Shown one piece after another: positions 1 through 64,000 of a stretch of DNA of 64,000 bases. Every line of letters begins with the position of its first letter. Positions within the stretch are counted from its first letter, which is position 1. The position numbers and the translations under genes were made by a program. This stretch comes from Streptomyces rubiginosohelvolus (lineage in GTDB: Bacteria; Actinomycetota; Actinomycetes; Streptomycetales; Streptomycetaceae): the NCBI RefSeq assembly GCF_014649875.1, contig NZ_BMTW01000020.1, positions 1-64,000 on the forward strand, given 5' to 3'. Under the pieces are notes generated by a model that worked only from the letters and a program-made list of their open reading frames with translations, had not been told where the DNA came from and did no database searches.

Positions 1-2
1 AC

Positions 3-71
3 GGCACCGGCGGCATCGGGAGCGGCACCAAGATCGGCACCGGCTGGAAAGACTTCACCAGCGTGCGATAG
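3..71 (+). CDS. C-terminal end of FG-GAP/VCBS-repeat protein (partial)
   Basis: Only the last 22 codons are present; the gene starts before the window and stops with TAG at 69-71. The visible residues (GTGGIGSGTKIGTGW, then KDFTSVR) have the Gly-Thr-Gly-Trp spacing of FG-GAP/VCBS beta-propeller repeats, common at the C-terminus of secreted streptomycete proteins. This is a family-level guess from one partial repeat. A strong hairpin follows 26 bases after the stop. Confidence 0.5.
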   Translation, partial: GTGGIGSGTKIGTGWKDFTSVR

Positions 72-97
72 CAAGCAACAGACGGAAAGCAGTGAGC

Positions 98-137
98 GCG
101 CGGGGCCCGCCGGACAGCCATTCGGCGGGCCCCGCGC
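98..137. terminator. Hairpin terminator after the FG-GAP gene
   Basis: A perfect 15-bp inverted repeat (98-112 with 123-137) with a 10-base loop and no clear U-run, as is common in Streptomyces. It also rules out an upstream GTG start at 92 for the following gene, because that start would put the hairpin inside the coding region. Confidence 0.8.
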
Positions 138-157
138 ATCCCACTAGGGTTTCCCGT

Positions 158-553
158 GTGAACAAGATCGCGCAGAGTGTACGGCTGTGGTTCGCGCCGC
201 AGCGGATCCGGGAGGAGGGGGACACCCCCGACTACCGGTTCTCGCTGGCCAACGAGCGGACGTTCCTCGCCTGGATCCGGACGGCTCTGGCCCTGATCGG
301 CGGGGGTTTCGCCGTCGATCAGTTCCTGCCGGAGCTGGTGTGGGGCGTCCGGGCCGGGCTCGCGCTCGGGCTGCTGGCCGCCGGGGTGCTCTGCGCGCTG
401 CGGGCGGTCAACCACTGGGTGCGGTGCGAGCGGGCGATGCGGCGGGGCGAGGACCTGCCGGTGTCCCGGTTCCCGACCCTGCTGAGTCTGGTGGTCGCCG
501 TCGTCGCCGTGGCGATGGTGGTGGTGGTCCTCTTCGGCTGGGAGGGCGTGTGA
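158..553 (+). CDS. YidH/DUF202 family membrane protein
   Basis: About 131 residues. The signature RFSLANERTFLAWIRTALAL near the N-terminus followed by three hydrophobic helices is the DUF202 (YidH) pattern of small inner-membrane proteins of unknown function. The GTG at 158 is preferred over one at 92: it lies after the terminator hairpin, has AGGG about 8 bases upstream, and starts just before the conserved region. The stop overlaps the start of a second DUF202 protein, so the two are probably translationally coupled and may form a hetero-oligomer (inference). Confidence 0.85.
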   Translation: MNKIAQSVRLWFAPQRIREEGDTPDYRFSLANERTFLAWIRTALALIGGGFAVDQFLPELVWGVRAGLALGLLAAGVLCALRAVNHWVRCERAMRRGEDLPVSRFPTLLSLVVAVVAVAMVVVVLFGWEGV

Positions 554-864
554 CGGCGGCGGCGGACCGGGATCCGGGGCTGCAGCCGGAGCGGACGCGG
601 CTGGCCTGGCGGCGTACGACGCTGACCGCCACGGTCGTCGCGCTCCTCGCGGGGCGGCAGGCGCTGCACAGCGGGGCGAACCCGGCGGCGCTGGTCGCGG
701 TGGCGCTGAGCGCGCTGGCCTGGCTGGGGTTCCTGCTGGTCGCTCACCGCCGGGTGAGTGTGCTGGGGGTGGCGCGGCCCGAGCAGTTCGCACCGCGCGG
801 GGCGCTGACGGCGGCGCTGTGCACGGTGGCGCTGGCGGTGTTCGCGGCGGCGATGCTGTTCTGA
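550..864 (+). CDS. Second DUF202 family membrane protein
   Basis: 104 residues, starting with a GTG that overlaps the preceding stop by 4 bases (GTGA). The N-terminal PERTRLAWRRTTLTATVVALL motif is a divergent DUF202 signature, followed by three hydrophobic segments (roughly residues 25-42, 47-65 and 83-103). Paired DUF202 genes like this are common in actinomycetes. Biochemical role unknown. Confidence 0.8.
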   Translation: MTAAADRDPGLQPERTRLAWRRTTLTATVVALLAGRQALHSGANPAALVAVALSALAWLGFLLVAHRRVSVLGVARPEQFAPRGALTAALCTVALAVFAAAMLF

Positions 865-931
865 GGCCGGGCGCCCGACGCCTGACGGCCGGGCTGCGGC
901 GGCGATGCAGGTCTGACCGGCCCGACAGCGC

Positions 932-1867
932 CTACGCTTCCCAGTCCACCGTGACCACGATCTTGCCGCGCGTCCGCCCCTCCTGGTTCAGCCGGTACGC
1001 CTCGGCGGCCTCCTCCAGCGGGAACACCCGGTCCACGTGGACGGTGACGATGCCCCGCTCGGCCAGCTCCGCGACCTGGGCCAGGTCCGCCGCGTCGGGG
1101 CGCACGAAGGCGTAGCGGCCGCCGTAGGAGAAGACCTCGTCGTCCGCGATGGAGGCGAGCCGGCCGCCCGGGGCGAGGGTTTCGGCGGAGGCTCTCAGGG
1201 CGTCGCCGCCCACCGTGTCGAAGGAGGCGTCGAAGCCCTCGGGGACCAGGTCCCGCAGCCGTTCGACGAGGCCCTCGCCGTACTCCACGGGCTCCGCGCC
1301 CAGGCTCCGCAGGTGCTCGTGGTTGCGGGGGCTCGCGGTGCCGACGACCCGGCAGCCGGTGTGCCGGGCGATCTGGACGGCGAGCGATCCGACGCCCCCG
1401 GCCGCCGCGTGGACCAGGACGGTGTCGCCCTCGCGGATCTTCAGGGTGCGGTGCAGTACCTGGTACGCGGTCAGCCCGGCCAGCGGCAGGCCCGCCGACT
1501 CCTCGAAGCTCAGGCTGAGGGGCTTGCGGGCGAGGGTGCGTACGGGGGCGGCGACGTACTCGGCGAACGTACCGCGCGAGAGGAAGTCCTCGCGTACGTA
1601 GCCGATGACCTCGTCGCCCACGGCGAACTCGTCGACGGCGACGCCCGGTTGCACGACGACCCCGGAGACGTCCCAGCCGGGGATCACCGGGAACACGGCG
1701 TCGAGGGCGCCTTGGAGGTAGCCCTCGCGGGCCTTCCAGTCGACCGGATTCACTGCGGCGGCCCGCACCTTCACCAGGACGCTGTCGGGGCCGACCTTGG
1801 GGTCGGGCCGCTCGCCGTACTCCATGACGTCGGCGGAGCCGTACGCGCTGTAGCTGATCGCCTTCAT
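932..1867 (-). CDS. NADP-dependent quinone oxidoreductase-like (zinc-independent MDR)
   Basis: 311 residues, full length for the QOR branch of medium-chain dehydrogenase/reductases. An N-terminal GroES-like fold (AVNPVDWKAREGYL, PVIPGWDVSGVV) is followed by a Rossmann domain with the nucleotide-binding stretch VLVHAAAGGVGSLAVQIAR. The cysteine cluster of zinc alcohol dehydrogenases is absent, so it should be a zinc-independent NADPH:quinone or enone reductase. Substrate unknown. Starts at ATG 1867 and probably stands alone; the next minus-strand gene upstream ends 64 bases away. Confidence 0.85.
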   Translation of the reverse strand: MKAISYSAYGSADVMEYGERPDPKVGPDSVLVKVRAAAVNPVDWKAREGYLQGALDAVFPVIPGWDVSGVVVQPGVAVDEFAVGDEVIGYVREDFLSRGTFAEYVAAPVRTLARKPLSLSFEESAGLPLAGLTAYQVLHRTLKIREGDTVLVHAAAGGVGSLAVQIARHTGCRVVGTASPRNHEHLRSLGAEPVEYGEGLVERLRDLVPEGFDASFDTVGGDALRASAETLAPGGRLASIADDEVFSYGGRYAFVRPDAADLAQVAELAERGIVTVHVDRVFPLEEAAEAYRLNQEGRTRGKIVVTVDWEA

Positions 1868-1931
1868 CCCTCGACCTTCCGCGCAGGTCAGGGTCGCCGC
1901 AACTCAGGCGGTACGGCCGTGGGCCCCGCCC

Positions 1932-3224
1932 TCACCAGCGCGGGACCGCCGGCGTCGTCCAGTCCGGGTCGGCGACGCGCATCGCCGCCGCGTCGTCGCG
2001 CTCGCGGTGGGTGCCGTCGTCCTCCAGCCAGCGCCGGTGCAGGGCGGCGAGGCGGTCGCGGTCCGGTTCGACGCCGAGTCCGGGGGCGTCGGAGACCGTG
2101 AGCCGGCCGCCGGTGAAGGTGTGGCGCTCGGTGATGACGTCCTCGGTCTGCCAGGGGTAGTGGCTGTCGCAGGCGTATGCGAGGTCCGGCACGGTGGCCG
2201 CGACGTGGGTCATCGCGGCGAGGCTGATGCCGAGGTGCGTGTTGGAGTGCATGGAGAGTCCGACGCCGAACGTGCGGCAGATGCCCGCCAGTTCCCGGGT
2301 GCGGTGCAGTCCGCCCCAGTAGTGGTGGTCGCTCAGGACGATCCGGACGGCGTCGCGGGCGAACGCCTCGGGGACCTCGGCCAGGGTGGTGACGCACATG
2401 TTGGTGGCGAGCGGGACGTCGGTGGCGGCGGCGACGGCGGCCATGCCGTCCGTGCCGCTGGTGGGGTCCTCCAGGTATTCGAGGACGTCCTTCAGCTGCT
2501 CGGCGACGTACAGCGAGGTGGGGACGGACCAGGCGCCGTTCGGGTCCAGGCGCAGCGGGCGGCCGGGGAACGCCTCGGCCAGGGCGCGGATCGCGGCGAT
2601 CTCCCGGTCGGGCTCGAAGACGCCGCCCTTGAGTTTGAAGGAGCCGAAGCCGTAGGTGCCGGCGAAGCGCCGGGCCTGGGCGACCACGCCGGCCGGGTCG
2701 AGCGCCGCGCCCCAGTCGTCCCGCTCACCGGAGACCGGGTGGGCGGCCCAGCGGTAGAAGAGGTACGCGCTGTACTCGACGCTGTCGCGGACCTTGCCGC
2801 CCAGCAGCGCGTGCACCGGCAGGCCCTGCGCCTTGCCGAGGGCGTCCAGGCAGGCGACCTCGAAGGCGGAGACGACCGAGAGCCGGATCTTTTCGGCGTT
2901 CCTGACCCCGCGCAGCCCTCCGGCGTCCACCCGGTCGTCGGCGGCGGCGTGCGATCCGTCGCACACCTCGTCGGCCAGGGAGAACAGCCCGTTCAGATCG
3001 GTGACCGCCCGGCCCGGGAGCGCCTCGGCGAGGGAACGCGCGGGCTCCAGGTAGGCGCCGTCGCCGTACGTCTCCCCCACGCCGGTGGTTCCGCCCCGAG
3101 TGACGACCTCCACGATCAGGCGCGGGGTGTACGGCTGGTGGACGCCCTGCGTGTTCAGCAGGGGTGGATCGGACACGAGGATCGGGGTGAGCCGGACGTC
3201 TTCGATCACCAGAGCTGTATTCAT
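1932..3224 (-). CDS. gudD: Glucarate dehydratase family (enolase superfamily)
   Basis: 430 residues. The N-terminal lid (LNTQGVHQPYTPRLIVEV), the KLK lysine pair of the barrel (FGSFKLKGG), metal ligands in RLDPNGAW and YLEDPTSG, and a later HSNTHLGISLAAMTH with the general-acid histidine all match glucarate dehydratase, which converts D-glucarate to 5-keto-4-deoxyglucarate. The ATG at 3224 (MNTALVIEDVRL) is chosen over upstream in-frame starts because it lies where the family begins and beside a repeated operator-like sequence. Exact sugar acid (glucarate, idarate or galactarate) cannot be settled by eye. Confidence 0.85.
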   Translation of the reverse strand: MNTALVIEDVRLTPILVSDPPLLNTQGVHQPYTPRLIVEVVTRGGTTGVGETYGDGAYLEPARSLAEALPGRAVTDLNGLFSLADEVCDGSHAAADDRVDAGGLRGVRNAEKIRLSVVSAFEVACLDALGKAQGLPVHALLGGKVRDSVEYSAYLFYRWAAHPVSGERDDWGAALDPAGVVAQARRFAGTYGFGSFKLKGGVFEPDREIAAIRALAEAFPGRPLRLDPNGAWSVPTSLYVAEQLKDVLEYLEDPTSGTDGMAAVAAATDVPLATNMCVTTLAEVPEAFARDAVRIVLSDHHYWGGLHRTRELAGICRTFGVGLSMHSNTHLGISLAAMTHVAATVPDLAYACDSHYPWQTEDVITERHTFTGGRLTVSDAPGLGVEPDRDRLAALHRRWLEDDGTHRERDDAAAMRVADPDWTTPAVPRW

Positions 3225-3240
3225 ACGTGAACTGTATTCA
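3215..3240. promoter_or_regulatory. Direct repeat CTGTATTCA over the glucarate dehydratase start
   Basis: The 9-mer CTGTATTCA occurs at 3215-3223 and again at 3232-3240, centre spacing 17 bases. The first copy overlaps the ATG and includes a GTAT-N2-ATAC dyad (3217-3226). AT-rich repeated sequence in this position in a very GC-rich genome suggests a repressor site, for example for a GntR or IclR regulator outside the window (inference). Confidence 0.45.
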
Positions 3241-3308
3241 GAGATGCGTTTCACCACCAGGGCCCGGACGACTTCCGGGGCGGCAGATCCCGAAGGGCAC
3301 TGGACGAC

Positions 3309-3326
3309 ATACCGACTGGTCGGCAT
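3309..3326. promoter_or_regulatory. TetR-type operator upstream of the APH/ACAD operon
   Basis: ATACCGACTGGTCGGCAT is a near-palindrome, 14 of 18 positions symmetric, with CCGAC-N2-GTCGG half-sites, about 40 bases upstream of the ATG at 3368. Its first 12 bases recur with one C/T difference at 10532-10543 and 28971-28982, also in promoter regions. Confidence 0.55.
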
Positions 3327-3367
3327 CATGGTCCCGACCCGTCCGCAGTCGCCCGGAGGTACGCACC

Positions 3368-4390
3368 ATGAGCCCAGTCCCCCCACCAGGTCTCGACCCG
3401 GAGCTGCTGCGCGGCCATCTCGACCGCGAGCGACCGGGGCTGGTGAGCGGACCCCTCGAAGCGCGGCTCATCGAGGGCGGCCGCTCGAACCTGACGTACG
3501 TCGTCGGCGACGGGACCGGACAGTGGGTGGTGCGCAGACCGCCGCTCGGCCATGTGCTGGCCACCGCGCACGACATGGCGCGCGAGCACCGCGTGATCAG
3601 CGGTCTGCACCCGACCGCCGTCCCCGTTCCGGAGCCGCTGCTGCTCTGCGAGGACGACTCGGTGATCGGCGCGCCGTTCTACGTGATGGAGTACGTCGAG
3701 GGCACCCCGTACCGCACCGCCGAGCAGCTCGCCCCGCTGGGCCCCGAGCGCACCCGGGCGGCGGTCCTCGGGCTCGTCGACACCCTGGTCGATCTGCACG
3801 CCGTGGACCCGGAGGCCGTCGGGCTCGGGGACTTCGGGCGGCCCGAGGGCTTCCTGGACCGGCAGTTGCGGCGCTGGGGCAAGCAGTTGGACGCCTCCCG
3901 CAACCGTGACCTGGCGGGCATCGACGAGCTGCACGCCGCGCTCGGCCGTGCGCTGCCCTCCTCCCCCGCGCCCACGGTCGTCCACGGCGACTATCGCCTG
4001 GACAACGTCCTGATCGGCTCCGACGACCGGATCAAGGCCGTCCTCGACTGGGAGATGTCCACCCTCGGCGACCCGCTGACCGACCTCGGGCTGCTCGTGA
4101 TGTACAGCTCCGACCTCGGTCTGCCGAAGTCGCCCGTCTCCACCACCAGCGGGGCCGCCGGACACCCCGCCCCCGCCGAGCTGATCGAGCGCTACGCGGC
4201 CCGCTCGGGCCGGGACACCTCCGCCATCTCCTGGTACACCGCGTTCGCCTGGTTCAAGCTCGCCGTGATCCTGGAGGGCATCCACTACCGCTACACGCTC
4301 GGCCAGACCGTCGGCGCGGGCTTCGACCGGATCGGCGAGCTGGTCCCCGTCTTCATCGCGCACGGCCTCACCACCCTCCAGGAAGGCTGA
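3368..4390 (+). CDS. Phosphotransferase family protein (APH fold, ACAD10-like)
   Basis: 340 residues. A kinase-like aminoglycoside phosphotransferase fold is shown by the Brenner motif HGDYRLDN (catalytic Asp) and the metal-binding VLDWEMSTLGDPLTDLG. In eukaryotic ACAD10/11 this domain is fused to an acyl-CoA dehydrogenase. Here the dehydrogenase is the next gene, 6 bases downstream, suggesting the pair phosphorylates and processes a hydroxyacyl-CoA (inference from that family). The ATG at 3368 has GGAGG 8 bases upstream. Confidence 0.85.
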   Translation: MSPVPPPGLDPELLRGHLDRERPGLVSGPLEARLIEGGRSNLTYVVGDGTGQWVVRRPPLGHVLATAHDMAREHRVISGLHPTAVPVPEPLLLCEDDSVIGAPFYVMEYVEGTPYRTAEQLAPLGPERTRAAVLGLVDTLVDLHAVDPEAVGLGDFGRPEGFLDRQLRRWGKQLDASRNRDLAGIDELHAALGRALPSSPAPTVVHGDYRLDNVLIGSDDRIKAVLDWEMSTLGDPLTDLGLLVMYSSDLGLPKSPVSTTSGAAGHPAPAELIERYAARSGRDTSAISWYTAFAWFKLAVILEGIHYRYTLGQTVGAGFDRIGELVPVFIAHGLTTLQEG

Positions 4391-4396
4391 ACCCCC

Positions 4397-5647
4397 ATGG
4401 ACTTCGCATTCGACGCCCGTACCGAGGAGCTGCGTTCCCGCCTGCTCGCGTTCATGGACGAGCATGTGTATCCGGCCGAGCAGGTCGCCGAGGAGCAGCG
4501 GGCGCGGCTCGCCTCGCCGTGGGACACCCCGGCGGTCGTCGGCGAGCTGAAGGCCGAGGCCAGGCGGCAGGGGCTGTGGAACCTCTTCCTGCCCGACGCG
4601 GAGTACGGGGCCGGGCTGACGAACCTCCAGTACGCCCCGCTCGCGGAGATCACCGGACGCTCCCCGCACCTCGCGCCGACCGCGACGAACTGCGCCGCCC
4701 CGGACACCGGGAACATGGAGGTGCTGTTCCAGTTCGCCACCGAGGCGCAGAAGAAGCAGTGGCTGGAGCCGCTGCTCGCCGGGGAGATCCGCTCGGCGTT
4801 CGCGATGACGGAGCCGGACGTGGCGTCGTCGGACGCGACGAACATCGAGACGCGGATCGCGCGGGACGGAGGGGGCACCTCCCGCTCGAGCGGAGCCGAG
4901 AGTGGGGGAGACTACGTCATCAACGGGCGGAAGTGGTACATCTCCGGGGCGATGAACCCGGACTGCGCGGTCTTCATCGTGATGGGCAAGACCGACCCGG
5001 ACGGCGAGGACATCCGCCGCCAGCAGTCGATGATCCTGGTCCCCCGCGACACCCCGGGCGTCGAGGTGCGGCGCGCGATGCAGGTGTACGGGTACGAGGA
5101 CCACTCGCACGGCGGCCACGCCGAGGTGGTCTTCCACGACGTACGGGTGCCCGCGTCGAACCTGATCGGCGAGGAGGGCGGCGGCTTCGCCATCGCCCAG
5201 GCGCGGCTGGGTCCGGGCCGGATCCACCACTGCATGCGGCTGATCGGGATGGCGGAGCGGGCCATCGAGCTGATGTGCCGGCGGGCGGTGGCGCGTACGG
5301 CGTTCGGCAAGCCGCTGGCCGCGCAGGGTGTCGTGCAGAACTGGATCGCGGACGCCCGGGTCACGGTGGAGCAGCTGCGGCTGCTGGTGCTGAAGACGGC
5401 CTGGCTGATGGACACCGTGGGCAACAAGGGCGCGCACACCGAGATCCAGGCCATCAAGATCGCCACCCCGCGCGCGGTGGTGGACATCCTGGACTCCGCG
5501 GTGCAGCTGTACGGCGCGGGCGGGGTGAGCCAGGACTTCCCGCTGGCGGAGCTGTGGGCCTCGGCTCGGACGCTGCGGCTGGCGGACGGGCCGGACGAGG
5601 TGCACCAGCGGTCGCTGGCCCGGCGGGAGATCAAGCGGTACGTGTGA
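4397..5647 (+). CDS. Acyl-CoA dehydrogenase (ACAD10/11-like)
   Basis: 416 residues. An N-terminal helical region, then FAMTEPDVASSDATN and the beta-domain YVINGRKWYISGAMNPDC, and the C-terminal FAD-contact region (AVQLYGAGGVSQDF, LRLADGPDEVHQRSLARREIKRY) identify a flavin acyl-CoA dehydrogenase of the ACAD10/11 branch. Residues about 158-171 (GGGTSRSSGAESGG) interrupt the usual R-D-G-DDYVING stretch. They are encoded by a 42-bp palindromic Streptomyces repeat, so this protein carries a small surface-loop insertion. Co-transcribed with the APH-like kinase; ends at a strong terminator. Confidence 0.9.
   Translation: MDFAFDARTEELRSRLLAFMDEHVYPAEQVAEEQRARLASPWDTPAVVGELKAEARRQGLWNLFLPDAEYGAGLTNLQYAPLAEITGRSPHLAPTATNCAAPDTGNMEVLFQFATEAQKKQWLEPLLAGEIRSAFAMTEPDVASSDATNIETRIARDGGGTSRSSGAESGGDYVINGRKWYISGAMNPDCAVFIVMGKTDPDGEDIRRQQSMILVPRDTPGVEVRRAMQVYGYEDHSHGGHAEVVFHDVRVPASNLIGEEGGGFAIAQARLGPGRIHHCMRLIGMAERAIELMCRRAVARTAFGKPLAAQGVVQNWIADARVTVEQLRLLVLKTAWLMDTVGNKGAHTEIQAIKIATPRAVVDILDSAVQLYGAGGVSQDFPLAELWASARTLRLADGPDEVHQRSLARREIKRYV
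4868..4909. repeat. REP-like 42-bp insertion inside the dehydrogenase gene
   Basis: The stretch opens GGAGGGGGCACCTCCCG, has the perfect palindrome CCGCTCGAGCGG at 4882-4893, and closes AGAGTGGGGGA. From memory, sequences of this form recur in many streptomycete genomes. Length is a multiple of three, so the reading frame is preserved. Confidence 0.6.
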
Positions 5648-5657
5648 CGGACGCGGT

Positions 5658-5695
5658 GCGGCCCCCTCCCGAGGTGCTCTTCGGGAGGGGGCCGC
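5658..5695. terminator. Bidirectional terminator between acd and SGAP genes
   Basis: Perfect 15-bp stem (5658-5672 with 5681-5695), 8-base loop, between two convergent genes. Confidence 0.85.
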
Positions 5696-5729
5696 AGCCG
5701 TACACGTACACGTGCTCGTACGACAGGGC

Positions 5730-7067
<1,338 letters not shown>

Positions 7068-7238
7068 TCACGGGCTCCGGATTCCGTTGGGGACTGACGG
7101 AACGTGCGGGGGGTCCCCGGCCGCGCGGTGATCCGGCCGGGTCCTGGAGCGTGGGCTGGACAAGCGGCCCAGGGGTGCGCAATGCGTGACCGATGCTCAA
7201 GGAAATGACAGTGCTCCGTCAAGAGCGGAAACCGGACA

Positions 7239-7263
7239 GGTCCGTTCTATTAACGAACGGACC
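7239..7263. promoter_or_regulatory. 25-bp dyad upstream of the SGAP gene
   Basis: GGTCCGTTC (7239-7247) and GAACGGACC (7255-7263) are perfect inverted repeats around TATTAAC. It lies 172 bases upstream of the SGAP start and 109 downstream of the tetR stop. An operator or promoter element is likelier than a terminator because of the AT-rich centre. The rest of the 304-base gap (7068-7371) shows only a short GC palindrome at 7326-7343. Confidence 0.4.
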
Positions 7264-7325
7264 TCGGCCCGTGAACGCTGGCGCCTCCACAGGAGGCCGG
7301 ACATACCTCATACATCCAGATTCGC

Positions 7326-7343
7326 CCCGCCCGGCCGGGCGGG
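7326..7343. terminator. Possible terminator of the tetR operon
   Basis: CCCGCCCGGCCGGGCGGG is an 18-bp perfect palindrome just beyond the tetR stop codon. A short stem with a tight GGCC turn, so only tentatively a terminator. Confidence 0.4.
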
Positions 7344-7371
7344 CCACTGGATCACCCCGGGACGGGAGCCC

Positions 7372-7965
7372 CTACGGGCGCAGGGCCCGCAGCAGCAGGT
7401 CCGCGAGGTGGTCGGCGACCTCCTGGCGGCTGAGCGGGCCGTCCGGGCGGTACCAGGTGGAGAGGTGGTGGACCGAACCGAAGTGGTAGTCGACGACGAG
7501 GTCGGCGGGGGTGGCGGAGGAGAACACGCCGCTGTTCTGCCCCTCCTCGATCAGGGCCCGGAACCGCTCGTGGTAGCGGCGGCGCTCGACACGTACCTGC
7601 TTGTTCTTCTCGGGGCTCAGGTGGTGCATGGAGCGGAAGAAGATCGCGGCGTCGTCCAGGTTGTCGATGGTCGTGACCACCACGTCGGCCGCCGCGTCGC
7701 GCAGCCGCTGCTCGACGGGGGCCTCGGCGTCCGCGAAGGCGTCCAGGCGCTCCTGCTGGAGCCGCAGCACCCGGGCGTACACCTCCTGGAGCAGGTCCTC
7801 CTTGGAGCCGAAGTAGTGGTAGAGCGCCCCCTTGGTGACGCCCGCCGCCTCGACGATCTCCTGGACCGAGGTGCGGTCGTACCCGCGCTCGGCGAAGAGC
7901 CGGGTGGCGGCGGCCAGCAGCCTCTGGGGGACGGGAGTGCCGTTCTGGTCCGTCGCCTTGGCCAT
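7372..7965 (-). CDS. TetR family regulator of the acyl-CoA ligase operon
   Basis: 197 residues. The N-terminal helix-turn-helix (RLLAAATRLFAERGYDRTSVQEIVEAAGVTKGALYHYFGSKEDLL) is classical TetR; the C-terminal ligand domain is of the FadR/PaaR-like type. The ATG at 7965 has GGTGG upstream and gives the normal length. It is the third gene of a minus-strand set SDR - acyl-CoA ligase - tetR, 49 bases after the ligase stop. It probably senses the acyl-CoA made by that ligase and binds the ATACCGACCGGT site before the SDR gene (inference). Confidence 0.85.
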   Translation of the reverse strand: MAKATDQNGTPVPQRLLAAATRLFAERGYDRTSVQEIVEAAGVTKGALYHYFGSKEDLLQEVYARVLRLQQERLDAFADAEAPVEQRLRDAAADVVVTTIDNLDDAAIFFRSMHHLSPEKNKQVRVERRRYHERFRALIEEGQNSGVFSSATPADLVVDYHFGSVHHLSTWYRPDGPLSRQEVADHLADLLLRALRP

Positions 7966-8014
7966 GAGCCGCCACCTTCCTTTCGTACTGTGCGTGTGCT
8001 GTCCGGACGCTGTT

Positions 8015-9730
8015 CTAACGGGGGGAACGCAGTTCCCGCCTGAGGATCTTCCCACTCGCCGTCTTCGGCAGCTCGGTCAGGATCTCCACCTCGCGCGGAT
8101 ACTTGTACGCGGCGAGCCGTTCCTTGCAGTACGCGCCCAGCTCGCCGGGTTCCACCGAGGCCCCCGGGCGCAGACTCACGTACGCCCGGACCGTCTCCCC
8201 GCGGTAGGCATCGGGCACGCCGACCACGGCCGCCTCCCGCACCGCCGGGTGGGTGTAGAGGACATCCTCCACCTCGCGCGGCCACACCTTGAACCCGGAG
8301 GCGTTGATCATGTCCTTCTTGCGGTCCACGACATAGAGCCAGCCCGCCGCGTCCATGAACCCGATGTCACCGGTGCGCAGCTCGCCGTCCGGGAAGGCGG
8401 CGGCGGTGGCCTCGGGGAGGTTCCAGTAGCCGGAGACGACCTGGGGGCCGCGCACCGCGATCTCACCCTGCTCCCCGAAGGGCACCTCCCGCCCCTCCTC
8501 GTCGAGGATCCGGACGACGGTGTCGGGCCCGGGGACGCCGACGGAGAGCGTGCCGGAGACCGGGTCGACGGGTGCCTCCCGCTCGGGCGGGACCGAGGCG
8601 CAGGGGGCGGTGCACTCGGTGAGCCCGTAGCCGTTGCGGATGTACGGGCCGAAGCCCGCGCGGAACTTCTCCACGAGCGCGGGCGGCAGGGGCGCACCGC
8701 CGGAGGAGATCACCCGGAACGAGGCGAAGTGGTCCGGGGTGACGTCCGGGTGCGCGGCCAGCGCCATGAAGGCGGTGGAGGGCCCGACGGTGTAGGCGGG
8801 GCGGTGGGCGGCGAAGGCCTCCAGGACGACGCCCGCCTCGAAGCGGTAGGCAAGGACGAGGGTGCCCGCGTTGGCGATGCAGGCGGAGAGCTCGCAGACC
8901 ATGCCGGTGATGTGGAAGAGCGGGGCGAGTGCGAAGTAGGCGGAGCCCTCGGCGATCGGATGGCCGGTGCGCTGGCGTTCGGCGTTGACCATGATGTTGC
9001 CGTGGGCGTTCATCGCGCCCTTGGGGGTGCCGCTGGTGCCGGAGGTGTAGCTGATCAGCGCCACGTCCTCGGCGGTGAGACCGCGGTCGGCCGGGGCCGG
9101 GTTCCCGGCGCGGGCGGCGGTCAGCAGATCGTCCGCGAGGTCGTCGGGGCCGGGGGCAGGGAGCCGCTCGAAGCCGAGGACACGCGGGTCGTTCACGCTC
9201 TGGAGGTCCAGCTCGCAGGCGGTCAGCGCGATACGGAGGTCCGGGGCGGCCGCAGCGGTGTCCCGGAGATACGTCTCCCACGCCCGGTCCGAGCAGATCA
9301 GCGCGGTGACCCCGGCATCGGCGAGGACATGGCCGACCTCGCCCGCCTTGTACATCGGGTTGAGCGGTACGACGGTGGCCCCCGCCTTCCACGCGCCGAG
9401 CAGCGCGAGGACGAAGTGCGGGCTGTTCTGGAGCATGATCGCGACCCGGTCGCCGCGCTGCAGCCCCCGGGCGGCGAGGTGGCCGGCCACCGAGTCGGAC
9501 AGCTCGTCGGTCTCGCGGTAACTGAGCCGGCCGTCGAAGTAGGCCAGGGCCGGGTGGTCCGGGGCCCGGTCCACGGCCGCCCGCCAGGCGTGGAGCACGG
9601 TCGGGGGCGGGGTGACGGGGGCGCGCTGGGCCTCGCTGAGCAGGGCGAGCCAGGGCTGGGCGGCGTAGATCGAGGTGGCGGGTGTGCCGGGGGGCCGCGT
9701 GCCGGGTCCGGCGGAGGGAACGTCGCTCAT
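8015..9730 (-). CDS. Acyl-CoA synthetase (AMP-binding, class I)
   Basis: 571 residues. Motifs of the ANL superfamily appear in order: SYTSGTSGTPKGAMNAHGNI (P-loop), NGYGLTECTAPC, the TGD of ELRTGDIGFMD, VVDRKKDMINASGFKVWPREVE and the C-terminal catalytic lysine in LPKTASGKILRRELR. It activates a carboxylic acid to its CoA thioester via an acyl-AMP. Chain length is not evident. ATG 9730 overlaps the stop of the upstream SDR gene by 4 bases, indicating coupling. Confidence 0.9.
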   Translation of the reverse strand: MSDVPSAGPGTRPPGTPATSIYAAQPWLALLSEAQRAPVTPPPTVLHAWRAAVDRAPDHPALAYFDGRLSYRETDELSDSVAGHLAARGLQRGDRVAIMLQNSPHFVLALLGAWKAGATVVPLNPMYKAGEVGHVLADAGVTALICSDRAWETYLRDTAAAAPDLRIALTACELDLQSVNDPRVLGFERLPAPGPDDLADDLLTAARAGNPAPADRGLTAEDVALISYTSGTSGTPKGAMNAHGNIMVNAERQRTGHPIAEGSAYFALAPLFHITGMVCELSACIANAGTLVLAYRFEAGVVLEAFAAHRPAYTVGPSTAFMALAAHPDVTPDHFASFRVISSGGAPLPPALVEKFRAGFGPYIRNGYGLTECTAPCASVPPEREAPVDPVSGTLSVGVPGPDTVVRILDEEGREVPFGEQGEIAVRGPQVVSGYWNLPEATAAAFPDGELRTGDIGFMDAAGWLYVVDRKKDMINASGFKVWPREVEDVLYTHPAVREAAVVGVPDAYRGETVRAYVSLRPGASVEPGELGAYCKERLAAYKYPREVEILTELPKTASGKILRRELRSPR

Positions 9731-10497
9731 GCCTCGCTCGCCTCCCACTTCTGCTGGAGCTTGTTCATGTTGCCCATCCACCGGTCGGGATCGGCGGCGC
9801 GGGCCTGGTAGTACCCGGCCACCTCGGGGTGCGGCAGGACCAGGAAGCGGTCGGCGTCCATCGCCTCGAACAGGGCGTCGGCGACGGCGTCCGGCTCGAT
9901 GGCGCCGGGGGCGAGGACCAGCTCGCCGGCCGAACCTGCGGCGGTGAGCATGTCGGTGCGCACGCCCTGGGGACAGATCGCGTGGACCTTGATCCCGCGG
10001 TGGCGGTAGGTGAGCGAGAGCCACTCGGCGAAGGCCACCGCCCCGTGCTTGGTGACGCTGTACGGGGCGGCGCCGATCATCGTCAGCAGCCCGGCGGCGG
10101 ACGCGGTGGTGACGAACCGCCCGCTGCCGCGCTCCAGCCAGTCCGGCAGGAGGGCCTTGGCCGCGCGGACGTGGGCCATCACGTTGACGTCCCAGGCGGC
10201 GGCCCAGACGTCCTCGTCGGCGAACGCGTCACCGGGCGAGGCCAGACCGGCGTTGGCGCAGTAGACGTCGACCGTGCCGTCCAGCGCCTCCCGGGCCGCG
10301 TCCACGATCCCCGAGGCGTCCCCGGCGACGGCGATGCCGCCGATCTCCTTCGCGAGCGGTTCGATCCGCGCGAGGTCGAGGTCGTTGACGACGACCCGCG
10401 CCCCTCCGGCGGCGAACCTGCGGGCCAGAGCGGCTCCGATGCCGCCTCCGGCCCCTGTGACCACCACGCCGGCGCCCTGCACCGTACCCATCGTCAT
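9727..10497 (-). CDS. Short-chain dehydrogenase/reductase
   Basis: 256 residues. The cofactor motif VVVTGAGGGIGAAL, the NAG-like CANAGL, and the catalytic Tyr-x3-Lys in APYSVTKHGAVAFAEWL mark a classical SDR. First gene of the SDR - ligase - tetR operon, so likely acts on a fatty, alicyclic or aromatic alcohol or ketone whose acid is then CoA-activated (inference). ATG 10497 has GGAGAGG just upstream; a second ATG lies at 10491. Confidence 0.85.
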   Translation of the reverse strand: MTMGTVQGAGVVVTGAGGGIGAALARRFAAGGARVVVNDLDLARIEPLAKEIGGIAVAGDASGIVDAAREALDGTVDVYCANAGLASPGDAFADEDVWAAAWDVNVMAHVRAAKALLPDWLERGSGRFVTTASAAGLLTMIGAAPYSVTKHGAVAFAEWLSLTYRHRGIKVHAICPQGVRTDMLTAAGSAGELVLAPGAIEPDAVADALFEAMDADRFLVLPHPEVAGYYQARAADPDRWMGNMNKLQQKWEASEA

Positions 10498-10531
10498 CCC
10501 GCCTCTCCGATCCGGCTGCACCGGCAGACTA

Positions 10532-10543
10532 ACCGGTCGGTAT
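10532..10543. promoter_or_regulatory. ATACCGACCGGT operator upstream of the SDR operon
   Basis: The plus strand reads ACCGGTCGGTAT; with flanking bases it approximates the palindrome ACCGACCGGTCGGT (12 of 14). It ends 34 bases upstream of the SDR start and matches the sites at 3309 and 28971. Confidence 0.55.
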
Positions 10544-10709
10544 GTGATCGGGAAAGGGGCGGGAGCGGCCGGGGAAGAGCCGCGGAAGGACCGGGGCGGA
10601 GTACGGGGGGCGGCTCGGGGAATCGGCGCGGCCCAGGTCGTTCCGCGCGGCCCCGGCCCGCGCTAGCGTGCGTGGCCATGACAGTCGGCGCGATCATGGA
10701 GGTAGCGGA

Positions 10710-11984
10710 ATGAGCCTGTCCCGACGTGGTGTGCTGGCCGCGGGAGGCGCGATGGGAGCGCTCGCGGCGACGGCGGCCGGCACCGGTGGTGCCTCCGCCG
10801 CCCCCGGACGCGGCCCGAGGCACGGGCGCGGCGGGGTGCGTACCGGCTTCGACCGGCTGGCGGCCGACGGCTACCGGCTGCTGCGGGGCCAGAAGGTGGG
10901 GGTCGTCACCAACCCGACCGGCATCACCGCCGACGTCCGGCACATCGTCGATGTGATGCACCCGGACGAGCGGGTGAACCTGACCTCCGTGTTCGGCCCC
11001 GAGCACGGGTTCCGGGGCACCGCGCAGGCGGGCGGCTCCGAGGGCCGGTACGACGACCCGGCGACCGGGCTGCCGGTCTACGACACGTACCTCAAGAGCG
11101 GGCAGGACCTCGCGGACATCTTCACCGCGTCGGGCGTGGACACCGTCGTCTTCGACATCCAGGACGCGGGTGCGCGCTTCTACACGTACATCTGGACGCT
11201 GTACGACTGCATGGAGGCGGCTGCGCTCGCGGGCAAGCGGCTCGTCGTGCTGGACCGGCCGAACCCGGTGACCGGGCGGGCGGCGCTGGGCCCGGTGCTG
11301 GACCCGGCGTTCGCCACGTTCGTCGGCCGCCGGGAGATCGCCCAGGCGCACGGGATGACGGTGGCGGAGCTGGCGCTGTTCTTCAACACGGAGTTCCTGC
11401 ACGAGAAACCGGTACAGCTTGAGGTGGTGACGATGTCGGGGTGGCGGCGCTCGGACTTCTTCGACGACACCGGGCTGCCGTGGGTGCCGCCGAGCCCGAA
11501 CATGCCGACGCCCGAGACGGCCCTGGTCTACTCCGGGACCTGCCTCTTCGAGGGGACGAACCTCTCCGAGGGCCGGGGCACCACGCGCCCCTTCGAACTC
11601 CTCGGCGCGGAGGGCATCGACCACCGCTGGGCGGCCGCGGCGAACGCGCTGGACCTGCCGGGGGTCGCCTTCAGGGAGGCGTACTTCGCGCCGACGTTCT
11701 CCAAGTTCCAGGGCAAGACGGTGGGCGGGGTCCAGCTCCACGTCCTCGACCGGGAGGTCTTCGACCCGGTCCGCACCGGGATCGCCCTGCTGGTCACCGC
11801 GAAGCGGACGTGGAGCGGCTTCGCCTGGCGGCCGGACAACTGGATCGACAAGCTCACCGGGAACACCCGGGTCCGCACGATGATCGACGCGGGCGCCGAC
11901 ACGGACGCGGTGGTACGGGCGTGGCAGCGGGACCTGTCGGCGTTCCGGGCGAAGCGGCGGAGGTATCTGAGGTACGAGGGCTAG
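10710..11984 (+). CDS. namZ: Exo-beta-N-acetylmuramidase NamZ family (DUF1343), Tat-exported
   Basis: 424 residues. The N-terminus MSLSRRGVLAAGGAMGALAA is a twin-arginine signal. The body has the DUF1343 hallmarks: GVVTNPTG, SVFGPEHGFRG, the VFDIQDAGARFYTYIWTL segment, LDRPNP, and WVPPSPNMPT followed by EGTNLSEGRGTTRPFE. Characterised members release MurNAc from the non-reducing end of peptidoglycan fragments, so it should act outside the membrane in wall turnover. ATG 10710 has GGAGG 7 bases upstream. Converges with the GNAT gene, 9 bases apart. Confidence 0.88.
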   Translation: MSLSRRGVLAAGGAMGALAATAAGTGGASAAPGRGPRHGRGGVRTGFDRLAADGYRLLRGQKVGVVTNPTGITADVRHIVDVMHPDERVNLTSVFGPEHGFRGTAQAGGSEGRYDDPATGLPVYDTYLKSGQDLADIFTASGVDTVVFDIQDAGARFYTYIWTLYDCMEAAALAGKRLVVLDRPNPVTGRAALGPVLDPAFATFVGRREIAQAHGMTVAELALFFNTEFLHEKPVQLEVVTMSGWRRSDFFDDTGLPWVPPSPNMPTPETALVYSGTCLFEGTNLSEGRGTTRPFELLGAEGIDHRWAAAANALDLPGVAFREAYFAPTFSKFQGKTVGGVQLHVLDREVFDPVRTGIALLVTAKRTWSGFAWRPDNWIDKLTGNTRVRTMIDAGADTDAVVRAWQRDLSAFRAKRRRYLRYEG

Positions 11985-11993
11985 CCTCTCGGC

Positions 11994-12479
11994 TCAGGCT
12001 GCCGTGAGATCCATGTCGCCGAGGTACTCGCCGTCGTCCGTGAGGCCCCGCTTGCGGTAGCCGAGCCGGAGGTAGAACTCCTCGGGCCCGCCCTCGCCGG
12101 GTTTCCAGGTCACGGTCGAGACCGTCCCGCCGCGCCGGCGGATCTCCTCGTTCACCGCCCCGACGGCGAACCGCCCGTAGCCCCGGCCCTGCTCCCCCGC
12201 GGCGACGGCGAGTCGCCAGAGCCCGGAGCGCTTCGGGGCGTCCGGCACCCCGGCGTCGAAGTCGAACGCCAGGTCGAAGTACGCCATGACGAAGCCGACG
12301 GCGCGCTCACCGTCGCAGATCAGCCGGGGCCAGGCGAGGTCCGGATGCACATAGGCCTCGGCCAGGGACTGCGCGACCGGGGAGACGAACCTGCGCTGCT
12401 CGGGTGCGACTTCCAGCCGACAGGCGTCGAGCACATTGTCGGCGGTGATCATTTCCAGGCGCGGTCGAGCTGTTGTCAT
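11994..12479 (-). CDS. GNAT family N-acetyltransferase
   Basis: 161 residues. The acetyl-CoA-binding motif A is visible as LAVAAGEQGRGYGRFAVGAVNEEIRRRG, followed by the C-terminal FYLRLGYRKRGL. The N-terminal half (PEQRRFVSPVAQSLAEAYVHPDLAWPRLI) resembles the polyamine/BltD-type acetyltransferases, so a small amine is a possible acceptor (uncertain). Start at ATG 12479. The 234-base upstream gap holds a GGGCCC palindrome near 12500 but no other clear signal. Confidence 0.8.
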   Translation of the reverse strand: MTTARPRLEMITADNVLDACRLEVAPEQRRFVSPVAQSLAEAYVHPDLAWPRLICDGERAVGFVMAYFDLAFDFDAGVPDAPKRSGLWRLAVAAGEQGRGYGRFAVGAVNEEIRRRGGTVSTVTWKPGEGGPEEFYLRLGYRKRGLTDDGEYLGDMDLTAA

Positions 12480-12713
12480 GGGCGAACCCAACCTCACGGG
12501 CCCGTGCCGGCGCCAGGGGATTTCGCCACTCGCGCAAGGAGCGCACGCCCGCGCACCACCCGCCCGAGCGCCGCTCCGCTTCCGCCCATGGCACCCCACC
12601 CCACATGGGGATTCTCGGCCAATGGACGGATTTCATCTTTCGATGGAGCCGAAACGGGCAGGCGTACGTCCATTCCATGACGTCCAAGGACGAGCAACGG
12701 AGGTGGCGGTGTC

Positions 12714-13331
12714 ATGGCCGGTTTCCGGAGTCTTGCGAGACAGGTCCGAGATCCGCGGGGTGATCTGGCCCTGCGGCGGTATTCGCTGCGGAAGTGTTTG
12801 GAGAGGTTCGCCCCGTACGGGCACCGGGCGACCTGGGACCATCTGTGCGCCCGGCACGGGCTCGACCCCGAGGACCGGGAGCCCGATCCGGTGCGCCTGC
12901 TGCGCGCGCTGGACGAACTGGAGGAGGCGCGGGCGGTCTGGCTCGCGTACGAAGCGGGGTTCGCGGAGCGGCGGCGGCGCGAGAAGCACGCGGGGCTGCG
13001 GCGGCCCGGCGCGTTCGACGACTGGCACCGGCGCACCTGGGGCGGTCACGGGGTGGCTCGCTGCACCGACCCGGGCGTCCATCCCACGGAGCCGCTCGCA
13101 GAGGTCCTGCGCCGACTGATCGCGGCTCTCGGCTCCGGTCCCGGCTCGGCCTGTCCGGTCTGTGCGGGCACCGGCATCGAGTGGCGGCAGGAGCGGGGCG
13201 AGGAGCCGTGGGCGGGCCCGGTGTGCACGGGCTGCGGGATCGCGGTGCCGCAGCCCGCCCTGACCGACCGCACACTGGCCAGGGCCCGGCTGCCACGGCA
13301 CCGGAGGCCGGCCGCGGCGGCGGCCGCGTGA
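12714..13331 (+). CDS. Conserved hypothetical protein with C-terminal zinc-ribbon-like motif
   Basis: 205 residues, function unknown. The N-terminal half is charged and probably helical; the C-terminal part has paired cysteines CPVCAGTG (about residue 147) and CTGCG (about residue 170), the spacing of a small zinc ribbon. It ends in basic and alanine-rich residues. ATG 12714 has GGAGG about 9 bases upstream. Followed by soxR on the other strand, tail to tail. Confidence 0.65.
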   Translation: MAGFRSLARQVRDPRGDLALRRYSLRKCLERFAPYGHRATWDHLCARHGLDPEDREPDPVRLLRALDELEEARAVWLAYEAGFAERRRREKHAGLRRPGAFDDWHRRTWGGHGVARCTDPGVHPTEPLAEVLRRLIAALGSGPGSACPVCAGTGIEWRQERGEEPWAGPVCTGCGIAVPQPALTDRTLARARLPRHRRPAAAAAA

Positions 13332-13353
13332 GGTGACGTAACCAAGAACGACG

Positions 13354-13385
13354 TTCGGTACTTCGGTACTTCGGTACTTCGGTGC
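13354..13385. repeat. Four tandem copies of 8-bp TTCGGTAC next to the soxR stop
   Basis: Units at 13354-13361, 13362-13369 and 13370-13377 are identical; the fourth (13378-13385) differs by one base and touches the soxR stop codon. Likely a replication-slippage array between convergent genes. Confidence 0.85.
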
Positions 13386-13864
13386 TAAGGACGGTCTTCG
13401 GTCGGCTGCTTGCGTTCGGGCATCAGACGGGAACCGGTGATCTTCTCGCCGTTGATGTCGTCGGGGTTGGAGAGGACGCAGGTCTCCAGCGACAGACAGC
13501 CGCAGCCGATGCAGTCGGTCAGATGGTCGCGCAACCGGTGCAACTGCGTGATGCGCTCGTCCAGTTCCTTGCGCCATGCCTCGGAGAGACGGGCCCAGTC
13601 CTCGCGGTTCGGCGTGCGCTCCTCGGGCAGTTCGGCGAGCGCGTCCCGGATCGTGGCCAGCGGAATGCCGACGCGCTGGGCCGCCCGGACGAACGCGACC
13701 CGGCGCAGTGCGTCACGGGAGTACCGGCGCTGGTTGCCGCTGGTGCGGCTGCTGGTGATCAGGCCCTTGGACTCGTAGAAGTGCAGGGCCGAGACGGCGG
13801 CGCCGCTGCGCGCCGAGAGCTGGCCGACCGAGAGTTCGTGGAGTGTCTGTGGGATCTGGGGCAC
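13385..13864 (-). CDS. soxR: Redox-sensing transcriptional activator SoxR
   Basis: 159 residues. A MerR-type winged helix ([24 protein letters not shown]...[23 protein letters not shown]), a coiled-coil dimerisation helix, and the SoxR cysteine cluster [12 protein letters not shown], which holds the 2Fe-2S sensor. In streptomycetes SoxR responds to redox-active pigments and antibiotics rather than running an oxidative-stress regulon through SoxS. Starts with GTG at 13864. Confidence 0.93.
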
Positions 13865-13887
13865 CCCTCAAACCTACTGCCATGTCG

Positions 13888-13916
13888 TTGACAGGAACGG
13901 GCCGCCCAACGATGCT
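13888..13916 (+). promoter_or_regulatory. Predicted promoter of the maoC gene
   Basis: TTGACA (13888-13893), a 17-base spacer and GATGCT (13911-13916). The -35 is consensus, the -10 weak. The 16-bp operator at 13915-13930 would overlap the -10 and transcription start, an ideal place for repression. Confidence 0.5.
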
Positions 13917-13930
13917 GAGCAAGCGCTTAG
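13915..13930. promoter_or_regulatory. Operator copy 1, CTGAGCAAGCGCTTAG, upstream of maoC
   Basis: Imperfect palindrome with outer half-sites CTnAGC and GCTnAG and the inner perfect palindrome AAGCGCTT. It ends 47 bases before the maoC ATG. The identical 16-mer precedes the tetR gene at 15116-15131, so the TetR encoded between them probably controls both. Confidence 0.75.
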
Positions 13931-13977
13931 ACATCGCGCCGGATGGTGCGTCGAGCCGGAAGGCAGGGACCGGGAAC

Positions 13978-14439
13978 ATGGCAGAGCCGAGGATCTTCAC
14001 GTCCGCGCAGGAGCTGCGGGACGGTGTGGGCGAGCAGCTGGGACACAGCGACTGGCTGGAGATCGAGCAGCAGAGGATCGACCGGTTCGCCGAGGCGACC
14101 GGCGACCACCAGTGGATCCACGTGGACCCGGAGCGGGCGAAGGACGGGCCGTTCGGCACGACCATCGCGCACGGCTATCTGACGCTCTCGCTGCTGCCCG
14201 CGCTGGTACCGCAGGTGATGCGGGTCGAGGGCATGAAGATGGGCATCAACTACGGGACCAACAAGGTCCGTTTCCCCTCGACCGTCCCCGTCGGCTCGCG
14301 GCTGCGGGCCACGGCGGTGCTCCGGGAGGTCACGGAGGTGGGCGGCGGCGTGCAGGTCACGGCGGTCGTCACCGTCGAGCGCGAGGACAGCGAGAAGCCG
14401 GCCTGTGTCGCGGAGTCGGTGTCCCGCTACTACTTCTGA
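13978..14439 (+). CDS. MaoC family (R)-hydratase
   Basis: 153 residues. The hot-dog-fold hydratase motif is clear: FAEATGDHQWIHVDPERAKDGPFGTTIAHGYLTLSLLP, with catalytic Asp and His. Such enzymes hydrate trans-2-enoyl-CoA to (R)-3-hydroxyacyl-CoA in fatty-acid degradation or precursor supply. The ATG at 13978 fits the family start. Its 3' end overlaps the convergent tetR gene by 10 bases. Regulation by that TetR through the shared 16-mer is likely. Confidence 0.9.
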   Translation: MAEPRIFTSAQELRDGVGEQLGHSDWLEIEQQRIDRFAEATGDHQWIHVDPERAKDGPFGTTIAHGYLTLSLLPALVPQVMRVEGMKMGINYGTNKVRFPSTVPVGSRLRATAVLREVTEVGGGVQVTAVVTVEREDSEKPACVAESVSRYYF

Positions 14440-15068
14440 CCCGAAGGCGTACGGGCCCCGACCATCCGCAGGACGAGGTCGGCGTACAACTCGCCGACCT
14501 CGTCGGGCGTACGGCTGCCCTGGGCGTTGAACCAGCGGGCCACGTCGATGCAGAGGGAGAGCACCGCGAGCGTGGTGCCGGGGACGTCGGGGACGTCGAA
14601 CTCGCCGTCGCGCACCCCTTCGCCGATGATCCGGCGCACCACCGCGTCGCTCCTGCGCCGCAGCGCGACGATCTCGGTGCGGTGCTCCTCGCCCAGCGCG
14701 TCGAGCTCGTACTGCACGACCCGGGCGGTGGTGTGGCGCTCCGCGTGCCAGCGGACGAAGGAGCGGACGGCTCCGGCGAGCCGTTCGGCGGCCGTGCCGT
14801 CCCGGTCCGCCTCGGTGTCGAGCACGTACAGCGCCCGCTCGTGACCGATCTTGCTGATCCGGTGGAGCAGCTCTTCCTTGGTCTTGAAGTGGATGTAGAG
14901 CGCGGCCGGGCTCATGCCGGCCCGGCCGGCGATGTCACGGGTGGTGGTCGCGTGGTACCCGCGCTCGGCGAAGGCGTCCACGGCGGCGACGAGGAGCCGC
15001 CTGGCCGCCTCGGGAGTGACCTCGCCCCACGGCGTGTCCTCGCCGGTCGTCTCCTCCGCCGCACTCAT
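14430..15068 (-). CDS. TetR family regulator of fatty-acid metabolism
   Basis: 212 residues. HTH region LLVAAVDAFAERGYHATTTRDIAGRAGMSPAALYIHFKTKEELL; the C-terminal domain is of the KstR2/FadR-like type seen in acyl-CoA-sensing regulators. It faces maoC tail to tail with a 10-base overlap. The same 16-bp operator lies 47 bases upstream of both this gene and maoC, so it is expected to be autoregulated and to repress maoC until an acyl-CoA ligand binds (inference). Confidence 0.88.
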   Translation of the reverse strand: MSAAEETTGEDTPWGEVTPEAARRLLVAAVDAFAERGYHATTTRDIAGRAGMSPAALYIHFKTKEELLHRISKIGHERALYVLDTEADRDGTAAERLAGAVRSFVRWHAERHTTARVVQYELDALGEEHRTEIVALRRRSDAVVRRIIGEGVRDGEFDVPDVPGTTLAVLSLCIDVARWFNAQGSRTPDEVGELYADLVLRMVGARTPSGQK

Positions 15069-15115
15069 CGCCCAGGGCCCCTCTCCGTCAACAGGACGAA
15101 CACCATACCCCGAAC

Positions 15116-15131
15116 CTGAGCAAGCGCTTAG
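15116..15131. promoter_or_regulatory. Operator copy 2, CTGAGCAAGCGCTTAG, upstream of tetR
   Basis: Identical over 16 bases to 13915-13930 and also exactly 47 bases from the start codon it precedes. Confidence 0.75.
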
Positions 15132-15156
15132 GGGTGGTCCGGCCTGCGGTACGGGG

Positions 15157-15447
15157 TCAGAGCTTCTGGAACGGGTCGTGCTCGGCGAGGATCTTCTCCA
15201 GCCGGGCCTGGTCGACCCGGCTGTGGATCTGCCCGGCCTCCTGGCGGTCCCTGATCACCTTGGCGAGCGTGAAGCAGGACGTGACCAGGTAGAGCACGCC
15301 GATGGCGAGGAATCCGCGCACCCAGGCGTCGGCGTCGAGGAAGAAGATACCGAAGGCGACCGCGCCGATGGCCACCATGAAGGAGGCCACGGCCTGGACG
15401 TAGAAGGCTGCGGTGCTCTGCTGCTTGACCGATGTCGTGTCACTCAT
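15157..15447 (-). CDS. YiaA/YiaB-type two-helix membrane protein
   Basis: 96 residues. Two hydrophobic helices (about residues 14-37 and 43-62), with FYVQAVASFMVAIGAVAFGIFFLDADAWVRGFLAIGVLYLVTSCFTLAKVIRD, match the YiaAB two-helix domain, followed by a charged C-terminal tail. Function unknown. Start at ATG 15447, with only a weak ribosome-binding site. Confidence 0.75.
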   Translation of the reverse strand: MSDTTSVKQQSTAAFYVQAVASFMVAIGAVAFGIFFLDADAWVRGFLAIGVLYLVTSCFTLAKVIRDRQEAGQIHSRVDQARLEKILAEHDPFQKL

Positions 15448-15555
15448 GAGCCCAGCATCCGCCGACGTGGCGCACGCCACATCCGTGCCCGTACTCAGGC
15501 CGGTACTCAGACACCCGTACGAGCCCGGGCGCCGGCCAGGAGGCACGGACACCGG

Positions 15556-16707
15556 TCAGAAGGCGGAGACGCCGGTGAGCGCCCGGCCGATGATCAGCTT
15601 CTGGATCTGGCTGGTGCCTTCGTAGAGCGTCATCACCCGGGCGTCCCGCAACAGCTTGCCGACCGGGTACTCGTCGATGTAGCCGTAGCCGCCGAAGACC
15701 TGGAGGGCGTTGTTGGCGCAGCGGACGGCGGCCTCGGAGGCGTACAGCTTGGCCTTCGAGGCGGCGGTGGCGAAATCCTGGCCCCGGTCGATCAGGTCGG
15801 CGACCCGCCAGGTCAGCAGCCGGGCGGCGTCCACGTCCACGGCGATGTCGCTCAGCAGCTCCTGGACGAGCTGGTGGCGGGCGATGACCTTGCCGAACTG
15901 CTCGCGCTCACCGGCGTAGCGCACGGCCGCGTCCAGGGCGGCCTGGGCGATGCCGACACAGCCCGCCGCGACCGACATGCGCCCCTTGGCGAGGGCGGAC
16001 ATGGCGATGGAGAAGCCCTTGCCCTCGGGGCCGAGGAGGCAGGACGCCGGTATCCGGACGTCCTCCAGGACCAGTTCGGCGGTGGCCTGGCCGCGCAGGC
16101 CCAGCTTGCCGTGGATGGTGCGGCGGGAGAGGCCGGGGGTGTCGGCGGGGACGAGGAAGGCGGAGACGCCGCGGTGGCCGGGACTGTCGTTCGTCCGTGC
16201 GAAGAGCAGGACGACGTCGGCCCAGGTGCCGTTGGTGATGAACGTCTTGGTGCCGCTGATCACGTAGCCACCGCCGTCGCGGACGGCCCTGGTGGCAAGG
16301 TTCCCGGCGTCCGAGCCGGTGCCGGGCTCGGTGAGGCCGAAGCAGCCGATCGCCTCGCCGGAGGTGAGCAGGGGCAGCCACTGCCGTTTCTGCTCCTCGC
16401 TCCCCCAGGACGCGATCGTCTTGGCGACGAGGCCGAGCGATACGGAGACGATGCCGCGCACCGAGGAGTCGCCGCGCCCCAGCTCCTCGGTGACCAGACA
16501 GTAGGACAGGTGGTCGCCGCCGGAGCCGCCGTACTCCTCGGGGACGGTCAGCCCGAGGAAGCCGAGACCGCCGAGCTTCTTGACGATCGACCTGTCGACA
16601 TTCTCGGCCCGGTCCCAGGCGACGACATGCGGGGTGACCTCGCGGGCGACGAAGTCCTCGGCCAGTTTCCGGACGGCTTCCTGCTCCACGCTGAGCGCCA
16701 GGTCCAT
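15556..16707 (-). CDS. Acyl-CoA dehydrogenase
   Basis: 383 residues, standard length. ACAD signatures: CFGLTEPGTGSDAGNLATRA, YVISGTKTFITNGTWAD, and the C-terminal QVFGGYGYIDEYPVGKLLRDARVMTLYEGTSQIQKLIIGRAL, with the catalytic glutamate in LYEGT. It oxidises a short- or branched-chain acyl-CoA to the enoyl-CoA with FAD, passing electrons to ETF. Divergent from a TetR gene; the shared 67-base gap contains a perfect 11-bp palindrome. ATG 16707 fits the family start. Confidence 0.92.
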   Translation of the reverse strand: MDLALSVEQEAVRKLAEDFVAREVTPHVVAWDRAENVDRSIVKKLGGLGFLGLTVPEEYGGSGGDHLSYCLVTEELGRGDSSVRGIVSVSLGLVAKTIASWGSEEQKRQWLPLLTSGEAIGCFGLTEPGTGSDAGNLATRAVRDGGGYVISGTKTFITNGTWADVVLLFARTNDSPGHRGVSAFLVPADTPGLSRRTIHGKLGLRGQATAELVLEDVRIPASCLLGPEGKGFSIAMSALAKGRMSVAAGCVGIAQAALDAAVRYAGEREQFGKVIARHQLVQELLSDIAVDVDAARLLTWRVADLIDRGQDFATAASKAKLYASEAAVRCANNALQVFGGYGYIDEYPVGKLLRDARVMTLYEGTSQIQKLIIGRALTGVSAF

Positions 16708-16740
16708 CGTGCGCCACCCCGCTTCCGACGATCGCTTAAT

Positions 16741-16751
16741 TAGCACTGCTA
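16741..16751. promoter_or_regulatory. TAGCA-N-TGCTA palindrome between acd and tetR
   Basis: TAGCACTGCTA is a perfect palindrome around one base, in a locally AT-rich patch between two divergent genes whose starts are 67 bases apart. A good candidate operator for the TetR gene on the right. Confidence 0.55.
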
Positions 16752-16774
16752 GTTTCTGGTTCGCAGGGCCTACT

Positions 16775-17473
16775 ATGAGCCGCATGGCCCGACCGCGCAA
16801 GCCCCTCCTCAGCAGAGACCGCATCGTCGGGGCGGCGAGCGCTCTCGTGGACGCCGAGGGGCTCGACGCCGTCTCCACCCGTCGACTGGCGGCCGTGCTC
16901 GGGGTGAGCGGGCCCTCGCTCTACAACCACTTCCGCAACAAGGAGGAGATCCTCGACGCCGTCGCCGACGCGGTCTCCGCACAGGTCGACCTGTCGATGT
17001 TCGAGGAGTCGGACCGGCGCGACTGGCGTGAGGCCCTGCACGACTGGGCGCTGTCCTACCGGGCCGCGCTCGCCGCGCACCCGCACATCGTCCCGGTCCT
17101 CGCCCGGGGCCCCGGCCGCCGCCCGGCGGGGCTGCGGGTGGCCGACGCGGTGTTCGGGGCGATGGTGGGGGCGGGGTGGCCGCCCGCGCAGGCGACCCGG
17201 ATCGGGGCGCTGATGCGGTACTTCATCACCGGCTCGGCGCTGGGCTCCTTCGCCGGGGGCTTCGTCGACGACGAGACCGCCTACGACCCGGCCGACTATC
17301 CGCACCTCGGCCAGGCCCACCTGCTCGCCGACCACCGCCGTCAGGTCGACGAAGGGGCCTTCGAGACGGGGCTGCGGGCGCTGCTCGACGGGCTGGCGCT
17401 CCAGTACGAGCAGTACGCGCGGGCGGTGGGCGACGACGCGGTGACGGTTCGGCCGGTGCCGAACCGTCCGTGA
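16775..17473 (+). CDS. TetR family regulator with TetR_C-type C-terminal domain
   Basis: 232 residues. HTH: RDRIVGAASALVDAEGLDAVSTRRLAAVLGVSGPSLYNHFRNKEEIL. The C-terminal half (WREALHDWALSYRAALAAHPHIVPVL and MRYFITGSALGSFAGGF) resembles the tetracycline-repressor-type C-terminal domain. Two ATGs, at 16775 and 16784, are possible; neither has a strong ribosome-binding site. Divergent from an acyl-CoA dehydrogenase, its probable target. An ArsR-like gene follows 14 bases downstream. Confidence 0.87.
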   Translation: MSRMARPRKPLLSRDRIVGAASALVDAEGLDAVSTRRLAAVLGVSGPSLYNHFRNKEEILDAVADAVSAQVDLSMFEESDRRDWREALHDWALSYRAALAAHPHIVPVLARGPGRRPAGLRVADAVFGAMVGAGWPPAQATRIGALMRYFITGSALGSFAGGFVDDETAYDPADYPHLGQAHLLADHRRQVDEGAFETGLRALLDGLALQYEQYARAVGDDAVTVRPVPNRP

Positions 17474-17487
17474 CGCACGCTGGACGT

Positions 17488-18234
17488 ATGGACCGTTCCC
17501 CCCGGCCACGGCCGCACGACTCCACCGCCGGACGCCTCGCCGCGCTGGCCGCCCTCCTCGCGGACGAGACCCGCGCGTCCTTCTGCCTGGCGCTGCTGGA
17601 CGGGCGGGCCTGGACCGCCGGTGAGCTGGCCCGGTACGCCGGTGTCGCCCCGTCCACCGCCAGCGAGCACCTGGGGCGGCTGGTCGCGGGCGGGCTGCTC
17701 GCCGAGGAACGGCAGGGCCGTCACCGCTATGTCCGGCTGGCCGGCGAGCGGGCGGCGCACCTGGTGGAGGAGCTGGCCTCCCGCACGATGTCCGGCGAGC
17801 CGGAGCCGCCGCGGTCCCTGCGGGCGGCGAGCGTGGGCAGTGCGCTGGCGCGGGGGCGTACCTGTTACGACCATCTCGCCGGGCGGCTCGGCATCCGGAT
17901 CACCGAGGCGATGACGGTACGGGGGCTGCTGCGGCAGGACACCGGGTTCGCGCTGACCGAGGCGGGCCTGGAGTGGTTCGGGGCGCTCGGCATCCCCCTG
18001 GACCGGTCGGGGCGGCGCCCCCTGGTGCGGGGCTGCCTGGACTGGACGGAGCGGCGTCCGCATCTGGCGGGGGCGGCGGGGGCGGCGCTGTGCGCGCATG
18101 TACTGGGGGTGGGGTGGTGCGAGCGGGTGGGGTCGGGGCGGGCGGTGCGGGTGACTTCGGCGGGGGTGGTGGCGCTGTCGGAGACGCTGGGCGTCGACCC
18201 CGCGTCCCTCACCGCCGACGGCCCGGCCGCCTGA
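17488..18234 (+). CDS. ArsR/winged-helix transcriptional regulator
   Basis: 248 residues. N-terminal ArsR winged helix (RLAALAALLADETRASFCLALLDGRAWTAGELARYAGVAPSTASEHLGRLVAGGLLAEERQGRHRYVRLAG). The long C-terminal part contains CYDHLAGRLGIRITEAM, found in a streptomycete subgroup of unknown ligand; no obvious metal-binding Cys pair. Probably co-transcribed with the TetR gene. Downstream lies the REP cluster. Confidence 0.8.
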   Translation: MDRSPRPRPHDSTAGRLAALAALLADETRASFCLALLDGRAWTAGELARYAGVAPSTASEHLGRLVAGGLLAEERQGRHRYVRLAGERAAHLVEELASRTMSGEPEPPRSLRAASVGSALARGRTCYDHLAGRLGIRITEAMTVRGLLRQDTGFALTEAGLEWFGALGIPLDRSGRRPLVRGCLDWTERRPHLAGAAGAALCAHVLGVGWCERVGSGRAVRVTSAGVVALSETLGVDPASLTADGPAA

Positions 18235-18250
18235 CGCCCGCCTGCCTTTC

Positions 18251-18446
18251 CAGCCCGTCCGGCGATTGAGGACGGGCCAGCGCCCTACAGCCCGTCCGGC
18301 GTTTGAGGACGGAACCGTGGCGGTGGTACGGGGCGACTCCTCCGTGTCCGGGAAGTCAAGGGGTCGCCCGCCCCGAGCGCCGGTTCCGTCCTCAAACGCC
18401 GGACGGGCTGGATGTGGGCGCCGTCCTCAGACGCCCCGACGGGCTC
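18251..18446. repeat. Cluster of four Streptomyces REP elements
   Basis: Units of the form CAGCCCGTCCGGCGTTTGAG followed by GACGG: two direct (18251-18276, 18288-18312) and two inverted (18386-18410, 18421-18446). Arms 18288-18317 and 18381-18410 are perfect 30-bp inverted repeats and could fold into a long hairpin that would end transcription from the regulator pair. The fourth copy has diverged. Confidence 0.85.
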
Positions 18447-18517
18447 GCCAGGGCGTCGATTGACGGGGAATGACAATTCGGTGGGGAGCGAAGCGTTTCG
18501 GCTTTACGGTCGTGGCC

Positions 18518-19498
18518 ATGACGACGACCCCGTCCCCCCTCCCCGTCTCCCCACCCGCCCACCGCTGGCGGGCCCCCGCCGCCGCCGGCACCACCGTCGT
18601 GCTGTGGGCCTCCGCCTTCGTCTCCATCCGCAGTGCGGGCGAGGCCTACTCCCCCGGCGCACTCGCCCTGGGCCGGCTGCTGGCGGGCACCCTCGTGCTC
18701 GGGGCGATCCTGATCGTCCGCCGGGAGGGGCTCCCGAGGCGCGGCGCCTGGCCCGGGATCATCACCTCGGGAGTGCTGTGGTTCGGGCTGTACATGGTCG
18801 CCCTGAACTGGGGCGAGCAGGAGGTCGACGCCGGAACGGCCGCGATGCTCGTGAACATCGGGCCCATCCTGATCGCCCTGCTCGGCGCCCGCATGCTCGG
18901 CGAGGGGCTGCCGCGCCGGCTGCTGCTGGGGATGGGCGTCTCGTTCGCGGGCGCGGTCGTGGTGGGGCTCGCGATGTCCGGGCACGGCGGCTCCTCCGTA
19001 CTGGGCGTGGCCCTGTGCCTGCTGGCCGCCGTGGCGTACGCGGCGGGCGTGGTGAGCCAGAAGCCGGCCCTCGCGCACGGTTCCTCGCTCCAGATCAACA
19101 CCTTCGGCTGCCTGATCGGGGCCGTCGCCTGCCTGCCGTTCACCGGGGTGCTGGTCTCCGAGGCCGCCGACGCCCCGCTGTCCGCCACCCTGAACATGGT
19201 CTACCTGGGCGTCTTCCCGACCGCGCTGGCCTTCACCACCTGGGGCTACGCGCTGGCCCGGACCACCGCGGGGAAGATGGGCGCGACCACGTACGCGGTC
19301 CCGGCGCTGGTCGTGGGGATGGCGTGGGTGCTCCTGGACGAGGTGCCGACCCCGCTCGGCATCGTCGGCGGGGTGCTGTGCCTGGCCGGGGTGGCGGTCT
19401 CCCGGAGCCGTCAGCAGACTGGGCCCACACGCGGAAATCCGGCCCGGCCGGTGGAGGGATCCCGTCATGACGAGGAGCGCCAAGCGGAACGGACGTAA
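18518..19498 (+). CDS. EamA/DMT family permease
   Basis: 326 residues with ten hydrophobic helices in two EamA repeats: GTTVVLWASAFVSIRSAG...GALALGRLLAGTL, and the second from GVALCLLAAVAYAAGVVSQKPAL to GIVGGVLCLAGVAVSR. Members export amino acids or other metabolites; substrate unknown. ATG 18518 sits 7 bases after a TACGGT that resembles a -10 element, so the message may be leaderless (tentative). The hydrophilic C-terminal tail overlaps the ppk2 start by 32 bases. Confidence 0.87.
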   Translation: MTTTPSPLPVSPPAHRWRAPAAAGTTVVLWASAFVSIRSAGEAYSPGALALGRLLAGTLVLGAILIVRREGLPRRGAWPGIITSGVLWFGLYMVALNWGEQEVDAGTAAMLVNIGPILIALLGARMLGEGLPRRLLLGMGVSFAGAVVVGLAMSGHGGSSVLGVALCLLAAVAYAAGVVSQKPALAHGSSLQINTFGCLIGAVACLPFTGVLVSEAADAPLSATLNMVYLGVFPTALAFTTWGYALARTTAGKMGATTYAVPALVVGMAWVLLDEVPTPLGIVGGVLCLAGVAVSRSRQQTGPTRGNPARPVEGSRHDEERQAERT

Positions 19499-20540
19499 CG
19501 GGGCGAAGGCCAGGGCGGGCCGGGACAAGCCCGCCCCCGAGGAACGTGGCACCCCCGGGGCCGGCGTGCCCGACAGCCCCGGGGGCCAGGGGGCGAGCGC
19601 GCGGGCGGCGCGGCACGGTGGGGCGTATCTGGACGGGTTCGGAGTGGTCGACAGCGGGGACGACGATCCGGTCCTCGTGACGCCGGAGGGCCACGCCCGG
19701 GACGCCTGGCGCGAGGACTACCCGTACGACCGCAAGCTGCGCCGCCGCGACTACGACAAGGCCAAGCGAGACCTCCAGATCGAGCTGCTCAAGCTCCAGC
19801 ACTGGGTGAAGGAGCGCGACGAGCGGCTGGTGATCCTCTTCGAGGGCCGGGACGCGGCGGGCAAGGGCGGCACGATCAAGCGGTTCACCGAGCACCTCAA
19901 CCCGCGTGGCGCGCGGGTGGTGGCGCTGGAGAAGCCGACCGAGCGCGAGCGCACGCAGTGGTACTTCCAGCGGTACGCGGCGCACCTGCCGAGCGCCGGG
20001 GAGATCGTCCTGTTCGACCGCTCCTGGTACAACCGGGCGGGCGTGGAACGGGTGATGGGGTTCTGCACGACCCGCGAGTACCTGGAGTTCATGCACCAGG
20101 CGCCGGGGTTCGAGCGGATGCTCGCCCGGGACGGCATCCACCTGGTGAAGTTCTGGTTCTCCGTCTCCCGCAACGAGCAGCGCAACCGGTTCATGATCCG
20201 GCAGATCGACCCCGTACGGCGGTGGAAGCTGAGCCCCGTCGACCTGGCCTCGCTCGACAAGTGGGACGAGTACACGGAGGCGAAGGAGCTGATGCTCTTC
20301 CACACCGACACGGCCGACGCGCCCTGGACGGTGGTGAAGAGCAACGACAAGAAGCGGGCCCGGCTGGAGGCGATGCGGCATGTGCTGGACCGCTTCGACT
20401 ACCCGGGCAAGGACCCGGAGGTGGTGGGGAAGCCGGACCCGCTGATCGTGGGCCCGGCCTCCCGGCTGTTCGAGGAGGGCGAGATGGACGCCCGGCTGCT
20501 GGGGCCGGTCGCCTCGACGTCCCGGACCACGGACTACTAG
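19467..20540 (+). CDS. ppk2: Polyphosphate kinase 2
   Basis: 357 residues. PPK2 hallmarks: Walker A EGRDAAGKGGTIKRFTEHLNPRG, the PTERERTQWYFQRY region, Walker B VLFDRSWYNRAGVERVMGF, and KFWFSVSRNEQRNRF. It uses polyphosphate to phosphorylate nucleotides (direction and nucleotide class uncertain). The first 75 residues are a low-complexity basic tail specific to this group. GGAGGG lies upstream of ATG 19467. Ends 7 bases from the convergent alcohol dehydrogenase. Confidence 0.92.
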   Translation: MTRSAKRNGRNGAKARAGRDKPAPEERGTPGAGVPDSPGGQGASARAARHGGAYLDGFGVVDSGDDDPVLVTPEGHARDAWREDYPYDRKLRRRDYDKAKRDLQIELLKLQHWVKERDERLVILFEGRDAAGKGGTIKRFTEHLNPRGARVVALEKPTERERTQWYFQRYAAHLPSAGEIVLFDRSWYNRAGVERVMGFCTTREYLEFMHQAPGFERMLARDGIHLVKFWFSVSRNEQRNRFMIRQIDPVRRWKLSPVDLASLDKWDEYTEAKELMLFHTDTADAPWTVVKSNDKKRARLEAMRHVLDRFDYPGKDPEVVGKPDPLIVGPASRLFEEGEMDARLLGPVASTSRTTDY

Positions 20541-20547
20541 CGGCGTT

Positions 20548-21627
20548 CTAGAACACCACCAGCGCCCGGCCGCCCTTGCCCGCGATCATGTTGTCGAAGG
20601 CGGCGGGGATGCCGTCCAGGCCGATGTGCTCGGTGACCATCATCGACAGGTCGAAGCGGCCCGCGCGGATGTGGTCGGCGAGGACGGGCAGATCGCGGGC
20701 CGGGTCGCTGTTGCCGTAGACGCAGCCCGTCAGGGACCGGCCCCAGTGGAAGATCTCCAGGGCGTTGAAGGTGACTTCCTGGTCCTTGCCGCCGATCCCG
20801 ACGACCGTGGTGCGGCCGCCGCGCCGGGTGGACTCCCAGGCGGCCCGGATGGTGGCGGGCCGGCCGACGCACTCCACCGCGGCGTCCGCGCCCTGGCCGC
20901 CGGTCAGCTTGCGGATCTCGCGCGGGGTGGTGTCGGAGGCGATGACGTAGTCGGTGGCGCCCGCCTGCCGGGCCAGTTCCTCCTTGGCCGGGGAGACGTC
21001 GACCGCGATGATCCTGGAGGCGCCCGCGATCCGGGCGGCCTGGAGCACGGCGAGGCCGACGCCGCCGATCCCGAAGACGACGACGCTCTCGCCCTCGCGG
21101 ACCCGGGCGCTGTGGTGGACCGCCCCGTAGCCGGTCAGGACCGCGCAGCCGAGGAGGGCGGCGTCGGTGAGCGGGATGCCGTCGGGGGCGGGGAGGACGC
21201 AGTTGGCGGCGACGACGGTCTCCTGGGCGAAGGCCGCGACGTTGAGGCCGGGGTGGAGGTCGGTGCCGTCCGCCGTACGGGCGTGGAGACGGGAGACTCC
21301 CTTGAGGGCGTCGGCGCAGAGCCACACCTCGCCGATCCCGCAGTGGAAGCAGACCCCGCAGGAGGGGGCCCAGTTGAGGACGACGCCGTCACCGGGCGCG
21401 ACGTGCGTGACGCCCTCGCCGACGGCCAGGACCGTGCCCGCTCCCTCGTGGCCGAGGACGGCCGGCACGGGGACGCGCATGGTGCCGTTGGACAGCGACA
21501 GGTCGGAGTGGCAGACCCCGGCGGCGGCGAGCGCGATACGCACCTGGCCGGGGCCGGGCTCCGGCAGGACGATGTCGGCGATCTCCAGCGGAGCTCCGAC
21601 GGCGGGCAGTACGGCGGCGCGGACCAC
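20548..21627 (-). CDS. Zinc-dependent alcohol dehydrogenase (class III type MDR)
   Basis: 359 residues. Catalytic zinc ligands are visible in GVCHSD and LGHEGAG, and the structural zinc cysteines in CGVCFHCGIGEVWLC. The NAD-binding motif is VFGIGGVGLAVLQAARIAGASRIIAVD. Probable role: NAD-dependent oxidation of a primary alcohol or of a thiol-hydroxymethyl adduct. Starts with GTG 21627 behind AAGGAG and follows an aldehyde dehydrogenase by 48 bases, so the pair likely takes an alcohol to the acid. Confidence 0.9.
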   Translation of the reverse strand: MVRAAVLPAVGAPLEIADIVLPEPGPGQVRIALAAAGVCHSDLSLSNGTMRVPVPAVLGHEGAGTVLAVGEGVTHVAPGDGVVLNWAPSCGVCFHCGIGEVWLCADALKGVSRLHARTADGTDLHPGLNVAAFAQETVVAANCVLPAPDGIPLTDAALLGCAVLTGYGAVHHSARVREGESVVVFGIGGVGLAVLQAARIAGASRIIAVDVSPAKEELARQAGATDYVIASDTTPREIRKLTGGQGADAAVECVGRPATIRAAWESTRRGGRTTVVGIGGKDQEVTFNALEIFHWGRSLTGCVYGNSDPARDLPVLADHIRAGRFDLSMMVTEHIGLDGIPAAFDNMIAGKGGRALVVF

Positions 21628-21675
21628 GAACAGGCTCCTTACGGGTGATGAGTTACGAGGAAAGGGTTACGGGGG

Positions 21676-23070
21676 TCAGAACTGGAGCGACTTCGTCTGG
21701 AGGTACTCCGCCAGACCGTGCGGGCCCAGCTCGCGGCCGACCCCCGACTGCTTGTAACCGCCGAACGGGGCCAGCGGGTTGAACCGTCCGCCGTTGATGT
21801 CGACCTGCCCGGTGTCCATCCGGCGGGCGAAGGCCACCGCCTCCTCGTCGTCGGCGGCCCATACCGCCCCGGCGAGCCCGTACACGGTGTCGTTGGCGAT
21901 CCGGAGCGCGTCGTCCACGTCCTCGTACCGCAGGATCGAGACCACCGGGCCGAAGATCTCCTCCTGGGCGATCGTCATGTCCGGGGTGACGTCGGCGAAG
22001 ACGGTCGGGCTGACGTAGAAGCCGGTGTCCAGGGGTGCGTCCGGGCCGCCCGCGATCAGCCGGGCGCCTTCCTCGACGCCCTTGGTGATGTAACCGCGTA
22101 CCCGGGCCTGCTGCTTGGCGTTGACGAGCGGGCCGACCCGCTCCCCGGGCACGTACTTGGTGACGGCGTTCGCCGCCAGCTCGACGGCCTCGTCGTACCG
22201 GTCGGCGTCGACGAGAATCCGGGTCCAGGCGCTGCACGTCTGGCCGGAGTTGGTCATCACGTTGGCGATGCCGACGTTGACCGCCTTGGCGAGGTCCGCG
22301 CCGGGGAGGATCACATTGGCGGACTTGCCGCCCAGCTCCAGGGCGACGCGCTTGACCGCGGCCCCGGCGGTCGCGCCGATCTGCTTGCCGACGGCGGTGG
22401 AGCCGGTGAACGAGACCAGGTCGACGTCCTCGTGGGCGGCGAGTGCCTGGCCCGCGACCGGTCCGAGGCCGGTGACGAGGTTGAAGACGCCCGGCGGCAG
22501 ACCGGCGGCCTCCGTGGCCTCGGCGAAGAGCTGGGCGGTGAGCGGGGTGTCCTCGGCGGGCTTGAGGACGACGGTGCAGCCCGCGGCGAGGGCGGGGGCG
22601 ACCTTGGCGACGATCTGGTGGAGCGGGTAGTTCCAGGGCGTGATCGCACCGACCACGCCGACCGGCTCCAGCAGCACGGTGGAGTTGCCGATCCGCTCCT
22701 CGAAGGCGTGGCGGGCGGCCAGTTCGGCGTACGAGGCGGCCACCAGCACGGGCACGCCCGCGTGGACCATCTGCGACAGCGGCAGCGGGGAGCCCAGCTC
22801 CGCCGTGATCGTCTCCGCCAGCACGTCCTTGCGGGCGGCCAGCGCGTCGGCCAGCGCGGTGAGCCGGGCGGCGCGCTCGGCGGGCGGCGTCGCGGCCCAG
22901 GCGGGGAAGGCGGCGCGCGCGGCCCGCACCGCCGCGTCGACGTCCTCCGCCGTTCCCGCCGGTACGTGCGCGATGACCTGCTCGTCCGCCGGGTTCACGA
23001 CCGCGATCGTGTCCCTGCCGACGGCGGGCCGCCACGCGCCGTCGATGTACATCTGGTCATGGGCCTGCAT
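21676..23070 (-). CDS. NAD(P)-dependent aldehyde dehydrogenase
   Basis: 464 residues. ALDH motifs in order: [22 protein letters not shown], the [12 protein letters not shown] cofactor loop, [12 protein letters not shown] with the catalytic Glu, [10 protein letters not shown] with the nucleophilic Cys, and EIFGPVVSI. It converts an aldehyde to the carboxylic acid. ATG 23070 follows GGGAGGAA. First gene of a two-gene unit with the alcohol dehydrogenase; an inverted repeat lies about 80 bases upstream. Confidence 0.92.
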
Positions 23071-23146
23071 GGCTGTTTCCTCCCGGACGGGCTGTGCGGA
23101 GCGCCGAAGCCGTGCGGCGGACGCGGGGCACCCGTCGCACCCGCCC

Positions 23147-23165
23147 AAACTAGCGCCGTTAGTTT
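23147..23165. promoter_or_regulatory. Quasi-palindrome upstream of the aldehyde dehydrogenase
   Basis: AAACTAGCGCCGTTAGTTT matches its own reverse complement at 16 of 19 positions. It is 76 bases upstream of the ALDH start and stands out as AT-rich arms. Size and symmetry suit a TetR-family operator; its regulator is not identifiable here. Confidence 0.5.
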
Positions 23166-23334
23166 TCCGACGCCAGAGAGCCTTCCGAGACACCGGTCAC
23201 GCCGTCGCACCGAATCGCCACCGGGGGCGACTTGCCGGAACGGCATGATCCCTTGCCCCGGCGGCGGCCGACCGGACAAGACTGGGACGAGACCGGCGAG
23301 CCCGCACCCGCGCCGCCCCGACCGAGGAGGCACC

Positions 23335-23838
23335 ATGACCCCCACCCCCCGCTCCCGCACCCGGCGCCGGGACACCCCGCCGCCCCGGACCGGCGACAGC
23401 GAGGCGGAGGTGCTGCGCGGCTTCCTCGACTACCTGCGCGCGTCGATCGCGGCGAAGGTCGAGGGCGCACCCGGTCCGGCGGCCCGGGCCGCCGGGGTGC
23501 CTTCGGGCACGAACCTGCTGGGGCTGCTCCACCATCTGACCTTCGTCGAGCGGGCCACCTTCCTCGGGGACCGCGTCACCGACTGGCCGTCGACGTTCCA
23601 CGCCGCCCCCGAGGACGGGGTGGCGGATGTCGTGGCCCGCTACCGGGAGGCGGTCGCGGAGGCGAACGCCGTCCTCGACGGGTGCGCCGACCTCGGCGCA
23701 CCGCTGCCCCGAGCGCAGCCGGGCAAGCCCTCCCCCAGTGTGCGGTGGGCCCTCACCCACCTGATCGAGGAGACCGGTCGGCATGCCGGTCACGCGGACA
23801 TCCTCCGGGAGCTGATCGACGGCTCGACCGGTCGCTGA
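23335..23838 (+). CDS. DinB-like/DUF664 family protein
   Basis: 167 residues. The DinB superfamily histidines are seen in LGLLHHLTFVERATFL and the terminal LTHLIEETGRHAGHADILRELIDG, with metal-binding spacing. Related proteins include mycothiol-dependent enzymes, but the activity of this subgroup is unknown. GAGGAGG precedes ATG 23335. The last 86 bases overlap, in antisense, the 3' end of the MFS gene. Confidence 0.85.
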   Translation: MTPTPRSRTRRRDTPPPRTGDSEAEVLRGFLDYLRASIAAKVEGAPGPAARAAGVPSGTNLLGLLHHLTFVERATFLGDRVTDWPSTFHAAPEDGVADVVARYREAVAEANAVLDGCADLGAPLPRAQPGKPSPSVRWALTHLIEETGRHAGHADILRELIDGSTGR

Positions 23839-25093
23839 CCGCCTCGCCGACGGGCGCCTGTTCCGTACGGCCCTCGTCGGCGGGTTCCGACCCTGTAGGC
23901 GCCGACCCCGTACGGCCCTCGCCGCGCAGGCCGAGGCCCGCAGCGCCCACCAGCCCCACGCCGAGCAGCACGAACGGGGCCGCCACCCCCACCGCGCCCG
24001 CGATCAGACCCGCCGCGGCGGGGGCGGCGGCCTGGCCGAGCCGGTTGCCGGTGAGGCGGAGGGCGAGTGCGGTCGAGCGGGCCCCGTCGGGGGCGGCGCG
24101 GACGACCGTGGTCATGGACAGCGGCTGGCCGACGCCGAGGCAGAAGCCGAGCACGGCCAGCATCACGGCGAGGACGGGGACGGAGACCGGCAGCGCGACG
24201 CCCGCGCAGAGGAGTCCGGCGAGCAGGCAGCTGGTGGTCAGCAGGGCCCGGCGGCCCAGCAGCCGCAGCAGCGGCGTCATCACCAGCCGGCAGGCGATCG
24301 TGGCCGCGGCCCGCAGGCTCAGCAGCAGGCCGACGGTGGCCGGGGCGATGGAGCGGTGCTCGCCGACGACCGGCAGGTAGGCGGTGAGGATGTCGGTGGC
24401 GGACAGCACCGCCATGCTGATGAGGATGCCCGCGGGGACGCCGCGCGTGCCGAGGATCGTCCGGACGGGGACCTTGCCGTCGGTCCGCGGCCGGGCGTCG
24501 GCCGTCCGGCGGTGCTCGATCCGCCAGAGCGAGGTGAGGGCGACCGCGCAGACCCCGGCCGAGACGAGGAGCGCGAGCGCGCTCGTACGGCCGAGGGCTC
24601 CGCCCTGTCCGGAGATGAGCGCGCCCGCCGCGATCGGGCCGATGAGCTGGCCGAGCGAGGCCCCGATGGTGAAGTGCCCGAAGTTGCGGTCCTGTTCGTG
24701 GGGTGCCGACTGCCGGGCCACGATCGACTGCGCGCCGATGACGAAGCACAGATGGCCGAGGCCCATCACCCCGCTCCAGGCGGCCATCGCGGGCAGCGAG
24801 GAGACGAGGCCGCTGAGCGCGCAGCCGCCGGAGATCAGGAGGACGCCGAGCGGCAGCAGGGGCGCGCAGCGGCCGTGGTCGGTGCGGCGGCCGAGCGGCA
24901 CGGCGACGAACAGCGGGAGCAGGGCGTACACCCCGGCGATGACACCGACGGCCGTCTCGTCCGCGCCCAGCGCGAGGGCCCGGTAGGAGACGGCGGGCCG
25001 CGCCATCGACACCGCCCCCTGCGCGAAGGCGAAGGCGATGACGAGGCGCAGCAGCCAGCCCCTGCCGGGCCCGGATCGCGGTCGTCCGGTCAT
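23753..25093 (-). CDS. MFS transporter
   Basis: 446 residues with about twelve hydrophobic helices; the loop between helices 2 and 3 carries VPLGRRTDHGRCAPLLPLG, the MFS signature. The C-terminal 65 residues are hydrophilic and low-complexity, and their coding DNA overlaps the convergent DinB gene. ATG 25093 overlaps the citM-like stop by one base (TGATG arrangement), so the two are coupled. Substrate unknown; the partner suggests organic-acid or antibiotic efflux. Confidence 0.87.
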   Translation of the reverse strand: MTGRPRSGPGRGWLLRLVIAFAFAQGAVSMARPAVSYRALALGADETAVGVIAGVYALLPLFVAVPLGRRTDHGRCAPLLPLGVLLISGGCALSGLVSSLPAMAAWSGVMGLGHLCFVIGAQSIVARQSAPHEQDRNFGHFTIGASLGQLIGPIAAGALISGQGGALGRTSALALLVSAGVCAVALTSLWRIEHRRTADARPRTDGKVPVRTILGTRGVPAGILISMAVLSATDILTAYLPVVGEHRSIAPATVGLLLSLRAAATIACRLVMTPLLRLLGRRALLTTSCLLAGLLCAGVALPVSVPVLAVMLAVLGFCLGVGQPLSMTTVVRAAPDGARSTALALRLTGNRLGQAAAPAAAGLIAGAVGVAAPFVLLGVGLVGAAGLGLRGEGRTGSAPTGSEPADEGRTEQAPVGEAVSDRSSRRSAPGGCPRDRHADRSPRSGG

Positions 25094-26538
25094 CACATGA
25101 TGCCGAAGAGGATGCCCGCCGCGAGCACCACCAGCGAGGTGAGCACGGCCCACTTGACGGTGAAGCGGGTGTGGTCGCCGAACTCGACCTTCGCCATGCC
25201 GACGAGGACGTACACGGCGGGCACCAGCGGCGAGGACATGTGCAGGGCCTGACCGGCCAGGGAGGCGCGGGCGATCTCCACCGGCGAGACCCCGTGGGCC
25301 GCGCCCGCCTCGGCGAGGACGGGCAGGACACCGAAGTAGAAGCCGTCGTTGGACATGAAGTAGGTGAGTGGCAGGCTGAGCAGGCCGGTGACGATGGCCA
25401 TGTGCGGGCCCATCGCGTCGGGGACCGTGCCGACGACCCAGTCGGCCATGTGCTCGACCATGCCGGTCCCGGTGAGGACCCCGGTGAAGACGGCGGCGGC
25501 GAAGACCATGCCGGAGACGTTGAGCACGTTGTCGGCGTGCGCGGCGATCCGGGCCCGCTGGTCGGGCATGTGGGGGAAGTTGACGGTGAGCGCGAGGGCC
25601 GCGCCGAGGAGGAAGAGCACCGGGATGGGGAGCAGCTCCATGATCATCGCCGTCAGCAGGGCGGCGGTGAGTCCGGCGTTGAACCAGTAGAGCTTGGGGC
25701 GGAGCGTGGGCCGGTTCGGGTCGAGGCCCTGGAACGCGTCGTCGTCCTCGTCCGCGTTCTCCGTACCACCGGCGGCGGCCGAGGTCCCGGACCCGGTTCC
25801 CGTACCGCTCGCGGAGACGGAGGCTGCGGCGCCCTTGCGGAGGCGGTCCTTGCCGCCGGTGCCGGCCGACACGGTCTCGGCCTCCGGCCGGGGCTCCCGG
25901 GCGAGCGCCTCGTCGAGGGTGAGCATGCCCAGGCGCTTGCGCTCCCGGATGCCGAGCACGTACGCCAGCACGAACACGGCGAGCAGGCCCATGGCGAGCG
26001 CCGGGATCATGGGGACGAAGATCTCGGAGGCGTCCAGTTTGAGGGCGGTGGCGGCGCGGGCGGTGGGGCCGCCCCAGGGCAGGGTGTTCATGACGCCGTT
26101 GGCGGTGGCCGCGACGCCGGTCATCACGACCAGGCTCATTTTCAGGCGTTTGTAGAGGGGATACATCGCCGAGACGGTGATCATGAAGGTGGTGGACCCG
26201 TCGCCGTCCAGCGAGACGATCGCGGCGAGCACCGCCGTACCGACCACGATGCGCATCGGGTCGGCCTGGCAGAACTTCAGGATGCCCCGGACGATCGGGT
26301 CGAACAGGCCGACGTCGATCATCACGCCGAAGTAGACGATGGCGAACATCAGCATGGCGGCGGTGGGGGCGAGGTTGCCGACGCCTTCGATCACGTAGTC
26401 GCCGAGTTGGGCGCCCTGCCCGACGGCGACACAGAACAGTGCGGGGATCAGTACCAGCGCCGCGATCGGCGACATCTTCTTCGTCATGATCAGGACCAGG
26501 AAGGTCGCGATCATGGCGAAGCCGAGGATTGTCAGCAT
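25093..26538 (-). CDS. CitMHS family citrate-metal:proton symporter
   Basis: 481 residues, about twelve helices. LDGDGSTTFMITVSAMYPLYKRL and NGVMNTLPWGGPTARAATAL are typical of the CitMHS family, which takes up citrate complexed with divalent metal (Mg or Ca/heavy metals). An acidic, glycine-rich cytoplasmic loop (about residues 225-265, with NADEDDD) separates the halves. ATG 26538. Nothing in the sequence identifies its regulator; the 139-base upstream region has no clear dyad. Confidence 0.88.
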   Translation of the reverse strand: MLTILGFAMIATFLVLIMTKKMSPIAALVLIPALFCVAVGQGAQLGDYVIEGVGNLAPTAAMLMFAIVYFGVMIDVGLFDPIVRGILKFCQADPMRIVVGTAVLAAIVSLDGDGSTTFMITVSAMYPLYKRLKMSLVVMTGVAATANGVMNTLPWGGPTARAATALKLDASEIFVPMIPALAMGLLAVFVLAYVLGIRERKRLGMLTLDEALAREPRPEAETVSAGTGGKDRLRKGAAASVSASGTGTGSGTSAAAGGTENADEDDDAFQGLDPNRPTLRPKLYWFNAGLTAALLTAMIMELLPIPVLFLLGAALALTVNFPHMPDQRARIAAHADNVLNVSGMVFAAAVFTGVLTGTGMVEHMADWVVGTVPDAMGPHMAIVTGLLSLPLTYFMSNDGFYFGVLPVLAEAGAAHGVSPVEIARASLAGQALHMSSPLVPAVYVLVGMAKVEFGDHTRFTVKWAVLTSLVVLAAGILFGIM

Positions 26539-26677
26539 GGGGGATACCTAACGTTCATCCTTGAACTCCCACCGGTCTCGGCGGTCGGTCCGGATGACGT
26601 TAGGGGCCTCCTCGAAGAGTTAACAAGACGTTGACGCGTGAGCAATACGAGCAAAACCCCAGGTCAACGCCGTGGTG

Positions 26678-28882
26678 CTAGTGAGCTGGGGTGACGGACA
26701 CCGGGATGGCGTTCAGGACCGCCGTGCCGGACAGCGGGTCCAGGAGCGTGCCGTCGAGGAGCTGGTTGACGTTCGCTCCGGGGTGGGCTGCGGCGACCGA
26801 CATCCGGGTGCCGGGGCGGCTGTGGCCCCAGCCGTGCGGGAGGCTCACCACCCCGCTGCGCACGGTGTCGGTGATCTCGGCGGGCGCCTCGATGCCGCCG
26901 CCCGACGACTCGATGCGGGCGGTGTCCCCGTCGGCAAGACCGAGGCGGGCCGCGTCGTCGGGGTGGATCTGGAGGGTGCAGACGTTGGACCCGCCGGTGA
27001 GCGAGCCGACGTTGTGCATCCAGCTGTTGTTGGAGCGCAGATGGCGGCGGCCGACGAGGACGAGCGGGGCCGGCCGGTCGCCCAGCGCCCGGCGCAGGCG
27101 CGGCAGATCGGCGGCGATCGGCTCCGGGAGCAGTTCGATCCGGCCGGAGCGGGTGCGCAGGACCTCCGGGAGGCGGGGTTGCAGCGGGCCGAGGTCGATG
27201 CCGTGCGGGTGGGCGAGGAGGCGCTGAAGCGTCAGCCCGTATGGGCCGAGGCGCAGCAGCAGGTCCAGTCGCCGCTCGGGGCCGCTCTCGCCGGTGAGCC
27301 CGGCGGCCAGCTCCTTCGGGGCCCCGGCCCGGGTGAGGGCGGTGTCGACGGCCAGGTCGTCGACGGCGGAGGGCGGTGCGCCGTGCAGGCCGCTCACCGC
27401 GAGGATCAGCCGGGCGTGGATCTCGCTCTCGTCCATCCGCCCGTCCTCCAGGGGGACGGCGGCGCGGGTGTAGCGGACCTGGTTGTGGACGGCGAAGTTG
27501 TTGAACGCGAAGTCGAAGTGGGCGCTCTGCGAGGGTGGCGGCGGGGGCAGGACGACGTCGGCGCGGCGGGAGGTCTCGTTGAGGTACGGGTCGACGCTGA
27601 CCATGAAGTCGAGCCCGTCGGCGAGGGCCGCGTCGAGCCGGTCGCCGTCGGGGGCGGAGAGTACGGGGTTGGCCGCGATGACCACCAGGGCGCGGATGCG
27701 GTCCTCGCCCGGGGTGTCGATCTCCTCGGCGAGGGCGGCGATGGGCAGTTCACCCTTGGCCTCGGGGTGCCCGGAGACCCGGCTCGACCAGCGGCCCAGC
27801 GCGAAGCCCTTGCCGGGGGCGGGGTTACGGGTCCCGGGTTCGGCGGCGCGCGGTGCGCGAGCGGTGGCGGAGAGCGGGAAGAGCGCGCCGCCGGGCCGGT
27901 CGAGGTTGCCGGTGAGGATGTTGAGGACGTCCACCAGCCAGCTGGCCAGGGTGCCGTGCTCGACGGTGCAGCTGCCGATGCGCCCGTAGACGGCGGCGGT
28001 GGGGGCGGCGGCGAGTTCGCGGGCGATGGCGGTGATGGTGGCCGCGTCCACGTCGCAGGCGGCGGCGACCGCGTCCGGGGTGAAGTCCGCCAGGGCGGCG
28101 GCGAGTTCGTCGAGGCCTTCCAGGTGCTCGGCGAGCGGCCCGGGGTCGGCGAGCTGCTCGTCGATGAGGGTGTGCGCGAGGGCGGCCAGCAGCAGGGCGT
28201 CCGCGCCGGGCCGGATCGCGACGTGCCGGTCGGCGAGGCGGGCGGTGCGGGTGCGGCGCGGGTCGATGACGGTGAGGGTGCCGCCGCGCCGGCGCAGGGC
28301 CTTGAGCCGGCCGGGGAAGTCGGGGGCGGTGCAGAGGCTGCCGTTGGACTCCAGCGGGTTCGCGCCGATCAGGAGGAGATGGTCGGTGCGGTCGAGATCC
28401 GGTACGGGGATGGCGTGCGCGTCACCGAAGAGCAGGCCGCTGGAGACGTGCTTGGGCATCTGGTCCAGCGTGCTCGCGGTGAACACGTTGCGGGTGCGCA
28501 GGGCCCCGAGCAGCAGGGGCGGATAGAGGAAGCCCGCCATCGTGTGCACGTTGGGGTTGCCGAGGACCACGCCGACGGCCTGCGGGCCGTGGGCTTTCAC
28601 CAGGTCCGGCATCCGCGCGGCGATCAGGTCGAACGCCTCGCCCCAGGCCGCCTCGCGCAGCTCCCCGTCGTCGCCGCGCACGAGGGGGACGCGCAGCCGG
28701 TCGGGGTCGGCGTCGAGCCCTCCGAAGGACGCGCCCTTGGGGCAGATGAAGCCCCGGCTGAAGATGTCGTCGCGGTCGCCGCGCGCACCGGTGACGGTCG
28801 TCCCCTCGATGGTGAGGGTGAGGCCGCAGGTGGCCTCGCAGAGGGGGCAGATACGCGGTGCGGTGCGGGAGTCGTGGGACAT
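26678..28882 (-). CDS. Molybdopterin-dependent oxidoreductase (DMSO reductase/formate dehydrogenase superfamily)
   Basis: 734 residues. The N-terminal CPLCEATCGL and later GFICPKGASF supply the four cysteines of a [4Fe-4S] cluster. Mo-bis-MGD binding motifs include LLLIGANPLESNG, IDPRRTRTARLADRHVAIRPGAD, and the C-terminal RHLRSNNSWMHN with LPHGWGHSRPG. It has no signal peptide and no adjacent electron-transfer subunit, so it is likely a soluble cytoplasmic oxidoreductase. Substrate unknown. ATG 28882 has GGGGAGGG upstream. A TetR gene precedes it on the same strand. Confidence 0.88.
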   Translation of the reverse strand: MSHDSRTAPRICPLCEATCGLTLTIEGTTVTGARGDRDDIFSRGFICPKGASFGGLDADPDRLRVPLVRGDDGELREAAWGEAFDLIAARMPDLVKAHGPQAVGVVLGNPNVHTMAGFLYPPLLLGALRTRNVFTASTLDQMPKHVSSGLLFGDAHAIPVPDLDRTDHLLLIGANPLESNGSLCTAPDFPGRLKALRRRGGTLTVIDPRRTRTARLADRHVAIRPGADALLLAALAHTLIDEQLADPGPLAEHLEGLDELAAALADFTPDAVAAACDVDAATITAIARELAAAPTAAVYGRIGSCTVEHGTLASWLVDVLNILTGNLDRPGGALFPLSATARAPRAAEPGTRNPAPGKGFALGRWSSRVSGHPEAKGELPIAALAEEIDTPGEDRIRALVVIAANPVLSAPDGDRLDAALADGLDFMVSVDPYLNETSRRADVVLPPPPPSQSAHFDFAFNNFAVHNQVRYTRAAVPLEDGRMDESEIHARLILAVSGLHGAPPSAVDDLAVDTALTRAGAPKELAAGLTGESGPERRLDLLLRLGPYGLTLQRLLAHPHGIDLGPLQPRLPEVLRTRSGRIELLPEPIAADLPRLRRALGDRPAPLVLVGRRHLRSNNSWMHNVGSLTGGSNVCTLQIHPDDAARLGLADGDTARIESSGGGIEAPAEITDTVRSGVVSLPHGWGHSRPGTRMSVAAAHPGANVNQLLDGTLLDPLSGTAVLNAIPVSVTPAH

Positions 28883-28970
28883 GGGCCCTCCCCGGGGCGG
28901 CTGCGGCGACGGCACGCGGACATGGGCCGGGCGGGGACGTGGGAGCCCCGGAAGCCCGGCACGGGCGAGC

Positions 28971-28982
28971 ATACCGACCGGT
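28971..28982. promoter_or_regulatory. ATACCGACCGGT motif upstream of the molybdopterin oxidoreductase
   Basis: Identical 12-mer to the site before the SDR operon (10532-10543, opposite orientation). It is 88 bases upstream of the start codon. The right half-site is poorly conserved here, so it may be weaker. Confidence 0.45.
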
Positions 28983-29100
28983 ACGCACGGTGGGGAGGTG
29001 TCGCACGGAGAAGACGACGGACGGGCCTCGCGAGGGGGGACGGGCGGACCCGGCGCCGGAGGACACCCCCGAGACACCCCCTCGGGCCAGGGGCCGTCGC

Positions 29101-29721
29101 TCAGTCCAGCGTCTGCGCGAGATAGGACCTGACCAGCGTCCGGGTCTCGGCGACGATGGCCGCATCTCCCGAGGGGTCCATACGGAAGGCGAGTTGCAGC
29201 AGCGCGTCGGCCGCCTCGACGCTCACCAGGATCGCCCGGGACAGCCCCTCGTCGGCCCGCCGGCCGAGGTGCCCGGCGAGCAGGACGGCGAGCCGGTCCG
29301 CCAGCCGCCGGTTGGCGTCGTCCGCCGCCCCGTCGGCGGGGAACGGCGGCCCGAAGTCGACGAGCGCGAAGCCGGGGACGCTCCGCTTCATCGCCAGGTA
29401 CTCGTCGAGCACCGCGTCGATGGCCGCGCGCCAGTCGGTGGCGGGGAGGTCCGCGAGCCGGGCGGCGATGCGGTCCGCGTAGGTGTCCAGGTTGCGCAGC
29501 GCGAGGGCGTCGACGAGCGCGCGCTTGTTGGAGAAGAACCGGTAGACGGAGCCGATCGGCACCTCGGCGCGCTCGGCGACGGCCCGGGTGGTGAGCTGCT
29601 CGTAACCGGTCTCGTCGAGGAGCCCGGCGCAGGAGTCGAGTATCCGGGCCAGCCGGTCGGCGCTGCGCTGCTGCACGGGGGCGCGGCGGAGGTTCGGGTT
29701 GACATGGGGCTGAGGAGGCAC
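29101..29721 (-). CDS. TetR family regulator
   Basis: 206 residues. HTH: RLARILDSCAGLLDETGYEQLTTRAVAERAEVPIGSVYRFFSNKRALVDAL, and a C-terminal domain of the type found in many actinomycete TetRs (LSRAILVSVEAADALLQLAFR). The start is uncertain: GTG 29721 gives a normal length but lacks a good ribosome-binding site, so the message may be leaderless. It lies 218 bases upstream of the molybdopterin oxidoreductase on the same strand. Confidence 0.82.
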   Translation of the reverse strand: MPPQPHVNPNLRRAPVQQRSADRLARILDSCAGLLDETGYEQLTTRAVAERAEVPIGSVYRFFSNKRALVDALALRNLDTYADRIAARLADLPATDWRAAIDAVLDEYLAMKRSVPGFALVDFGPPFPADGAADDANRRLADRLAVLLAGHLGRRADEGLSRAILVSVEAADALLQLAFRMDPSGDAAIVAETRTLVRSYLAQTLD

Positions 29722-29861
29722 GGGCCCATGATGCCGTGCCCCGCGCACGGGCCGGACACCAGAGGCAGCGGGACGGACACCGGAGGCGACAGGGCGGGTA
29801 CCAGAGACGGGCAAGGGCCCGACTCCACCGGCACACGCACCGAATGGCGCGATGTATGCCG

Positions 29862-29890
29862 TTGACGCACCCCGCTCCTATTCCTACGGT
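29862..29890 (+). promoter_or_regulatory. Predicted hmgA promoter
   Basis: TTGACG (29862-29867), 17-base spacer, TACGGT (29885-29890): a good vegetative-type match. Transcription would start about 29897, leaving a 54-base leader before the hmgA ATG. Confidence 0.6.
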
Positions 29891-29950
29891 GGCGCATAGG
29901 ATTCGTCGTCCGGCGGATCCGAGGGCTTTCTTGGGCACCAGGAGTGCGGG

Positions 29951-31270
29951 ATGAGCGCGATCGACCAGGCGAGGAAGACGGCCGAGGGGCTGACCTATTC
30001 CTCCGGCTTCGGCAACGAGCACAGCTCGGAGGCGGTGCCGGGTGCGCTCCCGCACGGCCGCAACTCCCCCCAGCGCGCCCCCCTCGGGCTGTACGCGGAG
30101 CAGCTGAGCGGCTCCGCGTTCACCGAGCCGCGCGCGGACAACCGCCGTTCCTGGCTCTACCGGATCCGCCCCTCGGCCGCCCACCCGGCGTTCACCCGCG
30201 TCGACAACGGCGCCCTGCGCTCGGCCCCGTTCACCGAGACCGTGCCGGACCCGAACCGGCTCCGCTGGAACCCGCTGCCCGACCCCGCGCCCGGCACGGA
30301 CTTCCTGAGCGGGCTGTGGACGCTCGGCGGCAACGGCGACGCCGCGCAGCGCGCCGGGATGGCGATCCACCTCTACCACGCCAACTCCTCGATGACGGAC
30401 CGGGTGTTCAGCGACTCCGACGGCGAGCTGCTGATCGTCCCGGAGCGCGGCGGGCTGCTGCTGCGCACCGAACTGGGCCTGCTGCGCGTCGAGCCGGGTC
30501 ACATCGCGCTGATCCCGCGCGGGGTCCGCTTCCGGGTGGAGCTGCTGGAGGAGACCGCGCGCGGGTACGTCTGCGAGAACTACGGCCGCCCGTTCGCGCT
30601 GCCCGACCTCGGCCCGATCGGCGCCAACGGCCTGGCGAACGCCCGGGACTTCCTCGCCCCCGTCGCCGCGTACGAGGACCACGAGGGCCCGGTGGAGGTG
30701 GTCAACAAGTTCTGCGGGAACCTCTGGTCGGCGACGTACGGCCACTCGCCGCTCGACGTGGTCGCCTGGCACGGCAACCACACCCCGTACGTCTACGACC
30801 TGCGCCGGTTCAACGTGATCGGCACGATCAGCTACGACCACCCCGACCCGTCGATCTTCACGGTGCTGACCTCGCCGTCCGACACCCCGGGGCTGGCCGG
30901 GGTGGACTTCGTCGTCTTCGCCCCGCGCTGGCTGGTCGGCGAGGACACCTTCCGCCCGCCGTACTTCCACCGCAATGTGATGAGCGAGTACATGGGCCTC
31001 ATCGACGGGGCGTACGACGCGAAGGCCGACGGCTTCGTCCCCGGCGGCGGCTCCCTGCACAACATGATGTCGGCGCACGGCCCGGACCGGGAGACCTTCG
31101 ACCGGGCGAGCGCGGCGGAGCTGAAGCCGCAGAAGATCGACGACGGTCTGGCCTTCATGTTCGAGACCCGGTGGCCGGTCACGGCGACGGAGCAGGCGGC
31201 GTCCGCCGGTCATCTGCAGCGCGGTTACGACGACGTGTGGCAGGGTCTGAGCCGCAACTTCCGTCCGTAG
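29951..31270 (+). CDS. hmgA: Homogentisate 1,2-dioxygenase
   Basis: 439 residues, normal length. Recognisable throughout: [40 protein letters not shown], the iron-ligand region [19 protein letters not shown] (His, Glu) and [15 protein letters not shown]. It opens the ring of homogentisate to maleylacetoacetate in tyrosine and phenylalanine breakdown; loss of it causes brown pigment. The GntR gene 32 bases downstream is a likely regulator. Confidence 0.96.
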
Positions 31271-31302
31271 CCGACGGGCGCGGGAGGCCCGCAGGAGCGG
31301 AA

Positions 31303-32133
31303 ATGGGACGGGACGGGGACGACATGACCGAGAGCCATGAGCGGGCCGGGGCGGACGGCGGTACGGCGGAACAGCCGCGCCATCCGCCCGCCTTCGCCCC
31401 CGACTCCCTCGTGCTGAACCGGAAGCTGCCGCTCTGGTACCAGGTCTCCCAGTCCCTGCGGGCCTCCATACTGGGCCGCCCGCAGGACGCCTCCGCCCGG
31501 CTGCCCACCGAGGAACAGCTCGCCGCGCACTACGGGGTCAGCGTGCTCACGATGCGCCAGGCGCTCAAGGAGCTGGAGACGGAGGGGCTGATCAGCCGGC
31601 ACCGGCGGCGCGGCACGTTCATCGAGCCGCGCGCCCGGCGGGTCTCCCCGGTCCGGCTGCTGGGTTCGGTCGACGCGATCGTGGCCCAGCAGTCCGGCGA
31701 GGCGACGACCGTGCTCGGCCACGGCCCGGTCCCGCTCCCCGGTGATCTCGCGGAGTACTTCCCGGACTGCGACGAGGTGACCTGTTACCGGCGGCTGCGC
31801 CGCGACGGCGAGAGCGACGAGCCCACCAACTGGGCGGAGAACGCGGTGCGCCCGGACATCGCCGCCCGGATCGACGTGGCCGACCTCGAACGCTGGCCGA
31901 TGACGAAGGTCCTGCGCGATGTCGTCGGGGTGCGGATCTCCCGGATCACCGACACGGTGGAGGCCCGGCTCGCCGACCCCGTCACCGCCGAGCTGCTCCA
32001 GGTCCCGCTGCTCAGCCCGATCCTGCACTACACGGGCGTGACGTACGACGAGGAGGGACGTGTGGTGGACGTGGCCCGGATCCGCTACCGGGGCGACCGG
32101 TTCTCCTTCTCCGTGACGGTGGAGGCCCACTGA
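31303..32133 (+). CDS. GntR/HutC (UTRA) family regulator
   Basis: 276 residues. A GntR winged helix (PLWYQVSQSLRASIL...LPTEEQLAAHYGVSVLTMRQALKELETEGLISRHRRRGTFI) followed by a UTRA ligand-binding domain (about residues 110-270, ending RIRYRGDRFSFSV). ATG 31303 has AGGAG upstream; a second ATG is at 31324. Immediately after hmgA, so it may sense an aromatic-acid intermediate (inference). Confidence 0.85.
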   Translation: MGRDGDDMTESHERAGADGGTAEQPRHPPAFAPDSLVLNRKLPLWYQVSQSLRASILGRPQDASARLPTEEQLAAHYGVSVLTMRQALKELETEGLISRHRRRGTFIEPRARRVSPVRLLGSVDAIVAQQSGEATTVLGHGPVPLPGDLAEYFPDCDEVTCYRRLRRDGESDEPTNWAENAVRPDIAARIDVADLERWPMTKVLRDVVGVRISRITDTVEARLADPVTAELLQVPLLSPILHYTGVTYDEEGRVVDVARIRYRGDRFSFSVTVEAH

Positions 32134-32204
32134 CCCCGCCCCACGCGGACTCCGCCCGCCGTTACGATGCGAAGGGTCACGGCGGACAGGGGAGGGACGA
32201 CTCG

Positions 32205-33503
32205 GTGGCAGCGCGCAGGACGGCGGCGGCCGGATCCGGCGGGGACACGGAGTCCTCGCCGCTCGACGCGTTCGTCCCCCTGGACGAGCTGATGCCGTGG
32301 TCGGTGCGGCCGCTGAGAACCGGCCGTGCCTGGGTGAGCGGCCCCGACCCCGTGGCGCTCCGGGCCCGCTGGGAGCGGCTGGCCGGTGCCGACGCCGCCG
32401 AGCAGGAGCGGCTGTTCGCGCCCACCCGTTCCCGTACGCCGCACACCTCGGTCGCCTCCCTGCCCGGCCAGTCCACCGGCACGGCCCGCTTCGCCCGGGA
32501 CCCGGGACCCTGCCCCGACCCCGTACGGATCCTGCACGGCCCCTACGACGAACAGTGGCTGCTGCCCGACCACCGCCTGATCGACGCGGCCCGTCCGGAG
32601 CTGTGGCGGGTCGCCGACCGGCAGCAGCTCTTCGCGGTCGAACACAGCTCCGCCCCGGAGGATGCCGGGCCCGCCCTGTCCGTGACCGCGCTGCTGCCCG
32701 ACGGGCACTCCCCCGCCGGGCGGCCCGGCCGGATCAGGCCGCTCCACCGCAGGCCCGGGGGCACGGAGCCCAACCTCGCGCCGGGGCTTCTGGACCTGCT
32801 GCGCGGGCACCTCGGCGGCAGCGGGGGCGCCGAGCCGGACGCGTTCACCCCGGAAGCAGTACTGGCCTGGATCCTGGCCGCCGCCCGGCCCTCCGCCTCA
32901 GGTGTTCTGGTCCCGCTGCCGGCCGACGGGGCGGTGTGGTCACAGGGGCGGGCGCTCGGCCGGGAGCTGCTGCGGCTCCAGTCGCGCGGGGCCCGGGGCG
33001 GGGAGCGGCCCCGGCTGCCGGGCGGGCGCAGGCCCTATGTGCGGGCGGCGATCCCCGTGCGCCCCACGGAGCTGTCCTACGACGCCGGGGAGGAGACGCT
33101 GATCGTCGGCGACGGCCGGATCTCGCCGGTGCCAGCGGAGGCCTGGGAGTTCACGGTGGGCGGGGTGCGGGTGCTGGAGCTCTGGTTCGGCCGCCGGGCG
33201 GCAGCGGCGGCGGGCCGGGGGCCGGAGGGAGCTGCCGCGGACGGCCTCGACGCGGTCGGGGCGCGCGGCTGGCCCCGGGAGTGGACCTCGGAGCTGCTCG
33301 AACTCATCACCGTACTGGCTCTGCTGGACGGCACGGCGGGACCCCGGAAGGAGTTGCGGGCCGCGCTGGAGGCGGGTCCGCTGATCGGTCCGGCGGAGCT
33401 GCGGGCGGGCGGGGTGCTGCCCGTCCCGCCCTGGGCACGGCGACCGGCATCCGTCCTCGGCCACCAGGAGGAGGGCCCGGAGGGGCAGTTCGCGCTGCTG
33501 TAG
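32205..33503 (+). CDS. Stand-alone type ISP-like specificity-domain protein
   Basis: 432 residues. The C-terminal portion (RRPYVRAAIPVRPTELSYDAGEETLIVGDGRISPVPAEAWEFTVGGVRVLELWF) resembles the C-terminal target-recognition domain of type ISP restriction-modification enzymes such as LlaBIII. The N-terminal half includes DHRLIDAARPELWRVADRQQLF. No helicase, nuclease or methyltransferase motifs are present here or nearby, so it is not a working restriction enzyme by itself. GTG 32205 follows GGAGGG. Its last codons and stop are repeated in tandem downstream. Confidence 0.65.
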   Translation: MAARRTAAAGSGGDTESSPLDAFVPLDELMPWSVRPLRTGRAWVSGPDPVALRARWERLAGADAAEQERLFAPTRSRTPHTSVASLPGQSTGTARFARDPGPCPDPVRILHGPYDEQWLLPDHRLIDAARPELWRVADRQQLFAVEHSSAPEDAGPALSVTALLPDGHSPAGRPGRIRPLHRRPGGTEPNLAPGLLDLLRGHLGGSGGAEPDAFTPEAVLAWILAAARPSASGVLVPLPADGAVWSQGRALGRELLRLQSRGARGGERPRLPGGRRPYVRAAIPVRPTELSYDAGEETLIVGDGRISPVPAEAWEFTVGGVRVLELWFGRRAAAAAGRGPEGAAADGLDAVGARGWPREWTSELLELITVLALLDGTAGPRKELRAALEAGPLIGPAELRAGGVLPVPPWARRPASVLGHQEEGPEGQFALL

Positions 33504-33620
33504 CGGCGGCCGGAGAGCGGTTCGCGTTGCTGTGAGCGGCGGCCGGAGAGCGGTTCGCGTTGCTGTGAGCGGCGGCCGGAGAGAGGCGGTTCGGACTGCT
33601 ATGAGCGGCGGCCCGGGCGG
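33489..33620. repeat. Tandem repeats of the gene 3' end (about 33 bp, four copies)
   Basis: The segment encoding FALL plus stop and about 18 following bases (GCGGCGGCCGGAGAG) recurs with FALL-stop cores at 33489, 33521, 33554 and, degenerate, 33590; spacings are 32, 33 and 36. The copies fill most of the gap between the type ISP-like gene and the CoA-transferase gene. Confidence 0.85.
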
Positions 33621-33663
33621 CGGAGGGTGGCGAAAGCGCCGGTCAGCGGGTATGCACGGGGTC

Positions 33664-34860
33664 ATGAACACATTGCCCCTCCCCCTCGACGGCATCACGG
33701 TGGTGGCCGTTGAGCAGGCGGTCGCCGCCCCCTTCGCCACCCGGCAGCTCGCGGACCTCGGAGCCCGGGTCATCAAGGTGGAGCGCCCGGACGGCGGTGA
33801 CTTCGCTCGCGGCTACGACACGGCGGCGCGCGGTCTCGCCTCGCACTTCGTCTGGTGCAACCGCGGCAAGGAGTCCCTCGCCGTCGATCTGAAGGACCCG
33901 CGCGGCCTCGCGGTGGTCCGTGAACTCGTCGCCGGAGCCGATGTGTTCGTCCAGAATCTGGCGCAGGGGGCGGCGGCCCGGCTCGGCCTCGACGCCGCCT
34001 CGCTCTGCGCCGCGCACCCGCGGCTCGTGGCCGTCGACATCTCCGGGTACGGGGCCGGCGGGCCGTACGCGCACAAGCGGGCCTACGACATGCTCGTGCA
34101 GTGCGAGGCCGGGCTCGTCTCGGTGACGGGGACGGCGGAGCAGCCGGTGAAGGCGGGCATTCCGGCGGCGGACATCGCGGCGGCCATGTACGCGTTCTCC
34201 GGGGTGCTCGCGGCGCTGCTGCGGCGGGCGGCCACCGGGCGGGGCGGCCCGGTGGAGGTCTCCATGCTGGACGCGCTGGCCGAGTGGATGGGCCACCCGC
34301 TGCACCAGGGGATGCACGGGGCCACGCCCCCGCCGCGTACCGGTCTCGCGCACTCGGTGATCGCCCCGTACGACGCCTTCGCCACGGCCGACGGCGAGCA
34401 GGTGCTGCTCTCCGTGCAGAACGACCGGGAGTGGCGGCGGCTGGCGGAGCAGGTGCTGGGGCGACCCGAACTGGCCGAGGACCCGGACTTCGCGACGAAC
34501 GCGGCGCGGACGGCGAACCGGGAGCGGACCGACGATGCGGTGGGGCGGGCACTGGCGGGCCTGACGGGCGAGGAGGCGCTGGCCGGTCTGGAGGCGGCGG
34601 GTATCGCCTGTGCCCGGCTGAACACGGTGGCCGATGTGGCGGCGCATCCGCAGCTCGCGACCCGGGACCGGTGGCGGGAAGTGGGTTCACCGGTGGGGCC
34701 GTTGCGGGCGCTGCTGCCGCCGATCACGCTGCCGGGCGGCGAGGATCCGCGGATGGGTGCCGTACCGGCGCTGGGCGAGCACACCGATGCGCTGCTGCGA
34801 GCCCTGGGGATGACGGACGAGCAGACATCGGTGCTGCGCCGGGACGGGGTGATCGCCTGA
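33664..34860 (+). CDS. CaiB/BaiF family (family III) CoA-transferase
   Basis: 398 residues. LPLDGITVVAVEQAVAAPFATRQLADLGARVIKVERPDGGDFAR is the classical N-terminus; the nucleophilic Asp lies in the KRAYDMLVQCEAGLVSVTG region, and the C-terminal LPGGEDPRMGAVPALGEHTDALL is typical. It moves CoA between organic acids; donor and acceptor unknown. Starts at ATG 33664 or an in-frame ATG 33652; ATG 33601 would begin inside the tandem repeats. Confidence 0.9.
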   Translation: MNTLPLPLDGITVVAVEQAVAAPFATRQLADLGARVIKVERPDGGDFARGYDTAARGLASHFVWCNRGKESLAVDLKDPRGLAVVRELVAGADVFVQNLAQGAAARLGLDAASLCAAHPRLVAVDISGYGAGGPYAHKRAYDMLVQCEAGLVSVTGTAEQPVKAGIPAADIAAAMYAFSGVLAALLRRAATGRGGPVEVSMLDALAEWMGHPLHQGMHGATPPPRTGLAHSVIAPYDAFATADGEQVLLSVQNDREWRRLAEQVLGRPELAEDPDFATNAARTANRERTDDAVGRALAGLTGEEALAGLEAAGIACARLNTVADVAAHPQLATRDRWREVGSPVGPLRALLPPITLPGGEDPRMGAVPALGEHTDALLRALGMTDEQTSVLRRDGVIA

Positions 34861-34905
34861 CCTGGTCCGTCCCGAGCGGTGGGCCGGTCCGGGGCGGGCC
34901 GTGGG

Positions 34906-35169
34906 TCAGCGGCGGCTGCCGAAGAGCGAGCGCCGCAGTCGCCGCAGCGGCGCGAAGAGCGACACACGGGCGCTCCTGCTCCGGCGGGTGTGCGCGGCAT
35001 CACGCGAGGTCAGCTCACGCATGAGCAGCGTCGCTTCCGCCGCTTCGCGCTGCGGGACGACAGGGCCGCCGAGCACCGCGAGATGGCGGTCGAGGCGCGT
35101 ACTGGTCGCACCGCTCCCGCATGTGATGGCAGGCACACGCGCCCTGCTTCGCACCGTTATCTGTTCCAT
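34906..35169 (-). CDS. Small conserved actinomycete protein
   Basis: 87 residues, function unknown. MEQITVRSRARVPAITCGSGA starts the protein; the C-terminal SLFAPLRRLRRSLFGSRR is amphipathic and strongly basic, suggesting membrane-surface or nucleic-acid binding (inference). ATG 35169 has GGGGAG upstream. Convergent with the CoA-transferase gene. I believe similar short proteins are widespread in Streptomyces. The next 278 bases (35170-35447) show only the hairpin at 35371-35401. Confidence 0.65.
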   Translation of the reverse strand: MEQITVRSRARVPAITCGSGATSTRLDRHLAVLGGPVVPQREAAEATLLMRELTSRDAAHTRRSRSARVSLFAPLRRLRRSLFGSRR

Positions 35170-35370
35170 GTCACTCCCCACCCGTACGAGGGCACCCGGT
35201 CCGGGCAGGTTAACCCTATCGTCCCGCGGTGACACCCGTGTATCCCGGCCACACGATTGCGCACACATATACGGAGGTTGACGGCCCGTTACCGAATCCG
35301 CGCGATTCCAGGGCGACTTGGGACAGTTCGGAAGGTTTGCCCCTTAGGTCGCCCGTCGTTCAGCCCCGAA

Positions 35371-35401
35371 GCGGGAGGCCTCGGCCGGCGAGGACTCCCG
35401 C
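35371..35401. terminator. Terminator of the SGNH hydrolase gene
   Basis: Two-tier stem: GCGGGAG pairs with CTCCCGC and, after a one-base mismatch, CCTCG pairs with CGAGG around a GCCGG loop. It lies about 50 bases beyond the stop codon on the minus strand. Confidence 0.65.
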
Positions 35402-35447
35402 ACGAGGCGGCCGACGCAGGAGCACGCCCGCCCGGGGAACGCGCCTG

Positions 35448-36251
35448 TCAGAGAGCGGACTTGAAGACCGGGAGATAGCCTCCCGACTGTCCGGCGGCGG
35501 TCGGGTGGTAGGACTCACCGATGTTGAGCCAGTTCACGCTGTGCAGCCAGGAGTTGCCGGAGCAGATCTCGTGCCCGGTGAAGGTCGTCCTGACGTCGCC
35601 GAAGGTGAAGCCGTGGTCCGCCGCCCGCTTGGCGGTGGCCGTGTTGAGGTGGTCGGACGCCCCGTTGATGGCGGAGCGCTCCTTCTCGCTCAGACCGGCG
35701 ATGCAGCTGCCGCCGAGCTGGTAGAAGCGGGGGTAGCCGAGGACGACGACCTGGGCGGAGGGGGCCTTGGAGCGGATGGCCGAGTACACGGAGTCGAGCC
35801 GGCCCGGGAGGGTGGAGTCGACGTAGGCACGGGCGGTCGCGATCCGGTTGAGACAGGTGGCCTCGGACTGGAGGACACAGGTCGTCATGACGTCGGCGAA
35901 CCCGGCGTCGTTGCCGCCGATGGAGATCGAGACGAGGTCGGTCGAGGCGTTCAGCCTGCCGAGCTGACCGCCCGTCACGTCATTGGTCCTGGCGCCGGAG
36001 CAGGCGGCGAAGTCGAAGGACGAGGGGGAGTTGGCGGCCGCCCAGAGGGCGGGGTAGGCGCGGGTGCTGCGCTTGCAGCTGGAGCCGTCGTAGCTGCCGG
36101 CTCCGACACCGGAGGAGTACGAGTCGCCGAGGGCGACGTAGTCGACGGCGGCGGCGGACGAGTCGGCGTTCGCGACCCCCGCACCGGTCAGGGCGAGGGC
36201 GGCGCCGAGCAGTAGAGAGGACGAGAACGCCACGAGTCTGGACATTTTCAT
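35448..36251 (-). CDS. Secreted SGNH/GDSL hydrolase (esterase/lipase)
   Basis: 267 residues with signal peptide MKMSRLVAFSSSLLLGAALALTGAGVANA. Catalytic blocks of the SGNH family: VALGDSYSSGVG (Ser), the oxyanion Gly in ACSGARTNDV, ISIGGNDAGF (Asn), and the C-terminal SYHPTAAGQSGGY (His). Three probable disulfides. It matches the Streptomyces SGNH lipase/esterase group acting on lipids or esters outside the cell. ATG 36251 follows AAGGAGG; a second ATG is two codons later. Confidence 0.92.
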   Translation of the reverse strand: MKMSRLVAFSSSLLLGAALALTGAGVANADSSAAAVDYVALGDSYSSGVGAGSYDGSSCKRSTRAYPALWAAANSPSSFDFAACSGARTNDVTGGQLGRLNASTDLVSISIGGNDAGFADVMTTCVLQSEATCLNRIATARAYVDSTLPGRLDSVYSAIRSKAPSAQVVVLGYPRFYQLGGSCIAGLSEKERSAINGASDHLNTATAKRAADHGFTFGDVRTTFTGHEICSGNSWLHSVNWLNIGESYHPTAAGQSGGYLPVFKSAL

Positions 36252-36494
36252 GGAACCTCCTTGAGCAGGGGGTATCTGCCTACTCCGTAGTAGCAGCGCC
36301 CCCGCCCGACCGGAAGTGTCCATGCCAAAAATAGAGGGGAGTGCTTCCGTCCGCCCCCGGCGGTTCAACGGGCGCTCACCGAAAGCCCCTTGTCGCCCCG
36401 TCGGCTGCCGGGGCTCGCTTCCCCGGTCACCGCAGCCCGCGCGCCCCGGCACGCGCCGGGAAACCGGGTGCGCGGGGTGCCCCTGTGCCGGATC

Positions 36495-37598
<1,104 letters not shown>

Positions 37599-37625
37599 TC
37601 TCCGTACGCGATCGCGGCTGCGGGG

Positions 37626-38000
37626 TCAGTCCCCGTACGCGGCCCGCACCGCGTCCTTGGCCAGCGACAGCGCCTGCTGCCGGGTGAGGCCGAGTCGCTC
37701 GGCGGTCTCGGCGTACTGCTGTGCGGCGGTCGCGGCCCGCTGTTCGGCCGCTCCCCCGGCGGCCGCGACGAACGTTCCGTTGCGCCCCCGGGTCTCGATC
37801 ACGCCATCCGCCTCCAGGGCCCGGTAGGCCTTGGCGACGGTGTTGGCGGCGAGGCCCAGCTCCTCGGCGAAGCCGCGTACGGTCGGGAGCCGGTGGCCGA
37901 CGGGCAGCGCGCCGGAACGGGCCAGTTCGGAGAGCTGGGTGCGCAGTTGCTCGTACGGGGCGATGCCGGAGTCCGGGTCGAGGACGATCTTCTCAGTCAC
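37626..38000 (-). CDS. GntR (YtrA subfamily) regulator
   Basis: 124 residues. A short GntR protein: winged helix (GIAPYEQLRTQLSELARSGALPVGHRLPTVRGFAEELGLAANTVAKAYRALEADGVIETRGRNGTFV) plus a brief C-terminal dimerisation helix pair, as in YtrA regulators. These usually sit beside ABC-transporter genes; none is next to this one. Starts with GTG 38000, divergent from a GNAT gene 70 bases away. Confidence 0.85.
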   Translation of the reverse strand: MTEKIVLDPDSGIAPYEQLRTQLSELARSGALPVGHRLPTVRGFAEELGLAANTVAKAYRALEADGVIETRGRNGTFVAAAGGAAEQRAATAAQQYAETAERLGLTRQQALSLAKDAVRAAYGD

Positions 38001-38070
38001 GGGCCGATTGTCCCCCACCGGCGGAAAAAGGGGAGGCGTTCGGGACGCGGCTGCGCATACGGTCCACCGC

Positions 38071-38988
38071 ATGACTGTGATCGTGCGTGATTTCCGCCCG
38101 TCCGACGCGGAGGCCTGGACCCGGGCCCGCCGGGCCTCGGTCCCGTGGATGGTGGCCACCCCCGAACAGATCGTCCACGACCTGACGCACGCCCATCCGG
38201 ACAAGCACTACCGGCTGCTGGTCGCCGAGGAGGACGGCGAGATCATCGCCACGGCCCAGGCGGGCATCGCCCACGAGAGCCCCGAGCCGGGGCAGGGCTA
38301 CTTCACCCCGCAGACGCTCCCCGGCCGCACCAACCGCGGCGCGGGCTCGCTGCTGCTGCGCACGGCGGAGGAACACCTGGCCGGGGTCGGGGCCACGGTG
38401 CTGTACGCGTGGGTGCTGGACAACCCCGAGAGCCTGGAGTTCGCCCGCAAGCGGGGCTACGAACCCAAGCGCTCGGCCCACTTCCAGCGGCTGGACCTGG
38501 CGGGCGGCACCCTGCCGCCGCGTCAGGAACTCCCGCAGGGGGTCGAGCTGCGGACCGGGGCGGAGTTCGCCGACGATCCCCGGGCGCTGTTCGAGGCGGA
38601 TTCCGAGGTGACGGCGGACGAACCGGGCGACATCACGTCCGAGCTGGACGACTACGAGGACTGGCTGACGAACGTCTGGCGGCACCCGGCCTTCGACCAG
38701 GGGCTCACGTCGGTGGCGCTGGTGGACGGGAAGGTGGCGGCGTTCAGCGCGGCGACCACCGACGGCGAACGGACGTATCTGAGCGCCATGACCGGCACCC
38801 TGCGGGAGTTCCGGGGGCGGGGCCTGGCGAAGCTGGCGAAGAACGACTCGCTGCACCGGGCGCGGGCGGCCGGCTACACGGACGCCTACACCTCCAACGA
38901 CACCGGCAACGGCCCGATGCTGGCCGTCAACCAGTGGTTCGGTTACCAGGTCTGCGCGACGGAGGTCCGCCATGTCCGCACCCTCTGA
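38071..38988 (+). CDS. Tandem-domain GNAT acetyltransferase
   Basis: 305 residues with two GNAT modules. The first has RTNRGAGSLLLRTAEEHLAGVGATVLYAWVLDNPESLEFARKRGY; the second has MTGTLREFRGRGLAKLAKNDSLHRARAAGYTDAYTSNDTGNGPMLAVNQWFGY. This double-GNAT layout resembles mycothiol synthase-like and antibiotic acetyltransferases, but the acceptor cannot be named. The 3' end overlaps the DUF402 gene by 17 bases. Confidence 0.83.
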   Translation: MTVIVRDFRPSDAEAWTRARRASVPWMVATPEQIVHDLTHAHPDKHYRLLVAEEDGEIIATAQAGIAHESPEPGQGYFTPQTLPGRTNRGAGSLLLRTAEEHLAGVGATVLYAWVLDNPESLEFARKRGYEPKRSAHFQRLDLAGGTLPPRQELPQGVELRTGAEFADDPRALFEADSEVTADEPGDITSELDDYEDWLTNVWRHPAFDQGLTSVALVDGKVAAFSAATTDGERTYLSAMTGTLREFRGRGLAKLAKNDSLHRARAAGYTDAYTSNDTGNGPMLAVNQWFGYQVCATEVRHVRTL

Positions 38989-39481
38989 CCTCCGCGCGGA
39001 CCGCCCGGAGGAGCTGGTCGTCACCCTGACCAAGGCGGGCCGCACCAAGATCCGCTACCCGGCGGAGCTGGTCCGGGACGACGGTGTCCGCGTCACCGTC
39101 CGGGCGCCGTGGGCCGCGCCCGGGGTACGGGACTTCGGCTTCGTCCGGTTCGAGCCGGGCGACGTGTTCACCGAGCACTACTGGCGGGACCGGTGGTTCG
39201 CGGTGAAGGAGGTCCGCACCGGCGACGGCGGGCTCAAGGGCTGGTACTGCGACATCACCCGGCCCGCCGTGCTCGCGGACGGGGTGCTGGCGGTCGAGGA
39301 CCTGGACCTGGATCTGTGGGTCTCGGCCGACGCCTCGTGCGTACTTCGGCTGGACGAGGACGAATTCGAGGCGAGCGGCCTGGCGGAGCGTGACCCTGCG
39401 GCGGCCGGTGCCGCGGCCTCGGCGTTGGACGAGCTGGAACGCCTGGCGAGGTCCGAGGGCCTGACTCCTCTGCTGGCCTGA
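38972..39481 (+). CDS. DUF402 family protein
   Basis: 169 residues. The conserved core is visible: HYWRDRWFAVKEVRTGDGGLKGWYCDITRPAVL, VEDLDLDLWV, and LDEDEFEASGL. DUF402 proteins have an FomD/YgaC-like barrel with metal-binding acidic residues; characterised relatives hydrolyse nucleoside di/triphosphates or nucleotidyl conjugates. GGAGG lies upstream of ATG 38972, inside the GNAT coding end. Confidence 0.82.
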   Translation: MSAPSDLRADRPEELVVTLTKAGRTKIRYPAELVRDDGVRVTVRAPWAAPGVRDFGFVRFEPGDVFTEHYWRDRWFAVKEVRTGDGGLKGWYCDITRPAVLADGVLAVEDLDLDLWVSADASCVLRLDEDEFEASGLAERDPAAAGAAASALDELERLARSEGLTPLLA

Positions 39482-39561
39482 TTCGACCGGCCCTTCCCCG
39501 GGCCCCATGTACGGCTCTCCGGCTCAGGGGCGGCGCGGTGGCTCCCCGTACGGCACCCGGC

Positions 39562-41055
39562 TCAGGGGCGCGGCCGGGAGGCGGCGACCAGCTCCACCTC
39601 GTATCCCGCCGGGTCCTCCAGATAGGCGGCGTGGTGCCCGTCGCCGCCCGCGTACGGATGGCGGTCGGGGAACAGCAGGCGCCAGCCGTGCGCCGGGGCC
39701 TCGGCCGTCAGGGCGTCCAGGGCGGCCCGGTCGGCGATGTGGAACGCCAGGTGGTTGAGCCCGGGGCGGCGGCGGTCGTGGCTGCCCGCGACCAGGTCCG
39801 GGGACTGCTCCAGCACGACATACGCGTCGCCGCGCCGCCAGCTGCGGCCATGGGCCCAGTGCTGGTACGGGACATGGCCGAGGCGGCCCAGCAGCCAGTC
39901 CCAACTGCGCTCCGCCGCCGCCAGGTCCGCCACCCACAGCTCGATGTGGTGCACCCGGCCGGTGGTCTCCCCGGCAGCCGGCAGCGGGACGGCCCGCCCG
40001 GCACCGCCCGGGACGTACGCGATCGGTTCCCCGTCCCGATGCCAGTGGATCATGAAGTGCTCGCCCGCCCGATAGCCGTCCAGGCCCGCACGGCAGTACG
40101 CCACCATGTCGTCCGGCAGCGCGGCCAGCGGGAACCAGTCCAGCTCCGAGCACTTCTCCGGCTCCGCGTTGCGCGGCGGGCGCTCCGGGTCGTACTCCGC
40201 GACGAAGAACCAGCCCATGCGCGCCCCGCCGCCGGGGCCTCGGTGCTGCATCACGAGGGCCACCCGCAGCTCGTCGGGGTCGAGATGGAGGCCGATCTCC
40301 TCGGCGGCCTCCCGGACCATCGCCTCGCGGACGTCCTCGCCGTCCTCCGCGTGGCCGGAGGGCATGTGGAGCAGTCCGTCCGCGTAGCCGGTGTTGGAGC
40401 GGCGGGCCAGCAGGACGTCCGGACCGCGCCGCAGGATCAGATGGACGTCGACCACTTCGGTGTGCCGGTGCGCCGGCATCGCGCGGGCGATGAGCGCATA
40501 GCGCTCGTCGTCGACCTTCTTGCCCCAGAGCCGGCTGTCGGGGGCCAGGTCCTCGTGGTGGATGCGCTCCGTGTGGGCGGAGAGCAGGGCGGTGAGCGTG
40601 GTGGCGGACAAGCCGGTGCCGTTCCACACGCCTTCGACCAGGACGAGCCGCCCGCCCGGCTTCAGCAGGCCGAACCAGTGCTCCAGGGCTGCCGCCGGGT
40701 CGGGCAGCAGCCAGACGACATGCCGGGCCACGACCACGTCGAACGCCCGCTCCCCGACCGGGGGCCGGGCGGCGTCCCCGACGAGGACCTCCGCGCCGGT
40801 CCCGGCGAGCTTGGCCCGGGCCTTCTCGGCCATGCGGGGCGAGCGGTCGACGGCGGTGACGCGGTGGCCCTGGCCCGCGGCGAGCAGCGAGAGGCTGCCG
40901 GTGCCGCACCCCAGGTCCAGCACGTCGCCGCGGGTGGCGGGCAGCCAGCTCTCCAGCCGCCCGGCCCAGGCGTCGCGCACCGCGGGGTCGAGGAGCCCGT
41001 GGTCGGGCTCCTCGTCGAAGGATCCGGCCGCCGCGTCCCAGTCGATCGTGGTCAT
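39562..41055 (-). CDS. Three-domain fusion: SAM methyltransferase, NUDIX hydrolase, VOC protein
   Basis: 497 residues. Residues about 1-200 are a class I methyltransferase (VLDLGCGTGSLSLLAAGQGHRVTAVDRS; VVARHVVWLLPDP). Residues about 205-360 are NUDIX, with a perfect box GHAEDGEDVREAMVREAAEEIGL. Residues about 365-497 are a glyoxalase-fold VOC domain (RVHHIELWVADL, AYLEDPAGYEVEL). The three are in one uninterrupted frame. The combined function is unknown; a methylation, clean-up and binding chain on one metabolite is conceivable (inference). ATG 41055 is chosen; the tctA stop lies 13 bases upstream. Confidence 0.87.
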   Translation of the reverse strand: MTTIDWDAAAGSFDEEPDHGLLDPAVRDAWAGRLESWLPATRGDVLDLGCGTGSLSLLAAGQGHRVTAVDRSPRMAEKARAKLAGTGAEVLVGDAARPPVGERAFDVVVARHVVWLLPDPAAALEHWFGLLKPGGRLVLVEGVWNGTGLSATTLTALLSAHTERIHHEDLAPDSRLWGKKVDDERYALIARAMPAHRHTEVVDVHLILRRGPDVLLARRSNTGYADGLLHMPSGHAEDGEDVREAMVREAAEEIGLHLDPDELRVALVMQHRGPGGGARMGWFFVAEYDPERPPRNAEPEKCSELDWFPLAALPDDMVAYCRAGLDGYRAGEHFMIHWHRDGEPIAYVPGGAGRAVPLPAAGETTGRVHHIELWVADLAAAERSWDWLLGRLGHVPYQHWAHGRSWRRGDAYVVLEQSPDLVAGSHDRRRPGLNHLAFHIADRAALDALTAEAPAHGWRLLFPDRHPYAGGDGHHAAYLEDPAGYEVELVAASRPRP

Positions 41056-41068
41056 GGCTCCGATGCTC

Positions 41069-42598
41069 TCAGCCGCCACTGACAGTGCGGGACTCCTCTG
41101 CCGTTTTCCGGCCACCGCGTAGCCGTGCGATCAGCCGGCCGATCAGCGGCCAGGCCACGATCAGCACCACGACCGCGTAGACGGTGACGGAGAACGGGGT
41201 GTTGACCAGGCCGGTCACACTGCCGTCGCTGATCTGGAGGGCGCGGCGCAGCTGCTGTTCGGCGGCCGGGCCGAGGATCACCCCGATGACGGCGGGCAGC
41301 ACCGGCAGCCCGTACCGCCGCATCCCGAACCCGATCAGTCCGATGACCAGGAGGATCACCAGGTCGAGGGACTCCCCGCCGACCGCGTACGCGCCGACGG
41401 CGGCGAAGAAGAGGATGCCCGCGTACAGATAGGGGCGCGGGATCCGCAGGAGCTTCGCCCAGACGGGCGCGAGCGGCAGGTTGAGGGCGAGCAGCAGCAC
41501 CATGCCGACGAACAGCGAGGCGATGAGGCCCCAGACCAGCTCCGGTTCACGCTCGAACAGCAGCGGCCCGGGCTGGATCCCGTACTGCTGGAAGGCGGCC
41601 AGCATCACGGCGGCGACGGCGGTGGTGGGCAGTCCGAGGGTGAGCATCGAGACGAGGGTTCCGGCGGCGGAGGCGGAGGCGGCGGCCTCGGGTCCGGCGA
41701 CGCCTTCGATGGCGCCCTTGCCGAACTGGTCGCGGTGCTTGGAGAGCCGCTTCTCGGTGACGTAACTGAGGAAGGTGGGGATCTCCGCGCCGCCCGCCGG
41801 GATCGCCCCGAACGGGAAGCCGATGACCGGGCCGCGCAGCCAGGGTTTCCAGGTGCGCTTCAGATCGGCCCGGCCGAGCCAGGGCCGGCCGACGGGGATC
41901 GGCTTTCCGGTGGAGCGGCGCAGGTGGGCGGCGACCCACAGGGCCTCGCCGATGGCGAAGAGCCCGACCGCGACGATCACCACGTCGACGCCGTCGGCCA
42001 GGTGCAGCGAGCCGAAGGTCAGGCGCTGCTGGCCGGTCATCTGGTCGAGGCCGACCAGGCCGATGGTGAGGCCGATGAGGAGGGAGGCGATCCCGCGGAT
42101 GCGAGAGGCGCCGAGGACGGAGGTGACGGCGATGAAGGCCAGCACCATGATGGCGAAGTAGTCGGGTGCGCCGATGCCGATGGCGAGCGAGGCGACGGTC
42201 GGGGCGAGGACGACCAGCAGGATCGTGCCGATCATGCCGCCCGCGAAGTGACCGATCGCGGCGGCGGCGAGCGCCTGGGCGCCCCGTCCGGCCTTCGCCA
42301 TCGGGTTGCCCTCGATGGCGGCGACCACGGCGGCGCTCTCCCCGGGGGTGTTGAGGAGGATCGAGGTGGTGGAGCCGCCGAACATCGCCCCGTAGTAGAT
42401 GCCCGCGAACATGATGAACGCGCCGGTCGGGTCGAGTCCGTACGTCACCGGGAGCAGCAGCGCCACGGCCATCGCCGGGCCGATGCCGGGGAGCACGCCG
42501 ATCGCCGTGCCGAGCAGGACGCCTATCGCGGCCCACAGCAGGTTCATCGGAGTGAGCGCGGTACCGAAGCCGTCGATGAGGGAGTTGAGGGAATCCAT
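41069..42598 (-). CDS. tctA: Tripartite tricarboxylate transporter, large membrane subunit TctA
   Basis: 509 residues, about twelve helices. The two TctA signatures are present: [54 protein letters not shown], and the second-half [26 protein letters not shown]. It is the transport channel of a TTT importer for citrate-like acids or related small carboxylates, driven by an ion gradient. Lies 3 bases after tctB. Confidence 0.93.
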
Positions 42599-42601
42599 CG
42601 G

Positions 42602-43168
42602 TCAGAGCACCCCCATCAGCGGGCCGCCGGGAAGGGGGACACCGAGCAGGTTGTCGAAGACGAAGTAGGTGAAGAGGGAGAGCCCGGCCGCGATGAGGGG
42701 ATCCCGGCCGTGGTGGCGGCTGCCCAGCGCGTAGGCGGCCCCCCAGAAGAGGAGCGCACCGGCGATCGGGAAGCCGAGCGGGCCGATCAGGACGGCGGCG
42801 CCGAGGAAGACCCCGGTGAGCAGCAGGACGGTGCGCCAGTCGGCGGGTTCGTCGAGGTCGACGTCCTCGCCTCCTTCGGCCTCACCGCGTCCGCCGCGCA
42901 GGACGTCGACGGCGAGCAGGGCCCCGACCAGGAGAAGCCCGGCGCCGACGACGAAGGGGACGGTGCGGGGGCCGATGGGACCGCGCTGGGCGATGTCGAC
43001 GTCCATGGTGAGGGCGTCGGTGAGGACGAGCACGCCGAGCGCGAACAGCAGGAGGCAGACGCCGAGTTCGGAGCGTTCGCGGAGCCAGGCTCGGGCACCG
43101 CCGCCGCTCGCTGCTGTGGGCTCGGCCGGTCCGGCGGGCCCGGCGGGTTCAGTCGATTCGGTGGTCAC
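42602..43168 (-). CDS. tctB: Tripartite tricarboxylate transporter, small membrane subunit TctB
   Basis: 188 residues with four predicted helices (about residues 35-52, 68-89, 108-143 as a pair, and 155-175). A proline/alanine-rich N-terminal extension of about 30 residues precedes the membrane part. GTG 43168 overlaps the tctC stop by 4 bases. Identified mostly by its place between tctC and tctA. Confidence 0.85.
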   Translation of the reverse strand: MTTESTEPAGPAGPAEPTAASGGGARAWLRERSELGVCLLLFALGVLVLTDALTMDVDIAQRGPIGPRTVPFVVGAGLLLVGALLAVDVLRGGRGEAEGGEDVDLDEPADWRTVLLLTGVFLGAAVLIGPLGFPIAGALLFWGAAYALGSRHHGRDPLIAAGLSLFTYFVFDNLLGVPLPGGPLMGVL

Positions 43169-44148
43169 AGTCCCAGCTCCTTGAGGACGGTGGCGACGCG
43201 CCGGTCCTGCTCGTCGAGGAAGTCGCCGAAGGGTTCACCGGCGAGGAAGGCGTCGTCCCAGCCGTTCGTCTTCATCGACTCCTTCCACTCCTTCGAGGCG
43301 TGGAGCTTGCGGATGAGACCGGTGAGCTTGTCGCGTTCGGCGTCCGAGAGGCCGGGCGGTGCGACGATGCCGCGCCAGTTGGTGAACTCGGTGTCGAGTC
43401 CGGCTTCGCGCAGGGTGGGGGCGTCGAGGCCCGGCACCCGCTTGGGGCCGGTCACGGCGAGCAGCCGCAGCTCGCCCGCCTCGATCTGGTCGCGGTACTC
43501 GCCGAGGCCGGAGACCCCGAAGCCGACCTTGTTGCCCAGGATGGAGGCGAGGAGTTCGCCGCCGCCGTCGAACGGCACGTAGTTGACCGTCTTCGGCGCG
43601 ATTCCGGCGGCCTGTGCCATGAGCATCGGGGCGAGGTGGTCCGGACCGCCGGGCGAGGAGCCTCCGCCGACCGGGACGCGGGCCGGGTCCTTCTTCCAGG
43701 CGGCGAGGAGGTCGGCGATGGTGCGGTAGGGCGAGTTCTTGGCCACCACCACGATGTCGGGCTCCTCGGTGAGCCGGGCGATCGGGGTGGTGTCGGCGAG
43801 GGTGCTCGGGGACTTGTTGGTGTGGACGGCGCCGACGACGCCGAGGCCCATGGAGAGGGCGAGCTTGCCGTTGCCGTGTTCGCCGACGAGGCGGGTCAGG
43901 CCGACCGTTCCGCCGGCGCCCGGCAGGTTGAAGACCTCGATGTTGTGGGTGAGTCCGGCGTCCTCGGCGTTCTTGGCCATGGTGCGGGCGGTGATGTCGT
44001 AACCGCCGCCGGGGGTGTTGGGGACCATGAAGCGGAGCCCGGGAATCTGAGTGCCGGTGTCGGAGCCGTCGCCCGTGGAGAGCAGGGGTGGCCCCACCAC
44101 CACGAGCAATGCGGCCCCGAACAGGGCGAGGAGAGTGCGCAGTCGCAC
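43165..44148 (-). CDS. tctC: Tripartite tricarboxylate transporter, substrate-binding protein TctC
   Basis: 327 residues from GTG 44148. A signal sequence or membrane anchor (RLRTLLALFGAALLVVVGPPLL) precedes a Bug/TctC binding domain: MVPNTPGGGYDITARTMAKNAE, NLPGAGGTVGL, VGGGSSPGGPDHLAPMLMAQAAGI. There is no lipobox Cys, so it is probably held by the N-terminal helix. GTG 44148 has AAAGGCGG upstream; an ATG at 44181 is an alternative. Divergent from a CitB-type response regulator that likely activates the operon. Confidence 0.9.
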   Translation of the reverse strand: MRLRTLLALFGAALLVVVGPPLLSTGDGSDTGTQIPGLRFMVPNTPGGGYDITARTMAKNAEDAGLTHNIEVFNLPGAGGTVGLTRLVGEHGNGKLALSMGLGVVGAVHTNKSPSTLADTTPIARLTEEPDIVVVAKNSPYRTIADLLAAWKKDPARVPVGGGSSPGGPDHLAPMLMAQAAGIAPKTVNYVPFDGGGELLASILGNKVGFGVSGLGEYRDQIEAGELRLLAVTGPKRVPGLDAPTLREAGLDTEFTNWRGIVAPPGLSDAERDKLTGLIRKLHASKEWKESMKTNGWDDAFLAGEPFGDFLDEQDRRVATVLKELGL

Positions 44149-44228
44149 AGGTTCCGCCTTTCGCTGTGAAGTGGCCCACATGTTGCCTGCGCGTTAAGAA
44201 GCTGTCTCTCTTCCGGTATCAACGGACG

Positions 44229-44257
44229 TTGTGGTCATTGAGGTCGCGGCCTACCGT
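44229..44257 (+). promoter_or_regulatory. Predicted promoter of a leaderless response-regulator mRNA
   Basis: TTGTGG (44229-44234), 17 bases, TACCGT (44252-44257), then 6 bases to the GTG at 44264. The expected transcription start falls on the GTG itself, and no ribosome-binding site is present. Confidence 0.55.
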
Positions 44258-44263
44258 GGCGGC

Positions 44264-44950
44264 GTGACGACGGTGCTGGTGGTGGACGACGACTTCATGG
44301 TCGCGAAGCTGCACGGCCGCTATGTGTCCGCGATGGACGGTTTTACGGTGGTAGGGGTGGCGCACAACGGCGCCGACGCCCTGCGGGCCGCCGAGCGGCT
44401 GCACCCCGATCTGGTGCTGCTGGACATCTACCTGCCGGACATGGACGGGATCGACGTCCTGCGCGCCCTGCGCACGGCGGAGGAGCGGGACGCCTCCCGC
44501 CCCAGCACGGACGCCCTGTTCATCACGGCGGCCCGGGACGCGGGGGTGATCCGGGCGGCGCTGCGGGCGGGCGCCCTCCACTACCTGATCAAGCCGTTCA
44601 ACCGCTCGGCTCTCCAGGAGCAGTTGCGCCATGTCGCCTCGCTGCGGACCCGCCTGGACGAGCTGGGAGAGGCCCGCCAGGAGGACGTGGACCAGATCTT
44701 CGGCACCCGCCCGCCCGGCTCCCGCGAGCTGCCGAAGGGCCTGGCCGCCCCCACGGCCGACCTGGTGGAACGCACCCTGCGCGACCACCCCGGGGGCCTG
44801 TCGGCATCGGAGTGCGCCGAGGCGGGGGCCTTGTCCCGGGTGAGCGCGCGCCGCTACCTGGAGTGGTTCGCCGGAACGGGCCGCGCGGAGGTGACGCTGC
44901 GCTACGGGGGGACGGGGCGGCCGGAGCGGCGGTACCGGTGGAAGGGCTGA
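44264..44950 (+). CDS. CitB/DcuR-type response regulator
   Basis: 228 residues. The receiver domain has the acidic pocket VDDDF, the phospho-acceptor Asp in DLVLLDIYLPDMDGIDVL, the Thr/Ser switch FITAARD and Lys in YLIKPFNR. The C-terminal half is a winged helix of the citrate/malate family (PTADLVERTLRDHPGGLSASECAEAGALSRVSARRYLEWF). It faces tctC and should control it in response to external tri- or dicarboxylates. No sensor kinase gene is adjacent. Confidence 0.87.
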   Translation: MTTVLVVDDDFMVAKLHGRYVSAMDGFTVVGVAHNGADALRAAERLHPDLVLLDIYLPDMDGIDVLRALRTAEERDASRPSTDALFITAARDAGVIRAALRAGALHYLIKPFNRSALQEQLRHVASLRTRLDELGEARQEDVDQIFGTRPPGSRELPKGLAAPTADLVERTLRDHPGGLSASECAEAGALSRVSARRYLEWFAGTGRAEVTLRYGGTGRPERRYRWKG

Positions 44951-45158
44951 AGGGTGACCGAGCGTCGCTGACGGCGCACCCGCCCGAGGCGTCTCGGGGC
45001 GAGGCCCGGCCCGGTTCCTGAGCCCACGCCTAACCGCTCCTTAAAGGGACCATAAGGATCTCCCTCACCCCCTCCGAACAGGGGTTTTCGCCCTTCCGAG
45101 CGGCTAGCTTGCTGATCGCCACCCCCGACAGCAGTGCCGTATCGAAGGAGATCCACCC

Positions 45159-46190
45159 ATGACCGCTCGTCGCAAGGCCGCCGGAGTTCTCGCCCTCGGA
45201 CTCGCACCGCTCGCGCTGGCCGGGCTGACCGCCACGCCGGCCGTCGCGCACGGTTCGCTGACCGATCCGGTGAGCCGGGTGTCGGCGTGCTTCGCGGAGG
45301 GCCCGGAGAGTCCGAAGTCGGCGGCGTGCCAGGCGGCGGTCGCGGCGGGAGGTACGCAGGCGCTGTACGACTGGAACGGGGTCAACATCGCCAACGCCGC
45401 GGGCAAGCACCGTGATCTGATCCCGGACGGCAAGCTCTGCAGCGCGGCCAACGACAAGTTCAAGGGCCTCGACCTTCCGCGCGCCGACTGGCCGGCCACC
45501 GCTCTGTCGGCGGGCAAGCACACCTTCCGGTTCCGGGCGACGGCCCCGCACAAGGGCTCGTTCGAGCTGTACATGACCAAGCCCGGCTATGACGCCACGA
45601 AGCCGCTGGCCTGGTCGGACCTGGAGGCGAAGCCCTTCGCCGAGGTCACCGACCCGGTGCTGGAGAACGGTTCGTACGTCTTCGACGGGACGATTCCCGA
45701 GCGCTCCGGGCGCCAGCTGGTCTACACGATCTGGCAGCGCTCCGACTCCCCCGAGGCGTTCTACGCCTGCTCCGACGTGACGTTCGGCGGCGGTTCTGCG
45801 GGCGGCGGCGCGGTGGAGAAGGAAGAGGGTGAGCAGGGGTCCGGCGGTGACGCCGGTGCCGAGGCTCCGGCGGCGGCTCCCTCCGCGCCGTCCGAGGAGG
45901 CGATCACCGAGGGCGCCGAGAAGTCCTCCGTCGAGCACAACGGCCACGGTGACGACGACGCCGGCACCGGGGCGAAGGTCACCGCCGCCGCCCCGGAGAC
46001 CAAGGCCGAGGGCAACGCCCCCGAGGTCAACACCGCGAGCAAGGACGAGGTGCTGGCCGAGACCGGTGGTTCCAGCAGCAGCACCTACCTGGCGATCGGG
46101 GGCGCCGGAGTGCTCGCCGCCGGTGCGGCCGTGCTGTTCGCCTCGCAGCGCCGGCGGGCCGCCGCCGCGTCGGGGCGCCACAGCCGCTGA
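45159..46190 (+). CDS. Cell-wall-anchored AA10 lytic polysaccharide monooxygenase
   Basis: 343 residues. The signal peptide ends ...TPAVA, leaving His31 as the mature N-terminus; His31 and His131 (ATAPHKGSF) form the copper histidine brace, with Phe209 in DVTF as the axial residue. A Glu/Ala/Ser-rich linker (about 215-298) leads to LAETG (299-303), a hydrophobic helix and a basic tail: a class E-type sortase signal. It oxidises chitin or cellulose while tethered to the wall. AAGGAG precedes ATG 45159. Ends at a strong shared terminator. Confidence 0.92.
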   Translation: MTARRKAAGVLALGLAPLALAGLTATPAVAHGSLTDPVSRVSACFAEGPESPKSAACQAAVAAGGTQALYDWNGVNIANAAGKHRDLIPDGKLCSAANDKFKGLDLPRADWPATALSAGKHTFRFRATAPHKGSFELYMTKPGYDATKPLAWSDLEAKPFAEVTDPVLENGSYVFDGTIPERSGRQLVYTIWQRSDSPEAFYACSDVTFGGGSAGGGAVEKEEGEQGSGGDAGAEAPAAAPSAPSEEAITEGAEKSSVEHNGHGDDDAGTGAKVTAAAPETKAEGNAPEVNTASKDEVLAETGGSSSSTYLAIGGAGVLAAGAAVLFASQRRRAAAASGRHSR

Positions 46191-46255
46191 CCGCGGCGCC
46201 CCTCCCGGTACCCCTGCCGCGTCCCTCCGGGACGTCGGGCGTGGCAGGACATGAG

Positions 46256-46305
46256 ACGGGCCGGGGCCCGCCGTCCGTACGGTCGGACGGTGGGCCCCGG
46301 CCCGT
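46256..46305. terminator. Bidirectional terminator between LPMO and lipase
   Basis: 22-bp arms (46256-46277 with 46284-46305), one G-A position that becomes a G-U wobble, 6-base loop, between convergent genes. Confidence 0.85.
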
Positions 46306-46319
46306 TGTCGTGCGGTGGG

Positions 46320-47210
46320 TCAGCCGATGACCGAGGCGCAGGTGGTCGGGGTGGCGCGGGCCGGGTCGAGGGCGTTGGCCACCTCGTGGAAGGCGATGCG
46401 GTCGATGGTCCCGATCGCGACGTGCTCGGAGAGGTCAACCGGGCACAGGTCCTGGAGCAGCACGTTGCGTACGTTCGGCCCGTCCAGGTACTGCGTGCGG
46501 TACGGGGTCACGACCTGGTCGTACTTGGTCGCGATGACGGTGTAGCGGACACCGGGAACGGTGTCGCCGCCCGCCGTGAGCTTGGTGATGAAGGGCGATC
46601 CCGCGACCTGGTCGGCGAGTCCGGGGGTCTTGTCGCTGATGAACTTCTCCACGCCGGGGAAGTACGGCAGCAGTTTGGTGAGGCCGAGCAGCGTGGTGCC
46701 GTGGTTGTCCGGGGCGATGCCGACGAGGGCGTTGACCTTGTCGGCGCCGCCGAGGAACTTCAGGTAGTAGTTCGGCATCATGCCGCCCTGGGAGTGGCCG
46801 ACGATGTCGGCCTTCGGGGCTCCGGTGGCGTCGAGCACCTTGTCGACGAACACGTCGAGTTGTTCGGCGGACTTGTCGATGGGCCCGAGGCCGTGGAAGA
46901 ACGGCACGCCGGGGAGCTGGCCGTAGTCGAGGGAGAAGACGCAGTAACCCCGGTTGACCAAGTAGGGGGCAAGGACCAGCCAGTTGTCGATCGAGTTCCC
47001 GAAGGTTCCGTGGACCAGGACGACCGGGCGGGGATGAGCGGCGGACGGCTTGCAGGAGTAGTCGTTCCAGCCTCGCGACGTGGCCGCTTCGGCGGCGGGG
47101 GCCGCGCTCGCGGTCGCCGTGGGGGCGACGAGAACGGTGAGGGCGAGAAGCAGGGCGGCGAGCAGACTGCGCGCGCGGGGAACGCGCGCAGCACGGAACC
47201 AGGGCAGCAT
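46320..47210 (-). CDS. Secreted triacylglycerol lipase/esterase
   Basis: 296 residues, alpha/beta hydrolase. Signal peptide to about residue 36 (..TATASAAPA). Oxyanion loop VVLVHGTFGNSIDNW, nucleophile GHSQGGMMPNYYLKFLGG, and the C-terminal HEVANAL region with the probable catalytic His. Cysteines at about 53, 89, 269 and 291 can form two disulfides. The match is to the streptomycete lipase class 2 group. AAGGAG precedes ATG 47210. The 364-base gap to the PLA2 gene contains both promoters but no dyad I can support. Confidence 0.9.
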   Translation of the reverse strand: MLPWFRAARVPRARSLLAALLLALTVLVAPTATASAAPAAEAATSRGWNDYSCKPSAAHPRPVVLVHGTFGNSIDNWLVLAPYLVNRGYCVFSLDYGQLPGVPFFHGLGPIDKSAEQLDVFVDKVLDATGAPKADIVGHSQGGMMPNYYLKFLGGADKVNALVGIAPDNHGTTLLGLTKLLPYFPGVEKFISDKTPGLADQVAGSPFITKLTAGGDTVPGVRYTVIATKYDQVVTPYRTQYLDGPNVRNVLLQDLCPVDLSEHVAIGTIDRIAFHEVANALDPARATPTTCASVIG

Positions 47211-47574
47211 CGTGGGGTCTCCTTGCGGCTCAAGGGAGGTGCGATGGCGGTGCGCCCTGTGGCCCGGACCACAAGCTTTATGTGCTCATGCCAAGCTACG
47301 CACGAGTAAGCGGGCCAGGGAAGTTACGCGTCGGTAAAAACTGGTGCGGCCCCGGGCGGGATCACGTAACGCGGTCGGCCGCCGCCAGGGACCCGAGGGC
47401 TGCCTCAACTGACGCACGCCCCAACTCCCGGTGCCGGACGAACAATTCCCGATGTCCGCTCGGTGCGACATCTAGGCATGACGCGTTCATGACGGCATGC
47501 TGCTCCTGCTCCCTCGCACCACCCGGCGAGGAGCACCTCAGGAGCAACTCCCTTCACCCCCACGGAGGTCGTTC

Positions 47575-48072
47575 ATGCGTCGTCGCTTCACGGTTCCGCT
47601 CGCCGCCGTCGCCCTGTCGCTCCCCCTCACCCTGGGCTCCGCCGTCTCCGCATCGGCCGCCCCCGCCGACAAGCCCCAGGTGCTCAGCTCCTGGACCCAG
47701 ACGAGCGCCTCCAGCTACAACGCCTGGAACGCGGCCCGCAACAACCAGGGCGCCTGGGCCGCGTACGGCTTCGACTGGTCGACGGACTACTGCAGCAGCT
47801 CCCCCGACAACCCCTTCGGCTTCCCGTTCCAGAACTCCTGCGCCCGCCACGACTTCGGGTACCGGAACCACAAGGCCGCGGGCACGTTCTCCGCCAGCAA
47901 GGCGCGGATCGACTCCGCCTTCTACGAGGACCTCAAGCGCGTGTGCGCCGGCTACTCGGGCGCGACGAAGACCTCGTGCAACAGCACGGCCTGGACCTAC
48001 TACCAGGCCGTGAAGGTCTTCGGCGTCTCCCCGGCGGACGTGGGCGCCCGCAATCTGCCCCGGGCCGCCTGA
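47575..48072 (+). CDS. Secreted prokaryotic phospholipase A2
   Basis: 165 residues. Signal peptide to ..SAVSASA, then a mature domain of about 135 residues like S. violaceoruber PLA2. The catalytic CARHDFGYRN contains the His-Asp dyad; calcium is probably bound by an upstream Asp in FDWSTDYCSS. Four cysteines give two disulfides. It removes the sn-2 fatty acid of phospholipids. GGAGG lies 6 bases before ATG 47575; a strong terminator follows. Confidence 0.93.
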   Translation: MRRRFTVPLAAVALSLPLTLGSAVSASAAPADKPQVLSSWTQTSASSYNAWNAARNNQGAWAAYGFDWSTDYCSSSPDNPFGFPFQNSCARHDFGYRNHKAAGTFSASKARIDSAFYEDLKRVCAGYSGATKTSCNSTAWTYYQAVKVFGVSPADVGARNLPRAA

Positions 48073-48099
48073 GCCCGGCCGCGTCAGTCAGGACATGCG

Positions 48100-48133
48100 G
48101 GAAGGGCCCCCGGCCGAAGCCGGGGGCCCTTCC
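48100..48133. terminator. Bidirectional terminator between PLA2 and sprD
   Basis: Perfect 15-bp stem (48100-48114 with 48119-48133) with a CGAA tetraloop. Confidence 0.88.
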
Positions 48134-48167
48134 TCGCTGCCGTCGTACGGTGGAGCGGTGGTGCGTG

Positions 48168-49253
48168 TCAGCCGATCTCGGCGCCGTAGGCGGCCAGCGC
48201 CTCCGGTACCGGCTGGAAGAAGGTCGTACCGCCCGCCGAGCAGTCGCCGCTGCCGCCCGAGGTCAGACCGAGCGCGGTGTCGCCCGCGAAGAGGGCGCCG
48301 CCGCTGTCGCCGGGCTCGGCGCAGACCGTCGTCTCGATGAGGCCGTTGACGATGTCGCCGTTGCCGTAGTTGACCGTGGCGTCCAGCCCGGTGACCTCGC
48401 CGTCGTGCACCTGGGTGGTGGAACCGCTGCGGGTGACCGCCTGGCCGACCGTCGCGTCACCGGCCTGGGTGATCGCCTGGGTGGAGCCGTCGTAGAGGTT
48501 CACCTCGCTCGGGTGCTCGGTGTCCGAGGTGTACTTGACCAGGCCGTAGTCGTTCTCCGGGAAGCTGGAGCCCTCGTTCGCCCCGATCTCCGCGCCGCCC
48601 TGGGAGTCGGACCAGCTGGTGACCGACTCGGTGCAGTGGCCGGCGGTCAGGAAGTACGGTTCGCCGTCCTTGACCACGTTGAAGCCGAGCGAGCAGCGGG
48701 AGCCGGAGCCGAAGATCGCGTCACCGCCCGCGATCAGCGGCTTGAACTCACCCTTGGTCTTCGCGAGTTCGGCCTTGCCGCCCAGGCCTTCGACCACGGC
48801 CGAGAGCTTCTTCCAGGCCGCGCCGTCGACCGTGCTGTCGGCGGTGACCTTCACCTTGTTGGTCACCGGGTCGACCGCCCAGGAGGTGCCCGGGATCGTC
48901 GCCTTGTCGGTGAGGGTCTGCCGGGCCGACTTCAGCTCGGTGAGGGAGTTCTGCACGATTCTGGCCTTGGCGCCCGCCTGGCGGACCTGCTCGGCGCCGG
49001 CCTCGTCGACGACGTTCACGACAAGGGCCTTCGCCGTGGTGTCGTAGTACGAGCCGGCCGCGTCCGCACCCAGATCACGGTCCAGGGTGTCGGCGAGCTT
49101 TCCGGCCGCGCCCGCGCTGAGGGTCTTGGCCGCGAACTGCGGCACATCGTCACTGGCGTTCGCAGACTGGAACGTGAATCCGGCTGCGACCAGGGCGACG
49201 ACCGCCGAGCCGGCCAGCGTCGCGCGCTTCCTGGATATGCGTCGATGCTTCAA
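48168..49253 (-). CDS. sprD: Streptogrisin D (chymotrypsin-like S1E protease)
   Basis: 361 residues from TTG 49253. Signal peptide ..[15 protein letters not shown], a pro-region of about 140 residues (alpha-lytic-type foldase), then mature [20 protein letters not shown]. Triad: His in LTAGHCTES, Asp in ENDYGLVKY, Ser in [10 protein letters not shown]; four cysteines form two disulfides. The mature enzyme is nearly identical to S. griseus SGPD. TTG 49253 has a perfect AGGAGG six bases upstream and gives a canonical signal peptide; the longer GTG start at 49346 (392 residues, the length I recall for the deposited SGPD precursor) lacks this. The gap 49254-49671 shows no other clear element. Confidence 0.93.
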
Positions 49254-49671
49254 CTTCGACCTCCTGTGGGGCCGTGCACGGAGCATGTGGGGTGCCCGTA
49301 CACGGAGGATGGGGCGCCCACTATTCCGAGGCCGGGAAACGCACACAAGGCCGACTTCCGGACGTGCACACGACACCGACGCTTCGCCCTCGGGTCGTTC
49401 ACTTACCCACGGTCATGCCATGTCGGTTCCCTTCGCAAACACCCGGTGCAACCGTCGGTCGCCCCTGGGTGAGGACTAGGCCTGTCCGAATTTCGCCCCT
49501 GCCGGTCCGGATGCCGTGCCCACCCGTCCGGATGGCGACGAACACCGTCCGCCCGGGGCCTGCTCCCACGTTCACAGTTCCTTTCGTCGAACAGTCCCCG
49601 TAACGCCTCTGATGGGTCATCATCGAAAAGGCGGCAGGCGCCCGCCGGATCGCTGAGCGGAGGAGGCACGG

Positions 49672-50583
49672 GTGCGCAGTCGGGTGCTCGCGGCGGACGG
49701 CCGGCATCTGATGGTGGAGCGGATGGGGGACCCGAGGGGAAGACCGGTCTTCCTCCTGCACGGCACCCCGGGCAGCAGGCTCGGGCCCGCTCCCCGGGGC
49801 ATGGTGCTGTACCAGCGCCATACCCAGCTGATCGCCTACGACCGCCCCGGATACGGGGACAGCGACCGGCACGAGGGCCGCCGGATCAAGGACGTCGTCG
49901 AGGACGTCCGGGCCATCGCCGACTCGTTGGGCCTGGAGCAGTTCGCCGTGGTGGGCCGCTCCGGAGGCGCCCCGCACGCCCTGGCCTGCGCGGCGCTGAT
50001 GCCGGAACGCATCACCCGGACCGCGGCGCTCGTCAGTCTCGCGCCCCCGGACGCGGCCGGTCTCGACTGGTACGACGGGATGACCGCGTCCAACGTCCTC
50101 GCGTATTCCACGGCGGCGCACGACCCGGACAGCCTGGCGGAGGACTTCATCGTCCGCTCGGCCCAGATCCGGCGGAACCCGGTCCGGCTCCTGGACGACC
50201 TGCGCCGGGAGCTGACCGACTCCGACCGCATGGTGGTCAACGACGTGGGCATCCGGTCCATGCTGCTGCGCAACTACAGCGAGGGGCTGCGCCACTCGGC
50301 GTACGGCTGGATCGATGACGCCCTCGCGTTCTCCAGCCCCTGGGGGTTCGATCCCTCCCGGATCACCGGCGAGGTGCTCCTCTGGCACGGGGTGCAGGAC
50401 GTCTTCGCCCCGGTCGGCCACTCCCGCTGGCTGGCCGGGCAGATCCCGGGGGCCACCGCCGTACTCGAACCGTCGGCGGCCCACTTCGACGCGTTCCCCA
50501 GGCTCCCCCGCATCCTGGACTGGCTGCTGGACGCGCGGGAGCACCCGTGCCGGACGCTGCCGACGGCCGTGCCGGGAGGATGA
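49672..50583 (+). CDS. Alpha/beta hydrolase
   Basis: 303 residues. Fold markers: VFLLHGTPGSRLGPAPRG (oxyanion), AYDRPGYGDSD, nucleophile VVGRSGGAPHALAC, then late Asp (WHGVQDVFAPV) and His (PSAAHFDAFPR). The Gly-Arg-Ser-Gly-Gly elbow is typical of a streptomycete group of unknown substrate, unlike the usual GHSxG. No signal peptide. GTG 49672 follows GGAGGAGG. The stop codon lies in the loop of a terminator shared with the fxs operon. Confidence 0.87.
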   Translation: MRSRVLAADGRHLMVERMGDPRGRPVFLLHGTPGSRLGPAPRGMVLYQRHTQLIAYDRPGYGDSDRHEGRRIKDVVEDVRAIADSLGLEQFAVVGRSGGAPHALACAALMPERITRTAALVSLAPPDAAGLDWYDGMTASNVLAYSTAAHDPDSLAEDFIVRSAQIRRNPVRLLDDLRRELTDSDRMVVNDVGIRSMLLRNYSEGLRHSAYGWIDDALAFSSPWGFDPSRITGEVLLWHGVQDVFAPVGHSRWLAGQIPGATAVLEPSAAHFDAFPRLPRILDWLLDAREHPCRTLPTAVPGG

Positions 50584-50599
50584 ACCCTCCCGGCACGGC
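50566..50599. terminator. Shared terminator of the hydrolase gene and fxs operon
   Basis: 14-bp perfect stem (50566-50579 with 50586-50599); the left arm encodes the last residues of the hydrolase. Confidence 0.85.
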
Positions 50600-50602
50600 C
50601 GG

Positions 50603-53600
50603 TCACACGGACATGGGTTCCAGTTCCCGCCGGAACCGCTCATCGGTCCGGGCGACGCGGACCAGCGGGTGGTCGTCGCCGAGCTGCCGCGACAGCTCGG
50701 GGACCACGTCCGCCCGCAACTGCGCCGCCTCGTCCTCCCGCCCCATGGCGTCGAGCGTGACCGCCATGTTCGAGGTCATGGCCAGGGTCTCCGGATGGTG
50801 CGCTCCGAGCGCCTCGCGCAACTGGCCGAACAGCCGCTGCTCGGTCTCCAGCACGATGTCCAGCTCACCCCGGTCCGCCGTCGCGCTGGCCAGGTTCATC
50901 ACACAGAACAGGGTGCTGGGGTGCTCGCGGCCGAAGGCCTCGCGCATGCCCGCGACGACCAGCTTCAGCACCCGCTCCGCCGCTTCCGGCTCACCGGCCC
51001 CGGTCAGATAGACGCCGAGGTTGTTCTGCGCGGCCAGGGTGTACGGGTGCTTCTCCCCCGGCACCTTCATGTACTGGTCGACGACTTCCTGCGCCGTGTC
51101 CCTCGCCTCGGCACTCTCGCCGGCTGCGAACAGGTCGGCGGCGAGGTTGAGGTCGCAGGCCAGTGAATCGGGGTTGGCGGTGGTGTACTTCGCCCGGTAC
51201 CGGGCACGGGTCGCCACCGTGAGACGGCGCGCGTCCTCCAGCCGGCCCGCCCTGCGCAACGACACCGCGAGGCTCTTCGCGGCGCTCAGAGTGGCGGGGA
51301 AGCTGCGGCCCATCGTCTCCTTGAAGCTGTTGTACGTCGTGCTGAGCAGCGCCGCCGAGTCCTCGTACCGCCCGACCTCCCGCAGGTCACGGGCGAGGTT
51401 CATGGCGGAGGAGAGGCTGTAGGGGTGTTCCGCTCCGAGCACCTGGGAGCGCAGGTCGTAGACGTCCTGGTCGATCTCCCGGGCGCGGGCGTACTGGCCG
51501 ACGCTGCGCAGGTTCAGCGCCAGGTTGTTGGCCGCGGCCAGGGTCCGGGGGTGGGAGTCGTGGAAGATCTGCCCGAACCCCTCGTGGGCCTCGGTCGCCA
51601 TCTCGATCGCCCGCGCGTAGTCCCCCAGCAGCCCGAGGTCGATGGCCAGACTGCTGGTGGTCATGTACGTGTGCGGGTGCTCGGGACCCAGCACCGCCCG
51701 CTGGCGTTCCAGCGTGATCTCGTCCAGTTCCTTCGCCTCGACGTAACGACCGCGGGTGCGCAGGATGTTGGAGAGGTGGAAGCAGAGGTAGAGGTACTGC
51801 AGATCACTGGTGCCCAGCTTCTCCCGCCAGATGTCGCGCAGTTCGTCGCCCAGCGCACCAGCGGTCCTGACGTCACCGCGCTTCCAGAGGTAGCGGACCC
51901 GGTCGATCAGGAGCCTACGGGTCTCCGGCTCCGTGCAGTTGCGGGCGTCGGAGGGGCCGAGGTGCGGCCAGATCGTGGCGAAGACGGGCCAGGTGGCCGG
52001 GTTGTCTATCGGCTCGTCGTCGTCGGGCCGGGCCCCGGCGAGAATGCGGTGGACCACGTGCCGGGCCTCGCGCTGCTCCTCCTCGGTGAGCTGCGCCTTG
52101 ATCACGGCCTGGACGAGACGGTGCACCTGGATGGAGTTGGAGACCTGGTCGACCTTGGCGAGGGCGAAGCGGCCGATCTCCCGGATGACCCGGCCGAGCA
52201 CGAGCTTCTCCTGGAGCGAGGAGTCGTACGGCTTCAGCGCGTCGATCATCTCCTTGCTGTAGAGGAGGTTCGCGGAGATCGGCTCGGGTGCGAAGAAGGC
52301 GCAGAGCTGGAGCAGCCGCACGGCGGCGGGTGAGCGCTCCTGGAGCCGGGAGATGGAGATGTTCCAGGTCGCTGCGACCGGTTCCGGGTAGCCGACGGGC
52401 TGGTTGAGCGCGAGGACCTGGGGCGCCTGCTGGGCGAGCTGTTCGAGATAGGTGCCGATGGGGGTGGCGGTCTCCGCGATCCACGCGGCCGCCTGCTCCA
52501 CGGCCAGCGGCAGGTCGCCCACCGCGGTCGCCACTTGGTCGGCGTCCTCGTCACTGAGTCCCGGGGCCCGGCGCTTGAGGTGTTCGATGGACTCCTCGCG
52601 GAGGAAGACGTCCACGGGCAGCGCGTCGCCGTGCTGGGACCAGCTCTGATTGCGGGAGGTCACCAGGATGTGGCCGGACCCGCCCTGCGGGAAGTAGCGG
52701 CGCAGTTGCTCCGGGTCGTCCGCGTTGTCGAAGATCAGCAGCCAGCGGTCGGAGGGCACGCCGCGCCGCAGCAGGTCGACGGCCTCCTGGGAGGCGGCCG
52801 CCATGTCGTCGCCGCCCTGGGCGCCGAGCCGGCCGGCGAGTTCGGCGAGCGAGGCGACGACGTCGTCGGGCTGCTCGGACGATATCCACCACACCAGGTC
52901 GTAGTCGGCCATGAAGCGGTGCACGTACTCCAGGGCCACCTGGGTCTTGCCGACGCCGCCGAGTCCGTACAGGGTCTGCGGCTGCGGCAGGACGACGGCC
53001 AGGCCGCCGCCGAGCTGGTCGCGCATCCGCTCCAGGACGAGCGAGCGGCCGGTGAAGCCGGGGTTGCGGGGCGGCGCGTTCCAGATCCTCGGGACGGTGC
53101 CGGGGAAGCGGGGCCCGGGCGACACCCCGTCGGTCACCTGCACCGGGCGGTCCAGGGCCCGCATCACGGCGGTGGTGGCGTGCACCTCGTCCAGCCGGTA
53201 GAGGTCGACCGGGTTCCGGTCGATGTACGGGGTGGTCAGGCGTACGTCCCCGACCCGCAGCGGGATCAGCCGGCGGCGGCCGCTGCCGATGGCCTCGGAA
53301 GCGGTCCGCTCCCACAGCTCGACCGCGCGCTGGGACTTGAGGTAGGCGCTGGAGAGCAGGACCACGGTGCGGGCGGCGTTCTCGGCGGTGGTGTCGGCGG
53401 GCTCCTCGGGCGGGCGTTCGGCGGAGACGTCGCGCGGAACGACGCGGAAACCGGCCCGGGTGAGGATCGATTCGAGCCAGTCGGCCCACATCCGGTTCTC
53501 CGCCACATAGCTGAGGTGGAGATCGGCGGGCAGGGCGGGCCTGCGCCGGGTGAAGGCGTCGCGGATCCGCAGCCGGACCTCTTCGCCGACCGGGGGCATC

Positions 53601-54538
53601 GAGGTGATCTCCCGGTCGGTGATGACCGCGGTGAGCCGTTCGAAGGCGGAGAGCAGCGAGTTGGTGAGCCCGGCCTCGTCGCCGAAGGTGGCCAGCGTCT
53701 CCTCGTAGGCGTAGTAGGGCCGGTACGGGATCTCCACCGCCCCCCAGTAGGCGGTGAGTTCGTCACCGGACAGATCGCGCGGCAGCCGGTCGAACTTGAG
53801 CCGGGCCAGCGCCCGTCCGGCGTCCGCCTTCTCCTTCTCGCCCTCGTCGATCCGCATCGGTACGGGGTAGAGGGCGATCGGGCGGCCGGTGTTGCGCTCG
53901 GCGATCTGGCGGGCGACGGAGGCCGCTCCGTCGATGGACTGGTCGCTGAGGGTGAAGCAGTCGACGAGCACGTCCGGGAGGTGGACGGTGCAGATGTCGG
54001 CGATGTCGCTGAGGCCGGTCCGGCTGTCGATGAGGACGTAGTCGTAGTTGGCCTTCATGTCGTCGCGCAGGGCGTCGAAGAAGTGGCCGCCGCCGAACCG
54101 GTCGTAGAAGTTGTCCCAGTCGAAGGTGGAGACGGTGGCGCTGTACTCGCGGTTCTGCCGTCCGGCGGAGACGAAGTCGAGCGTGCCGCCCTGCGGGAAC
54201 TCCCAGCCGAGCGACTCCGGGGTCAGCGACACGGCGTGCGGCTGGATACGGGCGTAGTCGCGGTGCCAGTCCTCGGCGCGCTGGGCGGGGCTGGTCGCGG
54301 CCCAGGCGTACTCGGTGATCAGGTCGATCACACCGGTGGTGGCGCCGAGGGTGGCCGGGTCGAGGAAGGGGTGGAAGAACCGGTGGAGTCCGGGGGCCTC
54401 CAGGTCCCAGTCGACGGCCAGCACCCGCTTGCCGTTGGCCGCGAGGATCCAGGCGGTGTTGGCAAGCGCCATGGTGCGCCCCGTACCGCCCTTGTACGAG
54501 TAGAAGGTGACGATGCGCCCGTCACGACCGGCACTCAT
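50603..54538 (-). CDS. fxsT: FxsT: ParA-like, TIR-like, NB-ARC and TPR protein of the FxSxx-COOH system
   Basis: 1311 residues. Order of parts: a ParA/MinD-like ATPase with deviant Walker A YSYKGGTGRTMALAN (residues about 10-300); a TIR-like segment (about 336-460, LPADLHLSYVAENRMWADWLESIL.. VVLLSSAYLKS); an NB-ARC STAND NTPase with P-loop TLYGLGGVGKTQVALEYVHRF (about 520 on) and the LPLAVEQAAAWIAET region; and TPR repeats (about 910-1311; repeated LGPEHPHT/GxxHPxTL units). This is the composition of the FxSxx-COOH system TPR protein. It looks like an NLR-type sensor that may recognise the modified peptide or its target (inference). ATG 54538 overlaps the fxsC stop by 4 bases. Confidence 0.88.
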   Translation of the reverse strand: MSAGRDGRIVTFYSYKGGTGRTMALANTAWILAANGKRVLAVDWDLEAPGLHRFFHPFLDPATLGATTGVIDLITEYAWAATSPAQRAEDWHRDYARIQPHAVSLTPESLGWEFPQGGTLDFVSAGRQNREYSATVSTFDWDNFYDRFGGGHFFDALRDDMKANYDYVLIDSRTGLSDIADICTVHLPDVLVDCFTLSDQSIDGAASVARQIAERNTGRPIALYPVPMRIDEGEKEKADAGRALARLKFDRLPRDLSGDELTAYWGAVEIPYRPYYAYEETLATFGDEAGLTNSLLSAFERLTAVITDREITSMPPVGEEVRLRIRDAFTRRRPALPADLHLSYVAENRMWADWLESILTRAGFRVVPRDVSAERPPEEPADTTAENAARTVVLLSSAYLKSQRAVELWERTASEAIGSGRRRLIPLRVGDVRLTTPYIDRNPVDLYRLDEVHATTAVMRALDRPVQVTDGVSPGPRFPGTVPRIWNAPPRNPGFTGRSLVLERMRDQLGGGLAVVLPQPQTLYGLGGVGKTQVALEYVHRFMADYDLVWWISSEQPDDVVASLAELAGRLGAQGGDDMAAASQEAVDLLRRGVPSDRWLLIFDNADDPEQLRRYFPQGGSGHILVTSRNQSWSQHGDALPVDVFLREESIEHLKRRAPGLSDEDADQVATAVGDLPLAVEQAAAWIAETATPIGTYLEQLAQQAPQVLALNQPVGYPEPVAATWNISISRLQERSPAAVRLLQLCAFFAPEPISANLLYSKEMIDALKPYDSSLQEKLVLGRVIREIGRFALAKVDQVSNSIQVHRLVQAVIKAQLTEEEQREARHVVHRILAGARPDDDEPIDNPATWPVFATIWPHLGPSDARNCTEPETRRLLIDRVRYLWKRGDVRTAGALGDELRDIWREKLGTSDLQYLYLCFHLSNILRTRGRYVEAKELDEITLERQRAVLGPEHPHTYMTTSSLAIDLGLLGDYARAIEMATEAHEGFGQIFHDSHPRTLAAANNLALNLRSVGQYARAREIDQDVYDLRSQVLGAEHPYSLSSAMNLARDLREVGRYEDSAALLSTTYNSFKETMGRSFPATLSAAKSLAVSLRRAGRLEDARRLTVATRARYRAKYTTANPDSLACDLNLAADLFAAGESAEARDTAQEVVDQYMKVPGEKHPYTLAAQNNLGVYLTGAGEPEAAERVLKLVVAGMREAFGREHPSTLFCVMNLASATADRGELDIVLETEQRLFGQLREALGAHHPETLAMTSNMAVTLDAMGREDEAAQLRADVVPELSRQLGDDHPLVRVARTDERFRRELEPMSV

Positions 54539-55875
54539 AGGTCCTCCGCTTCCGTCGCAGGGTCGTGCGGGTCGGGTATGAAGCTCGTGTTGCCCATGGG
54601 GCCGGTGAGCCGGGTGCGCTCGCCGGATCCGCCACCGGGTCCGGGCGGATAGGCCTTGGCGTGCTTCAGATACTGCTGGGCGGCCACCTCGACGATCTGA
54701 GGCAGCAGTTGGCCGAACGCCTCCATGGAGGGCACTCCTTTCGCCGCCGCGCGGCACAGGGCCCGGCCCTGGCCCATCTTGACCGGCATGGTTTCCTCGA
54801 GCTTCTCGATGAGCTCGGTCTCCGCCGCCCTGCTCTGGTGGTCGTCGCGGCTCCAGGGGACGACCAGGGTCACCCAGGGCCGGTTCTCCGCGTCGAAGGC
54901 GGCGAGCCTGCGGCGATGGTCCTCGTCCCGGAGGGCCCAGCGGTCGACGAGCAGGATCTCGGGGGTGCTGGGCGGGGCCTTGCCGTCCTGCCGGTCCTCG
55001 TCGAACGAGGTGATGACCGCCTGGTAGTTGAGCGAGCGGACCAGCTCCTCGGCCACGTAGGCCAGGGGCCGGGCCGAGGCCGGGTAGTAGGGGTTCCAGT
55101 CCTGGGGGTGGTCGCCGTAGTGGTCGCTGTTGCGTCCGTCGGGCAGATCGTGGCGGGTGGGCGCGGCGATGGTGATCTGCATCGGCCGGGGTGCGCCGAC
55201 TCCGCTGCTGGGGGAGCCGAAGGCGCTGGGGGCGAGGCGGTAGTCGACGGGCCGGCCGGTGTCGATACGGACCGAGTCGGCGACGCTGACGATGCGTTTG
55301 GCCAGTTCGTAGACGGCCCGTTCGTACTCCTCGGCGAAGAGTCTGAGCTTGATCAGGCCGTAGAGGCCGTCGCTGACGTACCGTTCACCGAAGTCGCGGT
55401 GGTTGAACTGCAACCGCTCCGCTGAGCCCGGCAGTTGGCTTGGGGGCACGGGCACCCAGAGCGCGGGGACGATGGCCTCGGCGGGCTGGTTGGAGCGGGC
55501 CCGGTGGTGGATGGCCCGCTGTTCGAAGGCGTACCACTCCTTGCCGCACATCTCGCTGGCGAAGTAGCGCGGCGAGAACAGCGGCACGAAGACCCGGCAG
55601 GTGGCGAGGACGTCACCGAGCCGTTCCGACCAGCCCTCGCCGGAGCGTATCTCCCGGTCCATGAAGCCTGCGGGCGCGCCGGCGGGTAAGTCGGTCATGG
55701 CCATCACATGGCCGCAGAGATCCTGGAACAGCCGCTCGACCCACATATCGGGGTCCGTGCCGCCGCCGTATCCCGGCGTGTGGGCGTAACTCAGAAAGAA
55801 ATACGGCCGATGGCCCACCGCTCGCTGTTGCGTCGATGCGTGCACACGACCCCCGTCCTGTATGAGCACTCGCAT
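54535..55875 (-). CDS. fxsC: FxsC: TIR-like protein of the FxSxx-COOH system
   Basis: 446 residues. TIR-like N-terminal domain (about 24-190): RPYFFLSYAHTPGYGGGTDPDMWVERLFQDLC, GFMDREIRSGEGWSERLGDVLATCRVFVPLFSPRYFASEMCGKEWYAF; the glutamate of GKEW is in the position of the TIR NADase Glu. The C-terminal half (about 240-420) is particular to FxsC (VILLVDRWALRDEDHRRRLAAFD-type segment, WVTLVVPWSRDD). Start uncertain: ATG 55875 lacks a ribosome-binding site, and GTG 55845, ten codons in, is plausible. Follows fxsB by 74 bases. Confidence 0.87.
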   Translation of the reverse strand: MRVLIQDGGRVHASTQQRAVGHRPYFFLSYAHTPGYGGGTDPDMWVERLFQDLCGHVMAMTDLPAGAPAGFMDREIRSGEGWSERLGDVLATCRVFVPLFSPRYFASEMCGKEWYAFEQRAIHHRARSNQPAEAIVPALWVPVPPSQLPGSAERLQFNHRDFGERYVSDGLYGLIKLRLFAEEYERAVYELAKRIVSVADSVRIDTGRPVDYRLAPSAFGSPSSGVGAPRPMQITIAAPTRHDLPDGRNSDHYGDHPQDWNPYYPASARPLAYVAEELVRSLNYQAVITSFDEDRQDGKAPPSTPEILLVDRWALRDEDHRRRLAAFDAENRPWVTLVVPWSRDDHQSRAAETELIEKLEETMPVKMGQGRALCRAAAKGVPSMEAFGQLLPQIVEVAAQQYLKHAKAYPPGPGGGSGERTRLTGPMGNTSFIPDPHDPATEAEDL

Positions 55876-55949
55876 CCCGGTAGGAGGAAGGGAGTGCAAG
55901 CGAACTCATCATTCCGGAGCGGACCGCTTTCCACCCCCCTGCCGTTCGG

Positions 55950-58313
55950 TCATTCGAACGTCACTTTCCGGTCAGGCGACAGGACGTTCGATGGGTGACC
56001 GGACGGCGGGACCGTTCTACCGCGATTCCTCCCGGTGGCGCTCCGTGTTCCGCTGATCTCCTTACGGACAGCCGCGATCAGCTGTTTTCCGTCGACTGTC
56101 GTCTCCGCCGCGTTCTCGATCATGTCGAGAGCTTCCGGAACGCCCGTGAGGAAGTGCGGATCGTAGAGTCCGAGGCCCGCCCGTTCGAATGTCTCGGCCA
56201 GCAGTCGGGAGAACGTCACGTGTTCGCTCCCCCAAGGCGTTCGATGGTCCCAGGTACCGTCCAGGGCGTAAAGATCCGTCACTTCACCGAGTGCCCGCAG
56301 TTTCGCCCGCCGGAATGCGCTCAGCATCGCGAGCGCCAGTTCGTCGCCGTCGGCCGCTTCCCCGACGCCGAGCGCACCGTGGCCGTGGCGCCCCGGCTCG
56401 GCCGTACCGGTGGTCAGCGGGGTCACCGTGGTGAGCGTACGGGCCGCCTCGGCCGCCTGCTCGGGAACGGCGTCGGCCAGCAGCGCCCAGGCACCGGCGA
56501 TCCGGTGCGCCCAGGTCTCGGCCCGCTCCGCGGTGAGCCGGTCGGCCGGAGGGGTCCCGAAGGCGTCGCGGAAGGGGTCGAGGTCGTCCAGCAGGAGGAC
56601 CGGAGCGGGAGCTTGTCGCAGGGTGCGAACGGGGAGCCAGTGCGGGCCTTCCGGTTCCTCGCGCGCGATACGCAGCTCCGGGCCGGGCAAGACGGGAGCG
56701 CCGGGCTCGGCGGCGAGCCCCGCGTCCGGCCGGCGGACGAGGAATCCGTCGTCGGTGGCGAGCACGAGGCACACGCCCCGCGCCCCTGGCCCGCCGACGA
56801 CCGCGGTGCCGAGGGTGGGCAGATGCAGGCTGCCGTCGCGGTACGCCACCGGCACCGGCAGGTCGAGTCCGGCCCGGACGGCGGCCGCGGCCACGCAGGC
56901 GCCGAGCCGTTCGGCGGCGGGTTCCGTCAGAGGCCGGCCGGCGTGGACGTCCTCCAGGGCACCGATCAGCCAGGTGCGGGTGGAGGGGTGGGCGAGCACC
57001 GTGTCGAGCGCATCCGCGCCCGGAGTGTCGGCCTCCACTCTCGCCGCGAGCCGCCAGGCCTCGTCCCAGAGCTCTCCGCCCCGTCCGTCCAGGGTGTCGT
57101 GGAGCACCGCGAGCAGAGTGCGGGTCAGGTCCAGCTGGGCGGCGAGCAGGGCGCCCGGCGCCCGGACGGCGGGTGACTCGGTCGCGGCGGCGGTCCGGTC
57201 CTCGATTCCGCGGATCAAGGCGGCCAGGTCGGCGCAGTAGACCGAGGGGTTGTCGAAGCCGCCCCCGGCGCCGTGCCCGGAGCGGTACCGGTGGGTGTAG
57301 AGCCCGCCGCCGCACGAGCGCACGACCGGGCAGCGACGGCAGGTCTCGCTGACTCCGGCCAGGCCGAGCTGGCGCGCCCGGACCCCGGGGTGGGCGGCGA
57401 CCTCGTCGAAGGTGTTGCGGAAGACGTCGAACCCGGTGGCGGCGGCGCCCTCGTAGGCGCTCTTGAGCGAATCGACCTGTTCCAGGGTCCCGTCGGTCTC
57501 GATGACGACGAGGTCGGTGGGGGCGAGACCGAGTGACTCGGTGAGGCTGGGGCCGCCGCTCAGGCTGGAGAGCACCGAGGCGAACATCCGGACGGGCATG
57601 GGGCGGCCCTGTTCCGTCCAGCGGTCGAAGACCGACAGGAGCCATGCGGCGTACGCGGTGGGCGAGCCGTCCGGCCGTGGCGGCGGGTCGTCCCAGGTGG
57701 CGTGCGGCAGCAGGAAGTCGACGAGCGGGGGTTCCAGCTCGGCGAGGGCGTCGTGCACGGCCACCGGGTCGTTGTGGATGTCGACCGTGCAGAGCAGGCC
57801 GAGGTCCAGGTGGCGGTAGCGCTCCTCGCGGAGCAGCTCGACCGCTCGCAGCACCATCGGGTGGCTGCTGCGCCCGTTGGCGAACCGGCGGTGGCGGTCG
57901 TTGGCCGCGCGGTCGCCGTCGAGCGAGATCCCGACGCGGACGTGGAACTCGTCGAAGAGGTCGAGGTAACGGGGGCTGAGCTGGACTCCGTTGGTGTGGA
58001 TCCTGAGGTCCAGCTCAGCGATGCCGTTCAGGGCCGAGCCGAGCTCCTCGCAGACCCGTCGCAGTCGCGCGGGTCCTGCCAGGAGCGGTTCCCCGCCGTG
58101 CAGGATCACTGTGACGGAGAAAAGCGCATGAGTCGCCGCGTGCTCGGCAAGGCGCCGGGCAGTCCAGGAAATCGCCTCGTCAGAGATGGTCCTGGGGCGG
58201 GTGAGCCAGCTCTGATCCGCATGTTCGTAGACATAGCAGTGATCACAAGCAAGATCACACCTGCTGTGCACTTTGAGCACGAATTCACGGAAGGGGACCA
58301 GGGGTCCTGTCAT
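55950..58313 (-). CDS. fxsB: FxsB: radical SAM/SPASM peptide maturase with degenerate HEXXH domain
   Basis: 787 residues. The N-terminal radical SAM domain has Cys19, Cys23 and Cys26 (CDLACDHC) for the SAM-binding [4Fe-4S] cluster and LHGGEPL; a SPASM region with several cysteines (CRRCPVVRSCGGG, then VYCADL) ends near residue 370. Relatives join the ring of Phe to the beta-carbon of Ser two residues on, forming a three-residue cyclophane. The C-terminal half (about 390-787) is the domain usually carrying an HEFQH-type motif before KLxAL; here residues 665-669 read SAFRR before AKLRAL, so the metal site seems lost. ATG 58313, 30 bases after the precursor gene. Confidence 0.9.
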   Translation of the reverse strand: MTGPLVPFREFVLKVHSRCDLACDHCYVYEHADQSWLTRPRTISDEAISWTARRLAEHAATHALFSVTVILHGGEPLLAGPARLRRVCEELGSALNGIAELDLRIHTNGVQLSPRYLDLFDEFHVRVGISLDGDRAANDRHRRFANGRSSHPMVLRAVELLREERYRHLDLGLLCTVDIHNDPVAVHDALAELEPPLVDFLLPHATWDDPPPRPDGSPTAYAAWLLSVFDRWTEQGRPMPVRMFASVLSSLSGGPSLTESLGLAPTDLVVIETDGTLEQVDSLKSAYEGAAATGFDVFRNTFDEVAAHPGVRARQLGLAGVSETCRRCPVVRSCGGGLYTHRYRSGHGAGGGFDNPSVYCADLAALIRGIEDRTAAATESPAVRAPGALLAAQLDLTRTLLAVLHDTLDGRGGELWDEAWRLAARVEADTPGADALDTVLAHPSTRTWLIGALEDVHAGRPLTEPAAERLGACVAAAAVRAGLDLPVPVAYRDGSLHLPTLGTAVVGGPGARGVCLVLATDDGFLVRRPDAGLAAEPGAPVLPGPELRIAREEPEGPHWLPVRTLRQAPAPVLLLDDLDPFRDAFGTPPADRLTAERAETWAHRIAGAWALLADAVPEQAAEAARTLTTVTPLTTGTAEPGRHGHGALGVGEAADGDELALAMLSAFRRAKLRALGEVTDLYALDGTWDHRTPWGSEHVTFSRLLAETFERAGLGLYDPHFLTGVPEALDMIENAAETTVDGKQLIAAVRKEISGTRSATGRNRGRTVPPSGHPSNVLSPDRKVTFE

Positions 58314-58343
58314 TCCGCCATTCTATCCACTTCTGACGTCTGC

Positions 58344-58508
58344 TCAGAGAGCTGAACTGAAAGTGGAGATCCGGGTGGACCGGGCCGTTGTCGCACCGAT
58401 TGCGCGGTCGAGCTTCCTGGCGGCCTCGGCGCTGCGGACATCGGTCGCGGCAAGGGTCGCGCGGGTCTTCGCAGAGGCGAAGTCGGGGGTGGTTCCGTAG
58501 GTCTTCAC
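58344..58508 (-). CDS. fxsA: FxsA: FxSxx-COOH RiPP precursor peptide
   Basis: 54 residues from GTG 58508, with AGGACGG just upstream. It ends ISTFSSAL: Phe50-x-Ser52 followed by exactly two residues and the C-terminus, the defining FxSxx-COOH signature. The rest (VKTYGTTPDFASAKTR.. then a helical AEAARKLDRAIG stretch) looks like a leader. It is too short for routine gene calling but sits immediately upstream of, and on the same strand as, the radical SAM gene. A second F-x-S (Phe10-Ala11-Ser12) occurs near the N-terminus. The product would be a Phe-Ser cross-linked peptide; its biological role is unknown. Confidence 0.88.
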   Translation of the reverse strand: MKTYGTTPDFASAKTRATLAATDVRSAEAARKLDRAIGATTARSTRISTFSSAL

Positions 58509-58875
58509 GGCCGTCCTAGGGGGATCCTGAAGGGGTCTGTTTCCGGACAATGAAAGGCAGCAGGGATTCCGTGTCACCACACGGCCCGGCACGCGCACTT
58601 TACTACCGCCGAGGCCCCCGCACATGCCGGCGGACCAGCCTTCACATCGGTTTTCTCGCGTCGCGACATGCCTGCCGTGCGACCGCTCAGGTGAGCGGAG
58701 GACGCTCTGCCGATGCGGCGGTCCGGGGCGCCCGCCGCGCCTCTGCCGGCCCCTGCAGGTGAGAGGCTTTCCGCCACTGTGAGAGCGGGAGGCACAGATG
58801 GCGGCCGGACGCATCCCGGCGCGGCAGGCCCGGCCCGGTCCGTACACGCCGGGGCTTCCCGACGGGGACAGCAGT
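58509..58875. other. Intergenic region upstream of the fxs operon
   Basis: 367 bases between the fxsA start and the next gene's stop. It must contain the fxs promoter on the minus strand. I see no clear -35/-10 pair, no strong hairpin and no convincing gene; short open frames here lack ribosome-binding sites and family features. Confidence 0.5.
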
Positions 58876-59586
58876 TCACTCGTTCACCGGTTCCGCGCCG
58901 GGCACGTTGTACTCCTCCCGGGAGCCACGCATGCAGTCCAGGACCCGTTCGTGGCTGTCCCCCACGACGTCCGTGACCCGCACCCGGACCTGGAGCACGT
59001 CGATCCGTTCGACGAACCGCCGCAAGAACACCCCCACCGGCACCGTGTCGTAGGCCCCGGTGCCGACCAGCGGAAAGCCGGTTCCGAAGGCGGTGAGCAG
59101 GTAGTCCCGCCCGGCCGAGAGTCCGTCCGCCGTCAGGGTGGCCACGACGTCCGGGACGGCGACCCAGACCGCGGTCCCCGTTCCGGACCCACCGCTCGGC
59201 ACCACGCGGCACTCCCAGCTCTCGATCACGGCGATGTGCTGACCGCCGTTCAGTATCCCGACACGCCAGGCGGGTTCCCCCTCGACGAGCAGTCCTGTGC
59301 GCCAGGAGCCACTCCATCCGAGGTAGGGCCGGACCGTGCGGGCGTACTGCGCCCTGGCCAGTACGGCACCGGTCGCCACGGCCAGCAGACTTCCGAGCGC
59401 CTCCATGTCCAGCAGTTGCAGCCGCCAGGGCCAGTCGCCCCGGACACCGGGCGAGACATTGGCCCGGACGGCCTCCCACAGCAGGACCAGCGTCAGGATC
59501 GCGAGCAGAACCAGGGGAGCGGTGAAGAGCAACGGGCTGCGGCGCACCCTGCGCTGGCTGTCCGGGAGCGGCGTGCCGTCAGCCAC
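58876..59586 (-). CDS. Hypothetical membrane protein upstream of fxs
   Basis: 236 residues, unrecognised. Two hydrophobic helices (about residues 18-40 and 60-80) are followed by a soluble, beta-rich domain (ILNGGQHIAVIESWECRVVP.. VWVAVPDVVATLTADGL) that should face the cytoplasm. GTG 59586 is the first possible start, but a GGAGGG abuts it too closely, so the true start is unsure. On the same strand as the fxs operon but separated by 367 bases; divergent from the SLATT gene. Confidence 0.65.
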   Translation of the reverse strand: MADGTPLPDSQRRVRRSPLLFTAPLVLLAILTLVLLWEAVRANVSPGVRGDWPWRLQLLDMEALGSLLAVATGAVLARAQYARTVRPYLGWSGSWRTGLLVEGEPAWRVGILNGGQHIAVIESWECRVVPSGGSGTGTAVWVAVPDVVATLTADGLSAGRDYLLTAFGTGFPLVGTGAYDTVPVGVFLRRFVERIDVLQVRVRVTDVVGDSHERVLDCMRGSREEYNVPGAEPVNE

Positions 59587-59873
59587 CCCTCCGTCCGGAT
59601 CCCGCTCGATGACCCCTCCCCCGCCCGGAAGCGAACGCGGCCGTCAAAGACGGCGACAACTCGCCTGTGGTTCACCTCAGTTGGGCAACCTTGCCATAGT
59701 GCCACCGCGCGCGGAAGAACACCTGGACACAGTGGCCGAACCCAGCCGTACGGGCCCTCCGGGCAGCCGGGACGCTCTTGCCCGGCCCCGGCCTCCCACC
59801 TACTCTCGTGGCCCCGGGCGGGTCAGGCGTGACGGCCGGCCGGGTCATACGACAACTGCAGACGGAGGCGACC

Positions 59874-60800
59874 GTGACGGCGCTGCCCGAGCCGCTGAGA
59901 TCCATGGTCTTCAGGAACGATGACCTGCCTGAGCTGTTCCATCACACGGACAGGGTCGCCGTGGCCCGCCAGCGCGAGGCCGTGAACACCACCCGGGTGC
60001 AGCTGGCGCTGCTCGTGGCCGGCACGGTGCCCGCGGCGCTGCCCTGGCACGCCGACGACGGGCCCGCGGCCCGGGCGCTGTACGGCGCGGCGGTGCTGGC
60101 CTATCTGGGCGTGCTCTTCACGACCTTCCTCGCCTCCCAGCGCAAAGCAAAGTCGCATTGGCAACTCAACCGCTCCGCAGCGGAGTTCATCAAATCGAAC
60201 TGCTGGCGCTACGCGGTGCACGGCGCCCCGTTCGACAGTGCGTCCGAGCATCCGGAGGCGCTGTTCGCGAATCGTCTGGAGGACGGTCTCCAGGAGCTGA
60301 GGAAGGTGGGCTGGGCCGACCCGCGCGAGGAGCTGCCGGATTCCGGCGGGCTCATCACGGAGTCCATGCGCGCGTTGCGGAACAAGGCGTACACGGTCCG
60401 CAAGGAGACGTACGTACGGGATCGGCTCATCGAACAGCGCCGTTGGTACCGCCGGCGTCAGCAGGCCTCCCGGCGCGGGGCGCTCATGTGGTCGGGCGCC
60501 ATTGTCGCGCTGACGCTCCCGGCGCTGGCACTGAGCGTGCTGCAGACCTTCGGGGTGGGCCGGTCGTTCGGGCTGACGGGGGCGCTGTCCGCGGCGGCGG
60601 CGGCCTGTCTCGCCTGGAACGAGATGCGCCGGCACCATCCGCTGATCTCGGCGCACTCACTGGTGGAGCAGGACCTGGAGTCGATGCAGGCCGCCATGGA
60701 GACCACCCTCACCGAACGGCACTGGCCGGCGGCGGTGTTCGAGACCGAGCGGATCGTGTCGCCCGAGCACACCGACTGGCTGGTCAGACACCGCGTGTGA
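59874..60800 (+). CDS. Tandem SLATT/DUF4231 membrane protein (predicted effector)
   Basis: 308 residues with two hairpin pairs of transmembrane helices: about residues 34-52 and 59-80, then 203-222 and 232-248. REAVNTTRVQLALLVAG..FLASQRKAKSHWQLNRSAAEFIKSNCWRYAV is the DUF4231/SLATT-type first module; YVRDRLIEQRRWYRRRQQAS and the terminal ERIVSPEHTDWLVRH fit a second. SLATT domains are predicted pore-forming effectors in nucleotide-activated conflict systems. GTG 59874 has GGAGG 5 bases upstream. Tail to tail with a SLOG gene 24 bases away. Confidence 0.8.
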   Translation: MTALPEPLRSMVFRNDDLPELFHHTDRVAVARQREAVNTTRVQLALLVAGTVPAALPWHADDGPAARALYGAAVLAYLGVLFTTFLASQRKAKSHWQLNRSAAEFIKSNCWRYAVHGAPFDSASEHPEALFANRLEDGLQELRKVGWADPREELPDSGGLITESMRALRNKAYTVRKETYVRDRLIEQRRWYRRRQQASRRGALMWSGAIVALTLPALALSVLQTFGVGRSFGLTGALSAAAAACLAWNEMRRHHPLISAHSLVEQDLESMQAAMETTLTERHWPAAVFETERIVSPEHTDWLVRHRV

Positions 60801-60824
60801 CCCGCTCCCCCGCCCCGGATCGGG

Positions 60825-61304
60825 TCAGCCGCGCAGCACCCCGTCGCGCCAGATCACGGTGACCGGGCGGCCGAGCGTGCGGGCGTACGTGACGATGTCG
60901 CCCGTACCGCCGAGGCCCCGGGCGGGTAGGCCGTCCCAGACCGCGAGCAACCGGTCGCAGTGGTCGGCGATGTAGGCGCCCGCCGCGTAGTACGCCTCGT
61001 CGGTGGAGTGCGGGAAGTCGAGCCGGACCTCCCGTGCCGCGCGCGCCTTGAGCGTCCGGTAGCGGGCGAGGTCGGCGGCGTTGTCGAAGCAGGCCTCGTA
61101 GTCGCCGCTGGGGATCACGGCGGTCAGTTCGGCGCCGCAGGTGAGGGCGAGGTCGGCGAAGAGCTGGTCGGCGCCGACCGCGAGACTGGAGAGGGCCTGG
61201 CTGGGGCGGTCGAGTCCGCAGAGGGCGGCCCGCATTCCGGCGAGCACGTGGGCCTCCGCCTCGGCGGGGATGGAGCGGTGACCGGTCACTCCGATGCGAT
61301 ACAC
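60825..61304 (-). CDS. SLOG family protein (predicted nucleotide sensor or synthase)
   Basis: 159 residues. SLOG features: VYRIGVTGHRSIP at the N-terminus, SLAVGADQLFADLAL, and the C-terminal DRLLAVWDGLPARGLGGTGDIVTYARTLGRPVTVIW, a Rossmann-like fold that binds nucleotides or their derivatives. Proteins of this superfamily are predicted to make or sense the signal that triggers SLATT membrane effectors, one of which is the convergent neighbour. GTG 61304 is the likely start. Confidence 0.83.
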   Translation of the reverse strand: MYRIGVTGHRSIPAEAEAHVLAGMRAALCGLDRPSQALSSLAVGADQLFADLALTCGAELTAVIPSGDYEACFDNAADLARYRTLKARAAREVRLDFPHSTDEAYYAAGAYIADHCDRLLAVWDGLPARGLGGTGDIVTYARTLGRPVTVIWRDGVLRG

Positions 61305-61421
61305 GGACCTGCTACCCCCTGATGCCAGCGGAGCGCACCCCGGGAGCGCCCCCGCCCCCTGCCGCCCCGTCACGACGATCCGTCGTGGCGACATCCTCTC
61401 AAGAGCCCCCGGCGAGCGGGA

Positions 61422-61449
61422 GCCCCCGTCCGGAATTCCGGACGGGGGC
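61422..61449. terminator. Terminator of sprB
   Basis: A 28-bp perfect palindrome with GAATTC at the centre and GCCCCCG/CGGGGGC ends, 41 bases beyond the sprB stop. Confidence 0.82.
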
Positions 61450-61490
61450 ACGTATGTACGGACAGCTCCGTACCTGATCGGCGGGGCCGG

Positions 61491-63442
<1,952 letters not shown>

Positions 63443-63446
63443 GCGG

Positions 63447-64000
63447 TCAACCTTTCCACACCGGCTCCGGGAGGCCGAGGTGCGACCGCAGCGTGGAGCC
63501 GGTGTACTCGGAGCGGAACGCCCCGCTCTCCTGGAGGAGCGGGACGACCCGGTCGACGACGTCGTCCAGGCCGCCGGGGGTGAGATGGGGGACGAGGATG
63601 AAGCCGTCGGCGGCCCGCTGGTCGACGAAGGCCGTCAGCTCCGCCGCGACGGTGCCGGGCGAGCCGATGAACGACTGCCGGGTGGTCGTCTCGATGACGG
63701 TCCCGCGCAGGGAGAGCCCCTTGGCCTCGGCGAGCGCGCGCCAGCGGGCGACGACCGCGAAGGGATCGCCGTGCCGGACCCGGCCCTGGGTGATCTCGGA
63801 GTCGGGGACCGGGTCGATGTCGGGGAGCGGCCCGTCGGGGTCGTACGCGGAGAGGTCGGTGCCCCAGATCTGCTCGGCGGCGAGGATCGCGTTCTGCGGC
63901 GAGACCTGCTGACGGCGGATCTCGGCGGCCTTCTCCTGGGCCTCGGCATCGTTGTCGCCGACGACCACGGTGACCCCGGGCATGATCTTGAGGCTGTCGG
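63447..64000 (-). CDS. LLM-class flavin-dependent monooxygenase, NtaA/DszA-like (partial)
   Basis: The C-terminal 184 or so residues; the start is beyond the right edge. SLKIMPGVTVVVGDNDAEAQEKAAEIRRQ, followed by TVIETTTRQSFIGSPGTVAAELTAFVDQRAADGFILVPHLTPGGLDDVVDRVVPLLQESGAFR, is typical of the nitrilotriacetate/dibenzothiophene-sulfone monooxygenase branch of bacterial-luciferase-like enzymes, which use FMNH2 from a separate reductase. Substrate unknown. Ends 4 bases before the DUF1684 gene. Confidence 0.87.
   Translation of the reverse strand, partial: DSLKIMPGVTVVVGDNDAEAQEKAAEIRRQQVSPQNAILAAEQIWGTDLSAYDPDGPLPDIDPVPDSEITQGRVRHGDPFAVVARWRALAEAKGLSLRGTVIETTTRQSFIGSPGTVAAELTAFVDQRAADGFILVPHLTPGGLDDVVDRVVPLLQESGAFRSEYTGSTLRSHLGLPEPVWKG

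What the first reader, a model, noticed from the sequence alone, without database searches (positions are those of the whole stretch)
50603..58508. Complete FxSxx-COOH RiPP operon including its short precursor gene
Four minus-strand genes run fxsA (54 residues, C-terminus FSSAL), fxsB (radical SAM/SPASM), fxsC (TIR-like), fxsT (ParA/TIR/NB-ARC/TPR), with a 4-base overlap between the last two and one terminator at the end. The family is recognised in databases but its peptide function is, to my knowledge, undescribed. Coupling a cyclophane-forming maturase with NLR-like and TIR-like proteins suggests a signalling or immune role instead of a simple antibiotic. No exporter or protease is encoded nearby, so the peptide may act inside the cell.
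Basis: partly seen in the sequence, partly recalled or inferred. Interest (0 to 1): 0.88.

Follow-up and report, generated by a model that had tools for sequence, protein, structure and literature searches.

The report
Peptide-linked TIR/NLR immune-like gene cassette
A Streptomyces chromosome carries a known kind of gene cluster that makes a small ring-bearing peptide, and we find that it is inherited as a fixed cassette with an NLR-like switch, a TIR protein and a membrane protein, which suggests that the peptide controls a cell-defence or cell-fate response rather than serving as a secreted antibiotic.

Summary
In detail: fxsA, fxsB, fxsC and fxsT lie at the stated places, with F-x-S at the FxsA end, a 4-base fxsC/fxsT overlap and a strong hairpin after fxsT. 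The family is known: NCBIfam has models for all four, and PMC7159879 describes such peptide plus AP-ATPase systems as conflict systems. A SLATT membrane protein, a SLOG-fold protein and an alpha/beta hydrolase flank the operon and come and go with it: among 150 genomes of the genus, SLATT is in 40 of 42 with this FxsB type and in 3 of 108 without. A different chromosomal setting and an inverted form keep the cassette together; many relatives add an AAC(3)-like gene. FxsC keeps the presumed catalytic glutamate, the FxsT TIR does not. FxsC also forms the C-terminus of proteins in VMAP-MoxR systems that show no fxsA or fxsB nearby, so it looks like a portable effector. Best reading: an intracellular cyclophane peptide that licenses or tunes an NLR/TIR switch whose output probably runs through SLOG and SLATT. 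Parts and linkage are shown; the signalling chain is inferred. New variant of a known kind.

The parts
58344..58508 (-). fxsA, 54-aa precursor peptide, C-terminus F50-S-S52-A-L
   Evidence: TIGR04268 22.9 bits, below cut-off 28; such a gene in 113 of 114 loci, controls 0-2 of 114
55950..58313 (-). fxsB, radical SAM/SPASM cyclophane maturase (res. 8-371) fused to a degenerate aKG-HExxH hydroxylase domain (res. 379-753)
   Evidence: TIGR04269, NF040587; C19/C23/C26 and C325/C328/C334/C360 at least 98% conserved in 114
54535..55875 (-). fxsC, N-terminal TIR (presumed catalytic Glu113 counted from the ATG) plus FxsC C-terminal domain; start unsure
   Evidence: NF040588, TIGR04276; TIR fold; E113 invariant in 37 of 37, at least 98% of 119
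50603..54538 (-). fxsT, ParA/MinD-like (KGGTGRT) - TIR - NB-ARC - DUF7779 - TPR, NLR-like switch
   Evidence: NF040586, NF047398, Pfam, motifs
50556..50606 (-). GC-rich hairpin between convergent fxsT and the hydrolase
49672..50583 (+). alpha/beta hydrolase (Ser97, Asp243, His271 as likely triad), convergent with fxsT
   Evidence: Pfam; co-occurrence; these residues at least 98% conserved in 115
59808..60800 (+). SLATT protein (SLATT_3 + SLATT_1, predicted membrane effector); start unsure
   Evidence: Pfam/NCBIfam; co-occurrence
60825..61304 (-). SLOG-fold protein (YpsA/DprA/LOG-like), convergent with the SLATT gene
   Evidence: no Pfam or NCBIfam hit; model pLDDT 94.7; YpsA Z 17.9
58876..59586 (-). 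236-aa protein with hydrophobic N-terminal part, optional neighbour
   Evidence: no family hit; found by tblastn in 8 of 38 and 17 of 73 loci with fxsB, fxsC and fxsT

Best explanation
A triceptide (FXS) maturation operon built into a conserved intracellular TIR/NLR signalling cassette. SHOWN by sequence: the gene set, its co-occurrence, intact NB-ARC motifs in FxsT, a conserved presumed catalytic Glu in FxsC but not in the FxsT TIR, and reuse of FxsC as a terminal domain in VMAP-MoxR systems. INFERRED: FxsB cross-links Phe50 to Ser52 of FxsA; the modified C-terminal peptide stays in the cell and acts on FxsT, the NLR-like switch, most likely through its TPR region; FxsT, when switched, gathers FxsC by TIR-TIR contact; FxsC then cleaves NAD+ or a related nucleotide; the SLOG protein senses or processes the product, and the SLATT protein acts on the membrane, stopping or killing the cell (defence or programmed cell fate). 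The hydrolase, and in relatives the AAC(3)-like enzyme, probably trim or modify the peptide.
For: Co-occurrence over 150 genomes (tallied): SLATT (E<=1e-30) in 40 of 42 with and 3 of 108 without FxsBH; SLOG in 40 of 42 and 2 of 108 at E<=1e-40, a line drawn after seeing the gap (at E<=1e-15 the SLOG query hits 76 of 150); hydrolase (E<=1e-60) in 42 of 42 and 15 of 108. Of 73 genome-contig loci with fxsB, fxsC and fxsT, 71 also have SLATT, SLOG and hydrolase; the two others (L199, L214) stop at a contig edge. The set is kept where the outer flanks differ and in a clade with the operon inverted, where SLATT directly follows fxsT (13 loci). FxsC as C-terminus of SAV_2336_NTERM proteins beside AAA_5/MoxR-like and VMAP genes in 3 of 3 records scanned (L200, L248, L250; L249 seen by annotation only); in these four stretches no match to the window FxsB, no CxxxCxxC in frames over 250 codons and no F-x-S-x-x end; the FxsC tree forces at least 2 changes. 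FxsC TIR: Z 12.2 to SPARTA TIR, 10.9 to RUN1 TIR; E113 conserved, while FxsT position 407 is E in 51 of 116. SLOG fold: YpsA Z 17.9, DprA and ShosA 15.2, ThsA entries 6.9-7.8. PADLOC: the FxsT ParA part matches a candidate defence model, PDC-M28B (78 bits).
Against: No experiment. Exceptions: G040 has fxs without SLATT or SLOG at the thresholds used, G057 has SLATT/SLOG with no fxs beside them, G029 has fxsT alone in the 20 kb fetched, G054 keeps fxsA, fxsB and hydrolase but not fxsC, fxsT, SLATT, SLOG. More distant FXS operons (L228-L234) show no SLATT or SLOG in the stretch fetched, so the SLATT step is not general. SLATT is on the opposite strand in most loci. No species tree was made, so Fisher values overstate independence. 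No sign of a defence island: one tRNA, 11 kb off; no FxsC in 50,697 phage records. FxsC model confidence is modest (pLDDT 68.3; Foldseek best E 2.8e-3). The ThsA SLOG match is weak.
Confidence: 0.45

Rival explanations
1. Same parts, but a native developmental or stress cell-fate switch of Streptomyces rather than phage defence; the ligand is the peptide or a host state.
For: FxsC C-terminal profile in 4 of 396 genomes drawn over the phylum, all of the window's genus. No fast-evolving sensor: among 19 near relatives dN/dS is 0.010 (FxsC TIR), 0.102 (NB-ARC), 0.147 (TPR). One chromosomal setting is shared by most of the 40 genus loci. The abstract of PMC7159879 places such conflict systems mainly in multicellular prokaryotes (listing).
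Against: Patchy presence (42 of 150), a deletion remnant (G005), FxsC fusions on plasmids typed mobilizable, and one in Kitasatospora.
Confidence: 0.25
2. The peptide is an inhibitor: matured FxsA holds FxsT/FxsC off, and loss of the peptide or of its maturation triggers them.
For: Small precursor and effectors in one operon; conserved C-terminus. Inference only.
Against: fxsT without fxsA/fxsB in the 20 kb fetched from G029; FxsC in VMAP-MoxR loci with no fxsA/fxsB seen nearby. Both weak.
Confidence: 0.2
3. FxsA gives an exported antibiotic or signal; fxsC/fxsT are regulators of its production.
For: RiPP operons often make antibiotics (general knowledge); trypsin-family genes flank the cassette.
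Against: No exporter among the cassette proteins scanned; no DNA-binding domain in FxsC or FxsT by Pfam; the flanking protease family is not seen around the most distant loci.
Confidence: 0.08
4. SLATT, SLOG and hydrolase are only old chromosomal neighbours of an ordinary FXS operon.
For: In most genus loci the wider flanks are also shared, as expected of vertical descent. No species tree was made.
Against: Presence follows fxs; the set is kept where outer flanks differ and where the operon is inverted.
Confidence: 0.12

Closest known systems
FxSxx-COOH (FXS) systems, NCBIfam TIGR04268/04269/04276, NF040586-8
   Same: FxsB, FxsC and FxsT over the curated cut-offs; precursor with F-x-S end
   Different: FxsA below its cut-off; FxsB is the lost-HExxH form; SLATT, SLOG and hydrolase are near-fixed extra partners that I did not see described
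Standalone peptide-processing systems with AP-ATPase (PMC7159879)
   Same: FxSxx peptide, radical SAM/SPASM, AP-ATPase with a MinD/ParA-like domain
   Different: The paper puts an MPTase at the core; here that domain is fused and degenerate. The SLATT passages there concern GAP1 systems; its supplementary tables were not read
VMAP-MoxR-vWA ternary conflict systems
   Same: Share the FxsC TIR plus C-terminal module
   Different: No VMAP or MoxR protein among the window proteins scanned; NLR-like FxsT is there instead
Thoeris (TIR plus SLOG), recalled
   Same: TIR protein with presumed catalytic Glu plus a SLOG-fold protein
   Different: SLOG here is stand-alone and YpsA-like, the presumed output is SLATT, plus an NLR and a RiPP; no Thoeris model among PADLOC hits

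Membership tests
FXS triceptide system | FxsB-type radical SAM/SPASM with cluster cysteines | tested here: met
   TIGR04269 604.9 bits, cut-off 370; Cys conserved
FXS triceptide system | Short precursor ending F-x-S-x-x | tested here: met
   Ends FSSAL; such a frame in 113 of 114 loci, controls 0-2 of 114; L075 and L078 have Ala for Ser. Curated HMM score 22.9 is below its cut-off 28
FXS triceptide system | Phe-Ser cyclophane actually formed | not testable with these tools
   Known for MscB per review PMC11002830 (passages); not shown for this protein
Active aKG-HExxH beta-hydroxylase | HExxH motif and family score | tested here: not met
   TIGR04267 30 bits, cut-off 40; better hit is the inactivated form NF040587; no HExxH in the sequence
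Enzymatic TIR (FxsC) | TIR fold and catalytic Glu | tested here: met
   Fold; E113 in 37 of 37. Which Glu is catalytic is set by motif, recalled; activity untested
Enzymatic TIR (FxsT) | Conserved catalytic Glu | tested here: not met
   Position 407: E 51, D 27, N 15, Q 5, A 5, others 13, of 116; position set by motif, recalled
STAND/NLR-like switch | P-loop, Walker B, TSR, GLPL-like and MHD-like motifs plus repeats | tested here: met
   GKT, FDN, TSR, DLP and HRLV each in 116 of 116; NB-ARC and TPR by Pfam
SLOG-SLATT pair | SLATT domain and SLOG-fold partner adjacent | tested here: met
   the 42 SLOG genomes at E<=1e-40 are the SLATT genomes except G077
Thoeris | ThsA or another listed Thoeris effector | tested here: inconclusive
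   No Thoeris model among PADLOC hits of 8 proteins; ThsA fold match only Z 6.9-7.8
Anti-phage defence system | Protection from phage | not testable with these tools
   No experiment. PADLOC: FxsT PDC-M28B 78 bits over its ParA part, FxsB pVip 30.8, SLATT PDC-M09A 16.2
VMAP-MoxR-vWA system | VMAP, MoxR and vWA genes | tested here: not met
   None among the eight window proteins scanned by Pfam and NCBIfam

The most novel reading that the evidence does not exclude
A RiPP-gated immune circuit: a ribosomal cyclophane peptide is the dedicated intracellular ligand of a bacterial NLR (FxsT), whose non-catalytic TIR recruits a catalytic TIR (FxsC); the nucleotide made is read by a SLOG protein that opens a SLATT membrane effector, a Thoeris-like output placed under control of a modified peptide.
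Probability: 0.22. Interest if true: 0.88.

Novelty: new variant of a known kind. Interest (0 to 1): 0.62.

Why it matters
The chemistry of triceptides is known, but I found no shown biological role for the FXS branch in the papers I could search. Tying the peptide genetically to an NLR-like switch, a TIR protein with a conserved presumed catalytic Glu and a SLOG/SLATT pair gives that question a concrete circuit, testable in harmless Streptomyces. If true, a post-translationally modified peptide governs an NLR from inside the cell. It also shows FxsC as an effector cartridge shared between two conflict-system architectures.

Tried and rejected
Exported antibiotic: no exporter among the cassette proteins scanned. 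Hypervariable phage sensor: not supported, since TPR, NB-ARC and TIR of FxsT are under purifying selection among 19 near relatives (dN/dS 0.147, 0.102, 0.247); the fastest segment is the degenerate HExxH domain of FxsB (0.376) (Nei-Gojobori pairs against the window only; dS is large for the distant groups). Phage or plasmid spread: no FxsC in the phage collection; 5 plasmid records, of which 3 annotated ones carry FxsC inside a long protein, the S. chartreusis record has no annotation here and the Rhizobium one (23% identity) was not opened. Fold of the FxsC C-terminal domain: residues 227-410 gave only Z 7.3-8.8 matches (arginine decarboxylase N-terminal part, response regulators and others), inconclusive. 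Promoter scan: nothing found. Hydrolase as a strict marker: rejected, since it occurs in 15 of 108 genomes without FxsBH; five of these lie beside other FXS operons (L229, L230, L231, L232, L234), one is a remnant (L226), three showed no fxs in 20 kb (L239-L241), six were not fetched (of these G097 has an FxsT match next to it by coordinates). Not done: a species tree. The named set (80 kept of 378 relatives) and the 40 genus loci overlap in strains and are not added. The genus set is 40 of the 41 other FxsBH genomes; G028 is split over contigs and was looked at apart (L245, L246). Literature: searches listed no paper that I could see linking SLATT or SLOG to FXS; the library lacks most subscription journals, and supplements could not be read.
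Full report
WHAT IS THERE. FxsA scores under its curated cut-off (22.9 against 28), but 113 of 114 loci (window, genus draw and named set together; strains overlap) carry a short frame with an F-x-S/A/T-x-x end at the start of fxsB. The same filter finds 2 of 114 on the opposite strand and 1 and 0 of 114 in a control stretch further upstream. The tally is FNSAL 64, FSSAL 26, FNSSL 11, FDSAL 4 and eight single endings, one of which (L053) is a wrong-frame pick whose right frame reads FNSAL. Two loci (L075, L078) have Ala in place of Ser. L071 gave none.

FxsB is a radical SAM/SPASM enzyme with conserved cysteines, fused to a degenerate hydroxylase domain: TIGR04267 is below cut-off, NF040587 'inactivated beta-hydroxylase extension form' well above. 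In 19 near relatives this domain is the fastest of the 11 segments tested (80.8% identity, dN/dS 0.376), against 95.2% and 0.136 for the radical SAM part. PMC12636437 (passages) cites work in which a HExxH domain fused to a radical SAM enzyme is an aKG-dependent hydroxylase rather than the annotated peptidase; the same paper reports HExxH enzymes that cleave peptide backbones, so a processing role of such domains is not excluded in general. Here the motif is gone.

THE UNIT IS LARGER. Gene clustering of 40 fetched loci plus the window showed constant neighbours. Scans of the same 150 genomes (tallied): FxsBH over cut-off in 42; SLATT in 43, shared 40 (FxsBH only: G040, G054; SLATT only: G007, G057, and G077 at 35% identity). 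The SLOG query hits 76 of 150 at E<=1e-15; 42 stand apart at E<=1e-40 (50% identity or more), the same genomes as SLATT except G077. Hydrolase: all 42 and 15 others. G007 carries a more distant fxs operon next to SLATT and SLOG (L224). In genome contigs (378 relatives, 80 kept), 73 loci hold fxsB, fxsC and fxsT, and 71 of these also SLATT, SLOG and hydrolase; L199 and L214 stop at contig edges. In the genus draw 38 of 40 loci hold the three, 36 with all partners; L073 (G040) lacks SLATT and SLOG, L075 has SLOG about 10 kb away, L068 is degraded, L072 is a contig end.

Three main arrangements occur: SLOG, SLATT, fxsA-B-C-T, hydrolase (15 genus and 54 named loci); the same with an AAC(3)-like gene (PF02522) between fxsB and fxsC (13 and 12); and the operon inverted, hydrolase first, SLATT directly after fxsT (8 and 5). 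With a crude gene caller and clusters at 45% identity, the ten most distant genus loci and the contig-end locus L072 show none of the outer neighbour families of the main setting. Remnants in G005 (parts of hydrolase, fxsT end and SLOG; L226) and the SLATT/SLOG pair without fxs in G057 (L225) point to losses.

THE PROTEINS. The 159-aa neighbour has no Pfam or NCBIfam hit, but its model (37 of about 120 loci aligned, pLDDT 94.7) matches YpsA (Z 17.9, rmsd 2.8, 153 aligned), DprA and ShosA (15.2), LOG proteins (about 10.9) and, weakly, ThsA entries (6.9-7.8, one of them with 3'cADPR): it is SLOG-fold. The other neighbour carries SLATT_3 and SLATT_1. FxsC residues 23-201 match TIR domains of SPARTA (Z 12.2, rmsd 2.8, 137 aligned) and RUN1 (10.9); the whole model has pLDDT 68.3 and a best Foldseek E of 2.8e-3. 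E113 is invariant in 37 of 37. In FxsT the matching place (407) varies among 116 sequences while GKT, FDN, TSR, DLP and HRLV are fixed, as is the ParA-type KGGTGRT. So the likely enzyme is FxsC and the FxsT TIR is likely a docking part (inference; the catalytic place is set by motif, recalled).

FxsC AS A CARTRIDGE. In two plasmids typed mobilizable (Streptomyces; L248, L249), one Kitasatospora plasmid (L250) and a contig of Streptomyces sp. sk2.1 (L200), FxsC forms the C-terminus of a long protein. In the three scanned (not L249, a near copy of L248 by annotation) the start matches SAV_2336_NTERM and the neighbours include an AAA_5/MoxR-like and a VMAP-domain protein; no vWA model was hit, so 'vWA component' is by position. 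In the four stretches held there is no match to the window FxsB, no CxxxCxxC in frames over 250 codons, and no F-x-S-x-x end. In a tree of 45 FxsC rows (of about 130 at hand) the fusions need at least two changes by well supported branches; L248, L249 and L200 fall among cassette FxsC proteins, on branches that are not fully supported. FxsC therefore seems to work as a terminal module without the peptide, so the peptide more likely acts upstream, on FxsT.

OWN GENOME AND SPREAD. The window's genome has one FxsB over the cut-off. A second FxsT-like protein on contig C9 lies with VMAP-C/VMAP-M0/EAD2, AAA_5 and HExxH-type neighbours, the VMAP type of PMC7159879. FxsC C-terminal profile: 4 of 396 phylum genomes, all in the window's genus; none in phages.

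MECHANISM AND ITS LIMITS. The chain peptide - FxsT - FxsC - SLOG - SLATT is inferred from domain logic. Distant FXS operons (L228-L234) show no SLATT/SLOG nearby, so that output belongs to this branch. Whether the purpose is phage defence or a native cell-fate switch cannot be told. AAC(3)-like genes also occur before fxsB (L224) or beyond the hydrolase on the other strand (L231, L233), which suggests a real role, perhaps acetylation of the peptide (inference).

LITERATURE. PMC7159879: passages and section 24 read. PMC11002830 and PMC12636437: passages. Nguyen 2020 and Morishita 2024: seen only as references there. That MscB belongs to the FxsB family (IPR026335), and the details of Thoeris, are recalled.

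Noticed in passing
L052:8105-8878, L073:8017-8787, L224:8862-9629, L231:15224-15985 and others: AAC(3)-like (Antibiotic_NAT) gene inside or beside many FXS operons in several placements; not seen between fxsB and fxsC in the window's near relatives.
   Followed up: partly
L248:6614-11185, L249:6488-11185, L250:7181-11191, L200:8300-11230: FxsC as the C-terminus of SAV_2336-type proteins beside VMAP and MoxR-like genes (L249 by annotation only), two of them on plasmids typed mobilizable.
   Followed up: yes
L226 (G005:C1) 9239-10438: Deletion remnant: partial hydrolase, fxsT tail and SLOG fragment side by side.
   Followed up: partly
L227 (own genome, C9) 6323-17992: A VMAP-type system with an FxsT-like NB-ARC/TPR protein, an AAA_5 protein and an HExxH-type neighbour.
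   Followed up: partly
L242 (G029:C16) 8657-12580: fxsT 88% identical to the window's, with no other cassette gene found within the 20 kb fetched.
   Followed up: no
window 48168-49376 and 61491-63086: Two trypsin-family genes with alpha-lytic protease prodomains (streptogrisin-like) on either side of the cassette.
   Followed up: partly
window 58876-59586: Orphan 236-aa protein between SLATT and fxsA, in a subset of loci; also beside the hydrolase in L068 and, in pieces, L239.
   Followed up: partly
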